Source of the DNA: Clostridium ljungdahlii
GTDB taxonomy: Bacteria > Bacillota > Clostridia > Clostridiales > Clostridiaceae
Direction of reading: 5' to 3'
Assembly (NCBI RefSeq): GCF_001636845.1
Contig: NZ_LITT01000035.1
Span: forward strand, 186,001-250,000
Length of the DNA: 64,000 bases
The translations under genes and the position numbers were made by a program. Positions 1 to 64,000 of this stretch are shown here, piece after piece (within the stretch, counting starts at the first letter, position 1; the number at the start of each line of letters is the position of its first letter). Under the pieces are notes generated by a model, which saw only the letters and a list, made by a program, of their open reading frames with translations, was not told where the DNA came from and did no database searches.

Positions 1-361
1 ATTAGTAAAATTGATGGAGGATAAAGATAAAAAAGTAAGTAATTATTCTATGGGAATGAAGCAGAGGCTTGCAGTGGCAAGAGCATTTTTATCAAAGCCC
101 AAAATTGTAATATTAGACGAGCCAACTAATGGTCTGGACCCAGAGGGAGTAAGAGATATGAGAGATTTAATTAAAAAATTAGCTAGAGAAAATGGTACAA
201 CTTTCATATATTGCTCTCACATTTTAAATGAAGTACAAAACATATGTAATAGAGTAGCAATGATAAATAAAGGCAGGATAATCATTGAAGACTCTATGGA
301 AAATATGCTTAAAAGTGCTAATTCTCTAGAAGATTATTTTATGAAAGCAGTGGGACTTTGA
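1..361 (+). CDS. ABC transporter ATP-binding protein, C-terminal part (cut by window start)
   Basis: The reading frame is open to the left edge, so the gene begins outside the window; only the C-terminal ~120 residues are visible. The ABC signature (YSMGMKQRL), Walker B (IVILDEPTNGLDP) and H-loop (YCSHIL) follow in order; the Walker A half lies outside. The signature variant is typical of BcrA/drug-exporter ATPases. The stop is one base before the next ATG and two ABC-2 permeases follow on the same strand, so this should be the ATPase of a three-gene exporter operon. The substrate cannot be told. Confidence 0.93.
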   Translation, partial: LVKLMEDKDKKVSNYSMGMKQRLAVARAFLSKPKIVILDEPTNGLDPEGVRDMRDLIKKLARENGTTFIYCSHILNEVQNICNRVAMINKGRIIIEDSMENMLKSANSLEDYFMKAVGL

Positions 362-362
362 T

Positions 363-1049
363 ATGATTAAAAATGAATTTATAAAATTTTTTACTCCTTT
401 AAAAATATCAATATATGGAGGTATCATACTTATATTCATCTTATTGAATGATGTACTATTTGCAGATAAAGCCTCCGCCATAGTTACTTTTCATACTTTG
501 CTTTATAACGATATATCTTCACTTATATTTATGCTTCCAATAATTTTATCACCGATAGTTTCAGATATGATTACACGTGATTATGAATGTGGCTGCATGA
601 AATTTTTTATAATTTATAAAAGCAAATCAAAAGTACTTTTATGCAAAATAATTTCTCTTATCCTAATAACAGGCATTATGATAATTTTTACATTTACTAT
701 TTTGAATGTGATTTATATTTTCAAAGATTCAGTGCAAATTGATATATTTTTAGATATAAAAATGGGATTGCTATTTTTAACTGCACTTATGCCAGTACTA
801 CTTATATATGTTTTAATTTCTATACTAACTAAAAACAGCACTATAATATCATTGCTTGTGTTTCTTCTAATTGTAATGTCAGACTTTATTCCCAAGACAA
901 TTGGGAATATAACTCCACGAAGATTTTTATGGGAATGCCTTTTAAAGAATCAAATTGATAAATTTTCTATAATCTTATTTTCAATATACACTATAGTTCT
1001 TGTATTTTTGAACTTTAAGTTATTCAACAAAAAGGAGCTGATACATTGA
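363..1049 (+). CDS. ABC-2 type transporter permease
   Basis: A 228-residue very hydrophobic protein with about six membrane spans, short loops and no extracellular domain, as in ABC-2 permeases of BcrAB/NatB-like exporters. It starts one base after the ATPase stop and its TGA stop overlaps the TTG start of the next permease, so the three genes are translationally coupled. It is probably one half of a heterodimeric membrane channel energised by the upstream ATPase. The family is inferred from hydropathy and context; I recognise no signature motif. Confidence 0.82.
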   Translation: MIKNEFIKFFTPLKISIYGGIILIFILLNDVLFADKASAIVTFHTLLYNDISSLIFMLPIILSPIVSDMITRDYECGCMKFFIIYKSKSKVLLCKIISLILITGIMIIFTFTILNVIYIFKDSVQIDIFLDIKMGLLFLTALMPVLLIYVLISILTKNSTIISLLVFLLIVMSDFIPKTIGNITPRRFLWECLLKNQIDKFSIILFSIYTIVLVFLNFKLFNKKELIH

Positions 1050-1846
1050 TACTTAAACTTTTTAAAAATGAAATCATAAAAATGCTGCATTCTAAAAAGT
1101 TATATGTACTTATGGTATTTGTCATATTCATGATTGCAGCAATATGTTATATGATATATTTAGATAGAGGGCATATAATGAATAATGCACCTATAGCACG
1201 TAACTACAGCAATCAGCTTAAAATGGATATATTAAATATGAATAGTGTAATATTTTTAAAACAATTCAGCACAGAATTTATATTTAGGACAGTAGTACCC
1301 TACTTTGCATTCTTTATGACTGTATTTTCAGTTAGCATATTTGGTGAAGATTTTTTTAGTGGGAACATGAAATACTTTGCAAGATTAACTAAAGATCATG
1401 TTAATGTATTTAAAGCCAAAGTACTTAGTATCATTTTTTATTCAGCACTAGTAGTTATTTTGACATTGATATTAGGATTTACAATAAGTTCCTTTGTTTT
1501 TAAATTGAGTTTTGATGGTTTAGGAAAAATTGTATTAATTTATTTATCTGCAATAATTCCAGTTGCTTCATTTGGATTAATCATAGGAATAATATCTTTG
1601 TTTTTTAAAAACACGACAATTAGCATAGCTATAGGTATTGTAAGTTCAATATTTTTAACTGTTTCAGACAGACTTACAATCACAAGTAACTTTTCACCTA
1701 TAGGAGTACTTGGTCTTATGGAGAAGTTCAGAGCTAACAATATATCGTTGATCTCTTTGCTGATAGTAAATGGAGTATCAGTCATCCATTTGCTAGTTGC
1801 TTATTTCATAGGAAAAAAACTGTTCAAAAATAAGGAATTTGTCTGA
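1046..1846 (+). CDS. ABC-2 type transporter permease (TTG start)
   Basis: A 266-residue integral membrane protein with an N-terminal amphipathic stretch, one span near residues 20-40, a longer outer loop (about 45-85) and a cluster of C-terminal spans. This is the ABC-2 layout. The start is TTG at 1046, overlapping the preceding TGA, with SD AAAGGAG 8 bases upstream. It is the likely partner subunit of the permease at 363-1049. It ends 11 bases before a convergent gene, and no clear terminator separates them. Confidence 0.83.
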   Translation: MILKLFKNEIIKMLHSKKLYVLMVFVIFMIAAICYMIYLDRGHIMNNAPIARNYSNQLKMDILNMNSVIFLKQFSTEFIFRTVVPYFAFFMTVFSVSIFGEDFFSGNMKYFARLTKDHVNVFKAKVLSIIFYSALVVILTLILGFTISSFVFKLSFDGLGKIVLIYLSAIIPVASFGLIIGIISLFFKNTTISIAIGIVSSIFLTVSDRLTITSNFSPIGVLGLMEKFRANNISLISLLIVNGVSVIHLLVAYFIGKKLFKNKEFV

Positions 1847-1857
1847 AATTTTCCCAA

Positions 1858-2247
1858 TCATTTTTGATCTTCCTTCATGGAGTTTATTTCTTCAAATCTT
1901 TTCTCTGCTGCGTTTATTGCCTCTACACCTGCTTTACATAAGACATTAATACCCTTAACAATAGTTACAATCACAAATGCTTCTACTAATTCTTCCATAG
2001 TCAAGCCTGCTTCTATGGCAGCAACGGCATGTGACTTTGCACCACTTACTTCATCATCTAAACTATCTAATATGGTAAAAATTAATTCTCTTGTTTTTTT
2101 AGGTAAATGTCCTTCTTGAACTGATTCACGCATGGTTAAATAACCCTTTAATCCATCAGGACAATATTTAGATAGAGCTTTAGCAAAAGGCGGGTCCCAT
2201 TTTAATTCATTCTTATAATAATCAAGTATACTTTCTAAATCTTTCAC
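1858..2247 (-). CDS. Carboxymuconolactone decarboxylase (CMD/AhpD-like) family protein
   Basis: About 129 residues, all helical. The CMD core includes the KSHAVAAIEAG segment around the family's conserved histidine, but there is no CxxC pair, so an AhpD-type peroxidase role is unlikely. I place the start at GTG 2247, which has a strong GGGGG SD eight bases upstream. An ATG at 2268 in the same frame has no clear SD. It is a single gene convergent with the ABC exporter. The physiological substrate is unknown. Confidence 0.78.
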   Translation of the reverse strand: MKDLESILDYYKNELKWDPPFAKALSKYCPDGLKGYLTMRESVQEGHLPKKTRELIFTILDSLDDEVSGAKSHAVAAIEAGLTMEELVEAFVIVTIVKGINVLCKAGVEAINAAEKRFEEINSMKEDQK

Positions 2248-2326
2248 AATTAATTCCCCCATTTTCATAATATATTATTTATTCCTTTATTCTACATTTT
2301 CATTATAGTATAAAAGATATTTTAAA

Positions 2327-2375
2327 TATAGGGTTTTCTAACTTAAAAATCAACTTATACGCAGGCATACTTTTA
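2327..2375 (-). repeat. R1 repeat fragment (R1-A, one end only)
   Basis: Starts with TATAGGG and continues through the R1 end arm AAAATCAACTTATAC and the following GCAGGCATA, as in full copies R1-H and R1-I, then departs from the family. It is a truncated R1 end lying beyond the terminator of the serine hydrolase gene. Confidence 0.7.
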
Positions 2376-2407
2376 TTGTGATACTTCTTTTTTGTGTATC
2401 TAAAATT

Positions 2408-2447
2408 CAAAAAGCTGCTGACAAAATATTTTATCAACAGCCCTACT
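2408..2447 (-). terminator. Rho-independent terminator of the serine hydrolase gene
   Basis: Read on the minus strand, an eight-pair stem (GCTGTTGA with TCAGCAGC, one G-T pair) encloses a self-complementary AAAATATTTT and is followed by a T run. It lies just after the stop at 2475. Confidence 0.8.
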
Positions 2448-2474
2448 AGTACAAAATACTATATTGTTTAATTT

Positions 2475-4310
2475 TTAATTAATTTTATCACCATGATACT
2501 GCATTCCATAACCAGGCATGTTAATGGTAATGCCTGTAATTTGTCCATTTGAATTTTTATCAAATGTAGTATCCCCATATAAAGTTCTCATAAAGAATTT
2601 ATCCTGAGATTCAGCAAAAAGCTCATATTTTTGATTTGCTCCATCTGCTAAATAATAAAGGTGCCCATCTTCATTTGTTATTGAAATATTTCCCATATCC
2701 TTAGATTTATATTTACCTGTATATTTATTTAATACACTATTATGAAGTTTTATAACATTCTTTGCCTTAGGCATACTATAGCTATTTCCAAGTGCTATAT
2801 TTGAAAGCGTATATGTAAGTGGATTTATAGTATAGTATCCTGAATTTGTAAGTATGATTATACTTAAACCTTTATCTGTATACCTTGCTATATTGCTTGT
2901 AAATCCAAGTATATTTCCACCATGAAAAACTTCATGACCATTATCTCCATCAGCTATCATCCAGCCATACCCATAGTAGATGCCGCTTCCTTTTGCCATT
3001 TCAACATACTTTGAAAACATTTTGTCCATAGTTTTCTTGCTTACAAGCTTTTCTGTATCAAGTGCCATATTCCATCTATATAAGTCTTCTGTAGTAGAAT
3101 ATAAATTACCTGCTCCATGTACACCATCAACTATAATTTCATCGCTTATTGGTGTTACATCCAAATATCCTTGATATCCACTTGAATTATACATTTTTTC
3201 TTTTCCTATATAGCCAATTCCTGTATCATTCATATTTAGTGGTTTAAATATATTCTTATTTAAATAACTTTCATAATTCATTCCACTTACTTTTTCAACT
3301 ATATATCCAAGCAATAGATATCCTGAATTAGAATACTCAAATTGAGTACCTGGTTTAAAATCAAGAGGCTGATTCTTAAAAAAGTTAATTGCAGTATTTA
3401 TATTTTGCAAGTCCTCAGGCTTCATATTCAAAAATCCAGGTATCTCATTTAAACTTTTAATACCGGATGTATGAGTAAGTAAATTATAGATAGTTATTTC
3501 ATCTCCATGGGGAAAATCAGGTACATACTTTGAAAGTTTATCTTGTTCACTTAAGAGTCCCTTTTGTTCAAGCTGCATTATTGCCATTGCCGTAAATTGT
3601 TTTGTCATTGAACCTATCAAGAATCTAGTTTGAGATGTATTTTTGATGTTTTGTTCAAAGTTTGCCATACCATACCCTCTATTTAAGAGTATATTTCCAT
3701 CTTTAGCAACTAAAACACTTCCATGAAAGTTATCTGATTTTTGTAAGGCAGTTAAATAATCATTCAACTTTGCAGCAATTATTTTATCATTTGTATAAAC
3801 TAATTGCTTATTGAAGCTATCTTCAGTATTTTTTTTCATATCAGATATTTTGACTATCTGAGTAGTACTGTCCCAATCAACTAATTCATTAAATGCTTCA
3901 CTAAAAAACTCAAGTGGTACAAAAACTTGTCCATAATTTATTATTGGAATTGTGGAAAGCGTAATAGCCTTACCATTAGCAGTTACTTTCTCATCTCCAC
4001 TTTTAAATGTAACATTTAAATTAGAACCTTTTATTGTAATATTACCGTCTTTAACCTGTAAGACAGCATCACTTCTGATTTGTTTAAGTATTGGAATAAG
4101 TGGCATCATAACTTTTGAATTTGAATTTACGTATGGTTTTGGATCTAATATAATTGCTTTATCATTTATCTTTACTACAATTGAACTAGTTTTAGATTCA
4201 GTTATAGCTGTTCCGGTCCCAGCAATTACTTGTGCACTTACAGGCGTTACAGCTGAATAAGTGACAAGAGTAAGCGATACAAGAAGACCTGATATACACT
4301 TTTTAATCAT
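2475..4310 (-). CDS. Secreted serine hydrolase with copper-amine-oxidase-type N-domain and class C beta-lactamase domain
   Basis: 611 residues. A signal peptide (about 1-27) is followed by a copper amine oxidase N-terminal-like domain (about 45-155), a common stalk or wall-associated module in clostridial exported proteins. A beta-lactamase/transpeptidase-like domain (about 185-500) carries SMTK (S234, K237), YSN (326-328) and HGG (463-465), the three catalytic boxes of class C-type penicillin-recognising hydrolases. A C-terminal beta-rich domain follows. It is likely an esterase, D-aminopeptidase or beta-lactamase-related wall enzyme; true beta-lactamase activity is not shown. It has its own promoter with two operators and a terminator. 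Confidence 0.9.
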   Translation of the reverse strand: MIKKCISGLLVSLTLVTYSAVTPVSAQVIAGTGTAITESKTSSIVVKINDKAIILDPKPYVNSNSKVMMPLIPILKQIRSDAVLQVKDGNITIKGSNLNVTFKSGDEKVTANGKAITLSTIPIINYGQVFVPLEFFSEAFNELVDWDSTTQIVKISDMKKNTEDSFNKQLVYTNDKIIAAKLNDYLTALQKSDNFHGSVLVAKDGNILLNRGYGMANFEQNIKNTSQTRFLIGSMTKQFTAMAIMQLEQKGLLSEQDKLSKYVPDFPHGDEITIYNLLTHTSGIKSLNEIPGFLNMKPEDLQNINTAINFFKNQPLDFKPGTQFEYSNSGYLLLGYIVEKVSGMNYESYLNKNIFKPLNMNDTGIGYIGKEKMYNSSGYQGYLDVTPISDEIIVDGVHGAGNLYSTTEDLYRWNMALDTEKLVSKKTMDKMFSKYVEMAKGSGIYYGYGWMIADGDNGHEVFHGGNILGFTSNIARYTDKGLSIIILTNSGYYTINPLTYTLSNIALGNSYSMPKAKNVIKLHNSVLNKYTGKYKSKDMGNISITNEDGHLYYLADGANQKYELFAESQDKFFMRTLYGDTTFDKNSNGQITGITINMPGYGMQYHGDKIN

Positions 4311-4398
4311 TCACACATTCATCCTTTCAAATTTTTGATTGAGGGATTGCATTTTACAAATCTGACTTACCTTCAATAAAACTCCCCTCTTATCAATA

Positions 4399-4454
4399 TA
4401 TCATTAAATGATACATTATAAATAAAATATATCATTTAATGATATATATGTCAA
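4399..4454 (-). promoter_or_regulatory. Promoter with two 15-bp operator palindromes before the serine hydrolase
   Basis: On the minus strand, TTGACA (4454-4449), a 17-base spacer and TATATT (4431-4426) form a near-ideal vegetative promoter. TATCATT-T-AATGATA (4430-4444) fills most of the spacer and touches the -10 box. A second copy, its exact complement (4399-4413), lies just downstream of the expected start. The centres are 31 bp apart, about three helical turns. This is the geometry of a dimeric repressor binding on one DNA face. No regulator gene is adjacent. Confidence 0.75.
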
Positions 4455-4556
4455 TGTATAGCTTTATTTCCTATATGCCTAAATTATACCGTGATTTCGA
4501 TAAGTAATATTAAAGAAAGTCTTAAGAAAAACTTAAGATTAATTCCCCCATTTTTG

Positions 4557-4654
4557 ATATGTATCCTCTAACTTAAAAATCAACTTATACTTCGATATTT
4601 TTAATTATTAAAAATATCCCAAGTATAAGTTGATTTTTCTTTGGAAACTCTATA
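4557..4654. repeat. R1 mini-repeat (R1-B)
   Basis: Both R1 ends are present: arm 4575-4592 pairs perfectly over 18 bases with 4621-4638. The long interior and the conserved loop are replaced by a 25-base AT palindrome (4594-4618). It ends four bases after the nitroreductase stop codon and would form a hairpin at that gene's 3' end. Confidence 0.8.
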
Positions 4655-4658
4655 AATT

Positions 4659-5216
4659 TTACTTAGAAAATATTAAAGGTTTTTTTCTTTCTGGTGGAGT
4701 CAATTTAGTTTTCATATATCCCATGCTCATGGTAGAAACCAATTCATACTTTTCAGGTACCCCATGTTTTTCTTTAAATTCTTTTGTATTTAATAGAGCC
4801 TCTGCAAATCCAATCCAGCAAGTTCCAATTCCCATGCTGTGAGCTGCAAGCATAATATTTCCTGCTGCAAGACTGCAGTCATAAACATGCCAGTGAGATT
4901 CTTTATTTCCGTAAATAACTAGTACTGTACCTGCATTATTAAATATATTATATTTAGGATTCTTCAACCAACTTTCATATTGACTTAAGTAGGGATATTT
5001 TTCAATATTGTTCAATAAATACTGTTTCGTAGTTTCAGATAAAGAATCTATTTCACCTTTGTCCTGAATAACTACAAATCCCCATGGTTCAAGACCTGAT
5101 CCAGTTGAAGCTTTTGTTCCAAGCTCTATAAGATTAGTTATAGTTTCTTTAGATATTACTTCATCTGTATATGCTCGAACACTCCTTTTACCGTTAATGC
5201 ATTCTAAAACTTCCAT
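4659..5216 (-). CDS. Nitroreductase family protein (FMN-dependent)
   Basis: 185 residues, a normal size for small nitroreductase-family flavoproteins. The N-terminus (ECINGKRSVRAYTDE) matches the family's FMN-binding R-S-x-R region. Further on come EPWGFVV (a substrate-pocket region) and the C-terminal GIGTCWIGFAEA glycine motif that binds FMN. Such enzymes reduce nitro compounds or quinones with NAD(P)H, or serve as dehydrogenases. The natural substrate is unknown. It is monocistronic with its own promoter; the 3' end carries the R1-B hairpin. Confidence 0.88.
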   Translation of the reverse strand: MEVLECINGKRSVRAYTDEVISKETITNLIELGTKASTGSGLEPWGFVVIQDKGEIDSLSETTKQYLLNNIEKYPYLSQYESWLKNPKYNIFNNAGTVLVIYGNKESHWHVYDCSLAAGNIMLAAHSMGIGTCWIGFAEALLNTKEFKEKHGVPEKYELVSTMSMGYMKTKLTPPERKKPLIFSK

Positions 5217-5283
5217 TTTATTACCCCTTTCAACACATGTTTTATAAATCTTTTAATAACCAATATTCTATGTTTCTAATTTG

Positions 5284-5312
5284 TTTATAGTTTATTTTTC
5301 TTTTATTGTCAA
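5284..5312 (-). promoter_or_regulatory. Promoter of the nitroreductase gene
   Basis: Minus-strand TTGACA (5312-5307), 17-base spacer, TATAAA (5289-5284), leaving a leader of about 60 bases before the start at 5216. Confidence 0.65.
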
Positions 5313-5411
5313 TAAAAAACACAAGAAAATTTATAGGAATAATTTTTATATATGATTCAAATAATTAAATTAATAACTATTTTTCAATAAAAAGTGAAGG
5401 TGATATTAACA

Positions 5412-5651
5412 ATGGGTTATTATGGATATGGAATGATGGGATACGGCTGGGGACTTCTTATGATGATATGTATGATTGCCTTAACAATTTTAGCTGCTGT
5501 GGCTCTTATACGCTACCTTCATCAATCAAGCAAGCCAAATAACCAAACATCTGGAAACAATAATGCCTTAAACATACTTAATGAAAGGTATGCCAGAGGA
5601 GAACTAACTGAAGAAGAATATAGAAATAAGAAAACACAAATTCAATCATAA
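5412..5651 (+). CDS. Small SHOCT-domain membrane protein
   Basis: 79 residues if begun at ATG 5412, which has SD AAGGTGA about nine bases upstream; a GTG at 5394 in frame has none. A Gly/Tyr/Met-rich N-terminus (MGYYGYGMMGYGWG) leads into one membrane span (about 15-35). A linker and a C-terminal SHOCT motif (LNERYARGELTEEEYRNKK) follow. SHOCT is a short helical oligomerisation module at the C-termini of small membrane proteins. The function is unknown. The gene is single and ends at a bidirectional terminator. Confidence 0.85.
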   Translation: MGYYGYGMMGYGWGLLMMICMIALTILAAVALIRYLHQSSKPNNQTSGNNNALNILNERYARGELTEEEYRNKKTQIQS

Positions 5652-5659
5652 CATTATGT

Positions 5660-5694
5660 AAAAAATACCAGTAAGAATCACCTGGTATTTTTTA
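5660..5694. terminator. Bidirectional terminator between SHOCT and chemoreceptor genes
   Basis: AAATACCAG (5663-5671) pairs with CTGGTATTT (5682-5690), with T runs on both strands. It serves the two convergent genes. Confidence 0.85.
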
Positions 5695-5706
5695 ATTTCA
5701 TCCGTA

Positions 5707-6693
5707 TTATTTCTCTTTCATCTTTTCTGCAAAAATAGCATCAAGCTGTTCTAAGAAATTGATTATATCTGAAAATATTACTGACTTTTTGGATGACTGC
5801 ACATTTAAATCATTAATCTCGTCTTTTACAATTTTTGAAGAGCTAATTATTTTTCTTATATCATTTGATATTTCTTCAGCTTCCCTTTTATTACTGCTTA
5901 TAGAACTATTGATTTCTCCCGATTTTTCTTTTACTTCCTCGGATGAATTAAGAATTTCCGTAAAAACTTGTTCTGTACTTTCCGCCGAGGATATTCCTTC
6001 CTTTAAAGCTGATCTTGAATTTTCTACAGATCCAGATAAATCTCCCACATTTCCATTCATATCTGCCATCTTTTTATTTATACCTTCTACCAGCTCCTTA
6101 GTTGAATCTGCAAGCTTTCCAACTTCTTCAGCAACAACTGCAAATCCTTTTCCTGCTTCTCCTGCTCTTGCCGCTTCAATATTAGCATTTAAAGCCAAAA
6201 GATTCGTCTCATTAGCTATATCATTTATACTGCTTGACAGCTCTCCTATGTCATTGAAGGAATTTTTAAGTACTGTAAATGTATCTGCAAATTCCTTCAT
6301 GCTGTTTTCTATATTATTCATTTTATCTTTTAAATCACCAATGATAACTTTCGCATCGTCTAAAGACTTTATAGAGTTATCTGCAGCAGAATTTATATTA
6401 TTTGAACTTTCCGCAAAATAATTAAAGTTATCATTGAAGTTATTTAGCACATCTCCAATTTTACTTATACTTTGAGAAACGTGATTAAATGTATTTGAAA
6501 CATCATATACAGCCTTTGATATAGTAATTTCACTGTCCATAAGGTTGGACATTCTTTCTTGTACATAACTTAAACTATAATTAATATATTTATTCTCATC
6601 AACATCATCAATTGACTTAATTTCTCTTTCTTCACTGCAGCAATTACTATCTACCATATCCAATTCTTCATTTTTTTTAAATATTCTAAGCAT
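5707..6693 (-). CDS. Soluble methyl-accepting chemotaxis protein signalling domain
   Basis: 328 residues with no signal peptide or membrane span. The C-terminal ~230 residues are the long coiled-coil hairpin of chemoreceptors, including the highly conserved tip around [16 protein letters not shown] and [15 protein letters not shown] that binds CheA/CheW. The N-terminal ~65 residues are acidic and match no sensor domain I know. The gene begins 18 bases after the FIST sensor gene on the same strand, so the two are probably co-translated. FIST may supply the ligand-sensing half, which is an inference from context. Confidence 0.9.
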
Positions 6694-6711
6694 ACATGTT
6701 CTCCCTTGTAT

Positions 6712-7812
6712 TTATTCAAAAACACCAACTACCATAGTTTGATTAAAATGATAATCTCCTATTTGTTCACCATAGCTTGCAAATCCTACATAATCTCCAA
6801 GTTCACCTAATTGTTTTGCAAACTTCTCTGCGAAACCTTCCTTTTGAAAAAGCATGGTTCTCGCAATACAATTGATCACAATGGCACATGAGATATGATC
6901 AAAATCATTGTTTATTTTAGCTATGGTGGATTTTAATATTTCTTTATAATTATCAGGCTCAAGTAAAACCACACTGGTATTTTTATATATTCTGCTGTAA
7001 TAGGAAATTGCCTTATCATCAATTAGATTCTTATTCGCTGAAATGTATAGATCATTACCTACAACTCTTCCCAATGGATGGGTTGAAAATAGTTGTTCAA
7101 GTCTATTTACAGGAACATTTAATCTTTCAGCAATAACTTCAGCACAGGGTCTTTCATTGAGTTCATACACAATTCTTTTTTTTGGATCTACTTTAGTAGC
7201 TACAAAAGAATGCTTTGTTTTTTTAAATATATTTTCCTTATATATTTTTATTTTTCCACTCAAGTTTCTGATTAACACAAATACACAGTTATTACTATAT
7301 ACCTTTCCATTTAATCCTACATAAGTAGTTTGAAATTCCCCATCATCTGCTGAAGTTCCTCCAAATAAAGGTATTTCATATACTTCTAACAAAGAATTAA
7401 TAGTTGACAAGATCTTTTCTTCACTATTAGTTGTCCCAACACAAAATTCAAGACATACTGTATTATCTGTATCCTTTAATTTACTGATGGACTCTTGTAC
7501 CCTCTGAATATACTTCACTGGATACTTATCTATATCTTCAATTACACCGGCAAAACATTCTATGCCATCTTCAAAACTCATGGCAAGCAGTGCACCACTC
7601 GTAAGTCCATACCTGCAAATTTCTTTGTATGCAGAAGAACCAATTAATATGGAATTGGGAAATTTGTCATGTAGTAATTTGCTAAATTGTTCAAATCGAC
7701 CCTTACTCGTAAAGTAAACTATCAACTTAGGATTAGCAAAATCTTGAGTAGCTTCTTCTAATGCTGACTGGAGATTATTAGATTTTCCTATTCCAACTTT
7801 CGTCTTAATCAT
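6712..7812 (-). CDS. FIST domain sensory protein (FIST-N plus FIST-C)
   Basis: 366 residues from ATG 7812, which has SD AAGGAGA seven bases upstream; a longer frame to 7836 would need TTG and overlaps that SD. An N-terminal FIST domain (about 20-210, including a GTSADDG-type loop) and a C-terminal FIST_C domain (about 220-360, ending YGEQIGDYHFNQT) are visible. FIST proteins are predicted small-ligand (amino-acid-like) sensors found beside chemotaxis and two-component proteins. Here the gene precedes a chemoreceptor signalling domain that lacks any sensor, supporting a two-protein sensing module. No membrane segments are seen. Confidence 0.85.
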   Translation of the reverse strand: MIKTKVGIGKSNNLQSALEEATQDFANPKLIVYFTSKGRFEQFSKLLHDKFPNSILIGSSAYKEICRYGLTSGALLAMSFEDGIECFAGVIEDIDKYPVKYIQRVQESISKLKDTDNTVCLEFCVGTTNSEEKILSTINSLLEVYEIPLFGGTSADDGEFQTTYVGLNGKVYSNNCVFVLIRNLSGKIKIYKENIFKKTKHSFVATKVDPKKRIVYELNERPCAEVIAERLNVPVNRLEQLFSTHPLGRVVGNDLYISANKNLIDDKAISYYSRIYKNTSVVLLEPDNYKEILKSTIAKINNDFDHISCAIVINCIARTMLFQKEGFAEKFAKQLGELGDYVGFASYGEQIGDYHFNQTMVVGVFE

Positions 7813-7852
7813 CTTTAAATTTCTCCTTTTTCTCAAAGTATATATTTATCAA

Positions 7853-8046
7853 GTGATTCTTAGGTTCAGATGGAGTTTGCTTATAAAGATGACTTTCTCC
7901 AGCTGAACCTTATTAACAGTATTCTTAGTGTCTTTAGCACTTAGAATACGTTATTCTTTAGGGGAAGAACTTATCCAGGGACATAGCTGCTCTTTACTCC
8001 CACTTAGAGAAGTGGGAGTATTAAAGTAGGTAGTCATCGGATAAAA
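7853..8046 (+). repeat. R2 structured repeat, copy R2-1
   Basis: A run of hairpins: GGTTCAG..CTGAACC with inner TGGAG/CTCCA, then ATTCTTAGTG..CACTTAGAAT. The core follows, closed by TTATCC (7971-7976) with GGATAA (8039-8044) and containing the CTCCCACTT/AAGTGGGAG stem and the conserved strand GTAGTCATC. It lies between the FIST gene and the ABC permease gene, antisense to both. It shares the core with copies at 29.8, 30.8 and 37.8 kb. No ORF is present. Confidence 0.75.
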
Positions 8047-8112
8047 TAAGTTACATTTTTTATAGTATAATTGTAATCCTTTACTCTCTAAATTTCTACA
8101 TTTTTTGATAAT

Positions 8113-8164
8113 AAAAAAAGATTACCTTTTTAACTATATACAAATCATTAAAAAGTAATCTTTT
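8113..8164 (-). terminator. Terminator of the GntR-ABC operon
   Basis: Minus strand: AAAGATTACTTTTTAA pairs with TTAAAAAGGTAATCTTT, followed by a T run; it begins 14 bases after the last permease stop codon. Confidence 0.85.
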
Positions 8165-8177
8165 CATTAGATTTCTT

Positions 8178-8825
8178 TTACATATCTTTCTTACCATATA
8201 CTTTTACGGATATAGAATAGGAAACTACCATAACTAAAATTGTTATTAAAAATAACATAATAGGCAAGTACTGCAAAATAATGTGCATATATTGTACAGC
8301 TAAAGGAGAAAGTTTTAATTTCGCAAATTTGGATCTGACAATAATTTCGCCAGCAGGTGCTAAAAAAATTAAAAGCATGAGAATACGTGACTTCTCCACT
8401 CCAAATTTATAAATAACAGGTAACATAACACTTATAAACAAAAAACCGCCTGCCATGGCTACTCCATTGACTGTAAATATTTCTATGACATCTAAATTAT
8501 GTTTATTAATTCCCTGGGCAAATCCCAGAGCTGTTGCTAGTAATGCCCCAATAAAAATTACAATAATGGAAACCAGATATTTTGAGAGGACTACATCTCT
8601 TCTTGTAACCGGCATGATAAGTGCATATTTATCCCACTTTGCTGTATTGTCGTATGACATGGTATTTATAACAAGTATACTTCCAATAAGTATTATAAAT
8701 ACATTCCAAACCTCCATATTAGTGCCCCATAAAAAATTTAATAAGCTAAAGACCACAATTCCAATATACAAAGATTTTCCACTACTTTTTAAGTTATACA
8801 AATCCTTTAAAATCAACCCATTCAT
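8178..8825 (-). CDS. ABC-2 family permease (second of two tandem paralogues)
   Basis: 215 residues and about six membrane spans. It begins GLILKDLYNLK, typical of small ABC-2 permeases of YtrA/GntR-controlled exporters. It is clearly paralogous to the product of 8931-9581, sharing NTMSYDN/NTITYDN, WDKYAL and MPVTRRDVVLSKYLVS, so the two genes arose by tandem duplication. They probably form a heterodimeric channel with the ATPase at 9581-10438. It is last in the operon, with a terminator directly after. Confidence 0.85.
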   Translation of the reverse strand: MNGLILKDLYNLKSSGKSLYIGIVVFSLLNFLWGTNMEVWNVFIILIGSILVINTMSYDNTAKWDKYALIMPVTRRDVVLSKYLVSIIVIFIGALLATALGFAQGINKHNLDVIEIFTVNGVAMAGGFLFISVMLPVIYKFGVEKSRILMLLIFLAPAGEIIVRSKFAKLKLSPLAVQYMHIILQYLPIMLFLITILVMVVSYSISVKVYGKKDM

Positions 8826-8930
8826 TATTTATCACCTCTCGTATAAAATAGCCTGATATTCGTCTGCCATAAGACTTGTTACATATCCTTTAAAATCATA
8901 TTAATATGTAAAAATGGATAAATAAACATT

Positions 8931-9581
8931 TTACATATCCTTATTACCATATACTTTTACAGATATGCAGTAAGAAGCAATCATAATTAAAATTGTCATT
9001 ATCAGCATAATAAAAGGGAGGTACTGTAAAACAATATCCATATACTGTTTCACCAAAGGAGAAAAACTTAATTTTGCGAGTTTAGATCTGGAAATACCTG
9101 TGATACCAGCAAATGCTAAAAAAAATACTAAAAATATAACAATACGTGATTTTTCTACTCCAAATTTATAAATGACAGGTAATACAATGCTTATAAACAA
9201 AAATCCAACTGCCAGAACGAGTCCAGTGGCTTCAAATATCTCCACCATATCTAAGTTATGCTTATAAATTCCCTGGGCAAAACACAGAGCTACTGCGATC
9301 CCTGCCCCAATAAGACTTAAAATAGTGGAAACCAGATATTTTGAAAGTACTACATCTCTCCTTGTAACTGGCATAGTCAGTGCATATTTATCCCATTTTA
9401 CCATATTGTCATATGTTATAGTATTTGTAACAAGCATGCTTGCTAAAATTACTACAAATCCATCTAAAAAAGCCATATTATTTTGTTGAAAAAATAAAAC
9501 TCCAAAGCCTACAATCCAAATGATTAAAAATTTACTAGTTTTTTTTAAATTATATAAATCTTTTAAAATTAAACCCCTCAT
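8931..9581 (-). CDS. ABC-2 family permease (first of two tandem paralogues)
   Basis: 216 residues with the same spans and motifs as the 8178-8825 product (MPVTRRDVVLSKYLVS, YKFGVEKSRI, ISVKVYG near the C-terminus). Its start codon region overlaps the ATPase stop at 9581, indicating coupled translation. A gap of 105 bases separates it from its paralogue; I see only a degraded continuation there and no gene. Confidence 0.86.
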   Translation of the reverse strand: MRGLILKDLYNLKKTSKFLIIWIVGFGVLFFQQNNMAFLDGFVVILASMLVTNTITYDNMVKWDKYALTMPVTRRDVVLSKYLVSTILSLIGAGIAVALCFAQGIYKHNLDMVEIFEATGLVLAVGFLFISIVLPVIYKFGVEKSRIVIFLVFFLAFAGITGISRSKLAKLSFSPLVKQYMDIVLQYLPFIMLIMTILIMIASYCISVKVYGNKDM

Positions 9582-10438
9582 TATTTATCACCCCTAATAT
9601 AAAATAGCATGATATCTTCTATGGAAGTATTGTCCACCACAAGTTTTGGATGCTTATTTATAAAATCATATTTGTCATTTATTAAAACCTCATACCCAAA
9701 TTGATTTTTTCTGTAATTTATAAATTCTTCTTTAGAAAGATTATTAAAATCTGAAGTTCCACACTTCAATATACCCATATTTTCTCTCAAATCATCCTTG
9801 CTTTTACTGAAAACTACCTGTCCATCATGAATGAAAGTAATGTAATCTGCTATCTTATCTAGATCACTGGTTACATGTGATGACAGCAAAATAGAATGTT
9901 CTTCATCTTGAATAAAATCCAAAAATATATCAAGAATTTCTTCCCTGGCAACAGGATCAAGACCTCCTGTTGCTTCATCCAAAATCAGAAGTTTTGGCTT
10001 GTGTGAAAGTGCAGCAGCAATACACAGTTTCATCTTCATTCCTCTTGAAAATTCTTTTACAATCTTATCTTTAGGTATTTGAAATTTATCCAGGTAATTA
10101 AAAAAAAGACTGCTGTCCCACTGCTTATAAATTTTTGCCATGAATTTTGAAATGTTTTTTGCATTTAAAGTGTCATGAAAATTACTTTCATCAAAAACTA
10201 CACCTATCTGTTCTTTTATATACTTTTCATCTTTTATATTGTCACGACCAAATATTTGAATTTCTCCACTTTCCCTGCTAATCAAATTTAAAATAGCCTT
10301 TAATGTAGTAGTTTTTCCTGCACCATTCTCACCTATAAATCCTACGATACTTCCTTTAGGTACAAAAAATGAAACATTTTTCAAACTAAAATTTTTATAA
10401 GTTTTGTTTAATCCCCTAACACTTATTGCTTCATCCAT
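9581..10438 (-). CDS. ABC transporter ATP-binding protein
   Basis: 285 residues. Walker A GENGAGKTT (about 36-44), a Q-loop region after IGVVFDESNF, signature EFSRGMKMKL, Walker B LLILDEATGGLDP and H-loop LSSHVT are in order. A C-terminal extension of about 70 residues is usual for this exporter subfamily. It lies two bases after the GntR gene and overlaps the first permease. Regulator-ATPase-permease-permease order matches ytr-type exporters linked to cell-envelope stress, but the substrate cannot be read from sequence. Confidence 0.93.
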   Translation of the reverse strand: MDEAISVRGLNKTYKNFSLKNVSFFVPKGSIVGFIGENGAGKTTTLKAILNLISRESGEIQIFGRDNIKDEKYIKEQIGVVFDESNFHDTLNAKNISKFMAKIYKQWDSSLFFNYLDKFQIPKDKIVKEFSRGMKMKLCIAAALSHKPKLLILDEATGGLDPVAREEILDIFLDFIQDEEHSILLSSHVTSDLDKIADYITFIHDGQVVFSKSKDDLRENMGILKCGTSDFNNLSKEEFINYRKNQFGYEVLINDKYDFINKHPKLVVDNTSIEDIMLFYIRGDK

Positions 10439-10440
10439 AA

Positions 10441-10815
10441 TTATTCTCCTTTATATAATAATTTTAGAATATCTTCTAGTTCCTCATATCTAATGCCGCT
10501 TACCTTTGCAAGATCCACAGCTTTTTGTAAATGTTCTTCCGCAAGGCGCAGCTGTTCTTCTTTTATAATCTCCATATTCTTGCCTGCTACAAAACTTCCC
10601 TTTCCCTTTACTGTTTCAATAAAGCCATCTCTCTCTAAATCTGTATAGGCACGTTTTGTAGTTATAACACTGATCCTCAGTTCTTTAGCCAAAAGTCTCA
10701 TGCTGGGCAGTGCATATCCTTCAGGCAGGGAGCCACTTATAATCATGTTTTTTATTTGGGCTGATATTTGTTCATAAATTGGTTTATCGCTGGAGTTGCT
10801 TATGATGATATCCAA
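10441..10815 (-). CDS. GntR family transcriptional regulator, YtrA subfamily
   Basis: 124 residues. The N-terminal winged helix-turn-helix (about 10-75: KPIYEQISAQIKNMIISG, then LPSMRLLAKELRISVITTKRAY) is followed by only ~45 helical residues. This short form defines the YtrA subfamily, which has no ligand domain and regulates adjacent ABC exporters. It is first in the operon, and a 29-bp palindrome upstream is the likely autoregulatory operator. Confidence 0.92.
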   Translation of the reverse strand: MDIIISNSSDKPIYEQISAQIKNMIISGSLPEGYALPSMRLLAKELRISVITTKRAYTDLERDGFIETVKGKGSFVAGKNMEIIKEEQLRLAEEHLQKAVDLAKVSGIRYEELEDILKLLYKGE

Positions 10816-10851
10816 CTAATCACCCCTTATCTCAAATTATGTATTTCGTAT

Positions 10852-10902
10852 ATATTGTATATATCATATATATACAATATATTAATATGTACGCTCTGTC
10901 AA
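10852..10902 (-). promoter_or_regulatory. Promoter region and GntR operator palindrome
   Basis: ATATTGTATATAT (10852-10864), CAT, ATATATACAATAT (10868-10880) is a perfect 13-base inverted repeat of the TTGTATATA..TATATACAA type seen with YtrA regulators. On the minus strand TTGACA (10902-10897) sits 17 bases from a weak -10 (TATTGT) that falls inside the palindrome, so binding should block transcription. Confidence 0.7.
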
Positions 10903-10912
10903 TAGAAAAACA

Positions 10913-10957
10913 TAAAAAAATTCTCTACTACAATTATTACACCGTAGTAAAGAATTT
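10913..10957 (-). terminator. Terminator left from a broken gene
   Basis: AATTCTCTACTAC (10919-10931) pairs with GTAGTAAAGAATT (10944-10956). The T run lies on the minus strand. It follows the cell-wall-binding remnant. Confidence 0.8.
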
Positions 10958-10967
10958 CTAGACTCTC

Positions 10968-11056
10968 TTATTTACTTATAAGTTTGGAAACTTCATCTTG
11001 AATTTCACTGCTTACAGCAACTGTTCCTCCTAAAATGGTGACATCTTTTGGCGTAT
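10968..11056 (-). pseudogene. Remnant of a cell wall binding repeat 2 (CWB2) protein C-terminus
   Basis: About 29 codons ending at TAA (10970-10968) read ...TPKDVTILGGTVAVSSEI... KLISK. The VTILGG-x-x-AVS pattern is the CWB2 repeat of clostridial S-layer-type proteins. A TGA in frame immediately upstream and loss of homology show that the rest is missing. A good terminator follows, as expected for the true 3' end of the lost gene. Confidence 0.72.
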
Positions 11057-11098
11057 TTTTTATATAAATTCAAATAATTTTTACTTAGATTTTTATAC

Positions 11099-11263
11099 TT
11101 AAATATTCTCTTCTTTAAGCATTCGCATAAGTTCATTTAAATCATCAAAACTCAATATGCCTTTAAGATAATTAAGTACTATCTTAGCTTCAGCAGCTTT
11201 TAATTTTTCCACAGCCTCTTCTGTTTTTGGATAATTAACTATAACTTTTATAGTCATAACCAT
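11099..11263 (-). CDS. Small protein of unknown function (54 residues)
   Basis: Starts at ATG 11263 with SD AGAGGGG a few bases upstream and ends at TAA 11099. The product (MVMTIKVIVNYPKTEE...LMRMLKEENI) is helical and charged, with no membrane span or cysteine. It is divergent from the recombinase 84 bases away, so it may belong to the same mobile unit. I do not recognise the family. Confidence 0.65.
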   Translation of the reverse strand: MVMTIKVIVNYPKTEEAVEKLKAAEAKIVLNYLKGILSFDDLNELMRMLKEENI

Positions 11264-11346
11264 ACCCCTCTTAGCATTTCTACCATAATATGAGATTAAT
11301 TTTAAAAGGTGATTAATATTATATAAATAGGAAGGGGGTAATCACA

Positions 11347-12966
11347 ATAAGGGCTGCCATATATTCAAGAAAATCAAAATTCACAGACAAAGGAGAATCC
11401 ATAGAAAATCAGGTAGAGATGTGCCGGGAATATTTAAATAGGATGTATGACAATATTGAGGAAATAATTGTATATGAAGATGAAGGCTTTAGTGGTTCTA
11501 ATGTTAAAAGACCTCAATTTCAAAAATTGATGTCAAATATAAAGAATAGAAAATTTACTCACTTAATATGCTACAGACTTGATAGAATATCAAGAAATGT
11601 AGCTGACTTTGCAGGTACTCTTGAAATTCTAAATAAATACAATGTATCTTTCATTTCTATTAAAGAACAGTTTGACACATCTTCTGCCATGGGCAGGGCC
11701 ATGATGAACATAGCTGCAGTATTTGCCCAACTAGAACGAGAAACTATAGCAGAAAGAGTTCGGGATAATATGCTGGAACTTGCTAAAACAGGTAGATGGC
11801 TTGGAGGTACTCCACCTCTTGGATTTAAATCTGAGCCTGTAAAATATGCAAATTCTAATGGTAAAGGGAAAAAAATGTTTAAGTTAAGCAAAGTACCAGA
11901 TGAAATAAATCTTGTAAAATCCATTTATAACCTATATTTAAGTAAAAAAAATTTTAGTTCCACTGCAAGTTATCTTTGTAAAAATAAGTACAAAGGTAAA
12001 AACGGTGGAGAATTTTCCCGGGGAACTGTACAGCAAATAATACTAAATCCTGTATACTGTACAGCAGATGAAAAAATATTCACCTGGTTTAAAAGTAAAG
12101 GAGCTATAACTTGTGGAATTCCTGACGGAAAACACGGACTTATGGTATATAATAAAAGGGCCGGCGGCAAGAAAGAAAACCCTATAGATAAATGGATTGT
12201 ATCTGTGGGCAAACATGAAGCCGTTGTAAGTTCTGATATATGGGTAAAGTGTCACAATATACTAGATGAAAGTAAGAAAAAATCTTCTCCTCGCTGTGGT
12301 ACTGGCAGAAAATTTTTGCTTTCAGGGATGATTATTTGTGGCGAATGCGGCTCAGGCATGTCCTCCTGGTCTCATTACAATAAAAAAAAGAATTTTTTAG
12401 AACGCTATTACCGATGTAATTTAAAAAATAGAGCCAGCAGCAGATGCAAAAATAAAATGTTAAATGCCTATAAGGCAGAAGAATATGTAGAAAAATATTT
12501 TTTGCATTTGGATATATCTGCACTTTTACGTATTTATAAATCAGATCCGTCAAATAAGATAAATAGAGATAGCTCTTCCAAACAAATACTTAGATTTAAA
12601 AAAAAGATTGATGCTAATAACAGAATTCTTAAGGGTTTGATTAAAAAATTCTCCCTTCTGGATGACAATATAGATATTTTACAAATAATAAAAAAAGAAA
12701 TGTGTGATATAAGAAAAGAAAATGTGGATTTGGAAAATAAAATAACTAAATTATCAACTTCTACAAATTCAACTGTCTGTTCTAAAAAATTTTTAAATTC
12801 AATAAAAGATCAGCTTTTGGATTTTAAAAAATTCTTTGCTTCCATGGATATTGATAGTAAAAAATTGCTTTTAAACTCTTTAATAAAAAATATAGTTTGG
12901 TATGGTAAAGATGAAGTTCTACAAATAAATCTTATTGGATGTGATACTGATATTAAGAAGACGTAA
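11347..12966 (+). CDS. Large serine recombinase with apparent ATA start codon
   Basis: 539 residues if begun at ATA 11347. The N-terminal resolvase domain starts RAAIYSRKS, which carries the catalytic serine. The recombinase domain is at about 175-300 and a zinc ribbon at about 325-370 (CGECGSGM ... YRCNLKN ... RCKN). A coiled coil (about 405-470) follows, as in phage and element integrases. The first in-frame ATG (11419) would delete the catalytic serine. GGAAGGGGG ends eight bases before ATA, exactly where family members have ATG. Either AUA initiation, probably weak, or a point mutation in the start codon. Flanking gene fragments suggest rearrangement here. Confidence 0.85.
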   Translation: MRAAIYSRKSKFTDKGESIENQVEMCREYLNRMYDNIEEIIVYEDEGFSGSNVKRPQFQKLMSNIKNRKFTHLICYRLDRISRNVADFAGTLEILNKYNVSFISIKEQFDTSSAMGRAMMNIAAVFAQLERETIAERVRDNMLELAKTGRWLGGTPPLGFKSEPVKYANSNGKGKKMFKLSKVPDEINLVKSIYNLYLSKKNFSSTASYLCKNKYKGKNGGEFSRGTVQQIILNPVYCTADEKIFTWFKSKGAITCGIPDGKHGLMVYNKRAGGKKENPIDKWIVSVGKHEAVVSSDIWVKCHNILDESKKKSSPRCGTGRKFLLSGMIICGECGSGMSSWSHYNKKKNFLERYYRCNLKNRASSRCKNKMLNAYKAEEYVEKYFLHLDISALLRIYKSDPSNKINRDSSSKQILRFKKKIDANNRILKGLIKKFSLLDDNIDILQIIKKEMCDIRKENVDLENKITKLSTSTNSTVCSKKFLNSIKDQLLDFKKFFASMDIDSKKLLLNSLIKNIVWYGKDEVLQINLIGCDTDIKKT

Positions 12967-13234
12967 TTTCACGGATTGCGTCTTCTTGTGCTTTTGATAT
13001 GGCAGCTTCTGCACCCTGACCTGTTGTTAGATCTATATTTATCCCCTGTTCTTTAAACATTCCCTTATTTATTGCCACATACATAGGTGCATAAAATACA
13101 GACCTTGCTACCTCGTTCAATTTTACTGTAACTAACGCCTTGCTATCTTTCTTACCACCACATCCTGTAAAAAGAGTAACTATAAATATAAAGGAGAGTA
13201 AAATACAACCTATGCAAAACTTCTTTCTAGTCAT
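12953..13234 (-). pseudogene. Truncated substrate-binding lipoprotein (SsuA/NMT1-like) N-terminal fragment
   Basis: Starts at ATG 13234 (SD GGAGG). A lipoprotein signal peptide ends in LFTGCGG. It continues with VKLNEVARSVFYAPMYVA and a GMFKEQGINIDL-type segment, the start of a sulfonate/nitrate/pyrimidine-precursor binding protein. After GQGAEAA (about residue 75) it leaves the family, where a conserved M-x-A-L-x-x-G-x-x-D-I-G segment is expected, and stops at 93. About 230 residues are missing. The break adjoins the recombinase 3' end. An SsuBC-type ATPase and permease without a binding protein lie at 18.3-19.9 kb. Confidence 0.75.
12955..12987. terminator. Inverted repeat at the recombinase 3' end
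   Basis: AAGAAGACG (12955-12963) and CGTCTTCTT (12979-12987) are perfect complements around the recombinase stop codon and the last codons of the truncated lipoprotein. It may terminate transcription or mark the recombination junction. The T runs are short. Confidence 0.45.
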
Positions 13235-13321
13235 AAAATCCTCCAAAAAACATTAATATTTATATTATTAATATGAAGAATACTACAATTATGTTAAAAT
13301 GTTTAGAAATTCTATCATCTC

Positions 13322-13579
13322 TATAGAATTCCTAATTAAAAGTTAACTTATACAAATCATATTTTTACAATAGCGAAGCTCTTTTAAATATTTTGCATAT
13401 AAGACTTAGTAAAAAATTCGTAAAAAAATCTAAGGACTTTCGAATTGTTTGAGGTACGAGTTTTCAAAAGTCCTTAGATTTTAGAATTGTTTACTTAGCC
13501 TTATCAAAATATTTAATCGAGCTGAGGATTGTAAAAAATATGTGGAGTATACGTTGATTTTTTGCTTAGAACCCCCATA
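13322..13579 (-). repeat. R1 long-hairpin repeat, copy R1-C
   Basis: The 13235-13579 gap is filled by one R1 element from TATAG to the complement of TATGGG. The left half pairs with the right half along almost the whole length, leaving the loop TTGTTTGAGGTACGAG around 13446-13460. It ends immediately before the stop codon of the 1431-residue gene. On that gene's strand the loop reads CTCGTACCTCAAAC, the sense orientation used here. Confidence 0.88.
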
Positions 13580-16500
13580 TTATTTGGTTCCACTTTGAGC
13601 AAGTGCTGCTTGAGGTACTAATTTCTCTTTTGGTTTTTGGACTGAAGTTTCATTTTCCATAGATTTAAAGGCCACAGACAGCATGAGTTTTAATCTATTT
13701 AACTGATTTACTTCACTTGCTCCTGGATCATAATCTATAGCAGCAATATTACTTCCCTTGTATCTTCTCTTTAATTCCTTTATCATTCCCTTACCTGTTA
13801 CATGGTTAGGCAGACATGCAAAAGGCTGCATACATACGATATTTTTAGTTCCACTTCTTATAAGTTCTATCATTTCAGCTGTCAAGAACCAACCTTCACC
13901 AGTTTGATTTCCTATAGAAAGTACTTTAGAAGCATACTTCGCCAGTTCTTCAATGTCTGATGGTGGAGTGAACTTTTTACTATTTTCAAGAGCTTTTCTC
14001 ATATGCCTTCTAAAATATTCGATACATTTAATTGCCCATTTATTTACAATATTGTCCTTATAACTTCCATCCAAATATTTGTATTTGAATTCAGCATCAT
14101 AAGCACAGTACAAAAGAAAATCTGTCAAGTCCGGAACTACTGCTTCTGCACCTTCTTTTTCCAAAACATCTACAATATTGTTATTAGCTGTAGGGTGGAA
14201 TTTAACTAATATCTCCCCTACTACTCCAACTCTAGGCTTTTTAACTTTATTTAATTCAAGATTGTCAAAGTCTTCTACTATGCTGTATATATTTTTCTTA
14301 AATTGGCTGTGACTTCCATTTCTAACATTTTCCTTGCACTTATCAACCCAATTTTTATAAAGTGTATTTGCAGATTCCGGTATCTTTTCATACGGCCTTA
14401 CCTTATACAACACTCTCATAAATAAGTCTCCGTATAAAAGTGCCATCATGGATTTATTTACAAGTCCTAGAGTAATTTTAAATCCTGGATTTTTTTCTAA
14501 TCCCACTGTATTTACAGATATTACAGGTATATTTTCCATACCAGCTTCTCTAAGCGCCTTTCTTAAGAAACCTATATAGTTTGTAGCCCTGCATCCTCCC
14601 CCTGTTTGAGAAATTATTAAAGAGGTATTATTTAAGTCATATTTCCCAGATTTTAATGCTTCTATCATTTGTCCCACTACTATTATGGAAGGATAGCAGG
14701 CATCGTTATTTACATATTTAAGTCCCTCATCTACTGCTTTCTTATCTACAGAAGGTAGTACCTCCAGGTTATATCCAGATGCTTTAAAAGCTTCCTGCAG
14801 AAATTGAAAATGTATAGGTGACATCTGTGGACAAAGTATAGTATGCTTTTTCCTCATTTCTTCAGTAAACAGTACTTTTTTATAATCAGTTCCAACTTTA
14901 TGAGGTTTAAAACCAGATTTATCTCTCTCTTCAATAGCTGCCTTAAGAGAACGCATTCTTATTTTAACAGCCCCTAAATTACTACCCTCATCAATTTTAA
15001 GTACTGTATATATCTTTCCGTATTTATTTAATATTTCCTGAGTTTGATCTGTAGTTACTGCATCTAATCCACAGCCAAAGGAATTTAATTGTACAAGTTC
15101 TATATTGTCCTGTTTAGCTACAAAACTTGCTGCAGCATATAATCTAGAATGATATACCCACTGATCTACTACCCTTAAAGGTCTTTCTACTACTCCAAGG
15201 TGTGCCACAGAATCCTCAGTCAAAACTGCCATACCGTAAGATGTTATTATGTTAGGTATACCATGATTTATTTCTGGATCAATATGGTAAGGTCTTCCTG
15301 CAAGTACTATGCCCTTTTTACCTGTATCTTTAAGATATTTTATTACTTCTTCACCTTTTGACCTTATATCATTTTTTACATTTCTACTCTCTTCAAAAGC
15401 TTTTGCCACTGCAGAAGATATTTCCTTTTGAGGTATATTAAACTCTTTAAGTTCTTCTCCAAGTCTCTCTGCGAGCTTTGGCTCGTTATTCAAAGACAAG
15501 AATGGATTTTTAAAATTGATATCTTTCTCCTTTAGTATATCCATATTGTTTTTTATAACTTCAGGATAAGATGTTACTATAGGACAGTTATAGTTATTAT
15601 CTGCCTTTTCTTGTTCTTTTTTCTCATAAGGTATACATGGATAGAATATAAAATTTACTCCTCTATTTATAAGATCCATTATATGTCCGTGGACCATCTT
15701 CCCAGGATAGCAAACTGACTCAGAAGGTATTGTTTCTATTCCAAGTTCGTAAATTCTCTTTGACGAACGGGAAGATATTTCTACTCTAAATCCTAGCGCG
15801 GTGAAAAATGTAAACCAAAATGGATAATTTTCGTATAAATTTAACACTCGAGGTATCCCTACTATCCCTCTTTTTGCTTCGCCCTTTTTAAGCGGAATGT
15901 AATTAAATATTCTTTTGTACTTATAGGCAAAAATATCAGGTACATCTTGACTTTTACGCTCTAATCCTGCACCTCTTTCGCACCTGTTTCCAGATATAAA
16001 CTCTTTTCCGTCGGAAAACTTGTTTATAGTCAAAAGACAGTTGTTAGCACACTTTCCACATCTTCTCATAGATACTTCTGATGTAAAATTACCTAGTTCA
16101 TTTTCACTTAAAAGTGTACTTTCACACCCAGCCTGATATCTTTCCTTTGCAATAATTGCAGATCCAAAAGCTCCCATAAGACCTGCTATATCAGGTCTTA
16201 CTACTTCCCTGCCAGATATGATTTCAAAGGCTCTAAGTACAGCATCATTATAAAAAGTTCCTCCTTGTACTATTACCTTTTCTCCAAATTCTTTTGAATT
16301 TCTCATCTTTATTACTTTAAATAAAGCATTCTTTATAATTGAATAAGAAAGTCCTGCAGATATATCTCCTACTGAAGCTCCTTCTTTTTGAGCTTGTTTA
16401 ACTCTCGAATTCATAAATACAGTACACCTGGAACCCAAATCCACAGGTTTTTGAGAAGTTTCTGCAGCTTTTGCAAAATCTTCTACACTCATATTAAGTG

Positions 16501-17875
16501 ATTTAGCAAAAGTCTCCAAGAAAGATCCACATCCGGATGAACAAGCTTCATTTAAAATTACGCTGTCAATTACCTTGTCCTTAACTTTCAAGCATTTCAT
16601 ATCCTGTCCACCAATATCCAGTATAAAATCTACTCCAGGCTGGAAAAATTCTGCTGCCTTATAGTGGGCAATAGTTTCAACTTCACCTACATCTACATGC
16701 AGTGCTGCTTTTATAAGATTTTCTCCATAGCCTGTAACTGCTGAACTTACTATATGTGCACCTTCAGGCATCTTTTTATATAGATCCTTTAATATTCTTA
16801 CAGACGACTTTAAAGGGCTGCCTTCATTACCCTTGTAGAAAGAATAAAGTAAATTTCCTTCTTCATCTATGAGTGCCGCCTTAGTCGTAGTTGAGCCTGC
16901 ATCTATTCCAAGATAACAGCTTCCTCTAAATGTATTCAAATTTGCTCTTTTTACCACACTGGTACTGTGTCTTTTCTTAAATTCATTTAATTCGTTCTCA
17001 TCTTTAAATAATGGCCTTATGGTTTGTATTTCATCTGCTGAAGAATTGCTTAAATTAGGAAGCCTGTCTACTAAATCTTCAGCAGAGATAACTTTTCTAT
17101 TTTTAGAAGAAATAGCTGCTCCAAGTGCTACAAACAATTGAGGATTTTCAGGAAAAATCACCTGCTTATCCGTAAGCTTTAAAGTTTCTATAAATCTTTT
17201 TCTAAGTTCTGATAAAAAATACAGTGGTCCACCTAGAAATGCCACATTACCTTTTATAACTTTTCCGCAAGCAAGTCCACTTATTGTCTGATTTACAACT
17301 GATTGAAATACAGATACTGCAATATCTTCTTTTGCAGCTCCCTCATTTAAAAGAGGTTGTATATCAGTTTTGGCAAATACACCACACCTTGCTGCTATAG
17401 GATAAATCACTTTGTAATTTTTAGCTAATTCATTTAGTCCCTGCGCATCTGTTTGAAGAAGAGATGCCATTTGGTCTATAAATGCGCCCGTTCCACCTGC
17501 ACAAGTTCCATTCATTCTTTGATCAATTCCACCATCAAAAAAGGTTATCTTGGCATCTTCACCGCCTAATTCTATTGCCACATCCGTCTCCGGTATAAAT
17601 TGTTCTATAGTATTAGTACAAGCTACTACTTCTTGAATAAACGGTATGTCAAGCCACTTAGATACAGATAACCCACCTGAACCCGTAACCATTACAGTGA
17701 TATTTGAATCCTTTAATTTTTCATAGGCGTCTTTAATAACTTTAGCTATAGTACTTTTTATATCAGAAAAATGTCTTTGGTATTTATGATATACTATACT
17801 ATCTTTAATATCTGATATAACTATTTTTACTGTAGTTGAACCTACATCAAGACCTACATGAAATAAATTTTTCAT
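13580..17875 (-). CDS. Acyl-CoA dehydratase activase-related fusion protein (two BadF-type ATPase domains, DUF2229, dehydratase-like C-terminus)
   Basis: 1431 residues from ATG 17875 (SD AAAGGTG; a TTG at 17881 is rejected). Two ASKHA ATPase domains come first, each beginning with a DxGSTT-type loop (about 1-260 and 318-600). Each has the two cysteines that hold a dimer-bridging [4Fe-4S] cluster in HgdC ([14 protein letters not shown] and [16 protein letters not shown]). A Cys-rich linker (CGKCANNC, near 605) follows, then DUF2229 (about 665-880) and a region resembling dehydratase or double-cubane subunits (about 1010-1380). This is a known large clostridial architecture of undetermined reaction, presumably ATP-driven low-potential electron transfer. 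It is monocistronic; R1-C lies at its 3' end. Confidence 0.88.
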
Positions 17876-18332
17876 AAGCAATCACCTTTTAATAAAATAA
17901 TAATTTGAAATTGTACATTGATATTGTAATATATTTTCACTTAATAATAAACAGGAAATAATAGCTTTTATCCATATGCTTTATAGTATGTGCCATCACA
18001 ACCCATATTTAGAAAATAATTCTACGAATATGCCGCATAGTTACAATACAATTTGGATTTAAACTGTGTTCAAACCTAATTCAGTAATTATATTATAACA
18101 CATGTTACCCCTTAATTAATTTTAAGTTTAAAATACTACCATAATATAAATTGATATGTGAGTATTTTCATAGTTATGTGTTGAATTTTGTGCTGTTATA
18201 GTTTTTGCGTCAGGAACAATAAATTACGAGCCTTCATATAATAAATCATAGTCTGTAATAAGACTTTTGAAAGAAAATGCTTAAGTCTAATGAATGCCAA
18301 TTAATAACTGTAAACTGGCGGGAGATGATATT
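17876..18332. other. Intergenic region, no recognised gene or riboswitch
   Basis: A 457-base divergent spacer between the fusion protein and the SsuB-like gene. It is AT-rich with several TATAAT-like boxes but no convincing promoter pair. I checked for a TPP or other thiamine-type leader, suggested by the transporter family, and found none. Confidence 0.6.
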
Positions 18333-19091
18333 TTGAGTAAATTAACAGTAAAAGATGTATTTATGAACTACCATTCACTTAAAGGATTTACTAAAGCCTT
18401 GACTGATATAAACTTTTCTGTAGAAGAAGGAGAATTTTTAAGCATAGTAGGTCCATCAGGCTGCGGAAAAACTACACTTTTAAATATAATAGCAGGTCTT
18501 ATAAAACCTTCTTGTGGTGAAATATTTATAGACAATGAACCCTTAGCTTCTGCTTCCTCAAAACTTGGATATATGTTTCAAAGAGATCACCTATTTGAAT
18601 GGTCCAGCGTGTGGAACAATATAACTCTTGGTATAAGAATACAACATAAATCACCAGACTTATACAAAGACAAGTTAACTTCTCTACTTAAAAATTATGG
18701 TCTCATAGACTTTGTAAATTATTACCCGGATGAACTATCGGGGGGTATGCGTCAAAAGGTTGCCTTAATAAGAACTCTTGCCCTAAATCCTGAAGTTCTA
18801 CTTTTAGATGAACCCTTCTCAGCACTGGATTATCAAACTAGATTAAATATAAGCGATGAAATATTTAAAATATTGAAGAAGGAAGGGAAAACAGTAATAA
18901 TGGTAACTCACGATATAGCAGAGGCTATATCTATGTCAAATAGAATAGTAGTACTTTCAAAAAGACCTGCTAAAATTAAAAAAATATTTGATATAACTTT
19001 CAGTGAATCTTATAATTCTCCTTTAAAATGCAGAGAAGATCCAGAATTTAGAATTTACTTTAACAGCATATGGAAGGAGTTGAATTATTAA
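18333..19091 (+). CDS. ABC transporter ATP-binding protein, SsuB/TauB/NrtD type
   Basis: 252 residues from TTG 18333, with SD GGGAG eight bases upstream; an ATG at 18294 in frame has no SD and adds 13 unmatched residues. Walker A GPSGCGKTT, Q-loop MFQRDHLFEW, signature LSGGMRQKV, Walker B VLLLDEPFSALD and H-loop VTHDIAEA are all present, as in nitrate/sulfonate/taurine importers. It overlaps the permease start (TAATG). No intact binding-protein gene is adjacent, which is unusual for an importer. Confidence 0.92.
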   Translation: MSKLTVKDVFMNYHSLKGFTKALTDINFSVEEGEFLSIVGPSGCGKTTLLNIIAGLIKPSCGEIFIDNEPLASASSKLGYMFQRDHLFEWSSVWNNITLGIRIQHKSPDLYKDKLTSLLKNYGLIDFVNYYPDELSGGMRQKVALIRTLALNPEVLLLDEPFSALDYQTRLNISDEIFKILKKEGKTVIMVTHDIAEAISMSNRIVVLSKRPAKIKKIFDITFSESYNSPLKCREDPEFRIYFNSIWKELNY

Positions 19092-19894
19092 TGCTGGATT
19101 ACAACAAGGAACACCAAATATATATAAACAATATAGTAACTAGAAAGAAGAAAGTCATATTAAGCAGAATCATAATTTTAATAGCTTTTTTTGCATTATG
19201 GGAAATAGCAGGCGACCTTGGATGGGTAGATCCTTTTCTAACCAGTACACCCTCTAGAATGTGGAAAAACCTTATAAAACTCTATGCAGAAGGAACTCTA
19301 TTTAGACATATTGGCATAACTTGTTATGAAACTATACTGGGATTTTTACTTAGCACAGTTCTTGGAACTATAATTGCCATACTTCTCTGGTGGTCTGACT
19401 TCATTTCAGATGTACTTGACCCTTATATAGTTGTACTAAATGCACTTCCTAAAATTGCCTTAGCACCTATAATAATATTTTGGGCAGGAAATGGTATGTC
19501 AACTATCATTGTAATCACCATATTAATTTCTGTAATTGTGACCATAATAAACGTATTTCATGGATTTAAAACTGTAGATAGAGATAAAATCAGGCTTCTA
19601 AAAACTTTTGGAGCTTCAAAGCTGCAAATTCTCACCTATCTTATAATACCTTCTTCGGTACCTACTTTAATATCTGCTCTAAAAATAAACGTAGGCCTGT
19701 CCTGGGTAGGTGTAATAATGGGAGAATTTCTGGTAGCAAAAGAAGGCCTTGGTTTCTTAATAATATACGGAGGCCAAATATCACAGTTAGATACAGTAAT
19801 GGTCAGCATAATCATACTTTCAATTTTAGCTTACCTAATGTACAGAGCAGTAGAGTTTGCAGAAAAAAAGCTTACAAAAATAATGCTTCATTAA
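19091..19894 (+). CDS. ABC transporter permease, SsuC/TauC type
   Basis: 267 residues from ATG 19091, which overlaps the ATPase TAA; SD AAGGAG lies upstream inside the ATPase gene. There are about six membrane spans and the importer EAA-loop region around FKTVDRDKIRLLKTFGAS. It belongs to the BPD_transp_1 family for sulfonate, nitrate or pyrimidine-precursor import. It is followed eight bases after the stop by R1-D. The substrate is unknown; the only binding protein in view is the fragment at 12953-13234. Confidence 0.92.
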   Translation: MLDYNKEHQIYINNIVTRKKKVILSRIIILIAFFALWEIAGDLGWVDPFLTSTPSRMWKNLIKLYAEGTLFRHIGITCYETILGFLLSTVLGTIIAILLWWSDFISDVLDPYIVVLNALPKIALAPIIIFWAGNGMSTIIVITILISVIVTIINVFHGFKTVDRDKIRLLKTFGASKLQILTYLIIPSSVPTLISALKINVGLSWVGVIMGEFLVAKEGLGFLIIYGGQISQLDTVMVSIIILSILAYLMYRAVEFAEKKLTKIMLH

Positions 19895-19902
19895 ATTACA
19901 AG

Positions 19903-20083
19903 ATTGTAAATTAAATCAACTTATTTCCATAATGTTTTTATAACCTTCAATCCATTAAATATTTTAATAAACCTAAGGTTTGGCATTTTGAAAATCTAAG
20001 AATTTTATCTAAGCTCGTACTTCAAACATATTTAATTTTCTAAGGTTTTCCAAAATGCCTTACATAGTTGATTCTCAAATAGT
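19903..20083 (+). repeat. R1 long-hairpin repeat, copy R1-D (short, diverged)
   Basis: Arms around ATTAAATCAAC (19910-19920) and GTTGATTCT (20067-20075), inner arms TTTGGCATTTTGAAAATC and TTTTCCAAAATGCC, and loop CTCGTACTTCAAAC. It is shorter than other copies and has one loop change. It is sense-oriented relative to the permease gene that ends at 19894. Confidence 0.78.
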
Positions 20084-20131
20084 CCGGTGGAGCAATCAGA
20101 CGCTTTTCTTACAATTCATTATTGCCATGGT

Positions 20132-21112
20132 TTATGCAAAATTCTCAAATAGTGGTTCAATATACCCTTTAATAAATTCTAATCTATCTTTAGCATTTGG
20201 TATAAAAAGAGAAGCAATAGCTACTATCATTTTTTTCTTCGTATTGACATAAATCACATTTCCACCATCGCCCATAGCTGCATAAGCATGTTCTTTGTCA
20301 TCAATAATCCACCACAGATAGCCATACGACAGCTTCCACTGGTTACATATACTATGTTCCTTTGTACTCTCATTTATCCAATCTGATGAAATAATTTGTT
20401 TACTCTTCCATATTCCCTTATCTAAATATAATTGGCCTACCTTTGCCATATCCGTAGTAGTCAGATTAAGACCCCATCCTGCTGTATTTACTCCAGCCCT
20501 GTCAGCAACCCATCCTCTAACATTTTTTTCTTTATACCAGTCAAGTTGTTCCTTCTTATTATGAAAAACTATATTGCCTTCCACATGAATGTCCAGTGGT
20601 AAAAATAAATATTTTGCTGCAAAATCAAGCACAGATTGTCCAGTTGTTTTTACAAGAATACCAGACAAAATATCTGGTCCTATGAGAGGAGTGTATCTAA
20701 ATTCTCCTATTTTTCCTTTGCCTCCTAATAAATCAAGTGCACTATTTACCCAGTTATCGCTTGCAAAATATTCTGCGTATGGTTCTGACTTATATTTATA
20801 CGGAGCTGTCATTGTCAGCATATCCTTAAGTGTAACATTCTGTATCGTTTTTTCTCCTCTTTTAACTGCATAATCAGGGAAAAAATCCAGCACCTTCTGG
20901 TTGATATCTTTGATATAACCTTTATCTATGGCAATGCCAATCAATATGGAAATAATACTTTTGGTCACTGAAAAAACATGGAAAGTGTTAGTAGCAGTAC
21001 ATTCGTTAAAATAGTTTTCATATAGTGTTTTACCATCTTTTAATACTATTATTCCTCCAATATTACTATAGCTGCTATTTATTATCTTTTCCATTTTCGT
21101 CTTCAATAGCAT
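20132..21112 (-). CDS. Serine hydrolase, class C beta-lactamase-related
   Basis: 326 residues, no signal peptide, so probably cytoplasmic. SVTK near residue 50 is the catalytic SxxK. A downstream segment (AGWGLNLTTTDMAKVGQLY) and the C-terminal GDGGNVIYV supply the third box, as in EstB/6-aminohexanoate-dimer-hydrolase-like proteins. It starts at ATG 21112 with SD GGGGG eight bases upstream, inside a short reading frame (21075-21188) that overlaps it. The AraC regulator upstream is on the same strand, so they may be co-transcribed. Substrate unknown. Confidence 0.87.
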   Translation of the reverse strand: MLLKTKMEKIINSSYSNIGGIIVLKDGKTLYENYFNECTATNTFHVFSVTKSIISILIGIAIDKGYIKDINQKVLDFFPDYAVKRGEKTIQNVTLKDMLTMTAPYKYKSEPYAEYFASDNWVNSALDLLGGKGKIGEFRYTPLIGPDILSGILVKTTGQSVLDFAAKYLFLPLDIHVEGNIVFHNKKEQLDWYKEKNVRGWVADRAGVNTAGWGLNLTTTDMAKVGQLYLDKGIWKSKQIISSDWINESTKEHSICNQWKLSYGYLWWIIDDKEHAYAAMGDGGNVIYVNTKKKMIVAIASLFIPNAKDRLEFIKGYIEPLFENFA

Positions 21113-21188
21113 ATAAGATACCCCCTATCTTGGAATTTCGATTAACTATAAGCTCATCTGGTATTTTTTGAAACTTGATTTCTTCCAT
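21075..21188 (-). CDS. Short reading frame overlapping the hydrolase start (37 residues)
   Basis: ATG 21188 has a good SD (GAGGTGAGG) and is followed by 37 sense codons (MEEIKFQKIPDELIV...) that run past the hydrolase ATG in another frame. Either a translated leader that couples translation to the hydrolase, or the remnant N-terminus of a gene lost between the AraC regulator and the hydrolase. No homologue is recognised. Confidence 0.4.
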   Translation of the reverse strand: MEEIKFQKIPDELIVNRNSKIGGILYAIEDENGKDNK

Positions 21189-21218
21189 ATCCTCACCTCT
21201 AAATTTATTTGCAGCATG

Positions 21219-22175
21219 TTAGAAATGAATGGGCTCAATAGGAAGATAGATGTCCACTTCATGGATATGACTCTCATTGGCATAAACATCGTTACGGTAC
21301 ACTTCAAATGGACAATAGTTTCTTGGAACATAACCACTACCTGTTATCCACTCCTGATACATGTAATTCCAGGCATCACTGTACTGTTCCTGTTGAATCT
21401 GAAAATGTCCGATGGCATACAGACCACCTTCTAATTTCATCCTTCCAAGAATTCCGTCTTCCTGAACCCGAATGTCGTTCGGTACCGTTAGACACAAACT
21501 GGTGCGGAACTGGCTCTCCTCTCCAAATTCCGGATTGTCATGATACATGGCAAGCAGCCAATTCTGGCCATCCACGAGAAGGTGCTGTTTCTTTGCATAA
21601 ACAAATAACGTCTTTATCAGATTGGCATATTCTTTTGCTAATGTCTCATAGGTACCTGTATGCCTTACATAAACAACCTGTTTTTCCTCCAGATTTTCTA
21701 TGGTAATCTTCCCGGTAACAGAAAATGGATTACTCGCCCATTCTTTCTTTGCCGTATCCTTATTGTACTCAGACAATAAAAAAGATTCTTTGCAATTCTT
21801 GCTATATTCATTCCGGTATTCTCTTGGACTAATGCCATAATAATTCTTAAATGCCCGAGAAAATACAGCTGAATCCGAAAGCCCAAGTTCATAAGCAATG
21901 TCCGTTATATTTTTATCTGCCCGGTGTGCCAACAGAAACAATGCTCTCTCCATGCGAATTCGGTTCACATAATGTGCTAACGGTTCATGTAACATACCCT
22001 GAAAGATCCGGCTGAAATGATATTTAGAAAATCCGGCGGCATTGGAAAGTTCCTCAATGGACAGAGACTGTCCTAAATGATACTCGATGTAATCCTGCAC
22101 TTTATGAATTCTTCGTATGTATTCTTCCTGACATTTTCGGTCTGACATATGAAGACTTGCAAAATGTTTTTTCAA
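21219..22175 (-). CDS. AraC family regulator with GyrI-like effector-binding domain (Rob/SoxS type)
   Basis: About 318 residues. The N-terminal pair of AraC helix-turn-helices (about 10-115) includes SIEELSNAAGFSKYHFSRIF and the second helix ISPREYRN. A C-terminal GyrI-like/Rob domain (about 160-315) follows and usually binds small hydrophobic or cationic molecules. Start choice is uncertain: TTG 22175 has GAGGT four bases upstream; TTG 22193 and ATG 22148 are alternatives. Two 60-base lines I counted are 43% and 47% G+C, far above neighbouring genes, pointing to horizontal acquisition. Confidence 0.87.
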   Translation of the reverse strand: MKKHFASLHMSDRKCQEEYIRRIHKVQDYIEYHLGQSLSIEELSNAAGFSKYHFSRIFQGMLHEPLAHYVNRIRMERALFLLAHRADKNITDIAYELGLSDSAVFSRAFKNYYGISPREYRNEYSKNCKESFLLSEYNKDTAKKEWASNPFSVTGKITIENLEEKQVVYVRHTGTYETLAKEYANLIKTLFVYAKKQHLLVDGQNWLLAMYHDNPEFGEESQFRTSLCLTVPNDIRVQEDGILGRMKLEGGLYAIGHFQIQQEQYSDAWNYMYQEWITGSGYVPRNYCPFEVYRNDVYANESHIHEVDIYLPIEPIHF

Positions 22176-22379
22176 TTTTACCTCATCCCCCAATTCTCTA
22201 TATGAGCAATTATAGCTTACTATAAAAATACTGTATCACTTGTTTAAAATCCTTTAGATTCTATAATAATATAAAGTTTCTAAGTACATTTTTAAAATAT
22301 AAATGGAATATTTTTAGAAAATATGGATATAAATTTACTAGAGAACTATGAAATTCCATAGAAACTGAGGAGGATCAAA

Positions 22380-22739
22380 ATGAGCTACTTTCAAAAGGCT
22401 AACGAATACTACAATGACAGAGATTACAAAAAAGCTATTGATATGTATGAAAAGGCAATACAATTAAAAGATAATGAAGCATCCTCACTGTATAATTCAG
22501 CAGTATGCTTCATAAAACTTAAAGATTATAAAAAAGCAATTAACTTATTAAATTCTGCTCTAAATATAAAGAGAGAAAGTAAATACTTTTTTAACCTGGG
22601 ATATTGCTACACTATGCTAAAAGATAACAAAAAAGCCCTCATATATTTTAACAATGCATGGTGCCTGAATAATGAGGACTCTGATTGTGAAAAAGCAATA
22701 AATGCCATATTGAAAAACTATATAACAAAATCAAAATAA
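22380..22739 (+). CDS. Small tetratricopeptide repeat (TPR) protein
   Basis: 119 residues, almost entirely three TPR units beginning about 3, 37 and 71 (for example YYNDRDYKKAIDMYEKAIQL). It has a strong SD (GAGGAGG). There is no signal peptide, membrane span or enzymatic domain, so it is probably a cytoplasmic protein-binding scaffold. It is monocistronic and convergent with the transglutaminase gene across a shared terminator. Confidence 0.88.
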   Translation: MSYFQKANEYYNDRDYKKAIDMYEKAIQLKDNEASSLYNSAVCFIKLKDYKKAINLLNSALNIKRESKYFFNLGYCYTMLKDNKKALIYFNNAWCLNNEDSDCEKAINAILKNYITKSK

Positions 22740-22778
22740 GTAAGTACCACTCTAACATAATATGAGTGGAACTTACTT
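22737..22778. terminator. Bidirectional terminator-like hairpin
   Basis: AAGTAAGT-A-CCACTC pairs with GAGTGG-A-ACTTACTT between two convergent genes. The stem is strong but the T runs are modest. Confidence 0.65.
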
Positions 22779-22781
22779 ATG

Positions 22782-23969
22782 CTACCATTCTCCTGCTATC
22801 TGTGCATCTTTATGATCAAGTTGAAATCTCCTGCTGTCAAAATAGTTTCCCCCTTTGTAAAAGGTAGTATCCACATTTATCCACTTGCTTTCCTCAGGAA
22901 TATATACTTGATTCCATGCATGGCTCACCCAGCTTATTCCATTAAATCCCTCTCCAGTTATAAGCCTTACTTTCATGTTATTGGCTCTAGCCATAGCTAC
23001 ATACAAACAAGAATAGTCAAAACAAATTCCCTTTTTAGAATAAAAAGTTGGGATTGCACCTGATTTTACATTGAATTCATTGTTCAACACTTTATTTGCC
23101 TTTTCATGATCATAGCTTATATTAGTACCTATCCAATTATATAACATCTCTGCTCTTTCATTGGTATTACCCCCTTCTGAGGCAAGTGCTTTAGCTAAAC
23201 TATTTATTTCACTATTGGATTTTACTCCTTCATCTAAAGTAACTCCATTATAATAAACTACTGTATTCGCTTCATTTTTAACTCTATCTAATTGATCTAC
23301 ATTTTTTGTTTCATTTGAATTTGCATTTCTTATTACTATTTTAAAAGAATTATTTATTACATTTGGCAGTTGTTTTGCAATAGTAGAATTGGTAACAGGG
23401 ATAACTACTTCTTTGCAAATGCTCTTATAAGGCTTTGAGCCCTCTAAGTATGTGCTCAATTTAGGACTTACATTTAGTATAGACATTATATTTAACACAA
23501 ATACAACTAAAAGAGCATAACATACTGCCTTAGGCAGCTCAAATACCATTCCTGCTATTCTCTTGAACATATTTCCCTTTGGCCTTAAAAACCTATCTAT
23601 ACTATCTAATACAGGGTAGAAAATAATACGATTTACTAAATTAAAAAATAATTTTATTATTCTATAACATATAAATATTAGAATGGGAAGCAGAACTGCA
23701 TATACTATAAAGTTATTGTTATCAAAATATTGTGTGAGATTTTGAGGTATTAAATTATATATCTCTTGGTATATACCCTGGTCATGCTGTATAAATATCT
23801 TTTTACCAAAATATATCCCTATTATCAGAGATATTATAAATGAAATGCTTCTGCTTACATCATCAATATCTAATTTTAAATCATTAGAAGAAAACTTAAA
23901 TAAAAATCCCTTTATGATGGGATATAAAAATATTACCCCTATCATTAAAGTTATAGGGTTTACTTTCAT
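22782..23969 (-). CDS. Membrane protein with transglutaminase-like domain
   Basis: 395 residues from ATG 23969 (SD AGAGGTGA, eight bases; a GTG at 23981 overlaps the SD). The N-terminal ~180 residues hold four or five membrane spans resembling CvpA-type segments. The C-terminal domain (about 265-390) contains GICFDYSCLYVAMAR with the catalytic cysteine, then SHAWNQVYI with the histidine and WINVDTTF with the aspartate: a complete transglutaminase/protease triad. The catalytic domain probably lies outside the membrane and acts on envelope proteins. The role is unknown. Confidence 0.85.
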   Translation of the reverse strand: MKVNPITLMIGVIFLYPIIKGFLFKFSSNDLKLDIDDVSRSISFIISLIIGIYFGKKIFIQHDQGIYQEIYNLIPQNLTQYFDNNNFIVYAVLLPILIFICYRIIKLFFNLVNRIIFYPVLDSIDRFLRPKGNMFKRIAGMVFELPKAVCYALLVVFVLNIMSILNVSPKLSTYLEGSKPYKSICKEVVIPVTNSTIAKQLPNVINNSFKIVIRNANSNETKNVDQLDRVKNEANTVVYYNGVTLDEGVKSNSEINSLAKALASEGGNTNERAEMLYNWIGTNISYDHEKANKVLNNEFNVKSGAIPTFYSKKGICFDYSCLYVAMARANNMKVRLITGEGFNGISWVSHAWNQVYIPEESKWINVDTTFYKGGNYFDSRRFQLDHKDAQIAGEW

Positions 23970-24039
23970 AATAATAATCACCTCTAAATGGCAAAAAATT
24001 TATTAATAGTGATTGCACATCACTTCATATACAAGCATT

Positions 24040-24891
24040 CTAATCTTTTAATAATTCATTTAATGTATTCTTTATGTCTGTCCATAAATACCCCCTTCTT
24101 AAAAGATATTCTCCAAGCCGCCTATATATTTTATTTCTATCTGTTTCTGATTTAGTTATTATTCTATACCTTTTACTTGCCAGATTATATAGTTCATCTT
24201 TACTTTTTTCCTGCATATTTTCTTGAAAACTTTGCTTTTTCTCATCTTCTAGCTTGGCATACTTTTTTATGACTTTATCCGATACTGTCCTTGCCTTTTC
24301 AAAACTATATCCGCTTCTTGCCAAGTAGTTTCCCAATTTTTCATATACTTTTCTTAAGTTGTTTTCACTTTTTATAAGCATAGCATACTTTTTTTCTGCT
24401 ATGTTAAAAGCAGCTTTTTCCTCCTGTTCTTCATCTATAAGATCTAATCTTTTACTTATAATATCCTCACTTATTCCTTTTTTAATAAGGGAATATCTTA
24501 TTTTATTTTTACCTTGAGAATAAATTTTTTCTTTTATATAAAGTTCTGTGAACTTATCATCATCTACGAATTTGTATTCTTTTAAAAACTTTATAGTTCT
24601 TGAAATAGCATTTTCATCATATTGTTTCTGAGCTAATTTATCCTTAATCTGTTTTTCTGTTTTATAAACTTTCTCTATAATTTTCAATGCACAACTTTTA
24701 CATTTTATAAAATTATCTTCTTCAATTATACTTTTTAAATAATTCATATCAACAGACGTTCCCTTTGATATGCCATAACTATACACAAGTTCTGCACTAC
24801 AGGCAAATGCAAATTCTTCATTTATATATACATTTACCCTACCTTTATTTTTCTTTTGTAATTCAATTTTAGTTACTGTATAATTACTCAA
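24040..24891 (-). CDS. recX: Regulatory protein RecX
   Basis: 283 residues from TTG 24891, preceded by GGGGGAGGG at the right distance; the in-frame ATG at 24924 overlaps the upstream stop. It begins SNYTVTKIELQKKNKGRVNVY, the conserved start of clostridial RecX, followed by repeated three-helix units (KSCALKIIEKVYKTEKQIKDK; FLKEYKFVDDDKF). RecX binds RecA filaments and restrains recombinase activity. It is longer than the ~150-residue enterobacterial form but normal for Firmicutes. It follows the M16 peptidase and is probably co-transcribed with it. Confidence 0.9.
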   Translation of the reverse strand: MSNYTVTKIELQKKNKGRVNVYINEEFAFACSAELVYSYGISKGTSVDMNYLKSIIEEDNFIKCKSCALKIIEKVYKTEKQIKDKLAQKQYDENAISRTIKFLKEYKFVDDDKFTELYIKEKIYSQGKNKIRYSLIKKGISEDIISKRLDLIDEEQEEKAAFNIAEKKYAMLIKSENNLRKVYEKLGNYLARSGYSFEKARTVSDKVIKKYAKLEDEKKQSFQENMQEKSKDELYNLASKRYRIITKSETDRNKIYRRLGEYLLRRGYLWTDIKNTLNELLKD

Positions 24892-24923
24892 CCTAGCCCT
24901 CCCCCATATTATACATAATTTCA

Positions 24924-26174
24924 TTAGTGGAAACTGCTGCGTTTAGATTCTCTTTTTAAAACATGAACCGTTGGATCTTTTAAGACAGCTCTAGCCACTT
25001 CGTATATATTTTCTCTAGTTATACTCTCAATTTCATCTATATCATCAACACATTTATATATACTTTCACCTTCTATAGCCTGATGTAAAACATAGTTTCC
25101 TATATCCGTGACATCTTCAAGGGTAAACACTACTGCAGTTTTTAATATCTTCTTCATTAAGTTTATAGTATTATCATCAAATTTTATTTCCTCATTCTTT
25201 ACTTTATATATGCATTTTTCTATAGTATCCATAGCAGATTTTATATTCTTTTCACTGACTGAAGTATATATATATAAAGTCTTTACTCCCGTAGTTAAAT
25301 CCAAATCCGTATATACGTCATAAGCAAGTCCTTTTTCCTCTCTTAGTTTTCTAAATAAAATAGAATTGCTGCTTTCACCAAATCTATGATTCAATATTTT
25401 AAGTGCCAATTCCTCTTTTTTATTTAATCCATAAAAAGTAAAAAGATACACAATAGTACTCTGTTCTATATCTTTTTTATAAGAAACTTCCCTACAGGGT
25501 ATATTTTGTTCAATTATTATGTCGTTTCTAGTAAATTTTCTGTACTTCCAGTCTTTAAAATATTTCCATATCAAATCATAAATCTCTTCGTGTTCATAAG
25601 AAGAAACCACGGTTATGAAGCAATTATTAGGAACATAATAATTATTATAAAATTCTATTAAATCTTTCCTTGTAAATTTAGTTACTCCCTCTTCATCTCC
25701 TGCAGTATCATATCTCAATGGACCTTTTTTAAAAGCTAGTTTATTTACTTTTTCAAAACTATAAGTTTCTATATCATCTTTATTGCTTTTTATTTCTGAT
25801 AATATAACTTCTCTTTCCTTTTCAATTTCTTCATCCGGAAATACAGAATTTATAAACATATCAGAAATAATTTCCACAGACTTTTCTAATTCTTCCCTTA
25901 ATGATGTAATACTATACACTGTAGAATTATTGTCTGTATATGCATTATATTCTCCCCCCAGGATTTCTAAATCATTGTTCAACTTTTTATTGTCTCTAGA
26001 CTTAGTACCCTTAAAAAGCATATGTTCAATAAAATGTGATATACCCTTTTCCTGAACACTTTCATATATAGCTCCTATTTTAATTCCAGCATGAAAAGCC
26101 GCTATATAAGTATCTCTTTTTATAGTAATAAGTTTTATACCATTAGGTAAAACTTTTTGTCTAGCATCAAACAT
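24924..26174 (-). CDS. M16 family zinc metallopeptidase
   Basis: 416 residues from ATG 26174 (SD AAAGAGGAGA). The inverted zinc motif HFIEH is in GISHFIEHMLFKGTK near residue 50, with the downstream glutamate in EREVILSEI about 75 residues later. This matches processing-peptidase/YmxG-like M16 proteins. A second half (about 190-400) is the catalytically silent partner domain with GESSNSILFRKLREEKGLAY. Probably a cytoplasmic peptide-degrading enzyme; the substrate is unknown. Head of a two-gene unit with recX. Confidence 0.93.
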   Translation of the reverse strand: MFDARQKVLPNGIKLITIKRDTYIAAFHAGIKIGAIYESVQEKGISHFIEHMLFKGTKSRDNKKLNNDLEILGGEYNAYTDNNSTVYSITSLREELEKSVEIISDMFINSVFPDEEIEKEREVILSEIKSNKDDIETYSFEKVNKLAFKKGPLRYDTAGDEEGVTKFTRKDLIEFYNNYYVPNNCFITVVSSYEHEEIYDLIWKYFKDWKYRKFTRNDIIIEQNIPCREVSYKKDIEQSTIVYLFTFYGLNKKEELALKILNHRFGESSNSILFRKLREEKGLAYDVYTDLDLTTGVKTLYIYTSVSEKNIKSAMDTIEKCIYKVKNEEIKFDDNTINLMKKILKTAVVFTLEDVTDIGNYVLHQAIEGESIYKCVDDIDEIESITRENIYEVARAVLKDPTVHVLKRESKRSSFH

Positions 26175-26290
26175 ATAAATTCTCCTCTTTAAATAAAAAC
26201 TATCGTACATTATATTATAATTTATATACAGTCAAATAGAAAGAGCATAAAATTAGACTAATTGTCAATTACAGAAAATTAAATTAAAAT

Positions 26291-26319
26291 TTGATAATAT
26301 GTATATACTATGATATGAT
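26291..26319 (+). promoter_or_regulatory. Promoter of the DEAD-box helicase gene
   Basis: TTGATA, 17-base spacer, TATGAT, about 40 bases before the ATG. Confidence 0.6.
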
Positions 26320-26359
26320 AAACTTTGTTTTGTAATATAAAAAAGAAAGAGGAGTTTTA

Positions 26360-27937
26360 ATGGAAAATATTAATTTTAGTGATTTAAATTTAGATCCTAA
26401 GGTTCTTCAAGCAATTGATGATATGGGATTTGAAGAACCATCTCAAATTCAAGCTGAATCAATCCCTGTAATACTAGATGGAAATGACGTAATTGGTCAG
26501 GCGCAGACAGGTACAGGAAAGACCTTAGCTTTTGGAGCACCTATGTTAAGCAAGATAACTACCAAAAGCAAACACATCTCAGCTCTTATAGTTACTCCCA
26601 CCCGAGAACTTGCAATTCAAGTAAATGATGAGTTGTCCAGAATTGCTAAATTCAAAAAAGTAGCCCTATTACCTATATACGGTGGTCAACCTATAGACAG
26701 GCAGATTAGATCTTTAAAAAGAGGTGTGGATGTAGTAGTAGGCACCCCTGGAAGAATACTTGATCATATAAAGAGAAAAACTTTAGATCTTAGTAATATA
26801 GAATTTTTAATATTAGATGAAGCAGATGAAATGTTGGATATGGGTTTTATAGAAGATATAGAAAACATAATAAAAGCCACAAATTCTGACAGACAGACAT
26901 TGCTTTTCTCTGCTACTATGCCAGATCAGATAAAAAAATTATCTTCCAGGTATATGAAGTCAAATATTAAGAGTATAAAAATAGCTAAGAACACATTAAC
27001 TGTAGATAAAACAAAACAATATTACTATGAGATAAAACAAAAAGATAGATTTGAATCTTTATGTAGAATTCTAGACGTAGATGAACCTTCTAGTGCCATA
27101 ATATTTTGCAAAACTAAACGTGGTGTAGATGAATTAGTAGAAGGTTTGCAAGCTAGAGGATACAATGTAGAAGGTATGCACGGTGACATGGGACAGAACC
27201 AGAGATTAAATACCCTTAGAAAGTTTAAAGAAGGTTCCCTTGAATTCTTAGTTGCCACAGACGTAGCTGCAAGAGGTATAGATGTGGAAAATGTTTCCCA
27301 CGTTATAAATTATGACCTTCCACAGGATACAGAATCTTATGTTCATAGAATTGGAAGAACCGGAAGGGCAAACAAAGAAGGTATTGCCTATTCTTTAGTA
27401 ACACCTAGAGAATACATACTTTTAAAGCAAATAGAGAAGTTTACTAAAAGTAAGATAAAAAGGAAGGAAATTCCTACAGTAGATGATATCTATGAAGCCA
27501 AGTATAAAAATATAGAAGAACAAGTTAGAAACATTATATCTGAAGACAATTATAAAAATTTTATTCCTATAGCAACTGAATTAGATGAAGAGTACAATCT
27601 AGTAGACGTAGCAGCTGCTCTTATGAAAATAATTTTTGATAAAGAATTGAGCTTTGATTATAAAGAAAATTCCTTAACTGTAGATGAAAAAGATGTTAGA
27701 TTATTTCTCTCAATAGGTAGAATGGATAATTTAACTCCTAGAAAGCTTTTAAAATTTATAAGTGAAACTTCTTCAGTTGAAGCCTATGAAATAGGTGATA
27801 TAGATATACTAAATAAATTTACATTTATAAATGTCCCAGAAAGAGTCTCTTCTATTATATTGAAAAAGACTAATGGTAAAAAGCTTCAGGGAAGAAGAGT
27901 TTCGGTTGAAGTGGCTAAAAGCAAAAAATCTCATTAG
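26360..27937 (+). CDS. DEAD-box ATP-dependent RNA helicase with DbpA-type RNA-binding domain
   Basis: 525 residues. Q motif (FEEPSQIQAESIP), Walker A AQTGTGKT, PTRELAIQ, DEAD at LDEADEMLD, SAT, and motifs V-VI (ARGID ... HRIGRTGR) form the two RecA-like domains (about 1-365). A linker and a C-terminal DbpA-like RNA-binding fold (about 450-520) match the DeaD/CsdA/DbpA group, which unwinds structured mRNA and assists ribosome assembly, often in the cold. It is monocistronic with its own promoter and terminator. Confidence 0.95.
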   Translation: MENINFSDLNLDPKVLQAIDDMGFEEPSQIQAESIPVILDGNDVIGQAQTGTGKTLAFGAPMLSKITTKSKHISALIVTPTRELAIQVNDELSRIAKFKKVALLPIYGGQPIDRQIRSLKRGVDVVVGTPGRILDHIKRKTLDLSNIEFLILDEADEMLDMGFIEDIENIIKATNSDRQTLLFSATMPDQIKKLSSRYMKSNIKSIKIAKNTLTVDKTKQYYYEIKQKDRFESLCRILDVDEPSSAIIFCKTKRGVDELVEGLQARGYNVEGMHGDMGQNQRLNTLRKFKEGSLEFLVATDVAARGIDVENVSHVINYDLPQDTESYVHRIGRTGRANKEGIAYSLVTPREYILLKQIEKFTKSKIKRKEIPTVDDIYEAKYKNIEEQVRNIISEDNYKNFIPIATELDEEYNLVDVAAALMKIIFDKELSFDYKENSLTVDEKDVRLFLSIGRMDNLTPRKLLKFISETSSVEAYEIGDIDILNKFTFINVPERVSSIILKKTNGKKLQGRRVSVEVAKSKKSH

Positions 27938-27979
27938 TTCACTTTAAGTATACTGTTTAAACGTCTTATAATAAAACAA

Positions 27980-28034
27980 TTAAGCCCTATGTCCCAAGGA
28001 ATACGTCTCAATTTAAGGGTTTTGGGGCTTTTTG
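27980..28034 (+). terminator. Terminator of the DEAD-box helicase gene
   Basis: AAGCCC (27982-27987) pairs with GGGCTT (28025-28030), followed by a T run; the internal loop is large. Confidence 0.65.
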
Positions 28035-28198
28035 TAATTTAAAAATATTGTTTCTAAATTATAATTACAAATTTTTATATACAAAAATTATATATAAATA
28101 TATAAAATCACAAAAATTTTTATCATAATAATATTTACCATGATACTTCATATTAAATAGATTTTAAAATAATAATTTAGTAGAAAAGGAGATTTGCA

Positions 28199-28768
28199 AT
28201 GTCTAAAATATTTTTTAAAGGCAGTTGTATGCTGAATCCTGTACCTTCAGTACTTATAACTTCAAAAAGTAAAAATAGCGATATAAATGTGTTCACTGCT
28301 GCCTGGGTAGGTAATGCGTGTACCAAACCCCCTATGATTACTATAGCCATAAAACCAGAAAGATTGTCTTATAAATACATAAAAGAGACAATGGAATTTG
28401 CAGTAAACCTTCCTTCTAGAAATTTAACCAGAATTGTAGATTTATGCGGTGTAAAATCTGGCAGAGACTTTAATAAAATAAAAGAATGTAAATTAGAATT
28501 AGAAAAAAGCGAAAAAATATCCGTTCCTTGTATTAAAGAATGTGCTGTTAACATGGAATGCAAGGTTAAAAGCATAATTCCTCTTGGAAGCCATCATTTA
28601 TTTATAGCTGAAATTTTATCAGTTCATGTAGATGAAAATCTAATAGACAATAAGGGTAAAATACATTTAGAAAAAGCTGATCTCATATGTTATTCTCACG
28701 GAGAATACTTTCCTATAAATTCAAAGCCTCTAGGCAAATTCGGATTTTCAGTAAAAAAGAAGAGGTAG
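28199..28768 (+). CDS. Flavin reductase-like / flavoredoxin family protein
   Basis: 189 residues of the FMN-binding split-barrel flavin reductase-like family: VFTAAWVGNACTKPPMITIAI near the start (the family's T-x-x-W-x-x region) and EFAVNLPS in the middle. Such proteins carry FMN and move electrons from ferredoxins or reduce flavins. The gene is single with a normal SD (AAAGGAG). R1-E begins 13 bases after its stop. Confidence 0.88.
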   Translation: MSKIFFKGSCMLNPVPSVLITSKSKNSDINVFTAAWVGNACTKPPMITIAIKPERLSYKYIKETMEFAVNLPSRNLTRIVDLCGVKSGRDFNKIKECKLELEKSEKISVPCIKECAVNMECKVKSIIPLGSHHLFIAEILSVHVDENLIDNKGKIHLEKADLICYSHGEYFPINSKPLGKFGFSVKKKR

Positions 28769-28781
28769 TTTTAAATTAAAA

Positions 28782-29042
28782 TACAGAGTTTCTAAGTAGA
28801 AAGTTAACTTATACCAGCCATATACTAACAAATTTCATCACACTAAAAACTTTTTATAAGTCTAAAGCTCGGTATTTTGAAAATCTAAATAAGCTTATAT
28901 AAACTCGTACCTCAAACATATATAGGCTTCTAAGATTTTCTAAAATACCTCACTAAGACTTATAAAAAAAGTTTTTAAATGTGATTTCAATTTTGTTAGT
29001 ATATTTTATGTATAAGTTAACTTTTATATTAAAAACCCTATA
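28782..29042 (+). repeat. R1 long-hairpin repeat, copy R1-E
   Basis: The left arm AAAGTTAACTTATAC pairs perfectly with GTATAAGTTAACTTT at the right end. Inner arms include AAACTTTTTATAAGTCT with GACTTATAAAAAAAGTTTT. The loop is AACTCGTACCTCAAACATAT. It is sense-oriented after the flavin reductase gene. Its terminal TATA is shared with the first bases of R1-F. Confidence 0.9.
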
Positions 29043-29299
29043 AGTATTCTAACTTAAAAATCAATTTATACGCAGGAATATTTTTACAATAATGAAGCTC
29101 TTTTAAATATTTTGTATATAAGTCTTAGAAAAAAATTTTTAAAAAATCTAGAACTTTTGAATTGTTTGAGGTACGAGTTTTCGAAAGTTCTTAGTTTTTT
29201 TAGAACTTTTTATCTAGACTTATCAAAATATTTAACCGGACTTGTGTTTGTAAAAAATGTTCGAAGTATAGATTTATTTTCCCTTAAAATACCTACATA
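29039..29299 (-). repeat. R1 long-hairpin repeat, copy R1-F
   Basis: Starts TATAAGTATTCTAAC and ends at the complement of TGTAGGTATTTTAAGG, six bases from the ybaK stop. On the plus strand the loop is GTTTGAGGTACGAG, so it is sense-oriented relative to ybaK. A 62-codon open frame inside it is not conserved in other copies and is not called as a gene. Confidence 0.88.
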
Positions 29300-29305
29300 G
29301 ATATT

Positions 29306-29764
29306 TTATTCTCCTACATCTACCCATTCTCCTTTTGTAAGCTCACTTATTTCTGATGGACTTATTTTAAGTGCATATTCTTTAGATCCTGCTGCAGGAT
29401 AAACATAATCGAAGTCCTTTATTGAATCGTCCAAATAAATTTTAATATTATTTTTTAATCCAAAAGGACACAGGCCTCCCACAGGATGACCTGTAATTTG
29501 GAGCACCTCATCATGATCTAGCATTTTTGCCTTGATTTTAAAATTCTTTTTAAATTTCTTATTGCTTACTCTAAGATCTCCTCTCATAACTATGAGTATA
29601 TCCTCATCTTTAAGCTTAAATGCTAGAGTCTTTGCTATATACTTAGGATCTGTATGTATAGTCTCCGCAGCCTCTTGAACAGTTGCTCCACTTGACTCCA
29701 ACTTAAATACTGGATTTTCCAATCCCTTCTCTAAAAAATAATTAACTACATTTTCTACACTCAT
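29306..29764 (-). CDS. YbaK/EbsC family aminoacyl-tRNA deacylase
   Basis: 152 residues, a complete YbaK domain: AKTLAFKLKDEDILIVMRGD with the catalytic lysine region, GHPVGGLCPFGL, and PAAGSKEYALKISPSE. The family hydrolyses mischarged Cys-tRNA(Pro) or related aminoacyl-tRNAs. SD GGAGGG is seven bases from ATG. An R2 repeat and a SAM riboswitch with terminator lie directly upstream on the same strand, so sulfur supply may control it; this link is inferred from position only. Confidence 0.9.
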   Translation of the reverse strand: MSVENVVNYFLEKGLENPVFKLESSGATVQEAAETIHTDPKYIAKTLAFKLKDEDILIVMRGDLRVSNKKFKKNFKIKAKMLDHDEVLQITGHPVGGLCPFGLKNNIKIYLDDSIKDFDYVYPAAGSKEYALKISPSEISELTKGEWVDVGE

Positions 29765-29782
29765 ATTTTTATCCCTCCATTT

Positions 29783-30006
29783 TTTGTCTGATGACTACCT
29801 ACTGTAACACTCCTGCTTCTATCAAAGTGGGAGGTAACAGTAGCTACGCCCCTAGATAATTCATCTAAGCTTAGTGAGATACGTAAAACTCTAAAGAGAA
29901 AGCGACTATCATCAAATCAAAGATTTGGGATATCTGCTTGCACACAGCGAAAGCGACTATCACCAAATCAAAGATTTGGGATATCTGCTTTTCCCACTAA
30001 GTAAGA
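29783..30006 (-). repeat. R2 structured repeat, copy R2-2 (with 51-bp tandem hairpins)
   Basis: On the minus strand the element begins GAATCTTACTTAGTGGG and carries two 42-base hairpin units at a 51-base period (29949-29990 and 29898-29939). It ends with the R2 core: TTATCT (29859-29854), CTACTGT..ACAGTAG stem, GTAGTCATC, and TGTCT closing strand at 29785. It lies exactly between the SAM-riboswitch terminator and the ybaK SD. Confidence 0.75.
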
Positions 30007-30018
30007 TTCATTGATACT

Positions 30019-30056
30019 CAAAAAAATCTTCCTGTAGATAAGCCTACAGGAAGATT
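30019..30056 (-). terminator. Terminator of the SAM riboswitch expression platform
   Basis: Minus strand: AATCTTCCTGTAG (after the loop) pairs with its upstream complement (30043-30056) over about 13 bases and is followed by a T run. It begins about 14 bases after the aptamer. Confidence 0.9.
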
Positions 30057-30069
30057 AATATTCTTCCAC

Positions 30070-30170
30070 TTCTTATCTTTCAGGTAATACCTGCTGGAAT
30101 TGGCACCGTTGGATTACATCCAGGTTGCCGGGCTTCATAGGGCCAGTCCCTCAGCCGCTCTTGATAAGAA
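30070..30170 (-). promoter_or_regulatory. SAM-I riboswitch (S-box) aptamer
   Basis: Minus strand: CTTATCAAGAG opens the aptamer and GATAAG closes P1. Conserved blocks follow in order: GGGACTGGCCC, ATGAAGCCCGGCAACC, and GGTGCCAATTCC, then AGCAGG. This is the full S-box consensus. A terminator follows, so SAM should switch transcription off. The next gene on this strand is ybaK, after an R2 element. Confidence 0.95.
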
Positions 30171-30190
30171 CTTATTATTTAATTTAATAA

Positions 30191-30219
30191 ATTGTAGCAA
30201 ACTGCTAATTATTTGTCAA
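30191..30219 (-). promoter_or_regulatory. Promoter of the SAM riboswitch transcript
   Basis: Minus-strand TTGACA (30219-30214), 17-base spacer, TACAAT (30196-30191); transcription would start about 15 bases before the aptamer. Confidence 0.8.
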
Positions 30220-30270
30220 CATGTTTTCATCAATTTAACTTATAAAAATAAAACATTCAACACACTTATT

Positions 30271-30735
30271 TTACAATAATTTTTCAACCTGCACATCATA
30301 ACTTCCATCAGGAGATGCCACAGTTGCCTTTTGACCTACTTTTAGTTTATAAAGTGCCTTTCCTAAAGGAGACTCTATACTTATCTTCATATTTTTAACA
30401 TCTGCTTCTACTGTACTAACTAAGGTAACTTCTTCAGTTTCATCTACGTCACAAAACTTTACTAATGCGGTTTTATTTATATCAAATACATCTGCTTCTG
30501 AAGAACTCTCTATTATTACTGCATTTTTGAGCTGAGTTTCAAGTTCCTGTATTCTAGTCTCAGTCATAGATTGATCATCTTTTGCAGCATCATAATCTGC
30601 ATTTTCACTTAAATCACCTTGTGCACGTGCTGCTTTCAACGCTAACTTGATTTCTACTCTTTTAACTGTTTTTAAATATTCTAATTCATCTTCTAACTTT
30701 TTTTTACCTGATTCTGTAAGAATCACATCTTGCAT
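30271..30735 (-). CDS. greA: Transcription elongation factor GreA
   Basis: 154 residues from ATG 30735; a GTG at 30748-30750 overlaps the SD. The N-terminal coiled coil (TESGKKKLEDELEYLK ... DLSENADYDAAKDDQS) holds the acidic tip that enters the RNA polymerase secondary channel. The C-terminal FKBP-like domain contains SPLGKALYKLKVGQ. GreA stimulates cleavage of backtracked transcripts. The length is standard. The short R2-3 element occupies its 5' leader. Confidence 0.95.
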   Translation of the reverse strand: MQDVILTESGKKKLEDELEYLKTVKRVEIKLALKAARAQGDLSENADYDAAKDDQSMTETRIQELETQLKNAVIIESSSEADVFDINKTALVKFCDVDETEEVTLVSTVEADVKNMKISIESPLGKALYKLKVGQKATVASPDGSYDVQVEKLL

Positions 30736-30759
30736 AAAAAAATCACCCACTATTCTAAA

Positions 30760-30812
30760 TTTTATCTGATGGCTACCTACTTTAACACTTCCACTAAGTA
30801 AGATTCCTTGAT
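30760..30812 (-). repeat. R2 repeat, short deletion copy R2-3
   Basis: Minus strand: GAATCTTACTTAGTGG, the left end seen in R2-2, runs straight into AAGTGTTAAAGTAGG, the right part of the core, ending GGTAGCCATCAGATAAAA. An AGTGG present at both places suggests deletion by microhomology. It lies in the greA leader, 24 bases before ATG. Confidence 0.7.
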
Positions 30813-30991
30813 AAAGCTTTGCTGCGAAACTTGATAAATTTTGTATAAGTTTAATAGCTTTTATACATTTATTTACTTTACTATTTTATTATAATATTAC
30901 TAATTAAATAATACAAGTTAAATGATGAAATCGCTTATTATACATACTATTTAAGTCCATATTCCGCAAATAATATGACGTTAAGATCATA

Positions 30992-31021
30992 TTGACATTA
31001 AAATATTTATCATTATATAAT
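30992..31021 (+). promoter_or_regulatory. Promoter of the yitT leader
   Basis: TTGACA (30992-30997), 18-base spacer, TATAAT (31016-31021), about 155 bases before the gene. Confidence 0.75.
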
Positions 31022-31027
31022 ATTATT

Positions 31028-31122
31028 GGAAGTAAATTTTAAAAGACATTCTCACAATGAATTTGTGTGTAATGAGAGCATATAAATCTAAGAATTCTTA
31101 CTTGGGTTTTATGTGCTTTTTT
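31028..31122 (+). ncRNA. Structured leader or small RNA before a yitT-family gene
   Basis: The leader first forms TCTCACAA..TTGTG..TGAGA, then a rho-independent terminator: AGCATATAAA/TTTATGTGCT extended by TCTAAG/CTTGGG, followed by seven T (31112-31122). There is no ORF. It could be an attenuator or riboswitch of an unrecognised class controlling the YitT gene, or a free small RNA. It does not match riboswitch consensus sequences I know. Confidence 0.55.
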
Positions 31123-31175
31123 TGATGAATAAACTATGAAATTAAATAGAAATTATATATAGGAGGCTTTTACTT

Positions 31176-32024
31176 ATGAAAATAAATTTGAAAGATATTT
31201 TTCTTATACTAGTAGGTTCACTTTTCGTAGCTTTTGGCACTTATTTTTTTCTAGCTCCAAATCATATAGCAGCTGGAGGAACAAGCGGTATCGCCATAAT
31301 TATAAACAGTATATTTCCAAGTATTCCAATAGGTCTTTTAATGATGGGCATGGAAGTTATACTTTTTACCATTGGTATAATTGTAATAGGACCTGTGTTT
31401 GGTGGTAAAACCATATTTTGTAGTTTTTCTATATCTGCTCTTGTACTTTTAATGGGAAAAATATATCCTAATATAAAGCCTTTCAGCAATGATACTTTAA
31501 TTCAACTTATATTAGGCATACTCATATGTGGATTAGGTATGGGAATTGTATTTAACTTAAACGCCTCTACTGGTGGGACAGATATAATTGCAAAAATAAT
31601 AAACAAATATACTCAAATAAGCATAGGCAAATCTATTCTAATGGCAGATATCGCAATAACTATAGCAGCAACCCTAATACTTGGAGTAAGTAAAGGAATG
31701 TATGCGATTCTTGGAGTAATATTGAATTCTACTATAATTGATAAAGTTATATTAAGTTTGAACTCCTATAAGCAAGTTGCTATAATAAGTAACAATGGTG
31801 AAAATATAAAAAAATATATTGTAAATGAGCTATCTAGAAGTGCAACTATCTATTACGCCAAAGGAGCCTATAAAAATAGCAATAAAGAAGTTATAACCAC
31901 CATTTTAGATAGGAAACAGTTTTTAAAGTTAAAAAATTATATAAAAGTTTTAGATGACAAGGCCTTTATTACTGTAAATGATGTAAATGAAGTACTAGGA
32001 GAAGGATTTACTCGTATAATATAA
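31176..32024 (+). CDS. YitT family membrane protein (DUF161 plus DUF2179)
   Basis: 282 residues. Five membrane spans occupy the first ~195 residues, with family motifs FLAPNHIAAGGTSGIAII and NLNASTGGTDIIAKII. The C-terminal DUF2179 domain (about 205-280) ends VNDVNEVLGEGF. The function of YitT proteins is not established. SD AGGAGG is 10 bases upstream. The upstream leader contains a terminator, so expression is probably conditional. A second family member lies at the right edge of the window. Confidence 0.92.
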   Translation: MKINLKDIFLILVGSLFVAFGTYFFLAPNHIAAGGTSGIAIIINSIFPSIPIGLLMMGMEVILFTIGIIVIGPVFGGKTIFCSFSISALVLLMGKIYPNIKPFSNDTLIQLILGILICGLGMGIVFNLNASTGGTDIIAKIINKYTQISIGKSILMADIAITIAATLILGVSKGMYAILGVILNSTIIDKVILSLNSYKQVAIISNNGENIKKYIVNELSRSATIYYAKGAYKNSNKEVITTILDRKQFLKLKNYIKVLDDKAFITVNDVNEVLGEGFTRII

Positions 32025-32124
32025 AAAACTGTGTAGTTTTTTATATTTAATTTTCATTGTAGAATAATAATCCAACTCTTGGTAATAATTTAAATTAGTA
32101 CTTAAACTAGAGGAGGATGTAAAA

Positions 32125-32769
32125 ATGGCACTGCCAAATCACATAGGTATAATTCCAGATGGAAACAGGCGCTGGGCAGTTAAAAGAGGGTTAAGTAAAG
32201 AAAAAGGATATAATTTTGGTCTAAAACCTGGAATAGAATTATTTAAATTATGTGAAAAATTAGGGATAAATGAATTAACCTATTATGGATTCACTACAGA
32301 TAATACTAAAAGACCATCAATCCAGACCAAAGCCTTCACCAAAGCTTGTACAGAAGCTGTAAAAATACTTTCAAAAGAAAATGCTTCTCTTTTGGTAGTT
32401 GGAAATTCTGACTCTCCTATGTTTCCAAAAGAACTTCTTCCTTACATGGTTAGAAAAGACTTCGGTAAAGGGGGAATAAAGGTTAATTTTTTAGTAAATT
32501 ACGGATGGGAATGGGACTTAGGTAAAACTAAAAATTTATCAACTACAAATAGACATTCCGTTATATCCAGTCTAAATTCCCACGATATATCAAGAGTAGA
32601 TTTAATAATAAGATGGGGTGGTAGAAGAAGACTCAGCGGATTTTTACCAGTTCAATCTGTATATTCAGATTTTTACATAATAGATGACTATTGGCCTGAT
32701 TTTAAAATGGAACATTTAATGCATGCTCTAAAATGGTATAATGACCAGGATATAACTTTGGGTGGCTAA
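32125..32769 (+). CDS. Cis-prenyltransferase (undecaprenyl diphosphate synthase family)
   Basis: 214 residues. The N-terminal HIGIIPDGNRRWA is the isoprenyl-diphosphate binding loop with catalytic aspartate, and the C-terminal IIRWGGRRRLSGFLPVQSVYSDF contains the family's R-x-G-G-x-x-R-x-S-x-F signature. It is shorter than typical UppS (~250), lacking part of the middle region, and is not in the usual cdsA-frr cluster. It may therefore be a specialised prenyl synthase rather than the housekeeping enzyme. SD GAGGAGG. R1-G starts 17 bases after the stop. Confidence 0.87.
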   Translation: MALPNHIGIIPDGNRRWAVKRGLSKEKGYNFGLKPGIELFKLCEKLGINELTYYGFTTDNTKRPSIQTKAFTKACTEAVKILSKENASLLVVGNSDSPMFPKELLPYMVRKDFGKGGIKVNFLVNYGWEWDLGKTKNLSTTNRHSVISSLNSHDISRVDLIIRWGGRRRLSGFLPVQSVYSDFYIIDDYWPDFKMEHLMHALKWYNDQDITLGG

Positions 32770-32786
32770 TTTTCTCCCAATTTAAA

Positions 32787-33045
32787 TATAGGGTTTCTAG
32801 ATTGAAAGTTACCTTATACAAAGCATGTAATGACAAATTTTAGCACCATAAAAACTTTTGACAAGTCTAAAGCTTGGCATTTGGAAAATCTAAGGACCTT
32901 AGATAAACTCGTACCTCAAACATATCTAAGCTCCTAAGATTTTCTAAAATGCCTCGCTAAGACTTATAGAAAAGTTTTTAAAGGTGCTTTCAATTTTGTC
33001 ATTACATTTTATGTATAAGTTTAAATTTCAATTAGAAGTCCTATA
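32787..33045 (+). repeat. R1 long-hairpin repeat, copy R1-G
   Basis: From TATAGGGTTTCTAG to the complement TATAGGACTTCTAAT. Arms pair through AAGTCTAAAGCTTGGCATTT with the right half; loop AACTCGTACCTCAAACATAT. It is sense-oriented after the prenyltransferase gene. With R1-H it fills most of the 750-base gap to the next gene. Confidence 0.88.
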
Positions 33046-33057
33046 TAGATTTAGATT

Positions 33058-33315
33058 TATATGAGCACTCTAACTTAAAAATCAACTTATATGCAGGCAT
33101 ATTTTTACAATAATGAAGTTCTTTTAAATTTTTGTATATAAGTCTTAGAAAAAAATTCGTAAAAACTTAGAACCTTTGAATTGTTTGAGGTACGAGTTTT
33201 CAAAAGTTCTTAGGTTTTTTAGAATTTTTTACTTAGACTTACCCAAATATTTAACGAGCTGAAGATTGTAAAAATATCCGGAGTATAAGTTGATTTTTTA
33301 CTTAGAATACCTATA
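33058..33315 (-). repeat. R1 long-hairpin repeat, copy R1-H
   Basis: End arms AAAAATCAACTTATA and TATAAGTTGATTTTT are perfect complements; loop GTTTGAGGTACGAG on the plus strand. It is the only full copy that does not directly follow a gene in sense orientation. It lies 12 bases after R1-G, in the same plus/minus arrangement as the E-F pair. Confidence 0.88.
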
Positions 33316-33430
33316 ATCATATTTATTCAACTTACATATAATAAATTGTGTGTTTATTTTCCTATCATTTAGCTTATATTGAAGTCAATTTTCTTTATCA
33401 ATTGAGAATACATATCGAAGTAGTTTTCTA

Positions 33431-33465
33431 TTGACTTATAATGATTTTTGTCCTATTATAATAGG
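33431..33465 (+). promoter_or_regulatory. Promoter with operator-like palindrome before the CDF gene
   Basis: TTGACT (33431-33436), 17-base spacer, TATTAT (33454-33459). A perfect 14-base palindrome CCTATTATAATAGG (33452-33465) covers the -10 box, which suggests a repressor site, perhaps metal-responsive. Confidence 0.6.
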
Positions 33466-33518
33466 TATTAGTTCTTATCACTTGATAACTGCTAAATTTT
33501 AGAGGAGATGTTTTTTAA

Positions 33519-34427
33519 ATGGATGAAAAAGTAAAGACAGCAAGACTTTCTATAATTTCTAATACATGTTTAATAACTATGAAGTTAATAGTTGGGATAA
33601 TTACAGGATCAGTTAGTATCCTATCAGAAGCCATACATTCAACTATGGATTTAATTGCAGCTATAATATCGTTTTTTTCTGTTAAAATATCATCCAAGCC
33701 TGCAGATGCAGAGCATCCTTACGGGCACGGTAAGTTCGAAAATGTATCTGGTGTAATTGAAGCACTGCTTATATTTTCTGCATCTGTATGGATAATAGTA
33801 GAAGCTATAAAAAAGATAGTAAGCGGAGGAGAAGTAGCTTCGTCCAGTCTAGGATTTTTTGTTATGTTTTTTTCTGCTGCAATAAACTCTTTAGTATCCA
33901 AAAGATTATATAAAGTAGCTAAAAAAACTGACTCTATTGCTTTAGAAGCAGATGCCCTTCATCTTAAAACAGATGTATATACTTCCCTTGGAGTTGGCAT
34001 AGGGCTTTTTCTAATATGGATTACAAAACTGCATTTTCTAGATCCTGTAATAGCCGTAATTGTAGCTTTATTTATTTTAAAGGAAGCTTTATGTCTGTTA
34101 AAAAAAGCTTTTAATCCATTAGTAGATGTAAAATTATCTGATAAGGAAATCAGCATTGTAAAAGATTGTATATCTAAATACAGTTCCGGATATTGCAGTT
34201 TCCACAGATTAAGAACTAGGAAATCTGGGAATAAAAGATATGTAGATGTGCATTTAGTATTTCCTGAAGATATGCATATAAAGGTTGCTCATAAATTATG
34301 TGATGACATAGAAAATGAAATGAGTCACTCACTTCAAAATACGGAAGTAATGATTCATCTGGAATCCTGTGACGATAAATGTACTGGCTGTAGACTTGCT
34401 GATACAACAAAATGCAAAAATAGATAG
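33519..34427 (+). CDS. Cation diffusion facilitator (CDF) family transporter
   Basis: 302 residues, six membrane spans in the first ~200. The metal-site aspartates are in STMDLIAAIISF (span 2) and in the EADALHLKTDVYTSLGV segment (span 5, with the HxxxD arrangement). The cytoplasmic C-terminal domain (about 205-285) is ferredoxin-like. The final ~20 residues are cysteine-rich (ESCDDKCTGCRLADTTKC), an unusual tail that may sense metal. It probably exports divalent metal (Zn, Mn, Fe or Co) by proton antiport. Confidence 0.93.
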   Translation: MDEKVKTARLSIISNTCLITMKLIVGIITGSVSILSEAIHSTMDLIAAIISFFSVKISSKPADAEHPYGHGKFENVSGVIEALLIFSASVWIIVEAIKKIVSGGEVASSSLGFFVMFFSAAINSLVSKRLYKVAKKTDSIALEADALHLKTDVYTSLGVGIGLFLIWITKLHFLDPVIAVIVALFILKEALCLLKKAFNPLVDVKLSDKEISIVKDCISKYSSGYCSFHRLRTRKSGNKRYVDVHLVFPEDMHIKVAHKLCDDIENEMSHSLQNTEVMIHLESCDDKCTGCRLADTTKCKNR

Positions 34428-34449
34428 GATTTTCATCCTATCTATTTTA
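34419..34449. terminator. Bidirectional terminator between CDF and DUF1858 genes
   Basis: AATAGATAGGAT (34420-34431) pairs with ATCCTATCTATT (34435-34446) around a tight loop, with T residues on both sides. Confidence 0.8.
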
Positions 34450-34462
34450 ATTTCAATTTTTA

Positions 34463-34663
34463 TTATTTATCTTCTACTTCATTTAAAGCTTTAACCAAAC
34501 TGTTAACATCAATACCATGTACTGCAGCAGCTTCTTCAACTGTTTCTGCTAAAGATGCAGGACAGCCTATGCATCCCATTCCGAAATTCATCAATGTTTC
34601 AGCATATGCTGGCTTCATTTTTACTATTTCACCTATAGTTGTATCTTTAGATATATTTGCCAT
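34463..34663 (-). CDS. DUF1858 domain protein
   Basis: 66 residues from ATG 34663 (SD GTGAGGTT; the longer frame to 34678 has no site). A single DUF1858 domain (DTTIGEIVKMKPAYAETLMNFGMGCIGCPAS) with the conserved CxxC at GCIGC. These small domains, often found with hybrid-cluster or redox proteins, are thought to be thiol-redox or metal-binding modules. Paralogous to the neighbour at 34738-34932. Confidence 0.88.
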   Translation of the reverse strand: MANISKDTTIGEIVKMKPAYAETLMNFGMGCIGCPASLAETVEEAAAVHGIDVNSLVKALNEVEDK

Positions 34664-34737
34664 AATTTTTAACCTCACTTTTTAATTTATATATTCATTT
34701 AATTTTTTAATATACTTTTTGTTAACAAATTCTAATT

Positions 34738-34932
34738 CTAAGATAGTGCATTTAATGCCCTTACTAAATTATCTGCATTTAATCCATGTACGTTTGCAGC
34801 TTCTTCTAATGTCTCTCCTTGAGATTCACCACAAGTCACACATTCCATTCCAAAAGTCATCAATCTTTCCGCATTTTTTGGATTCATTTTAATAATTTCA
34901 GCTATAGTCATATCCTTAGTTATTTCAGACAT
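34738..34932 (-). CDS. DUF1858 domain protein (paralogue)
   Basis: 64 residues from ATG 34932 (SD GGTGGAGG). Same layout as its neighbour: MTIAEIIKMNPKNAERLMTFGM then CVTC. The two are tandem duplicates 74 bases apart on the same strand and probably share a transcript. The CxxC is conserved in both, consistent with a shared thiol function that remains undefined. Confidence 0.88.
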   Translation of the reverse strand: MSEITKDMTIAEIIKMNPKNAERLMTFGMECVTCGESQGETLEEAANVHGLNADNLVRALNALS

Positions 34933-35280
34933 ATTAAATACCTCCACCTACATTATTATAATTACATTAAATATATTTTATACAATGAACTACCCTATGC
35001 ACAAACTTTATCAATTAACCTTTCCTATTAGGAGTTTTCTAGTAGATATCGGATAAATATAAAACTAAAGTCTGTACCTATTATTTAAGTACATTATTAC
35101 CTAATAGATATTGTCACCATCATAATACTACTAAACTTGTCATATATCAAGTTTTATATATAATTCTCTGCTATTTATTATTTGTTCTTTCTCAAATTGT
35201 AAATTACCAGTTTCATATTATAATGTGCAGCAATTATATATTCTACTTCTACCCTTTTCATGCCATTTATCAGAATAAAA
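34933..35280. other. Intergenic region, nothing recognised
   Basis: 348 AT-rich bases between the DUF1858 genes and apbE. I see no ORF of convincing start, no strong promoter pair and no repeat-family match. Confidence 0.6.
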
Positions 35281-36327
35281 TTATTTTTTATCCATAAGCT
35301 TAAAATTCGAATTAGTAATTTCAAAATTACCTTTTAATCCATCTGTAATATAAACTTTTTTATCCTTTGTAATAAATATAGCCTGTAATCCATTTTTTTT
35401 GTTTACATAGTCCATTCCCTTATCCACTCCTAGATAAAATATATTTTTAGTCATGGCATCGGCATCTATGGAAACATCTGTGACCAAAGTAACACTAGCT
35501 AAATTATTATCCATAGGATACCCTGTAAAGGGATTTAATATATGGTGATATTTTTTTCCATTTTTTTCGAAGTACCTTTCATATATGCCTGAAGTTACTA
35601 CAGTTTTATTTGTAACATTTAAGCCTCCAGCAGGATCTCCTCTTGTTTTAAAAGGGTCTTGTACTCCTATATTCCATGGTTTTCCGTTAGTATTAGTATT
35701 TATAGCTAAAATATTCCCTCCCAGGTTCACAATGGCGTGTTTAACTCCATTTTCTTTTAATATTCTCGCAGCCTCATCTGCAGAATACCCCTTTGCAATT
35801 CCGCCTAGATCCAAAGACATACCCTGTCTTTTTAGCATTACCTTACTATCCTTTTCATCTAATAGTAGATCTTTATAATTGATAAGTGATTTCTTTTCAT
35901 CTATTTCGCTTTGAGAAGGAAGTCTCGCATTATCTGTTCCTATTCCCCATAATTTAACTAAAGGTCCAACTGTTATGTCAAAAGCCCCTGATGACTGCTC
36001 TGAATAGTATTTTCCCTTTTTTAAAACATAAAATGTATCCTTGGATACTTTGACAAAATTCTTGCCTGCAGCATCTGCCACTGCATCCAATTCTGTGCCA
36101 GGTTTATTTACACTCATCTTATTTTCAATTTCTTTAATTCTGGTAAAAGCTTTGTCTATAACTGACTCAGGTTTATTGTCATATACAGTTATAGTACATA
36201 TAGTACCAAGCATATATTCAGTTTTTGAAACAGGCTGCACATTGTCTTTTACACAAGCAGTTAAAGGAATCATAGAAACTATAATTATGATAATTAGAAA
36301 CACATTTAGTTTTCTATTATATTTCAT
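35281..36327 (-). CDS. apbE: FAD:protein FMN transferase (ApbE), lipoprotein
   Basis: 348 residues from ATG 36327 (SD GGAAAGG). A lipoprotein signal ends in IPLTAC. The ApbE core includes EYMLGTICTITVYD, GAFDITVGPLVKLWG, DLGGIAKGYSAD and SIDADAMTK, which bind FAD and Mg2+. The enzyme attaches FMN covalently to Thr residues of Rnf/Nqr-type and other exported flavoproteins. It is nine to thirty bases from cobU and on the same strand, so it probably ends the cobSU transcript. No flavoprotein target is in the window. Confidence 0.94.
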   Translation of the reverse strand: MKYNRKLNVFLIIIIIVSMIPLTACVKDNVQPVSKTEYMLGTICTITVYDNKPESVIDKAFTRIKEIENKMSVNKPGTELDAVADAAGKNFVKVSKDTFYVLKKGKYYSEQSSGAFDITVGPLVKLWGIGTDNARLPSQSEIDEKKSLINYKDLLLDEKDSKVMLKRQGMSLDLGGIAKGYSADEAARILKENGVKHAIVNLGGNILAINTNTNGKPWNIGVQDPFKTRGDPAGGLNVTNKTVVTSGIYERYFEKNGKKYHHILNPFTGYPMDNNLASVTLVTDVSIDADAMTKNIFYLGVDKGMDYVNKKNGLQAIFITKDKKVYITDGLKGNFEITNSNFKLMDKK

Positions 36328-36357
36328 ATCATTTAACCTTTCCAAATAAAAAATTAT

Positions 36358-36906
36358 TTACTTCAGCTTTATAGGCAAACCACAAGCTACCATATATACC
36401 TCATCACTAAAGCGAGCTATAAACTGATTCACCCTTCCTAAAATATCTACAAATATTCTACTGAGCTTATACTCAGATACCACACTATATCCTACTTCAT
36501 TAGTAACAATTAAAATATGCTTGTCACTATGTTTTATAGAAGATATTATATTATCTACTTCCTTAATTATATCCTTTTCTAATTTTTCTATGTCATCAGA
36601 TGTAATATTGTCAAAGTCATAGTTTTTTTCAAAAATTATATTAGTTACCATAGTTCCTATACATTCTAACATTATGTACTTACTGCTGGATTTTTCTATA
36701 GCCTTATCTAACTTAGTAAAGCCTTCATAAGTTCCCCATTTCTGATTTCTTCTTAGTTTATGCTTTTCGATCCTCTTTTCCATTTCACTGTCCGTAACTA
36801 CAGCAGTTGCTATATAAAGTACGTCATCTTGATTTTCAAGGATTTTCTCTGCAAAGGTACTTTTTCCACTTCTACTGCCGCCTGTTATTAAAGTTATCTT
36901 TCCCAT
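36358..36906 (-). CDS. cobU: Adenosylcobinamide kinase / adenosylcobinamide-phosphate guanylyltransferase
   Basis: 182 residues. N-terminal P-loop GGSRSGKSTFAE, then YIATAVVTDSEM and the histidine-containing KHKLRRNQKWGTYE segment where GMP attaches during the guanylyl transfer. LIVTNEVGYSVVSEY and the C-terminal YMVACGLPIKLK complete the CobU/CobP family. The enzyme phosphorylates adenosylcobinamide and converts it to the GDP form. It lies directly downstream of cobS. Confidence 0.95.
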   Translation of the reverse strand: MGKITLITGGSRSGKSTFAEKILENQDDVLYIATAVVTDSEMEKRIEKHKLRRNQKWGTYEGFTKLDKAIEKSSSKYIMLECIGTMVTNIIFEKNYDFDNITSDDIEKLEKDIIKEVDNIISSIKHSDKHILIVTNEVGYSVVSEYKLSRIFVDILGRVNQFIARFSDEVYMVACGLPIKLK

Positions 36907-36937
36907 ATTTATCCTCCATCATATGCCAAGAACCTGT

Positions 36938-37702
36938 TTATAATACCTTAGTAATTATAACAGAAGCTATGAGCATAGTAAGTATTTCTACCATTTCATT
37001 ATCTGCACCAAATAAGTCCCCTGTAAGGCCTCCAATTTTTTTGTTGCAAAATACATTTATTAAAATTGCCATAATTAAAGCAGCAAATATCATTACAACA
37101 ATATACTTTGGATTCATACCACAGATGCAAAACAGAATGGCAACAGTTACAACAAGTGCTAAAAACATCTGAAGCTTTCCTATATTGCCTATAAAGAAAT
37201 TTCCTGTTCCTGTTTTCTTAGCCGTTCTACCTATAAAAGCTATAAATACTATTGAAAATCTACCTATAACAGGTGCAGCTATTATTATAAAAGAAAATAT
37301 AGGCACTATAGAACAAAGGAGACTGTATTTTAATATTATGTCCATAACTATAGTAGCACACGCATAAGTTCCTATTCTGCTGTCTTTCATTATCTCTATA
37401 ATTTTGTCATTACCTTTAAAGGCAAAAAAACCATCACTCATGTCTCCTAGTCCATCTAAATGCAGTGCACCCGTAAGCATTATACCCAGTAAAAGTATGA
37501 TAGCTACACTTACATTTACAGGGAGTACCATTATACATAGTTTGTACACTATCCATTGAATCCCCCCTACCAATAGTCCTATGACTGGCATAAAGACAGT
37601 GCCTCTCCTAAAATTTTCTTGTTCACAAGAGAAGCTTTTATTAATTGGAATTCTAGTCATAAATTGAACCATTAAAAAGAAATCATTTATTAAATTCTTC
37701 AA
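36938..37702 (-). CDS. cobS: Adenosylcobinamide-GDP ribazoletransferase (cobalamin synthase)
   Basis: 254 residues, about six membrane spans. MTRIPI near the start, HLDGLGDMSDGFFAF (metal- and substrate-binding aspartates) and GGLTGDLFGADNEMVE near the C-terminus are diagnostic of CobS. It joins alpha-ribazole (or its phosphate) to adenosylcobinamide-GDP at the membrane. Upstream lies an R2 element and then cobC. No cobalamin riboswitch is visible before it. Confidence 0.95.
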   Translation of the reverse strand: MKNLINDFFLMVQFMTRIPINKSFSCEQENFRRGTVFMPVIGLLVGGIQWIVYKLCIMVLPVNVSVAIILLLGIMLTGALHLDGLGDMSDGFFAFKGNDKIIEIMKDSRIGTYACATIVMDIILKYSLLCSIVPIFSFIIIAAPVIGRFSIVFIAFIGRTAKKTGTGNFFIGNIGKLQMFLALVVTVAILFCICGMNPKYIVVMIFAALIMAILINVFCNKKIGGLTGDLFGADNEMVEILTMLIASVIITKVL

Positions 37703-37738
37703 AGTAATTCCCCCTAGTATAATCTATAGTATATTTGA

Positions 37739-37923
37739 TATAAACAGAGTTCTTGGCATCAGATGGAGTTTTGACTCCACCTGATGCTTATTAACAGGAT
37801 TCTTAGTGCTTCAGCACTTAGAAGGCGTTATCCTTTAGGAAAAATCGTTATCCAGGGACGTAGCTGCTCTTTACTGCCACTTGGAAAAGTGGCAGTATTA
37901 GAGCAGGTAGTCATCGGATAAAA
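37739..37923 (+). repeat. R2 structured repeat, copy R2-4
   Basis: Hairpins GCATCAG-a-TGGAGT/ACTCCA-c-CTGATGC and TTCTTAGTGC/GCACTTAGAA. The core is closed by TTATCC (37848-37853) and GGATAA (37916-37921), with CTGCTCT/AGAGCAG and CTGCCACTT/AAGTGGCAG stems and conserved AGGGACGTAG and GTAGTCATC strands. It fills the cobS-cobC gap, antisense to the genes. Stem changes relative to R2-1 and R2-2 are compensatory. Confidence 0.78.
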
Positions 37924-37935
37924 TTGCAATCAATT

Positions 37936-38529
37936 TTATGTATTAACGTGGGTGATACTATCTATAAATAGATTACTATATTCATACTTAACTAGAGTAA
38001 CGTCTCCATTTTTTGAAGCAAATTTCCAGAAGAAATCCAGTATGCCATTTAAAACATAACAATAAACTGATCTTATAACACCGCTGTGAGTAACTATCAA
38101 AACGTTATCTTTGTCTAACTTTAAAATATCATCCATAAAGCTTTTTACTCTAGAATAAAATTCAACGTAACTTTCTCCTTCTGGTGGTGATACACTTTTC
38201 CAATCGTTACTCCACTTTTTCCATTCTTCAGGGTAAAGTTTCATTATTTCTTTATAATTTTTACCTTCAAACTTTCCAAGATTCATCTCATTTAATCTTT
38301 CATCTATAATAATCTTCCTAGAATTATCTTCTAAAATTATCTTAGCTGTCTGAGATGCTCGTTTTCTGTCACTTACATAAACATTATCAAATTCTATATT
38401 ACTTAAAAGTTTTTTTGTCTGTTCAGCCTGACCTAAACCCTTTTCATTTAAAGGTACGTCAAGTCTTCCGTAATAATATTTATTATTATTTTCATTTGTC
38501 TGTCCATGTCTTACAAAATAAATATTCAT
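37936..38529 (-). CDS. cobC: Alpha-ribazole phosphatase / histidine phosphatase family
   Basis: 197 residues from ATG 38529 (SD AGGAGGG). The phosphoglycerate-mutase superfamily motif FVRHGQTNEN carries the nucleophilic histidine, with the second histidine at VTHSGVIR. The GEFxGK-like segment appears as LGKFEGKNYKE. The position before cobS and cobU supports alpha-ribazole-5'-phosphate phosphatase rather than a glycolytic mutase. Confidence 0.88.
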   Translation of the reverse strand: MNIYFVRHGQTNENNNKYYYGRLDVPLNEKGLGQAEQTKKLLSNIEFDNVYVSDRKRASQTAKIILEDNSRKIIIDERLNEMNLGKFEGKNYKEIMKLYPEEWKKWSNDWKSVSPPEGESYVEFYSRVKSFMDDILKLDKDNVLIVTHSGVIRSVYCYVLNGILDFFWKFASKNGDVTLVKYEYSNLFIDSITHVNT

Positions 38530-38627
38530 GAGTTTTACCCTCCTGCATAAAGCCAGCAATGCACGCTAACTTACCTTAGTTATTATATAATATTTGAGTA
38601 AAATATACAAATTCTAAGGATAATGTA

Positions 38628-38711
38628 AAAAAATAAGAGGGAAAATCTTCTCTCTTATTTTAAATGAGAAATAGGTATAAAGTATGTTAATTTATTAACT
38701 TTTATAAGTTA
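38628..38711 (-). ncRNA. Candidate small RNA with its own promoter and terminator
   Basis: Minus strand: TTGATT (38739-38734), 16 bases, TATTAT (38717-38712). An ~80-base transcript then has an AACTTAT/ATAAGTT hairpin and ends in AAATAAGAG/CTCTTATTT followed by seven T. There is no ORF in the unit and no minus-strand gene upstream for this terminator to serve. Existence as a transcript is inferred. Confidence 0.4.
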
Positions 38712-38897
38712 ATAATACCATAATTTTCTCAATAATCAAGTCTTTTTTAATATAATGTATACTTTTTATAACCTTTTATTAATTTATGATCATTTTGTTA
38801 CAGTTACGTATTGTATATTTCTTAACTGTTATATATTTATTATCTTGATAAATATAAACATCTAGCATTCATTGCAGTAACTACCATAAATTTGGCT

Positions 38898-38926
38898 TTG
38901 ACAACTAATAATTTTTATTATATAGT
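38898..38926 (+). promoter_or_regulatory. Promoter of the Fur-family gene
   Basis: TTGACA (38898-38903), 17-base spacer, TATAGT (38921-38926); about 30 bases from ATG. No clear PerR or Fur box overlaps it. Confidence 0.75.
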
Positions 38927-38956
38927 AGAGTAGATTATATAATAAGGATGGTGCAT

Positions 38957-39379
38957 ATGGATAATTTAACTTCTATTTTTAGAGAAAAAAAGCTAAAACT
39001 TACTCCACAGCGTATTGCTGTATACAAATATCTACAATCTACCAAGAAGCATCCTTCGGCTGAAACCATATATAAGGCCCTTCAACTAGAATATCCTACT
39101 ATGAGCCTAGCAACTGTTTATAAAGCTTTAAAAACTTTAGTTGACGTAAACTTAGTACAGGAAATCAATATAGGAGAAGGTAACTTTAGATATGATGGAA
39201 ATGTTCATCCTCATTCTCATATACAGTGTATAGTTTGTGAGAAAGTAGATGACGTAGAAGGAATTTGTTTTGCTAGTTTAAATGATAAAATCAAAGATTG
39301 TGTTGACTACGAAGTATTGAGTAACCAGGTTTATTTTTATGGAATATGTAAAGACTGCCAAAAAAACTCTAAAGAATAA
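38957..39379 (+). CDS. Fur family transcriptional regulator, PerR-like
   Basis: 140 residues from ATG 38957 (SD AAGGA). A winged helix (about 8-80: LKLTPQRIAVYKYLQ, SLATVYKALKTLV) is followed by the metal-binding dimerisation domain. Its HPHSHIQCIVC and YGICKDCQK carry the regulatory histidines and the two CxxC pairs of the structural zinc site. Length and the RYDGNVHPHSH motif resemble PerR, the peroxide sensor, more than Fur. A hairpin terminator is shared with the next gene. Confidence 0.9.
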   Translation: MDNLTSIFREKKLKLTPQRIAVYKYLQSTKKHPSAETIYKALQLEYPTMSLATVYKALKTLVDVNLVQEINIGEGNFRYDGNVHPHSHIQCIVCEKVDDVEGICFASLNDKIKDCVDYEVLSNQVYFYGICKDCQKNSKE

Positions 39380-39400
39380 TGCTCGTAAGCATCAAAAATC

Positions 39401-39442
39401 TAGGGCAGTTACCTTTCATAATTAAGATAACTGCCCATTTTT
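39401..39442. terminator. Bidirectional terminator after the Fur-family gene
   Basis: GGGCAGTTA (39403-39411) pairs with TAACTGCCC (39428-39436), followed by ATTTTT; it touches the stop codon of the convergent lipoprotein gene. Confidence 0.85.
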
Positions 39443-40667
39443 AGGAGGATTCATCTACTACTTCATTCCATTCATTTTTAGTGTATTTTCCAGAAAGTAT
39501 ACTGTCAACCTTGCTTGATATATTATTTTTAAAGCTTTCTGGTACATTATATATAAATGCTATGTTGTCTTCCGTGCTGTTTTCTAAGTGGATTATTACA
39601 CACTTCTTTATACCATCTTTTGGAATGTCTGAGCTTTTAAATCCTGTTACAAAACCTTTGTCATTTAATTTTTTCTGAGGATCTTTTCCAAATGCAAACT
39701 TTATAAATTCGTTTGTCTCTTCTGTATTCTTACTACTTATAAGAACACTCATTATGGCATCTGACATAATTGGAACTTTTAACTGACTTTTAGAATTTGG
39801 GCTATAATACTCAAAGCATTTTATATTTTTACTTTTTAAATTGTTCACATAATATGAAGATGCTATTATTACTGGAATGTCTCCTTTATCAAACTTTTTT
39901 AAACTTGATTCATTTCCTATCTCAAAAGTATCCTTGTTTATAGATCCATTTTTTACAAGATCATTTAACAAATCGAAACTTTTTTGAACCTCAGTTAACT
40001 TTTTGTATGCAGAAGGTCCGCTGTCATATATATTTTCAAGTTTCTTCATAGTAATTGTATTGCTTGATATGATAGAAAATAGAGTATTATTAATATCCAT
40101 TCCTTCATTAAGAACTACAGGTACTCTCATTGATTTAGAGTTCATTGTCTTCAAAGAAGCATTAAATTCATCTATACTATTTGGCATTTTTAGGTCTAAT
40201 TTATCGAAGGCACTTTTATTGCAGAGTATCTCTATAGTATAAGGCATTACAGCAATTCCATAATATCTATCATTAAATCTACCATAAGATTTTACTGAAG
40301 TATAATATTTATCAGTTAATTTATTTTGTTCATACATATTTCCCATATCCGCTAAAAGTCCTTTTCTGACTAACTTTAGCATGTCATTTCTTGAAGCAAT
40401 TACAATATCTATGTCACTGGATTCACTTACATTTTCATCCACTTTTTCCCCTATAGCATTATTTATGTTTACCTTTACTTTAGGATTTTTCTTTTTATAT
40501 TCGTCTGTTAAAAACTTTATTATATTTAAAGATTCTTTATCCTTTACACCTATATATATATTTATCTGTCTATTTTTTTTGAGTGTCTCTGTATTTTTCC
40601 CACATGCAGATAAATTAAATAACAATATTATCATTAATAAAAATGTAATTGTCTTATTTTTGAGCAT
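39441..40667 (-). CDS. Extracellular solute-binding lipoprotein (ABC type 1 family)
   Basis: 408 residues from ATG 40667 (SD AAAGGAGATG); the longer frame to 40751 lacks a start signal. The lipoprotein signal ends in LFNLSAC. The mature part resembles sugar-type solute-binding proteins (NIYIGVKDKESLNIIKFLT, IVIASRNDMLKLVRKGLLADM). No transporter ATPase or permease is adjacent, so it may serve distant components or act as a sensor. It is divergent from the VCBS-like protein 111 bases away. Confidence 0.8.
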   Translation of the reverse strand: MLKNKTITFLLMIILLFNLSACGKNTETLKKNRQINIYIGVKDKESLNIIKFLTDEYKKKNPKVKVNINNAIGEKVDENVSESSDIDIVIASRNDMLKLVRKGLLADMGNMYEQNKLTDKYYTSVKSYGRFNDRYYGIAVMPYTIEILCNKSAFDKLDLKMPNSIDEFNASLKTMNSKSMRVPVVLNEGMDINNTLFSIISSNTITMKKLENIYDSGPSAYKKLTEVQKSFDLLNDLVKNGSINKDTFEIGNESSLKKFDKGDIPVIIASSYYVNNLKSKNIKCFEYYSPNSKSQLKVPIMSDAIMSVLISSKNTEETNEFIKFAFGKDPQKKLNDKGFVTGFKSSDIPKDGIKKCVIIHLENSTEDNIAFIYNVPESFKNNISSKVDSILSGKYTKNEWNEVVDESS

Positions 40668-40778
40668 AAATTCTATCATCTCCTTTAAATATAATTTAAG
40701 CTCTTTTTCTATAAATTTATTTTGTACATAATAATTAAATATATAATACATTCATATAATTAAGTGGAGGTGAAATTT

Positions 40779-41720
40779 ATGAAATTTAGGATAATATTTC
40801 TAAAGAAAAAATATATCTACTTTTTTATATTATTATTGATATTTATATCAGCGGTCATAATTTTTATAGTATCCAGAAGCTCTTCTCCTTCATTTAACAC
40901 TATTTCAAATAATAAAAAGATAAAAGCAGATTTTAATGGTGATGGAAAAGATGATATATTATCTATTGTGCGCAATGAAAATAAATATTCAATGAAAGTA
41001 ATAATTGGAGATAAGTCTTTTAATTTTCAAACAGATAGAAATTCCCCTACAATAGAAAGTTATTCTCCTTATTGGCCCATTAGAATAATTCTTATGGATG
41101 TATCCAGAAATAAGATTCCTGAAATATTTGTACAAGGTTCCATTGCAAATAAACCAGTCCAACGTATTTTTACATTCAATAATAACAAATTTGATAATAT
41201 ATTTTCAAATTATAATAACATATTGGGATTTATAGACTGTAAAAACAACAAGACACCAAAAGTAATATCTGGTAAATTTCAAGGAGACAACATGACACTT
41301 TCAAATTACATTTTTTTAAACTATAAATTTAAAAATTACAATTATGAGAGTGACAGTACTTTTATGGGAAAGGATACTATATGCGCATTTATTAAATTAA
41401 TTCAGGGGCTTCCTCAAAGTGAATCCTACAAGCCTAAAGACATATTTTATTCTAGCATATCCAATGAAAATATGTCTCTAATAGGTAACATGTCCGGCGA
41501 AAACAACTCCTATGTATTTCAGGATGCACTGTTCATGGAAAATAAATGTGATGCAAATGGAAATACCTCTGAGTTATCCTGGACATTAAATTTTAAAGCT
41601 ATCTCTAACACAGATACAAACATAGTAAAAAATTATACTCTAAATTTAACTCTCTTACCTGATAAAAGTAGTGAAAAAAAATACCATTTTAAAATTGCAT
41701 CTATGTATAGAATTAAATAA
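40779..41720 (+). CDS. Membrane-anchored VCBS/FG-GAP-like protein of unknown function
   Basis: 313 residues from ATG 40779 (SD GGAGGTGA). One N-terminal membrane span (about 12-32) anchors an extracellular domain. KADFNGDGKDDILSIV is a calcium-binding-type FG-GAP/VCBS motif, and a second weaker one appears at FINIMDVSRNKIPEIFV-like sequence near residue 110. The rest is beta-rich and unrecognised. Its stop codon overlaps the T tract of the candidate small-RNA terminator on the other strand. Confidence 0.72.
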   Translation: MKFRIIFLKKKYIYFFILLLIFISAVIIFIVSRSSSPSFNTISNNKKIKADFNGDGKDDILSIVRNENKYSMKVIIGDKSFNFQTDRNSPTIESYSPYWPIRIILMDVSRNKIPEIFVQGSIANKPVQRIFTFNNNKFDNIFSNYNNILGFIDCKNNKTPKVISGKFQGDNMTLSNYIFLNYKFKNYNYESDSTFMGKDTICAFIKLIQGLPQSESYKPKDIFYSSISNENMSLIGNMSGENNSYVFQDALFMENKCDANGNTSELSWTLNFKAISNTDTNIVKNYTLNLTLLPDKSSEKKYHFKIASMYRIK

Positions 41721-41816
41721 AAAAGGGACCGTTCACGCGGTCCCAAGGGGGATGGGGGGTTATTACATCAAATAACATTTTTATTACTTGATGCTAGGAG
41801 ATTTAAATCTCCTAAT
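41718..41816 (-). ncRNA. Candidate C-rich small RNA
   Basis: On the minus strand a perfect TATAAT (41829-41824) precedes three hairpins: AGGAGATTTAAATCTCCT, CATCAAGTAATA..TTATTTGATG, and a rho-independent terminator GGGACCG/CGGTCCC followed by six T (41744-41719). Between hairpins two and three is an unpaired AACCCCCCATCCCCCTT (41762-41745). This is the exact complement of an SD plus start codon (AAGGGGGATGG). No good -35 box is seen, so it may also be released from the 3' end of the WYL-regulator mRNA. Confidence 0.6.
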
Positions 41817-41870
41817 TACATTTATTATAATGTCCCATTCTGAACAAATTATTCATAAAAATTAAAATTT

Positions 41871-42824
41871 TTAATATCTTTTATACAATTCTTCTAATTC
41901 TTTCTTTATATTCTTTCTAAGCTCTATAGGTTCAATTACTTCCGCATTTTTTCCAAAGCTCAGTATCCATTTTTTAATATCTTCCAATTCATTCAAGTAT
42001 ATAGTAAAAAGTATTTTCCCCCCTTTAAGTTGGTCTATATGCTGATGTATATGCCATGTAGTATCTTTTATAAAAGCAGCTTCCTTTTCGCTAAATTTTA
42101 TTACTACCTTTATTTTATCGCCCATAAATATACCCCAGTTCTTGTCCAAATATTCTTTTAGTGAAAATGTGTGAGGTCTCATATATATATCTTTACTAAT
42201 TTTCAAATTTTTTACTCTATTTAGCTTAAAGCTGCGTATATCACCTTTCATATGGCAATACCCTATTATATACCAATCTCCTTCTTTAAATATCAAATCG
42301 TAGGGATCTATTTTTCTCATAGTTAAATTATTTTTATTTACTGAAAAATAATTTATACTTAAACTTCTCCCCCTGCTCATAGAATAATTTATCTTAGATA
42401 TCTTGTCTTCTAAATTCTCCATACTTCCCACATAATTTATCGAGAAATTCTTATTACTATTTATTTTACTTAAATCCTTATTTTTATTTACATTTATGCT
42501 TTTTACTTTAAAAATCGCATTTTTTAAATCCTTTTCATACACAAAACCATTTTTTGATGTAAGTATTTCCTCCGCCATAAGAAGAGCTTCTAGTTCATTT
42601 TCACTTAGGTTGGAAGGTTTTATATAAAAATTTTGGTCTATATAAAATCCACCATTTCTTCCTTTTATTGTATATATAGGTACACTTGCTTCATTTAAAT
42701 TCCTTATATATCTATATATGGTTTTCTTATCCACTTCCAAAATTTCAGATAATTCTGATGCAGTAGTTAAACCTTTATATTGCAGCATTATTATAATTTC
42801 TAATAAATTAGAAATTTTAGACAT
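41871..42824 (-). CDS. Helix-turn-helix transcriptional regulator with WYL domain
   Basis: 317 residues from ATG 42824 (SD GGAGGTAAGG). The N-terminal HTH_11 domain (LLEIIIMLQYKGLTTASELSEIL ... TIYRYIRNL) is followed by a WYL ligand domain (about 140-230, including LIFKEGDWYIIGYCH) and a WCX C-terminal extension. WYL regulators bind nucleic-acid or nucleotide ligands. No target operon is adjacent apart from the candidate small RNA immediately downstream. Confidence 0.9.
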   Translation of the reverse strand: MSKISNLLEIIIMLQYKGLTTASELSEILEVDKKTIYRYIRNLNEASVPIYTIKGRNGGFYIDQNFYIKPSNLSENELEALLMAEEILTSKNGFVYEKDLKNAIFKVKSINVNKNKDLSKINSNKNFSINYVGSMENLEDKISKINYSMSRGRSLSINYFSVNKNNLTMRKIDPYDLIFKEGDWYIIGYCHMKGDIRSFKLNRVKNLKISKDIYMRPHTFSLKEYLDKNWGIFMGDKIKVVIKFSEKEAAFIKDTTWHIHQHIDQLKGGKILFTIYLNELEDIKKWILSFGKNAEVIEPIELRKNIKKELEELYKRY

Positions 42825-43056
42825 AGTCCTTACCTCCAATATATTTACTATTTATAATAATTTATATCGTTACTTTTTATAAATTTTTTAGTAAAACTTT
42901 ATTCTAAATTAAACTTGTTTTGGTTTAATCTAGAATTTTAGCTATAAGCTTTAATTTTAGTATCAATTTTTTTACCTATGAATAATATATATTATAAATT
43001 AATTATGTTTAATTTAAATAAATACAAATCTATTTACTTAAAAATAAGGGGTGAAT

Positions 43057-43437
43057 ATGATGTCAAAACACCATCGCAAAAATTACAATACTGGTTTCAA
43101 TTTAGGTGATATTCTAAATAATATAGATATAACTCAACTTGTCTCAATAATATCTGCCCTAGGTGGTAACTCCAGAAACTCTTCCAATGACCAATTAGGT
43201 GCAATGTTGAGCAATCTAAATTTAGGGGATATTTCCAAGAAAAACAATGTGCCTGAGTTTAATCAATCCAATATAAACTCTCAACTTGCAGAATTGGAAA
43301 AGAAATTGTCTCAAACGGAAGACAATAGCAGTGGGAAAAACGAGATATTAGATGCAGTAAGACAACTTCAAAATTCTCCAGATGCAGCTAAAATATTAAA
43401 TAGTTTTATGAATTCCAATAATAATAATAAAAAATAA
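43057..43437 (+). CDS. Hypothetical protein, 126 residues
   Basis: Starts at ATG 43057 with SD AAGGGGTGA. A basic N-terminus (MSKHHRKNYNTGFNLG) precedes a segment NNIDITQLVSIISALGG and a glutamine/asparagine-rich C-terminus with a short coiled coil (AELEKKLSQTE) and an Asn/Lys tail. There is no signal peptide or membrane span. It resembles the low-complexity DUF-type proteins seen in sporulating clostridia, but I do not recognise a family. Confidence 0.75.
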   Translation: MMSKHHRKNYNTGFNLGDILNNIDITQLVSIISALGGNSRNSSNDQLGAMLSNLNLGDISKKNNVPEFNQSNINSQLAELEKKLSQTEDNSSGKNEILDAVRQLQNSPDAAKILNSFMNSNNNNKK

Positions 43438-43457
43438 TTAAATTACTTTTTCATTTA

Positions 43458-43496
43458 AAAAATACTATCAAATTAACTAATTTGATAGTATTTTTA
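43458..43496. terminator. Bidirectional terminator
   Basis: AATACTATCAAATT pairs with AATTTGATAGTATT, with T/A runs on both sides, between two convergent genes. Confidence 0.85.
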
Positions 43497-43501
43497 CATG
43501 A

Positions 43502-44203
43502 TTACATCATATTAAGTTTTTGCAGTAAAAGTGCTGCCACTGTTACTGAATTAAATGCACAATGATTGAACACTGCATACCAGTATCCCTTTTTATTTAT
43601 TAAATAGCAATTATAAATGCCAATCCATAATATTATAGGGAATGCATTTAAACTAAAATGAATTACTGCAAATATTAAGCTACTCAAAATTGCGGCCAGA
43701 TATACTCCCATTCTCTTAGTAAATATTTTTTTAAATAAAAGCCATCTAAATACAAATTCCTCAAGTATAGGTGCAAATATTATAACTACAGGTACCATTA
43801 TCAAAAATTTGTTTAAAGGCATATTAGCCATATGTGTAACTATATCCTGCTGTTTTAATTCAACCCTAAAATTAGAAAGTATAATAGTTTCAGTTATAGA
43901 TATACCTACAGTTATCAAATAAAATACCACTACTGCTGCTAAAGCTTTAAAAAATTTAAATCTTCTTATATCAAATTCATATGGTCCATCCCTATGTTTT
44001 AAATATCTCATATTTAAAAGTACAAATACGAAAGGTATAAAGTTTTCCGTAAATATACAGGTAATTACATAAGCTATTCCAATCAACACCAATAGTAAAT
44101 TACTCTTCTTTTTATCCCTCCAAAATTTCGAAAACACTAAAAATGGTGGTACATATACAATTGAAAATACAAGGACATCCTTTATAATATCCAATCTAAA
44201 CAT
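43502..44203 (-). CDS. CPBP family intramembrane metalloprotease (CAAX-type)
   Basis: 233 residues from ATG 44203 (SD AAGGAG nine bases upstream). About seven membrane spans. The ABI/CPBP motifs are present: EEFVFRWLLFKK (EExxxR), IHFSLN (FxxxH type) and the NHCAFNS asparagine-histidine block. These membrane glutamic proteases or metalloproteases process prenylated proteins or bacteriocin-type peptides. The role here is unknown. It is the last gene before the engB-lon block and not clearly part of it. Confidence 0.88.
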   Translation of the reverse strand: MFRLDIIKDVLVFSIVYVPPFLVFSKFWRDKKKSNLLLVLIGIAYVITCIFTENFIPFVFVLLNMRYLKHRDGPYEFDIRRFKFFKALAAVVVFYLITVGISITETIILSNFRVELKQQDIVTHMANMPLNKFLIMVPVVIIFAPILEEFVFRWLLFKKIFTKRMGVYLAAILSSLIFAVIHFSLNAFPIILWIGIYNCYLINKKGYWYAVFNHCAFNSVTVAALLLQKLNMM

Positions 44204-44280
44204 GGCTAATTTCTCCTTGCTATTATTTGCTTGCCTCAACTTAAATTTTATTCTATGAATCCTGCACTAATATTTTATCT

Positions 44281-44871
44281 TTAATAAGAACTTATTGTAG
44301 ACTCCAAAACTTCTAAAATTTTCTCTTTTCCTTGCTTATTTAATGCAGAAAAAGTTAAAATCTCATCTTCCCCACTCATTTCTAAAGTATCTCTTATAAT
44401 TTTTAAATTCTTAGACAGTTGATTCTTAGACACCTTATCAATTTTAGTAGCTACAATAGCAATATCATAGTTGTAGTGCTTAATCCACTTATACATAGTT
44501 ATGTCATCAGCTGTTGGTTTATGCCTGCAATCTAAAATAAGCACTATCTTTTTTAATTGCTGTCTAGCATTTAAATACTTTTCTATTATGCTTCCCCAAC
44601 TTTCCTTTTCCTTCTTGGAAACTTTTGCATAACCATATCCAGGCAGATCTACAAGATAAAAGTCATTATTTATTAAGAAAAAATTTATTTGCCTGGTTTT
44701 CCCGGGTGTAGCACTAACCTTAACTAGCTTTTTTCTATTTGTTAAAGTATTTATAAGTGAAGACTTTCCTACATTAGATCTACCCACAAAAGCTACTTCC
44801 ACTCTGTTATCCACAGGATATTGTCTAGGACTTACTGCTGAAATTATAAATTCTGACTGTTTTATTTCCAT
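44281..44871 (-). CDS. engB: Ribosome biogenesis GTP-binding protein YsxC/EngB
   Basis: 196 residues, standard length. G1 [13 protein letters not shown]2 region [14 protein letters not shown]3 [11 protein letters not shown]4 TKIDKV and G5 SALNKQG are all visible. EngB assists assembly of the 50S subunit. It directly follows lon, as in many Firmicutes. Confidence 0.96.
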
Positions 44872-44885
44872 AAATAATACCCCTC

Positions 44886-47210
44886 TTAATTATCTCTTAA
44901 GATTGCATTTTCAAGTACAGTATCTATATTATCTGCAAGTATATATTTCAATTTGCTTTTAACTGTCTTTGGAATTTTCAAAAGGTCTTTTTCGTTTTCC
45001 ATAGGTATTATAACCGTATCTATACCTGCCCTATACGCTGCAAGACTCTTTTCCTTTAATCCACCTATAGGAAGAACCCTTCCCGTTAATGTTATCTCTC
45101 CAGTCATAGCTACATTGTGTTTTACCTTATTTTTGTTAAGTGCGGATATCATTGCAGTAACCATAGTAACTCCTGCAGAAGGTCCATCTTTTGGTACTGC
45201 ACCTTCTGGAACATGTATATGCAAATCATAGTTTTTATAAAATCCACTTTCTATTCCATACTTATGGGAATTAGCCCTTATATAACTGTACCCAGTTTTA
45301 GCTGATTCTTTCATCACATCACCAAGTTGGCCTGTTAATTGCAGCTTACCATTTCCAGGCATTACGCTTACTTCTATAGGAAGAGTATCTCCTCCATATC
45401 CTGTCCATGCCATTCCCGTAACTACTCCTACTTTATCTTCCTTATCTACCTTATCATAAGTAAATATTTCAGGTCCAAGGTAAGATTTCACTTTAGTTAC
45501 AGTAACATTTATATTTTTTTTGCCCTTTTCCATAATCTCTGCTATTGCTTTTCTTATAATGGATGCAACTCTCCTCTCAAGACTCCTAACGCCTGATTCT
45601 CTAGTGTAATTGTCTATTAGATTGTATATAGCTGAATCCGAAAAAATAATTTCATTATCCACTACTCCATTTTGTTCTAACTCTTTAGGTATAAGATGTT
45701 CTTTACATATATGGAGTTTTTCTTCACTAGTATACCCAGATACCTCTATTACTTCCATCCTATCAAAAAGTGGTCTTGGAACAGTTTCAAGGGTATTTGC
45801 AGTAGTTATAAACATTACATTTGACAAATCAAAATCTAACTCAAGATAATGGTCTCTAAATGTACTGTTTTGCTCACTATCCAATACTTCCAGAAGAGCA
45901 TCTGCAGGATCTCCTCTAAAGTCACCACTCATCTTATCTATTTCGTCTAATAAAAATAGTGGATTTTTAGATTTGGCCTGTTTCATTCCATATATTATTC
46001 TTCCTGGAATGGCCCCTACATAGGTCTTCCTATGTCCTCTTATCTCAGCTTCATCCCTTACTCCTCCAAGGGACATCCTTACAAAATTTCTATTTAAAGC
46101 ATGAGCTATAGACTTTGCAATAGAAGTTTTTCCAACTCCAGGAGGTCCTACAAGACATAGTATTGGACCTTTAAGTGATTTACTCATTTTTTTAGCTGCT
46201 AGATATTCAATTATTCTATCTTTAACATCTTTTAATCCATAATGTTCTTTTTCAAGTATTTCTCTAACAGACTTTATTTCTAAATTATCCTTAGTCTGAG
46301 CATTCCAAGGTAAATCAAGTATCCAATCCAAATAAGTCCTTATTACTCCACCTTCTGCAGAATAGGTACCTGTATTTTTTAATCTATCTAATTCATACAA
46401 TGCCTTATCTTTAACATCTTTAGGAAGTTTTGCTTTACTTATTTTGTTTTTATACCTTTTCATTTCCTTTTTATCTTCGTCATCTTCACCAAGTTCTTCT
46501 TGTATTGCCTTTAGTTGTTCCTTTAAATAATATTCCTTTTGAACTTTATCTATCTTATTTTTTACTTTTACTCCTATTTTTCTTTCTAACTTTAAAATTT
46601 CTATTTCATTTACGAGTACGCTTAAAAGCTTTTTAAGTCTTTCTTCTATGTCATAGCATTCCAGAATTTCCTGTCTTTTTTCTTGCTTTAGCATTAAATA
46701 TGAACTTACAGTATCAGCTAATCTTCCCCAATTATTTAATTCATCTAAGGTTATTATAGTTTCTACTGGTATACTTCCAGATAATTTTATGTATTCATCA
46801 AATTTATCTTTAATAGTACGAGCTAGGGCTTCGCAATTTTTATTGTCATCGCACTCTTCTACATCTTCCAAAATCTCCACTTCTACTTTAAAAAAGGGAT
46901 CTTTACTTATACACTTTTTCAATACTGCCCTTGTTTCACCTTCTACAAGTACTCTAACTGTGTCTCCCGGCAATTTCAATATTTGTTTTATATTACAAAT
47001 GGTACCTGTTTCAAAAATATCTTCTTCTTCTGGCTCTTCAATTTTAGCTTCTTTTTGAGCGGTTAAAAATATTTTTTGATCTACAAGCATAGCTTCTTCT
47101 AGTGCAAGTATGGATTTTTTCCTACCTACATCAAAATGTAAAACCATGTATGGAAATACAGTAATACCCCTCAATGGAATTAGAGGAAGAACTTTTAAGT
47201 TTTTATCCAT
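44886..47210 (-). CDS. lon: ATP-dependent protease La (Lon)
   Basis: 774 residues, normal for LonA. N-terminal substrate-binding domain (about 1-200; [16 protein letters not shown]), central AAA+ domain with Walker [10 protein letters not shown] and Walker [10 protein letters not shown], and the C-terminal serine-lysine protease domain with DGPSAGVTM holding the catalytic serine. It is a soluble hexamer degrading damaged and regulatory proteins. It lies 14 bases from engB and is separated from clpX by a terminator. Confidence 0.97.
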
Positions 47211-47275
47211 CTTTCTCTCCTCACTTTAAATAGTTTAAATTCATATATCCGCATTTTATATACTTAACTATTGCT

Positions 47276-47310
47276 TAAAAGAGAGTACCGAAACCAGTAC
47301 TCTCTTTTTA
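47276..47310. terminator. Terminator between clpX and lon
   Basis: AAAAGAGAGTAC pairs with GTACTCTCTTTT, with T runs on both strands; it ends the tig-clpP-clpX transcript. Confidence 0.88.
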
Positions 47311-47315
47311 ATAAC

Positions 47316-48605
47316 CTATGCAGTTTCAGGGCCCTTTCGTGTTCTTGATTTTTTTAATTTAATAGGCGTCCTCTTTCCATCCTCTGCCTCTATAAGTTCT
47401 GGCTTCTTTGTATCCACTGCATTCTTATCAATTATTACTTTAGCTATTTCCTCTTTTGAAGGTATATCAAACATTACATCCTTCATAGTTTCCTCTATAA
47501 TAGCTCTCAGTCCTCTAGCTCCTGTATTTCTCTTTAATGCTTCATCTGATATAGCTTCTAGTGCATCTTCTTTAAATTCAAGTTCCACATCATCAAATTC
47601 AAAGAGCTTTTTATACTGTTTAACCAGCGCATTTTTAGGTTCCTTTAATATTCTTACAAGAGCACTCCTGTCTAATGCCTCCAAAGTTACTATAATAGGA
47701 ATTCTACCTACAAATTCTGGTATAAGTCCAAACTTTAGAAGATCTCCAGGCATTATATCTTTTAAAAGTTTTCCTATGTCTTTTTCCTTTTTAGATTGTA
47801 TTTCTGCACCAAAACCTAAAGTACTTACTCTAGTTCTACGTTCTATTATATTGTCTATACCATCAAAAGCTCCACCGCATATAAATAATATATTTGTAGT
47901 ATTTATTTGAATAAATTCTTGATGCGGATGTTTTCTACCACCTTGAGGTGGCACTGAAGCTACTGTACCTTCTAATATCTTTAACAGTGCCTGCTGTACG
48001 CCTTCTCCTGAAACATCTCTAGTTATAGATGGATTTTCTGACTTTCTTGCTATTTTATCTATCTCATCTATATATACTATTCCATGTTCAGCTCTTTCTA
48101 TGTCATAGTCTGCATTTTGTATAAGCTTTAACAATATATTTTCTACGTCTTCACCTACATAGCCAGCTTCTGTTAAAGTAGTCGCATCTGCAATAGCAAA
48201 AGGTACATTTAAAAATTTTGCTAAAGTTTGAGCTAACAATGTTTTTCCTGATCCCGTAGGACCAAGTAATAATATATTACTTTTTTGAAGTTCCACATCA
48301 TCATTTTGATTATTTGAATTTATTCTCTTATAGTGATTATACACTGCTACAGACAGTGATTTTTTTGCATCTTCCTGACCTATTACATATTGATCAAGGT
48401 AATTTTTTATTTCTACAGGTTTAGGTATAGAAGTCATATCTATTTGAACATCTTCTTCAAATTCATCACTTATTATTTCAGAACATAATTCTATACATTC
48501 ATCACATATATATACACCTGGTCCTGCAATTAATCTTCTAACTTGATCTTGTGTTTTACCGCAGAATGAGCATTTAAGTTGTTTTTTATCATCATTTTTG
48601 GCCAT
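47316..48605 (-). CDS. clpX: ATP-dependent Clp protease ATP-binding subunit ClpX
   Basis: 429 residues from ATG 48605 (a GTG at 48611 overlaps the SD). The N-terminal C4 zinc domain (CSFCG ... CDECIELC) recruits substrates. An AAA+ domain with [19 protein letters not shown], sensor and pore loops ([14 protein letters not shown]) follows. ClpX unfolds proteins for ClpP, whose gene lies 20 bases upstream in the same transcript. Confidence 0.97.
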
Positions 48606-48624
48606 TTCCACACCTCACTAAAGG

Positions 48625-49209
48625 TTATTTCTTTTTGGTAATAACTTCATCTATCAATCCGTATTCTTTTGCTTCTTCTGCTGTCATAAAGTTATCTCTC
48701 TCTGTGTCTTTTTCAACTTTTTCCAGGGGCTGCCCTGTTCTTTCACTTATTATAGTATTTAACTTTTTCTTTATGTCTAATATTCTTTTTGCATGAATTC
48801 CAATATCAGTTGCCTGACCCTGGAATCCTCCAAGTGGTTGATGTATCATTATCTCTGCATTTGGAAGTGCAAATCTCTTTCCTTTTGCACCAGCTGTAAG
48901 CAAAAATGCTCCCATGGAAGCTCCCATACCTATACATATAGTGGACACATCTGACTTTATATACTGCATTGTATCATAAATTGCCATTCCTGAGGTTATT
49001 GATCCACCTGGACTGTTTATATAAAGATATATATCTTTGTCGGGGTCTTCAGCTTCTAGGAATAACAGCTGTGCTACTACCAGACTAGCTGAAACATCAT
49101 TAACCTCTTCACTCAGCATTACTATTCTATCTTTTAAAAGCCTAGAATAAATATCGTAAGACCTTTCCCCTCTACTTGTTTGTTCTACAACTACTGGTAC
49201 TAAACTCAT
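48625..49209 (-). CDS. clpP: ATP-dependent Clp protease proteolytic subunit ClpP
   Basis: 194 residues. Catalytic serine in [16 protein letters not shown] and histidine in [14 protein letters not shown]; the catalytic aspartate follows in the ERTGQ..D region. N-terminal axial-loop residues ([21 protein letters not shown]) are typical. It forms the 14-subunit barrel working with ClpX. It sits between tig and clpX, as in most bacteria. Confidence 0.97.
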
Positions 49210-49314
49210 AAACTCTCCTCCTCTTATATAACCATTTAAGGCAATTAATATATATTAAAATTAATTTATATCAACCTATAAGGATGAACCCTTTGAATTT
49301 TTTTATTTTAAACT

Positions 49315-49345
49315 AATTGCCAGAAAAGCTCCTGGCAATTAATTT
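49315..49345 (-). terminator. Hairpin after tig
   Basis: AATTGCCAG (49315-49323) pairs with CTGGCAATT (49332-49340). The minus strand downstream is AT-rich but lacks a continuous T run, so termination may be partial, allowing read-through into clpP. Confidence 0.55.
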
Positions 49346-49354
49346 AAATATAAT

Positions 49355-50647
49355 CTATGCTGTTGCTTTACTACTATCTACTAACATTTTTACAACTTTT
49401 TCATTAACTACATCTGTCTCTAAATATGATTTTTGATTATTAAAAATTATTTTTGCAGTTTTTTCTGCTTCTTTATTACCATATTGTGCAGCCATTTCTT
49501 TTGCTCTTTCCATAAGTTCATCATCAGTTGCTTCTACTTTTTCTACTTTTGCTATTTCACCAATTACTAAATCTGTTCTTACTCTTTTTTCTGCTGATTC
49601 TTTCATATATTCTCTTACTTTTTCTTCAGTATTATTTGTATATTGATAATATGTCTTAAGATCTAATCCCTGATATTTTAATCTCAATTCTAAATCTTTA
49701 AGCATAGTATCTACTTCTTTTTTTATCATAACTTCTGGTATGTTGATTTCTGTATTTGAGCAAACTTTATCTAAAACTGCTTCTTCAAATTCTCTTTTAG
49801 TTCTAAGTTCATTTGCTTCTTTTTTCTTATTCTTTATATCTTCTTTAACTTTATCTAAAGTATCAAATTCTGATATATCTTTAGCAAATTCATCATCTAA
49901 TTCAGGTAGTTCCTTAATCTTTATTTCTTTAACAGTAACTTTAAATACAGCTTCTTTACCATTTAGCTCTTCTCTTCCATATTCTTTAGGGAATGTAACA
50001 TGAACATCTTTTGAATCACCAGCATTAAGTCCAATTAGCTGATCTTCAAAATTATCTATGAAAGTACCAGATCCGATTTCTAACTGATAATCCTTTCCTT
50101 CTCCACCTTCAAACTCTTTGTCATCTACAAATCCATTAAAATCTATTACTGCTATATTTCCCTTTTCTATACTTCCACTTTCTTTGGTTTCTATTCTAGC
50201 ATTCTTTTGCTGCATTGTCTTTAATTCTGCTTCTACTTCTTCGTCTTTTACGTCATATGTATTTTTCTTAACTTCTAAGCCCTTATACTCTCCAAGTTTA
50301 ACTTCAGGAAATACAACTATTTTTGCAGTATATATGAATTCCTTTCCTTCTCCTATTTGTACTATATCAATTTCAGGATAATCTACTGGTTTTATATCAT
50401 TTTCCTTAATGACTTGTGGATATGTATCATCACAACAGAAATTTATTGCATCTTCATAAAATACGCCTTCACCATAGTACTTCTTTATTATATTCATAGG
50501 GGCTTTACCTTTTCTAAAGCCAGGTATATTAAACTTTTTTGCATTTTTAGCAAATGCTTTTTTCATGGATTCATTAAATTTCTCTGCTTCTACAGTTATT
50601 TCCAATTTTACAACATTTTCTTCTATCTTTTCCTTCTTAACATTCAT
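49355..50647 (-). CDS. tig: Trigger factor (ribosome-associated chaperone, peptidyl-prolyl isomerase)
   Basis: 430 residues. The N-terminal ribosome-binding domain contains the signature GFRKGKAP, a central FKBP-type isomerase domain (about 155-245) includes [13 protein letters not shown], and the C-terminal helical arms are chaperone cradles. It binds nascent chains at the exit tunnel. SD TAGGAGG. First gene of the tig-clpP-clpX cluster. Confidence 0.97.
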
Positions 50648-50953
50648 TTATAAAATTCCTCCTACTAATTACTATACATGCTTATATCAACTATGCTATT
50701 ATACCATATATTTATAAACATTCCTATATGATGTGAGCATTGCCTTTCTTTACTGCCTAAATTGTAAAACTCAATATTGATATTTTATATAATTGCACTA
50801 TAAAATTCAACTAATATTTTGATATACATACAATAATTATATTGTAAAAGCTAAATTCATAGTTTTACTCTATATATTTCTTATTATTGGGAATTAAAAT
50901 TGGTATTATAATTATATACCAAAAATCTCAAAGTTTATAGTTTTTTTTAATTT
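50648..50953. other. Intergenic region upstream of tig
   Basis: 306 bases. The minus strand has a TATAAT box (50703-50698) with an upstream TG, an extended -10 that may drive tig from about 45 bases away; no good -35 was found. A near-palindrome ACAATAATTATATTGT lies further out. Nothing else is recognised. Confidence 0.45.
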
Positions 50954-51739
50954 TTACAAACACTTTTCAATATAATCCTTAGATTTCTTTAAATCATCAT
51001 AGTTTTTATAATTGTCACTGTACACTTCAATTATACCAACCTTATTATAATTTGCTTCCCGCAGTTTACAAAATAGCTCTTTATAATTTATATCGCCTTT
51101 ACCTGGAAGCAAACATGAACTTATTGAATTTCTATCGTTTATATGTAAATTTTCTATAGCTCCTGACATAATATCTATATATTCTTCAGGTAACCTTCCG
51201 GCTCTATAAGCTTGCTTTATGTCCAGTGTAAAGTATAGGGAATCCTCATATTTTTCTCTAAGTGTATATAAAAAATCAATATTTCCTGACATACACCAAA
51301 ATACATTTTCCTGACACAGCTTTATGCCTTCTTCTCCTGCTGTATATAATAATTTATCATAAACATCAAAAACCAAATCATAGTTAATTACATTATAGAG
51401 TTTTTTATGCTTCATTCCATGAAACGTATAGCACTTAGCTCCAACTTTTCTAGCTAGTTTACATACTTGTTTAAACTGCAAAAATGCATCATTTCTTCTC
51501 CTCTTATATTCATCAAACAGATTAGGTTCAAAAGAAGAAGAAAAAGCATGAACAGAATTTATGTTAAAATTGTTCTTTAATTTCTGTTCCAAAAGTATGT
51601 CTCCAAAACTTTCACTATATTCACTGATACTGTTTAAAAATATTTCTCCTAAACTAAATCCTAAATTTTTCATCAAAGCTATACTATTTTCCGTATTTAC
51701 ATTTGGGTAAAAGCTAGCTGATGACAATCCTATATCCAT
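50954..51739 (-). CDS. Sugar phosphate isomerase/epimerase family protein (xylose isomerase-like TIM barrel)
   Basis: 261 residues from ATG 51739 (SD GGAGGAA); the longer frame to 51769 has no site. AP-endonuclease-2/xylose-isomerase-like fold: metal ligands in CYTFHGMKHKK, LCQENVFW, YFTLDIKQA, NLHINDR and GIIEVYS arranged around the barrel. The family includes isomerases, epimerases and endonuclease IV relatives; the substrate is unknown. It follows the membrane protein gene at 51801-52580 on the same strand, with a terminator between. Confidence 0.85.
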   Translation of the reverse strand: MDIGLSSASFYPNVNTENSIALMKNLGFSLGEIFLNSISEYSESFGDILLEQKLKNNFNINSVHAFSSSFEPNLFDEYKRRRNDAFLQFKQVCKLARKVGAKCYTFHGMKHKKLYNVINYDLVFDVYDKLLYTAGEEGIKLCQENVFWCMSGNIDFLYTLREKYEDSLYFTLDIKQAYRAGRLPEEYIDIMSGAIENLHINDRNSISSCLLPGKGDINYKELFCKLREANYNKVGIIEVYSDNYKNYDDLKKSKDYIEKCL

Positions 51740-51771
51740 AATTCCTCCAAAACTATCACATGTTTCCATCG

Positions 51772-51808
51772 CAAAAATAACCAGTAGAGGGCTTCACCTT
51801 CTACTGGG
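51772..51808 (-). terminator. Terminator overlapping the 3' end of the 259-residue gene
   Basis: Minus strand CCAGTAGA pairs with TCTACTGG (51807-51800 with 51788-51781) and is followed by TTATTTTT. The stop codon of the gene lies inside the stem. Confidence 0.8.
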
Positions 51809-52580
51809 TAACGGAACCTGACGCCGTTAAATAAACAGTTTTACCATCTACAATGGCCGTAAGTCCCTTTTCACTTATTCCCTGAAACTTTATATCTTCA
51901 CCTTCTATATTCTGAACCATAACATGATTTTTATTCTGCAAGCTTTCTATCCACATGTATTTTGTTGTTTTCCCAATCCATGGAAGTTGACTTACATAGG
52001 CAATATTATTGTCATCTATAAATTTAGGTGAAGAACACCATACATATCCTGGATTATTAGTTAATTGAGAATCTTTTGCTATTACAGTTCCTGTAGTAGA
52101 TACATACTGTGGATTTGTTATATCCTGCTTATTTCCATTTGCATCCACTAACAATATACTCTGAGATTTATCATCAAATAAAAGTGCATTCTTACCTGAT
52201 GGGCTTACATCATATGTACCACTGCTATCTGCCTTAAATACTTTGTCGTTACCCTTGCCTTGATATATTAAACTTACATCTTTTCCACTACTCAATTTTA
52301 TTTTATATGAATTCTGACTTGCTGCATCTTTAGACTTAGTTTGAGTATTTGGTTGAGATGACTTTTGGCTATCTGCATTATTCTTTGTCTGTTTGTTTTC
52401 AGAAACAATATTGTTCTTTACTTTACTTGTTTCCTTTACTACATCTCTAAATGCTCCCCTTATGTAAACTACAACTAACACTGCTACCATCAGACATGCT
52501 ACAATAAGTATAACTTTATTTCTCTTATGCCGCTGCATTTTCTTTTCATATTCTTTGCTAAAAATACTTGGTTTACCCAC
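51801..52580 (-). CDS. Membrane-anchored protein of unknown function (beta-propeller-like ectodomain)
   Basis: 259 residues. A basic cytoplasmic start, one membrane span (about 23-43), a Lys/Asn/Ser/Gln-rich linker (45-90), then a beta-rich domain with repeats like YDVSPSGKNALLFDD, NIAYVSQLPW and KGLTAIVDGKTVYL. These resemble the bladed PD40/WD40-type repeats of secreted proteins. SD GGAGG. There is no catalytic motif. It is probably a cell-surface or sporulation-related protein, but this is speculative. Confidence 0.72.
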   Translation of the reverse strand: MGKPSIFSKEYEKKMQRHKRNKVILIVACLMVAVLVVVYIRGAFRDVVKETSKVKNNIVSENKQTKNNADSQKSSQPNTQTKSKDAASQNSYKIKLSSGKDVSLIYQGKGNDKVFKADSSGTYDVSPSGKNALLFDDKSQSILLVDANGNKQDITNPQYVSTTGTVIAKDSQLTNNPGYVWCSSPKFIDDNNIAYVSQLPWIGKTTKYMWIESLQNKNHVMVQNIEGEDIKFQGISEKGLTAIVDGKTVYLTASGSVTQ

Positions 52581-52845
52581 TAAAAAACTCCTCCTATACT
52601 TAGTATTAATAACTATGGGAAGTTAAATCACCCATTACAAAAGTGGTGATTCCCTGATTAATATTCCCAAAGGATTATCCATTATATAAAATTATACGCA
52701 ATGAAAAATCATTATAATCCTTCATGTACATAATAAATAATATTGTAGGAATTCATTACTTATTATACCTCAAAAATCTTATAAATAGTAATAATTTTTT
52801 GTAAAACTCCATAAAATTGTGAAAGGTAAATTTAAGCTATTTACT

Positions 52846-52908
52846 TAAATAAGCCTATTCCTAAAAACACAGTTAATGTGCTATAGAAATAGGCCTATTT
52901 AAGTAATA
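52846..52908. other. Long hairpin of unknown role after the pyr operon
   Basis: TTACTTAAATAAGCCTATT pairs with AATAGGCCTATTTAAGTAA, enclosing about 25 bases. There is no T run. It lies about 150 bases beyond the pyrE stop, adjacent to R3-1, in a 477-base gene-free stretch. Confidence 0.55.
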
Positions 52909-53047
52909 AATTCACAATACACAGTTGACGATTTTGGTAGGTTTTTCTCCGTGAGTATTATGAAAAATCTAAAAACTAAGTAACATAAATATTATAATTC
53001 TTAGTTTTTCTGTAACAACAGAAAATCTATCCTTAATTGTGAATTGA
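52909..53047 (+). repeat. R3 repeat, copy R3-1
   Basis: Starts AATTCACAAT and ends ATTGTGAATTGA, an inverted terminal repeat. The interior includes TTTTGGTAGGTTTTTCTCCG and TTTCTGTAACAACAGAAAATC (a hairpin), all shared with the inverted copy R3-2 at 62130-62245. No ORF. It ends 10 bases from the pyrE stop. Confidence 0.78.
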
Positions 53048-53057
53048 TTTTTTCCCC

Positions 53058-53630
53058 CTATTTGAATATTCTACTTCCAGGCTTTACATATTCTTGTCCT
53101 TGCTTACACATAGGACAATTTTCCTTATCATAAGTATTTATACTAAGTTTTACCGCACTATAAATTGGGTATTCTATTTTGACACCTTCCGCTCTTCTGT
53201 CTACTATGCAGCATATACCTACAACCTCTCCACCTAATTCCTGAATTACCTTAGCAACCTCTAAAGAAGATTTTCCTGTAGTTACTACATCTTCGGAAAT
53301 TATAATTTTTTCTCCCTCTTTTATTTCAAATCCTCTTCTTATAGTCATATTTTCATTTTGCCTTTCAGCAAATATTCCCGGTTTACCTGTTTGCCTTGCA
53401 AGTTCATAGGAAACTAATATTCCACCCATTGCAGGTCCAACTATTTTATCATATTCTACATTCTTTAGTTTGTCTGCAATAACTGCTATTACATCTTTTG
53501 CCTTATCAGGATACTGTAAAAGCTTTGCACACTGACAATACCTGTCACTGTGTTTTCCTGAAGAAAGTAAAAAATGTCCTTCCAAAAGTGCTCCCACTTC
53601 TTTCAATGTATTTATAACTAAATTATCCAT
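53058..53630 (-). CDS. pyrE: Orotate phosphoribosyltransferase
   Basis: 190 residues. PRPP-binding motif [17 protein letters not shown], with [15 protein letters not shown] and a flexible loop region [14 protein letters not shown]. This longer form, with a C-terminal [10 protein letters not shown] segment, is the thermophile/clostridial type. It joins orotate to PRPP to give OMP. Last gene of the pyrBIFKDE operon, 10 bases after pyrD. Confidence 0.95.
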
Positions 53631-53640
53631 AACTATCCTC

Positions 53641-54531
53641 CTAAATTATTCCTCTTATTTCACTTAAATCTTTTATATTTTCATCTTTCATATATTTCTC
53701 TATACCATCTATTATATCCAAACATATATCTGGTTTTATAAAGTTTGCAGTACCTACCTGGATTGCATAAGCTCCTGCCATTATAAATTCTATTGCATCT
53801 TGAAAGCTTACTATTCCGCCTATTCCAACTACAGGAACTTTTACAGCTTTTGAAACTTCATATACCATTCTTAATGCAATAGGTTTTATTGCCGGACCTG
53901 ACAATCCAGCAGTTATATTATTAAATACTGCTTTCCTGTTTTTAATATCTACAGCCATAGCCTTAAATGTATTTACAAGGGATAAACTATCCGCTCCTGC
54001 TTCGCAGCACTTATAGGCCATATCTACGATATCTTCAGCATTAGGAGATAATTTCACCATAAGTGGTTTTTTGCAGACTTTCCTTACAGCACTTACTATT
54101 TTATAAGCTACCTTTGATTTTATTCCAAAAGCCATACCCCCACTTTTTACATTAGGGCAAGATATGTTCAATTCTATAATGTTCACATCCGAACTACTTA
54201 GCTTCTCCACAGATTCAACATAATCATCTATAGTACTTCCACCTATGTTAGCTATAATAACTGTATCAAATTTTTTCATTTTAGGAAGTTCAAAATTTAT
54301 AAAATGTTCTACTCCTGGATTTTGAAGTCCCACACTATTTAATATACCTGATTTAGTTTCATAGCTTCTTATGCCGTCATTTCCTTCTTTCCTTTTTAAT
54401 GTAAGACCCTTAGAACATATTCCTCCCAATTTTGATACATCATAAATTTGATTATATTCTTCACCAAATCCAAAGGTTCCAGATGCTCCGATTACAGGAT
54501 TTTTAAAATTCACACCGCATATATCTATCAA
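53641..54531 (-). CDS. pyrD: Dihydroorotate dehydrogenase, catalytic subunit (class 1B, TTG start)
   Basis: 296 residues from TTG 54531 (SD AAGGAAG). FMN-binding TIM barrel: [12 protein letters not shown], substrate loop [11 protein letters not shown] with the catalytic cysteine, LMVKLSPNA lysine, and [19 protein letters not shown] at the phosphate end. The class 1B subunit uses NAD+ through its partner PyrK, encoded directly upstream. A 94-base gap separates the two. Confidence 0.96.
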
Positions 54532-54625
54532 TTGGTTAAACTTCCTTTCCCCTTCTATATTTAGGCATTTGAAAGAAAGTAGTCCAGTATACTGACTAGT
54601 TATTTCTTCAAAACGCCTTAAAGCA

Positions 54626-55378
54626 TTACAGTACTATATCGCTTCCTAAGAAAACTGGTCCATCTTTGCATGCTCGTTTATTACCTTTAATAGTACTACA
54701 AGTACATACAAGACATGCTCCCACTCCACAGGCCATACGATTTTCCATTGAAACATATACGGTTACCTGCTTTTTTCTACACATACCTATTACTTTTTTC
54801 ATCATAACTCCCGGTCCACAGCATAATACAGTATCATAGAGTTCAGGTCTAAATTCATCAGTTACATAGCCCTTTGTACCCTGGCTTTCCGTTTCTGTAG
54901 AAATGTGCATATCATCTACAAAAGATTTAAATTTATCTATAGAATACACACAATCTCTAAACCCAGCATAAAGATCTAATTTGCAATTCTCATGTTGTTC
55001 TCTTATGCTTTGAGCAAGATAAAACATTGGGGCAATTCCTATACCTCCTGTAATAATAGCAGTTTTTGTTTTCAAATTTTCTATATCAAATCCATTTCCT
55101 AAAGGCCCTAAAAGTTTTACTTCATCACCAGTTCTCAATCTGCTTAACTTTTCAGTACCTTCCCCTACTACTTGATATAAGAAAACTATTTTATTTGTAT
55201 CTAAATAATGTATGCTTATAGGCCTTGAAAGCAGCGGTTCTAGTTTCCAACATCTCAGCATATAAAACTGCCCTGGTTTGCCCTTAAACTTTCCCTGAAT
55301 TTCAAGTTTATAAATACCTTCAGCTGCTTTTTCATTTTTATATACTTTTTCAGTGGTATAGCTTAACTCGTTTTTCAA
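54626..55378 (-). CDS. pyrK: Dihydroorotate dehydrogenase electron transfer subunit
   Basis: 250 residues. FAD-binding beta barrel ([22 protein letters not shown]), an NAD-binding domain ([16 protein letters not shown]) and a C-terminal [2Fe-2S] site with four cysteines in [13 protein letters not shown] and CKDG. It passes electrons from PyrD to NAD+. Located between pyrF and pyrD. Confidence 0.96.
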
Positions 55379-55396
55379 TACCTTTATTCTCCATTT

Positions 55397-56266
55397 CTAA
55401 ATATTTTTTGATATTTTAAATATATCATCTCTAATTCTAATACACTCTTCTCTAGCACATTCTCCATAATTCTTTTCACCGTTTTTCCTTTTTCTATATG
55501 CTAGAAGTATTCCCCTTGAAGAATTCACTATACCGCCATTGCCTTCTTTAAGATAAGCAGCAATGTCTTGTGCTGTTCCACCTTGGGCTCCATATCCAGG
55601 TATTAAAAAAAATACACTGTCTAGATTCCTCCTAAGCTGTACCCCCTCTTCCTGATGAGTACACCCTATTACCCCACCTATGGAACTGTAGCCGCATTCT
55701 CCTAAATATTTCTTTCCAAGAAAATTTACTTTTTCTCCTACTACATTGTAAAGTTTTTTATCTTCTTTAGTATCTATGTATTGAATATCTTCTGCTCCTC
55801 TATTTGACGTACGTATGAGCACAAACATTCCCTTATTGTCATTCTCGATGTAAGGTAAGTAAGGTTCTAATGTATCAAATCCCATATAAGGATTTAAGGT
55901 TATGAAATCACTTTCAAATTCGCCTTTAAAATGTGCCTTTGCATACATTTCTGCTGTTTTTGCTATATCTCCTCTTTTGATATCTGCAATCGTTAAAACC
56001 TTCTTATTTCTTATATACTTTAAGGTTTTACTATAGGCCCTGAGTCCTTCCATACCCAGGGCTTCATAGTATGCAATTTGTACTTTATAACAGGCAGCTA
56101 CATCGCAAGTACTGTCTATTATAGTTTTATTAAATTCAAATACAGTATCTTCTATATTTTCATGTGAATTTAGTACATGTTTTGGTATATATTCTAATGC
56201 AGTATCTAGTCCCACACATACATTTCCCTTTTTTAAAACATCATCGTACAATTTATCTATAATCAT
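55397..56266 (-). CDS. pyrF: Orotidine 5'-phosphate decarboxylase (PyrF, type 2)
   Basis: 289 residues, the longer type-2 subfamily. The catalytic D-x-K-R-x-D-I motif is in TIADIKRGDIAKTAEMYA. GLDTALEYIP near the start and IPGYGAQGGTAQD near the C-terminus bind substrate phosphate. It decarboxylates OMP to UMP. Spaced 18 bases from pyrK. Confidence 0.95.
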   Translation of the reverse strand: MIIDKLYDDVLKKGNVCVGLDTALEYIPKHVLNSHENIEDTVFEFNKTIIDSTCDVAACYKVQIAYYEALGMEGLRAYSKTLKYIRNKKVLTIADIKRGDIAKTAEMYAKAHFKGEFESDFITLNPYMGFDTLEPYLPYIENDNKGMFVLIRTSNRGAEDIQYIDTKEDKKLYNVVGEKVNFLGKKYLGECGYSSIGGVIGCTHQEEGVQLRRNLDSVFFLIPGYGAQGGTAQDIAAYLKEGNGGIVNSSRGILLAYRKRKNGEKNYGECAREECIRIRDDIFKISKNI

Positions 56267-56302
56267 AAAGAGCCCCCTCTTTAAATATAACTTTTCTTTA
56301 AT

Positions 56303-56740
56303 TTAAAGATATTTCGATAAATTCTCATATATCTGGTCACAATATTCACATCTATAGGACCCTGTTTTTTCGTCCACCAGATTAAAGATATGAGGTATAT
56401 TTTTTTCTACAGAAGTAACACATCTTGGGTTTTTGCATTCTATTATATTTTCAATTTTATCTGGAAGTTTCAATTTTATCTTTTTATATATCTTTTCATC
56501 TTTTATTATATCAATTGTAATGTTAGGATCTATAAATCCAAGTACTGTAAAATCCAGTTCCAAATTATTTTCTATTTTGATTATATCTTTTCTTCCTAAT
56601 TTTTCACTTACCGCATTCATTATAAGTGCCACAGAATACTTTGCCTTGTTTAGTTCCAGGTAATTAAATATTTTCATCCCGTATCCTGCTCTTATATGGT
56701 CAATTACGATACCGTTCTTTACACTATTTATTGTAAGCAT
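56303..56740 (-). CDS. pyrI: Aspartate carbamoyltransferase regulatory subunit
   Basis: 145 residues. An N-terminal allosteric nucleotide-binding domain ([22 protein letters not shown]) and a C-terminal zinc domain with cysteines in [12 protein letters not shown] and [10 protein letters not shown]. It associates with PyrB to give feedback control by CTP/ATP. Lies 15 bases after pyrB. Confidence 0.95.
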
Positions 56741-56755
56741 ATTTATCTTCCTCCC

Positions 56756-57676
56756 CTACCTAATTCCAAGTAATTTCAACATTAATGCCATTCTCACATA
56801 CATACCATATTTAACTTGTTTAAAGTAACAAGCTCTTGGATCACTATCTATTTCATATGGAATTTCATTTACTCTTGGAAGTGGGTGAAGTACTATCATA
56901 TCTTTACCCGCTTTAGACATTTTATCTTTACTTAATATATATATGTCTTTAAGTCTTATATAATCTTCTTCATTAAAAAATCTTTCTTTCTGTACTCTGG
57001 TCATATAAAGTATGTCAAGAGAACCTATAGCATCTTCTAAATTTTTAGTTTCACTGTAGTTAACACCTTTTTTATTTAATTCCTTCTTAACGTAATCAGG
57101 TACTTTCAATTCTTCCGGGGATATAAGAGTAAAACTATTGTTTTCATATCTAGACATGGCGTTTATGAGCGAGTGTACTGTTCTTCCAAACTTCAAGTCA
57201 CCGCAGCAGCCTATTTTTAGATTGGATAATGTTCCTTTTATAGATTTAATGGTTAAAAGATCTGTAAGTGTTTGTGTTGGGTGTTGGTGACCACCGTCTC
57301 CTGCATTTATAACAGGTACTGTAGAATACATAGATGCAATCTTAGGTGCCCCTTCTTTAGGATGTCTCATAGCTATAATATCTGCATAACATCCAATTAC
57401 CCTTATTGTGTCTGCTATACTTTCACCTTTTGAAACAGAACTTGAATTAGGTTCTGAAAAACCTACTACCTTTCCACCTAGCCTAATCATAGCAGATTCA
57501 AAACTAAGTCTAGTTCTGGTACTTGGTTCATAAAATAAGGTTGCTAGAAGCTTTCCATCACATACCTTTGAAAAATCCTTCTCTTTTGAAATTATTTCAT
57601 TTGCAAGTTTGAATATCTCATCTAATTCTTCTATTGAAAAATCCATTATATCTATTAGATGTCTTCCTTTTAACAT
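56756..57676 (-). CDS. pyrB: Aspartate carbamoyltransferase catalytic subunit
   Basis: 306 residues. The carbamoyl-phosphate motif [27 protein letters not shown] (80s loop), [12 protein letters not shown] and [13 protein letters not shown] are all in place. It catalyses the first committed step of pyrimidine synthesis. First gene of the operon, after a PyrR-type attenuator. No pyrC or carAB lies in the window. Confidence 0.97.
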
Positions 57677-57722
57677 TGATAATTCCTCCTTCTCAGCCTC
57701 TCCGTGCTAAATTTAAAGGTGT

Positions 57723-57751
57723 AAAAAAATGCCTTCCTTTGCGGAAGGCAT
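57723..57751 (-). terminator. Terminator of the pyr attenuator
   Basis: Minus strand GCCTTCC pairs with GGAAGGC (57731-57750), followed by seven T (57729-57723). It is about 47 bases before the pyrB start. Confidence 0.9.
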
Positions 57752-57789
57752 TATTATACCATAATATAATAATTTTATATTCTACATAT

Positions 57790-57812
57790 GCCTTCCCAGT
57801 CTCACAGGACTA
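57790..57812 (-). promoter_or_regulatory. PyrR-binding anti-antiterminator
   Basis: Minus strand AGTCCTGTGAGACT then GGGAAGG closely matches the PyrR RNA-binding loop (AGUCCAGAGAGGCU..AAGG type). UMP-bound PyrR here should favour the terminator downstream, reducing pyr expression. pyrR itself is not in the window. Confidence 0.88.
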
Positions 57813-57851
57813 GTTTTAAAGGTCTTTCATTATTTAATTTTGACTGTACTT

Positions 57852-57880
57852 AGGATATCACAGTTTTAAATCAAAGTCAA
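57852..57880 (-). promoter_or_regulatory. Promoter of the pyr operon
   Basis: Minus strand TTGACT (57880-57875), 17-base spacer, TATCCT (57857-57852). It overlaps no gene; the upstream activase gene ends at 57885. Confidence 0.75.
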
Positions 57881-57884
57881 CATG

Positions 57885-58640
57885 TTATTTCAATTTTGAG
57901 GCTGAAAGAGCTGCTCCAATAGCACCTGCATATCTTCCAAATTTATTACTTTTAACAGGTGATTTTAATTTTTTAGAAAGGATGTTTATTATATACTCAT
58001 TTTGACTTAAACCACCAGTTAAAAAATAATTAAATTCTTCTCCATGCTTTTGACATAGAGATTTTACTTTACTTGTAATAGAATCAACTACTCCAAAAGC
58101 TATATCTTCTCTTCTGGTACCATTTCCAATTAAACTTGTTATTTCAGACTCAGCAAATACAGTACACATAGAACTTATAGTAACTCCATTGCCGCTTTTA
58201 GCTTTTTCGCATAGTTCATCTATGGTAAACCCTAAAGTGCCAGCCATTAGCTCTAGGAATCTTCCTGTACCTGCTGCACATTTGTCATTCATAGTAAAAT
58301 TAGTAACTCTACCACCTTTTATGGTAATTATCTTGGTATCTTGACCACCTATATCAATTACCGTACAATCATCTTTTAAAAGGTAATAAGCACCTTTTCC
58401 GTGGCAAGTAATTTCAGTTATAGTTTTATCAGCATAGGGAACGGATACTCTTCCATACCCTGTAGCTACTATTTTACAATTATCTTTCTCTAATCCTATT
58501 TTTTTTAGTCTATCTTTTATGACACCAGCAGTTTTCACACTGCTCCAACCTGTTGGAAGCGTGAAGGTTCCCTTAATTTCACTGTCATATAAACAAACTT
58601 TTGAAGCAGTAGAACCTATATCTATGCCTACGTAAATCAT
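57885..58640 (-). CDS. Acyl-CoA dehydratase activase / double-cubane protein reductase (BadF/HgdC family)
   Basis: 251 residues, single ASKHA ATPase. DIGSTASKV phosphate loop, VIDIGGQDTK second loop, and the two cluster cysteines C121 (NDKCAAGTG) and C159 (SSMCTVF) that bridge a dimer through one [4Fe-4S]. ATP hydrolysis drives an electron to a partner protein. The partner here is the 419-residue protein of the same operon, with DUF3343 between. The lack of a second dehydratase subunit argues for a double-cubane-type system rather than a classical 2-hydroxyacyl-CoA dehydratase. Confidence 0.93.
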   Translation of the reverse strand: MIYVGIDIGSTASKVCLYDSEIKGTFTLPTGWSSVKTAGVIKDRLKKIGLEKDNCKIVATGYGRVSVPYADKTITEITCHGKGAYYLLKDDCTVIDIGGQDTKIITIKGGRVTNFTMNDKCAAGTGRFLELMAGTLGFTIDELCEKAKSGNGVTISSMCTVFAESEITSLIGNGTRREDIAFGVVDSITSKVKSLCQKHGEEFNYFLTGGLSQNEYIINILSKKLKSPVKSNKFGRYAGAIGAALSASKLK

Positions 58641-58672
58641 AAAATTCCACCTTTTATATTAAGTTGAGTTAT

Positions 58673-58924
58673 TTATAAATAAGGATTCACAATTTTTTTA
58701 TCTACACAGTGAAAACCTAAGGTTTTTACATTATGCTGTCGTGCCATCAGCTTTATTTCTTCTTCATCCTTCTTGCTATACATTATAGATATGCCGCAGC
58801 AGGATGAAATTTCCCTAGGTGTAGGTACAATTGTATATTCTAATTTACTCCCTTTTAATAACTTTTCCATCTTCATCCCTTCAGTATGAGATGGAAAAAG
58901 TATATAGTATCTTTTATTTCCCAT
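58673..58924 (-). CDS. DUF3343 domain protein (putative Se/S carrier-like)
   Basis: 83 residues. YYILFPSHTEGMKMEKLLK followed by VPTPREISSCCGISI is the DUF3343 pattern; the double cysteine before G is conserved in the family. It is commonly encoded beside HgdB/HgdC-like genes, as here, 18 bases after the dehydratase-like gene and 32 bases before the activase. It may deliver sulfur or assist cluster assembly; this is inferred. Confidence 0.88.
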   Translation of the reverse strand: MGNKRYYILFPSHTEGMKMEKLLKGSKLEYTIVPTPREISSCCGISIMYSKKDEEEIKLMARQHNVKTLGFHCVDKKIVNPYL

Positions 58925-58941
58925 ACTATAAATCTCCTACA

Positions 58942-60201
58942 TTATATCATCTCTAAAAATGCCTCTACTCTTGTTTTTATCTGTCCTGAATCCTCTGTAG
59001 AATAATCCGTTTCTATCTGAATTAAAGGTATATCTTTTTCTTTTAACACTTTTTCTACATCCTTATGTTCTACTGCATAAGTATGGCAAAATGAAAGATT
59101 AAAATCTATTACCCCATCTACATGATATTCATCTACATATTTTATTATATCATCAATTCTTCCTGTATTTGGAGTAAAGCAGGCACAGTTTATCTTCATA
59201 TATCTGTCAGCCAAATTTTTTACTAAATCGTCTATAGTTTCTCCCTCTTCACAAACTTCATTTTCAAAATATCTGGTTCCTGTACATGTTTCTTCAACTA
59301 CTACCTGTGCATTTAACCCTTCTATAATAGAATGAAGTTTCCAGTTAGGCAGTGCCATTGGGGTTCCTGTTATCATGATCCTTTTTTTACCCTCGTCTAC
59401 GCCTTTTTTAACTCTTTCATCCAATTCATCGCATAGTTCATTTAATTTTTCTACAAATCTATCTGGATCATCATAGAAGGCAATTTGTGATATCAATAAA
59501 ACATCTAGTCCACTTATTGGAGACGGCTTATATTTTCTCAGATCATATAATCTTTTAAGTGCCCTTCTCTTAGCATTTGCAGTCTTTATGCCTTGTCTTA
59601 AACTTTCTACAGTTATCTTATTGCCCGTAAGTTCTTCCATCTTGCTTATAAATTCCTTTATTTCTTCTTCCCAAGCCTTATAATTTTTTTCTCTTTTCAT
59701 CTGTGGTAATTCCATAACATGAACTGGCACATAGTCATTTAATATTTCCCAAGCTTTTTTCTTTCCATCACAGGTTGTCTCTCCAATTAGCATATCACAC
59801 GATTGAAAATATGGACACGTTCCTCCAACTTTTGCACCCATAAGTGCCTTAATTAAAGGGCATAGGTTCCTTGGTAAAACCTTTTCACCATCTTCAACCC
59901 AAAATTGTGATCCTGAGCAAAGTCCTACCCCTATTGCTTTTGCTGCAAGTATAACTTCATCAGGAACAAACACACAAAATGTTCCTACTACTTTTCCACC
60001 TTGTGCTTTATAGTCATCCAGTTCCTGTATTCTTAATCCATGAACTTCAGCTACTACAAGATTAAAATAATTCATTCCCTCTGGCCTATTTTTTTGGGTT
60101 AAATAAACACCACCATATAATTCTGGAAGTACTGCACATAATTTATCATGCTTTTCTAAATCTATTCCCAACTTACTCCATAATTCTCTATAATCTGCCA
60201 C
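58942..60201 (-). CDS. 2-hydroxyacyl-CoA dehydratase-family protein, probable double-cubane cluster protein
   Basis: 419 residues of the HgdB/FldB-like D-component family. Cysteines at 76 (GTFCVF), 95 (GLCSGS), 114, 129 (GTCPYF), 135 (SCDM) and 144 (TTCDG) in the first domain, with 306, 339, 341 and 372 in the second, can hold iron-sulfur clusters. It stands alone with one activase and DUF3343; true dehydratases have two different subunits. The arrangement and length match the double-cubane [8Fe-9S] proteins that reduce small molecules with ATP. The natural substrate is unknown. First gene of a three-gene operon. Confidence 0.9.
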   Translation of the reverse strand: MADYRELWSKLGIDLEKHDKLCAVLPELYGGVYLTQKNRPEGMNYFNLVVAEVHGLRIQELDDYKAQGGKVVGTFCVFVPDEVILAAKAIGVGLCSGSQFWVEDGEKVLPRNLCPLIKALMGAKVGGTCPYFQSCDMLIGETTCDGKKKAWEILNDYVPVHVMELPQMKREKNYKAWEEEIKEFISKMEELTGNKITVESLRQGIKTANAKRRALKRLYDLRKYKPSPISGLDVLLISQIAFYDDPDRFVEKLNELCDELDERVKKGVDEGKKRIMITGTPMALPNWKLHSIIEGLNAQVVVEETCTGTRYFENEVCEEGETIDDLVKNLADRYMKINCACFTPNTGRIDDIIKYVDEYHVDGVIDFNLSFCHTYAVEHKDVEKVLKEKDIPLIQIETDYSTEDSGQIKTRVEAFLEMI

Positions 60202-60475
60202 TACATATTCCCCCTTAACTCTAGATATTATAACATTTAATTTTATGATATCACATTTAACTCTATACGCTTATTTGATTTGCAAATAGTTGGATCAACG
60301 ACTATAACATGTTTTTATACATGTTTTCTATATTGAAAATTGTCTTATACCAAATCGCATAATAACAATTTTGAATTGGTATCCCTATAGTGTTACTCTG
60401 AAAAATATACATATATGTAACAATTTAAATTTTATGTTTAACATAGTATGGCAGCTGTTTTAATTTATAATCGAA

Positions 60476-60733
60476 TATAGAATTTATAACTTAAAAATGA
60501 GCTTATGCGCAGGCATATTTTTACAGTAATGAAGCCATTTAAATATTTTGTATATAAGTCGTAGGAAAAAATTCGTAAAAAATATAGAACTTTTGAATTG
60601 TTTGAGGTATGAGTTTTCAAAAGTTCTTAAATTTTTTAAAATTTTTTGCTTAGACTTATCAAAATATTTAACCGAGCTGAAGATTGTAAAAAATATTCGG
60701 AGTATAAGCTCATTTTTACTTAGAAACTCTATA
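60476..60733 (-). repeat. R1 long-hairpin repeat, copy R1-I
   Basis: Fills most of the 541-base gap between the 419-residue gene and the MFS gene. End arms AAAAATGAGCTTATG and TATAAGCTCATTTTT differ from other copies at three places yet still pair. Loop GTTTGAGGTATGAG has one change. Sense-oriented relative to the MFS gene, ending nine bases from its stop. A 96-codon frame across it is not a gene. Confidence 0.87.
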
Positions 60734-60742
60734 AAAGTATAT

Positions 60743-62005
60743 TTATTTTACTACATCACAATGCTCCATATCTATTTCAGAAAAGTGTCTTATATATGGT
60801 TTTTTATAAGTCAATTTCCATCCAATTCCACAAATTAGTCCTATTACAGCATTTACAGCTCCTATTACAAAAACTTGGTTGGACCAATTAAATGAAACAA
60901 TAACCATACCTACACTTCCCATAATCATTGCAAATCCACCTATAAGTGATGATGCTGAACCTGTATCTTTTTGCTGCTGCTCAAGCATCAAATTAGTACT
61001 TGGTGGACGCAAACAGCATGATGCTATAGTAGATGGTAAAAGAGATAATGCAAATACCCAAGGTTTGCTGTTATCAAATATACAAACTAATATACCGCTA
61101 GCTACCATTACAATAAAACAAACATCAATAATAAATTCACGTTTAAGACGACCTGCAAGCTTAAGATAAAGGAATGGACCAAATAACATTCCCACTGCAT
61201 TTAAAGTAAAATAATAACTGTACACTTGGCTTGTAAGCTTAAAACCTTCTTGATATATATAGGATGAGGCAGATATAAAGGCCATACATGCTATATTTAC
61301 TATAGAGAATATAAGTAACATAGAAGAAAATCCTGGATTTTTAAGTACTACGCCTAACCTTCCCAATGTCTGCATTACTGTACCTTTATTATAATTTGTT
61401 AAAGTTTCATTTAGCAATATAGAGCCTACTAGAGATGCTAATCCTATGATGGTAAGACCTACGAATATTCCTCTCCATGAAGTCACTTTTAAAATCCATG
61501 AACCTAAAACTGGAGCTACAGCTGGAGAAATTACTGTCATAGATTGAACAATAGATAAAACCGATTCTCGTTTTTTGCCACTGTAAACATCTTTAACAAT
61601 AGCTGTAGCCACTGCACTAGCTGCACTTCCTCCAATCGCTTGAATAATTCTAGAAAATATTAAAAGGGGCATATCAGGAGCAAATACACACATGACACTT
61701 CCTATTAAATAAAATACAAGGCCCATAATAAGTACTGGTTTACGTCCATATTTATCACTTAAAGGCCCAAATACAAGCATGCCTATGCTAAAAAATACAA
61801 AAAACATTATAAGCGTAAGGTTAGTAACAGCCTGCGATACATGGAAATATTCAGACATCATAGGCAGGGCTGGAAGATAAAGGTCCGTAGATAAAGGCAC
61901 AAAAGCACTTAATAAAGAAATAAGAATTATAAGGCCTTTATTTCCTAGATATTTTTGTTTTACTTCATCATTTTTAGATAACTTTGACATATAACTTTTT
62001 ACCAT
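60743..62005 (-). CDS. Multidrug efflux MFS transporter, Bcr/CflA family
   Basis: 420 residues, twelve membrane spans. The start SALVPLSTDLYLPALP-like sequence (FVPLSTDLYLPALPMM) and motif A GPLSDKYGRKPVL after span 2, then RIIQAIGGSAASAVATAIVKD in span 4-5, are signatures of the Bcr/CflA drug-proton antiporters. SD AAAGGAAGG. Its promoter carries two palindromes, suggesting a repressor. R1-I marks its 3' end. Confidence 0.93.
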   Translation of the reverse strand: MVKSYMSKLSKNDEVKQKYLGNKGLIILISLLSAFVPLSTDLYLPALPMMSEYFHVSQAVTNLTLIMFFVFFSIGMLVFGPLSDKYGRKPVLIMGLVFYLIGSVMCVFAPDMPLLIFSRIIQAIGGSAASAVATAIVKDVYSGKKRESVLSIVQSMTVISPAVAPVLGSWILKVTSWRGIFVGLTIIGLASLVGSILLNETLTNYNKGTVMQTLGRLGVVLKNPGFSSMLLIFSIVNIACMAFISASSYIYQEGFKLTSQVYSYYFTLNAVGMLFGPFLYLKLAGRLKREFIIDVCFIVMVASGILVCIFDNSKPWVFALSLLPSTIASCCLRPPSTNLMLEQQQKDTGSASSLIGGFAMIMGSVGMVIVSFNWSNQVFVIGAVNAVIGLICGIGWKLTYKKPYIRHFSEIDMEHCDVVK

Positions 62006-62041
62006 AGATACCTTCCTTTCAGATTTATATATTAGCGTATA

Positions 62042-62097
62042 AAAATAAGCCCTACGGGCTATTATGTCAATCTATATATGTCATTTACCATATATAG
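62042..62097 (-). promoter_or_regulatory. Promoter with two palindromes before the MFS gene
   Basis: Minus strand TTGACA (62070-62065), 17 bases, TATTTT (62047-62042). AGCCC-TAC-GGGCT (62048-62060) lies in the spacer, and CTATATATG..CATATATAG (62072-62080, 62089-62097) lies just upstream. The first could alternatively be read as a small terminator, since T residues follow it. Confidence 0.55.
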
Positions 62098-62129
62098 CAA
62101 ATCATAACATAATTCATAATACGAAATAA

Positions 62130-62245
62130 TCAATTCACAATGAACGATGATTTTCTGTTGTCACAAAAATTTAATATTCATGCTACCTAGTTTTTAAATT
62201 TTTTATAACATTAGCGGAGAAAAGCCTGCCAAAATTGTGAATTGA
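62130..62245 (-). repeat. R3 repeat, copy R3-2
   Basis: Bounded by TCAATTCACAAT and ATTGTGAATTGA. The complement of its interior matches R3-1 in order: TTTTGGCAGGCTTTTCTCCG, AAAAACTAGGTAGCAT, and GACAACAGAAAATC. It is about 20 bases shorter than R3-1. Confidence 0.78.
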
Positions 62246-62341
62246 TTTGGATTTCATTATTTTCTAATTATTGAAAATATATAGCCGTGAATAATGTCAT
62301 CTATTTCTGATACTTATCCGCGGCTGCTGAATTTCTGCCTT

Positions 62342-63097
62342 TTAAATATTGTCTTGATCAGTTAAAATAACGGGTCCATTTTTCGTTATAGCAATAGTAT
62401 GCTCATACTGTGCTGAAAGACTTCCATCTGCAGTACGTGCTGTCCAATCATTACTATCTACTACAGCTGAGTAAGTACCTATATCTATCATAGGTTCTAT
62501 AGTAATTACCATACCCTCTCTAAGTTTAAGTCCTCTTCCCGGTTTACCATAATGAGGTACACATACATCATCATGCATTACTTTTCCTATACCATGTCCT
62601 GTATAATCTCTTACTACTGAATATCCTAATGGCTCTGCATAGCTTTGTATTTCATGTCCTATATCGCCTATTCTATTTCCAACAACAGCTTTCTTTATAC
62701 CTCTGTAAAGACATTCTTTTGTAACCTTCATAAGATCCCCGGCTTCTTTAGATATATTTCCTACTGCATAAGACCACGCAGAATCAGCCAACCATCCATT
62801 TAAATTTACAACCATGTCTATAGTTACAATATCCCCTTCTTTTAAAGGTTTGTTGTTTGGAAATCCATGACAGATCTCATCATTTACTGAGGCACAAGTA
62901 GCATATGGAAAACCCATATAACCTTTTTGCTCAGGTGTTGCCCCATTTTCTTTTAAATATTTCTCCGTAAAAGCATCTATTTCCATAGTAGTTATACCCG
63001 GCTTAATCATTTTTCTAATTTCTTTATGACACGATGCTAGTATCTTCCCTGCTGCAGCCATATATCCTATTTCTTTTTCAGTTTTTATATCTATCAA
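62342..63097 (-). CDS. map: Methionine aminopeptidase, type I (TTG start)
   Basis: 251 residues from TTG 63097, which has GAGG upstream; the frame runs to an ATG at 63127 with no SD. It begins IDIKTEKEIGYMAAAGKI, the usual map start. Metal ligands: DMVVNLNGWLADSAW (two Asp), GHGIGKVMHDD (His), ITIEPMI (Glu) and QYEHTIAIT (Glu). It removes initiator methionine. Located apart from the ribosomal-protein cluster, so it may be an extra copy. Confidence 0.93.
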   Translation of the reverse strand: MIDIKTEKEIGYMAAAGKILASCHKEIRKMIKPGITTMEIDAFTEKYLKENGATPEQKGYMGFPYATCASVNDEICHGFPNNKPLKEGDIVTIDMVVNLNGWLADSAWSYAVGNISKEAGDLMKVTKECLYRGIKKAVVGNRIGDIGHEIQSYAEPLGYSVVRDYTGHGIGKVMHDDVCVPHYGKPGRGLKLREGMVITIEPMIDIGTYSAVVDSNDWTARTADGSLSAQYEHTIAITKNGPVILTDQDNI

Positions 63098-63251
63098 ATT
63101 TCTCGCCTCTATCTTAAAATTTATCATATAATTATTTTAACATATTGATCCATAAAAAACTTATACCGATTATTAATTATTATATACTACAGTTTGCATA
63201 TTTTCTACAGTTTTGAACTATAAACCTTCAAAATACTTTACAGCCTGATTA

Positions 63252-64000
63252 TCAAACTATTTTTTTGTTCTCAACTCCGCTGTATAATTTAAATCCCTGT
63301 CCTAAAACTTCATGGGTATCACTTATTATTATAAATGAGTCTTTATCGATATTTTTTATGAAAGTTTTAAATCTGTTCAATTCTGATTGATCCATAACCA
63401 CCATTAAAACTGTACGTTTTTCTTCAGTATAACCACCAAAGCCAGACAGCACGGTAACACCTCTGTTTAAATCCTCTAATACAGCTTTTTTAATTAGCTG
63501 TGATCTATCAGAAACTACAAAAGCAACCTTTGATCCACTAAACCCTAATTGTACCAAATCAATAGCCTTACTAGTTATAAATATGGATATAATCGCATAA
63601 AGTGCTTTTTCTCCACCAAATACAAACCCAGCACAAATAATTACAGAACCATCTATTAATCCCTGAGAATTTCCAATGCTCAATGCCGTATACTTGTTGA
63701 TAATACTAGCTATTATTGAAGTTCCTCCTGTAGATCCATCGCTTTTAAAAACTAGTCCAAGTCCTATACCTGATAATAATCCTCCATATATAGAACCTAA
63801 AAGTGGATTTAATGTAACAGCATGAACATTGGTGGTAAAAAGTATACATAAAGGTAAAACTAAAGAACCAAATACAGTTCTTAACGCAAATTTTTTTCCT
63901 AAAAAAGCTAATCCTACAAAAATCAGTGGAATATTAGCACACCATTGGGTAATGGCAGGCTCTACACCAAATACGTGCTGTACTAATATGGATATTCCAA
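63252..64000 (-). CDS. YitT family membrane protein (partial, cut by window end)
   Basis: The frame is open from the stop at 63252 to the right edge, well beyond the internal methionine at 63683. It holds membrane spans with GLGLVFKSDGSTGGTSIIASII, the family motif also present in the protein at 31176-32024 (NLNASTGGTDIIAKII). A C-terminal DUF2179 domain ends ISDTHEVLGQGF. Roughly 250 of an expected ~285 residues are visible. The function of the family is unknown. Confidence 0.9.
   Translation of the reverse strand, partial: GISILVQHVFGVEPAITQWCANIPLIFVGLAFLGKKFALRTVFGSLVLPLCILFTTNVHAVTLNPLLGSIYGGLLSGIGLGLVFKSDGSTGGTSIIASIINKYTALSIGNSQGLIDGSVIICAGFVFGGEKALYAIISIFITSKAIDLVQLGFSGSKVAFVVSDRSQLIKKAVLEDLNRGVTVLSGFGGYTEEKRTVLMVVMDQSELNRFKTFIKNIDKDSFIIISDTHEVLGQGFKLYSGVENKKIV

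Follow-up and report, generated by a model that had tools for sequence, protein, structure and literature searches.

R1, a likely IS630-type MITE of Clostridium ljungdahlii with a conserved core that probably folds on one strand

Integron attC sites form hairpins just behind a stop codon, in which the folded, active strand is the opposite of the coding strand, and their hallmarks are RYYYAAC...GTTRRRY boxes and a partner integrase. The R1 repeats of Clostridium ljungdahlii, the subject of this report, share with this general picture of attC a hairpin behind a stop in which the non-coding strand appears to fold; the likeness is one of geometry, and R1, unlike attC, occurs as dispersed single or twin copies on the chromosome. 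Closer in kind is RUP of Streptococcus pneumoniae, a MITE of IS630-Spn1 that serves as a precedent for R1: both are non-coding, present in approximately 100 copies, and bear TA ends and terminal inverted repeats (TIRs) matching a resident IS630-family insertion sequence (IS), while the sections of the source that describe RUP give a length of 107 bp and report no DNA motif (PMC2229807). R1, in contrast, is mostly ~258 bp long in its long copies, carries a hairpin tip that is found in multiple phyla, and is oriented with respect to gene ends. The Correia/NEMIS elements of Neisseria, covered in part by the same source, are also MITEs with TA termini, whose transcripts form long stem-loops (PMC2229807); features described for them include an IHF site (in the longer form) and an RNase III target, the comparison with R1 being one between descriptions. 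IS630 elements themselves insert at TA and duplicate it, according to the relevant section of PMC2170065. Finally, the REP/BIME palindromes of REPtrons resemble R1 in lying downstream of genes, often as opposed pairs, and RAYT proteins act on the REP single strand, as outlined in sections of PMC3733652 and PMC12306157; REPs, however, measure 20-40 bp and carry a GTAG or CGTC end, the GTAG ones with a RAYT partner, whereas R1 is long and shows no tie to RAYT.

The DNA analysed here, referred to as the window, is a stretch of 64,000 nt from contig C24 of the C. ljungdahlii genome G000 (further labels beginning with C and L denote contigs and loci). A previous reading of the window, made from the letters alone (the sequence-only reading), had presented R1 as a new-looking family with no named counterpart, and as far as Rfam is concerned this stands: at gathering cut-offs the window yields only SAM and PyrR, neither on an R1 copy, and 20 loci from other genera yield no match. 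At E <=1, seven loci give five matches, to an S10 leader, a T-box, a bglG element and two weak miRNA models. Literature searches that covered R1 loop strings, Clostridium palindromes and MITEs, repeats of C. autoethanogenum and C. ljungdahlii, and Correia, RUP and IS630 did not find R1, and the main text of PMC10969869, in the part considered, names neither Clostridi- nor IS630. Two candidate identities were set aside: intrastrand triplex DNA, for which the part of the main text of PMC4666352 considered does not mention Clostridium, and the Clostridium stem-loop families of PMC2267715, which at the 31-93 bp given in the relevant part of that source are not R1.

Loop counts, folding and blastn between them recover everything that the sequence-only reading had picked out: seven long copies, a mini copy and a fragment. 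The loop, GTTTGAGGTACGAG, has seven matches in the window at up to two mismatches, against 0.06 expected by chance, and these are the seven long copies; a blastn search of the contig with the 43 loop-bearing G000 copies and the mini copy as queries (the window's own copies being among them) yields 19 R1 elements, ten elsewhere on the contig and nine inside the window, with extents 2326-2375, 4557-4659, 13317-13582, 19893-20064, 28777-29046, 29037-29300, 32783-33047, 33058-33318, and 60473-60735. The long copies measure 181-261 nt, have mostly TATAG-type ends, and belong to two subtypes, A (at 28782, 32787 and 19903, all on the - strand) and B (at 29039, 33058, 13322 and 60476, on the + strand), whose likeness lies mainly at the tip, with few mosaics. 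The type A copy at 28782..29042 (-), identified by sequence and blastn and folding at -102.4 kcal/mol, lies with its 3' end (the low coordinate) 14 nt from where the + ORF 28199-28768 stops; it is fused, via a common TATA, to the 5' end of the type B copy at 29039..29299 (+; identified by sequence, fold and blastn), which completes the twin and whose 3' end is 7 nt away from the stop of the - ORF 29306-29764. A second twin consists of the type A copy at 32787..33045 (-), with ORF 32125-32769 ending 18 nt from its 3' end, and the type B copy at 33058..33315 (+), the sole copy of the window whose 3' end abuts no listed stop. Among the remaining long copies, type B at 13322..13579 (+) abuts, by its 3' end, the end of the - ORF 13580-17881; the shortened, type A-like copy at 19903..20083 (-), with one loop change (GTTTGAAGTACGAG), has its 3' end 9 nt away from the stop of ORF 19070-19894; and type B at 60476..60733 (+), also with one loop change (GTTTGAGGTATGAG), has the - ORF 60743-62005 ending 10 nt from its 3' end. 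The mini copy at 4557..4654 (+) has B-type ends, is devoid of core and loop, and lies with its 3' end 5 nt from where the - ORF 4659-5216 stops, and the fragment at 2327..2375 (+) consists of a B-type 5' end only. No ORF of 100 aa, the minimum length considered, lies within the R1 copies of the window. The view that R1 folds end to end into one hairpin holds over nearly the whole length of six long copies, but not for the 19903 copy, which forms a hairpin with an extra side stem.

Other features lie close to these copies. Window positions 29782-30027 match dispersed sites in the related genomes G003 and G005 (e.g., at 95% and 93% identity), and represent a second repeat family beside R1. The stretch 29458-30010 is present in G000 and absent from G003 and G005, where ORF 29306-29764 is cut or removed; a SAM riboswitch (30170-30070, -) and a terminator-like site (30056-30025) adjoin the junction of this stretch. 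A promoter-like TTGATT-16-TATAAT (10/12) at 33290-33317 is directed outward from the B copy at its 3' end, such matches being near chance frequency here. Elsewhere on the contig, C24:44333-44458 and 47723-47854 of G000 are ~125-131 bp of extra sequence with respect to G003, with abrupt alignment ends, and lie outside R1 matches.

Throughout G000, five pairs of exact-loop copies lie less than 400 bp apart, and all consist of A(-) followed by B(+), so that the 5' ends face each other and the 3' ends face away. In G005, which is very likely C. ragsdalei, the twin equivalent to 32787-33315 is inverted, as B(-)A(+), and at C24:95377 one mosaic copy in G000 corresponds to a full pair in G003; together these differences show the pairs to rearrange in place. 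In locus L056 (G005:C6), which contains the counterparts of window position 30927 and the 32787 twin, there are insertions with TTAATTGTGAATTA-like ends, another MITE-like family, one of which sits within an R1 copy. Very short R1 forms, with arm starts 18 bp apart, are found at G003:C1:1487796, 2584108 and 2939277 and at G000:C36:92149, and spacings of 47, 58-59, 86-87 and 110-111 likewise recur, representing either discrete deletion classes or self-spreading mini elements. As for an ORF-bearing copy with B-type ends, the arm-pair spacings, read by eye among those listed of the 96 matches in G003 and 111 in G000, are 18, 47, 58-59, 78, 86-87, 95, 110-111 or ~206-214, none of which is gene-sized.

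R1 in the window is likely an IS630-type MITE: it is a multi-copy element without long ORFs whose ends resemble the termini of an intact same-clade IS630. Matches to DDE_3 were obtained in 11 of the 27 genomes searched, and transposase genes lie beside R1 copies in G000, G005 and G151 (the latter being likely C. magnum, just as G165 and G136 are likely C. bowmanii and C. thailandense). The gene on contig C77 of G005 encodes an intact IS630 transposase of 320 aa (NF033545, 165.6 bits vs a cut-off of 100), and both ends of this element are R1-like, with a best score of 23 each that is reached in 0/2000 shuffles; in the same shuffles, which keep base composition only, the right end of the G151 IS resembles R1 at 0/2000 and the left end at 6/2000, and the ends of the G136 IS are no more like G000 R1 ends than expected by chance (486 and 93 of 2000). 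The IS630 genes of G151 and G136 are each split over two frames, and the G151 cases are not independent, because they are copies of one duplicated segment of more than 4 kb; the transposase remnants of G000 and of G005 C27 occupy one orthologous R1 site. At E 0.001 only a transposase fragment is found in G000 and no match in G003, and DDE_3 has no match in G019 or G084, though G019 has the youngest-looking copies. The stretch of G005 that holds the intact IS630 lacks the tip motif, so that R1 has not simply arisen from that IS by deletion, and no TATAG end is evident by eye in the g24 clostridia, Lachnospiraceae, Elusimicrobium and Bacteroidales groups. In view of these misfits, two claims are kept apart, one that R1 in the window is likely an IS630-type MITE, the other that its core may be a more widely distributed hairpin module with a putative reader of its own.

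With regard to mobility, presence and absence are seen at one orthologous site: the L064 element of G019 is missing from G084, where a single TA is found by eye, this one diverged site, with flanks of ~78-81% identity, being the single basis for a TA duplication. In G019 copies, TA flanks TAGGG ends. On C24, 11 of the 14 element sites can be compared with G003, in which ten are occupied, including one without copy 28782 (~35 other bases being present instead) and one with a pair in place of a single copy; at the sole unoccupied site, C24:264273, G003 has unrelated sequence of equal length, and none of the 11 comparable sites is a clean empty site between G000 and G003. R1 has TIRs of roughly the form TATAGGGTTT(N)~15TTAACTTATAC, as in same-clade IS630-family (Tc1/mariner-type) IS; it probably spread in trans into TA sites by means of such a transposase, and its copies would now be mostly fixed and decaying in C. 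ljungdahlii.

R1 is not peculiar to this strain, and copies occur in other strains and genera. The exact loop is found 43 times in G000 (0 for a reversed-pattern control), 34 times in G003, 37 times in G005 and once in G019, and is absent from 55 of the 59 genomes searched, G000 included. A covariance model of the kind that the sequence-only reading had proposed, built for the R1 core from 60 sequences and applied at E <= 1e-5, finds matches in nine of the 19 genomes searched: at least 88 in G000, at least 76 in G003, at least 86 in G005, and at least 123 in G019, where a number of young copies are nearly identical; the search gave no match in ten further genomes of the genus. Separately, G015 and G107 (genus g4) display 33 and 50 model matches, while the tip pattern finds none in them, and they may hold relatives with another tip. 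This pattern, ATGTYTGAG N2-8 CGAGTTTA, is present in 26 of the 194 genomes of the family and 7 of its 46 genera as tallied, its control giving at most one match per genome, and a scan of GTDB contigs yields at least 112 stretches, those listed including Lachnospiraceae, Mediterraneibacter, Elusimicrobium, Bacteroidales, Desulfurellaceae, and Stahlbacteria assemblies. The apex TTTGAG...CGAGTTT is shared by hairpins from other clostridia and from Lachnospiraceae, Elusimicrobia, Bacteroidales and Desulfurellaceae: most of 32 folded loci, nearly all outside Clostridium, form long hairpins. Loci L169, L190, L203 and L206 form no hairpin on folding and look like chance matches, and Saprospiraceae copies pair near the tip only, or not at all. 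Of 228 loop matches considered, 218 have arms that pair, and the other 10 were left out of later analyses. An asymmetric internal loop ~10 bp below the tip, with GTTAA or GTAAA facing A, is found in L108, L109, L110, L122, L123, L132, L140, L207 and L211, which belong to several clostridia, a Stahlbacteria and a Desulfurellaceae assembly.

What is conserved within this core differs from what had first been proposed, namely a nearly invariant 14-nt loop on variable stems. The stems do vary more: among C24 copies selected at up to three loop mismatches, loop and arm divergence are 0.024 vs 0.209 for type A (6 copies) and 0.067 vs 0.114 for type B (10 copies). The invariant tip columns of the 60-row alignment A1 arise by construction, because its rows were chosen by the tip motif, and an unbiased check on tip conservation is provided by recovery with the loop masked; among 52 matches extending to 40 nt or less from the position of the loop, the strict motif is present in 44, 4 have one change, and 4 are fragments without the loop. 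Near-invariance holds within the clade of G000, G003 and G005, whose loop is GTTTGAGGTACGAG with few changes, but not across taxa: G019 displays GTTTGAGCCTGCGAG, GTCTGAGTTTTACGAG and others, the g24 clostridia often have a GTTTGAGCGAYAGCGAG-like loop, and the loop proper ranges over GTA, CCTG, CGATAG, CGAAG and others. By contrast, plain GNA caps aside, all 42 non-redundant caps (80% clusters) keep a complementary closing pair (87 of 89 before reduction), the caps having been chosen by their TTTGAG / CGAGTTT collar. The stem covaries: the inner helix is 92% paired, and holds 151 double-changed cells vs 46.5 +/- 4.7 when shuffled and at most 62 when slid, for a structure derived from the same alignment. 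Retention of the closing pair, covariation and loop-blind recovery together indicate that the fixed part of R1 is not the loop itself but the TTTGAG / CGAGTTT collar, inside which a small hairpin varies.

A perfect palindrome can fold on either strand, and it is mutations that break the tie, because a G.T mismatch on one strand is A.C on the other. In R1 this asymmetry is evident, and points to the GTTTGAG strand as probably the one under selection to fold. On this strand, isolated mismatches comprise 280 G.T vs 157 A.C (p 4e-9), a count that includes the C. ragsdalei rows L225, L236, L239 and L248, as well as 212 A.G vs 94 C.T and 297 T.T vs 94 A.A; own-clade orthologues were left out of both the mismatch and the orientation counts. 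G.T exceeds A.C in all five groups, own A alone and own B alone not being significant. With one hairpin per 80% cluster, there are 120 G.T vs 66 A.C over 63 hairpins (36 hairpins vs 14, p 0.003), and it is in one of six settings, that of 70% clusters and 60-nt arms, that significance is lost (44 vs 22, p 0.12 by hairpin). The other Clostridium group yields 128 G.T vs 71 A.C over 69 hairpins, a set deduplicated for identity only and from which the four C. ragsdalei rows were left out; with them the figures are 129 vs 73.

The nature of the folded molecule, DNA or RNA, is suggested by the caps. Those of the form C-GNNA-G have a pyrimidine as third base in 10 of 12 non-redundant cases, unlike RNA GNRA. 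Caps with a pyrimidine in this position fit stable DNA loop classes, and this fit tilts the balance, short of proof, toward single-stranded DNA as the active form of the GTTTGAG hairpin. The main competing view is that the GTTTGAG strand is transcribed from the 5' side of R1 and folds as RNA, acting on the abutting gene as an antisense or protein-binding molecule. Covariation, the excess of G.T over A.C and the conserved apex would suit RNA as well as single-stranded DNA, and the orientation of R1 makes this strand antisense to the adjoining gene; however, the 280 isolated G.T stand beside 13,731 Watson-Crick cells, which is judged low for a selected RNA, the C-GNNA-G caps are mostly GNYA, no Rfam family matches at gathering cut-off, and promoter-like sites in 28600-33600 are near chance frequency (35 vs 28.0, sd 5.9). 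An RNA role is considered unlikely.

R1 is also oriented with its 3' end at stops. In the window, a convergent ORF end lies within 18 nt of the 3' end in seven of the eight copies that have one, the exception being 33058-33315. For G000 as a whole, stops of open frames of at least 70 codons were counted at 70-150 nt from the loop: of 45 copies, 30 have one on the 3' side and 2 have one on the 5' side, or 29:1 among discordant copies (p 6e-8). In other clostridia, for 65 copies from which named own-clade rows, including C. ragsdalei L225, L236, L239 and L248, were dropped, the 3' side has a stop at 60-150 nt in 43 and the 5' side in 10 (37:4 discordant, p 1e-7); with those four rows, the count is 47 vs 10 of 69 (41:4). 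Outside Clostridium, 6 vs 2 of 22 is not significant, and 17 vs 9 is found at 60-220 nt (p 0.057). The 40 copies of G019 give 21 vs 9 (p 0.012) at 80-150 nt and 32 vs 13 (p 0.0003) at 80-200 nt, and its 20 near-identical young copies 8 vs 2 (p 0.07) and 16 vs 4 (p 0.002) in the same ranges, so that the bias seems to arise early, though it is less tight. A copy bias toward one replication strand, considered separately, was not seen in G003, where it was counted by eye.

This location evokes the possibility that R1 is kept as a gene-end device, serving as a terminator, a stabiliser or a translation brake in the mRNA of the abutting gene. Many stops do lie within ~15 nt of the 3' end in G000 and its two close relatives, and E. 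coli REPs located up to 15 nt from a stop stall ribosomes, according to the portion of PMC12306157 concerned. Nevertheless, since the stop at the 3' end is convergent, the strand present in the mRNA of the abutting gene is not the GTTTGAG strand but the other, which the mismatches mark as not the folded one; orientation and strand result together leave the mRNA with the poorly folding strand and count against a simple role at mRNA 3' ends. A terminator scan of 28600-33600, moreover, finds three sites, of which none is in an R1 copy, and a gene-end function appears quite improbable.

An identity of R1 as a REP mobilised by a RAYT (Y1) tyrosine transposase is highly improbable: RAYT-like genes do exist in G000 and G005, and REPs too are mostly downstream of coding regions (in the part of PMC3733652 that treats them), but Y1_Tnp is absent from G003, G019 and 8 of the 14 other tip-pattern genomes (several of which are MAGs and may be incomplete), the RAYT gene of G000 and G005 adjoins a different palindrome, GGTGCCTGTCACC, and the length and ends of R1 are unlike those of a REP (a 20-40 nt palindrome with a GTAG foot), so that this identity was rejected on co-distribution and on the possession by the local RAYT of its own palindrome. 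It is of note that at 1240-2007 of both L275 and L276 a RAYT-like gene (182 aa) lies directly 3' of a long GGTGCCTGTCACC palindrome, a likely REPtron of the genus. A recurrent gene encoded in cis was also rejected: an all-against-all comparison of 991 ORFs of at least 80 aa from hairpin loci L138 and up gives 14 ORF groups common to at least three loci, none of which is recognisable as a transposase when one sequence is viewed per group.

As a whole, the observations are best explained by R1 being an IS630-type MITE with a conserved, strand-specific folded core, an account in which confidence is somewhat better than even. Between its ends would lie a core that either predates the IS630-type ends or is independent of them, in the form of a long imperfect hairpin whose tip consists of a small paired cap within the TTTGAG / CGAGTTT collar. 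Selection would keep this core folded on the GTTTGAG strand, which may act as a single-stranded DNA hairpin and be recognised by a putative enzyme during mobilisation or insertion. A broader proposal can be put forward only tentatively: the core could be a cross-phylum mobile DNA hairpin, recognised as a folded single strand by an enzyme that places it one way directly behind stops, that was captured here between IS630 ends to form a chimeric MITE. If this were true, the geometry of the core would be attC-like without integrons.

The assignment of R1 to a family is ordinary; its conserved, strand-specific and gene-end-oriented core is not. MITEs are usually viewed as ends plus filler, and in R1 it is the filler that holds the most conserved part, a core that recurs, with one folded strand probably under selection, in hairpins of several phyla with different-looking ends. 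R1 therefore provides a testable case for an enzyme that would read single-stranded hairpins, and its orientation behind stops, whose cause may lie in either process, offers a handle by which to separate insertion bias from selection. In three close clostridia, one of which is very likely the acetogen C. ragsdalei, between at least 76 and at least 88 places per genome are marked in this manner, many of them at gene ends.
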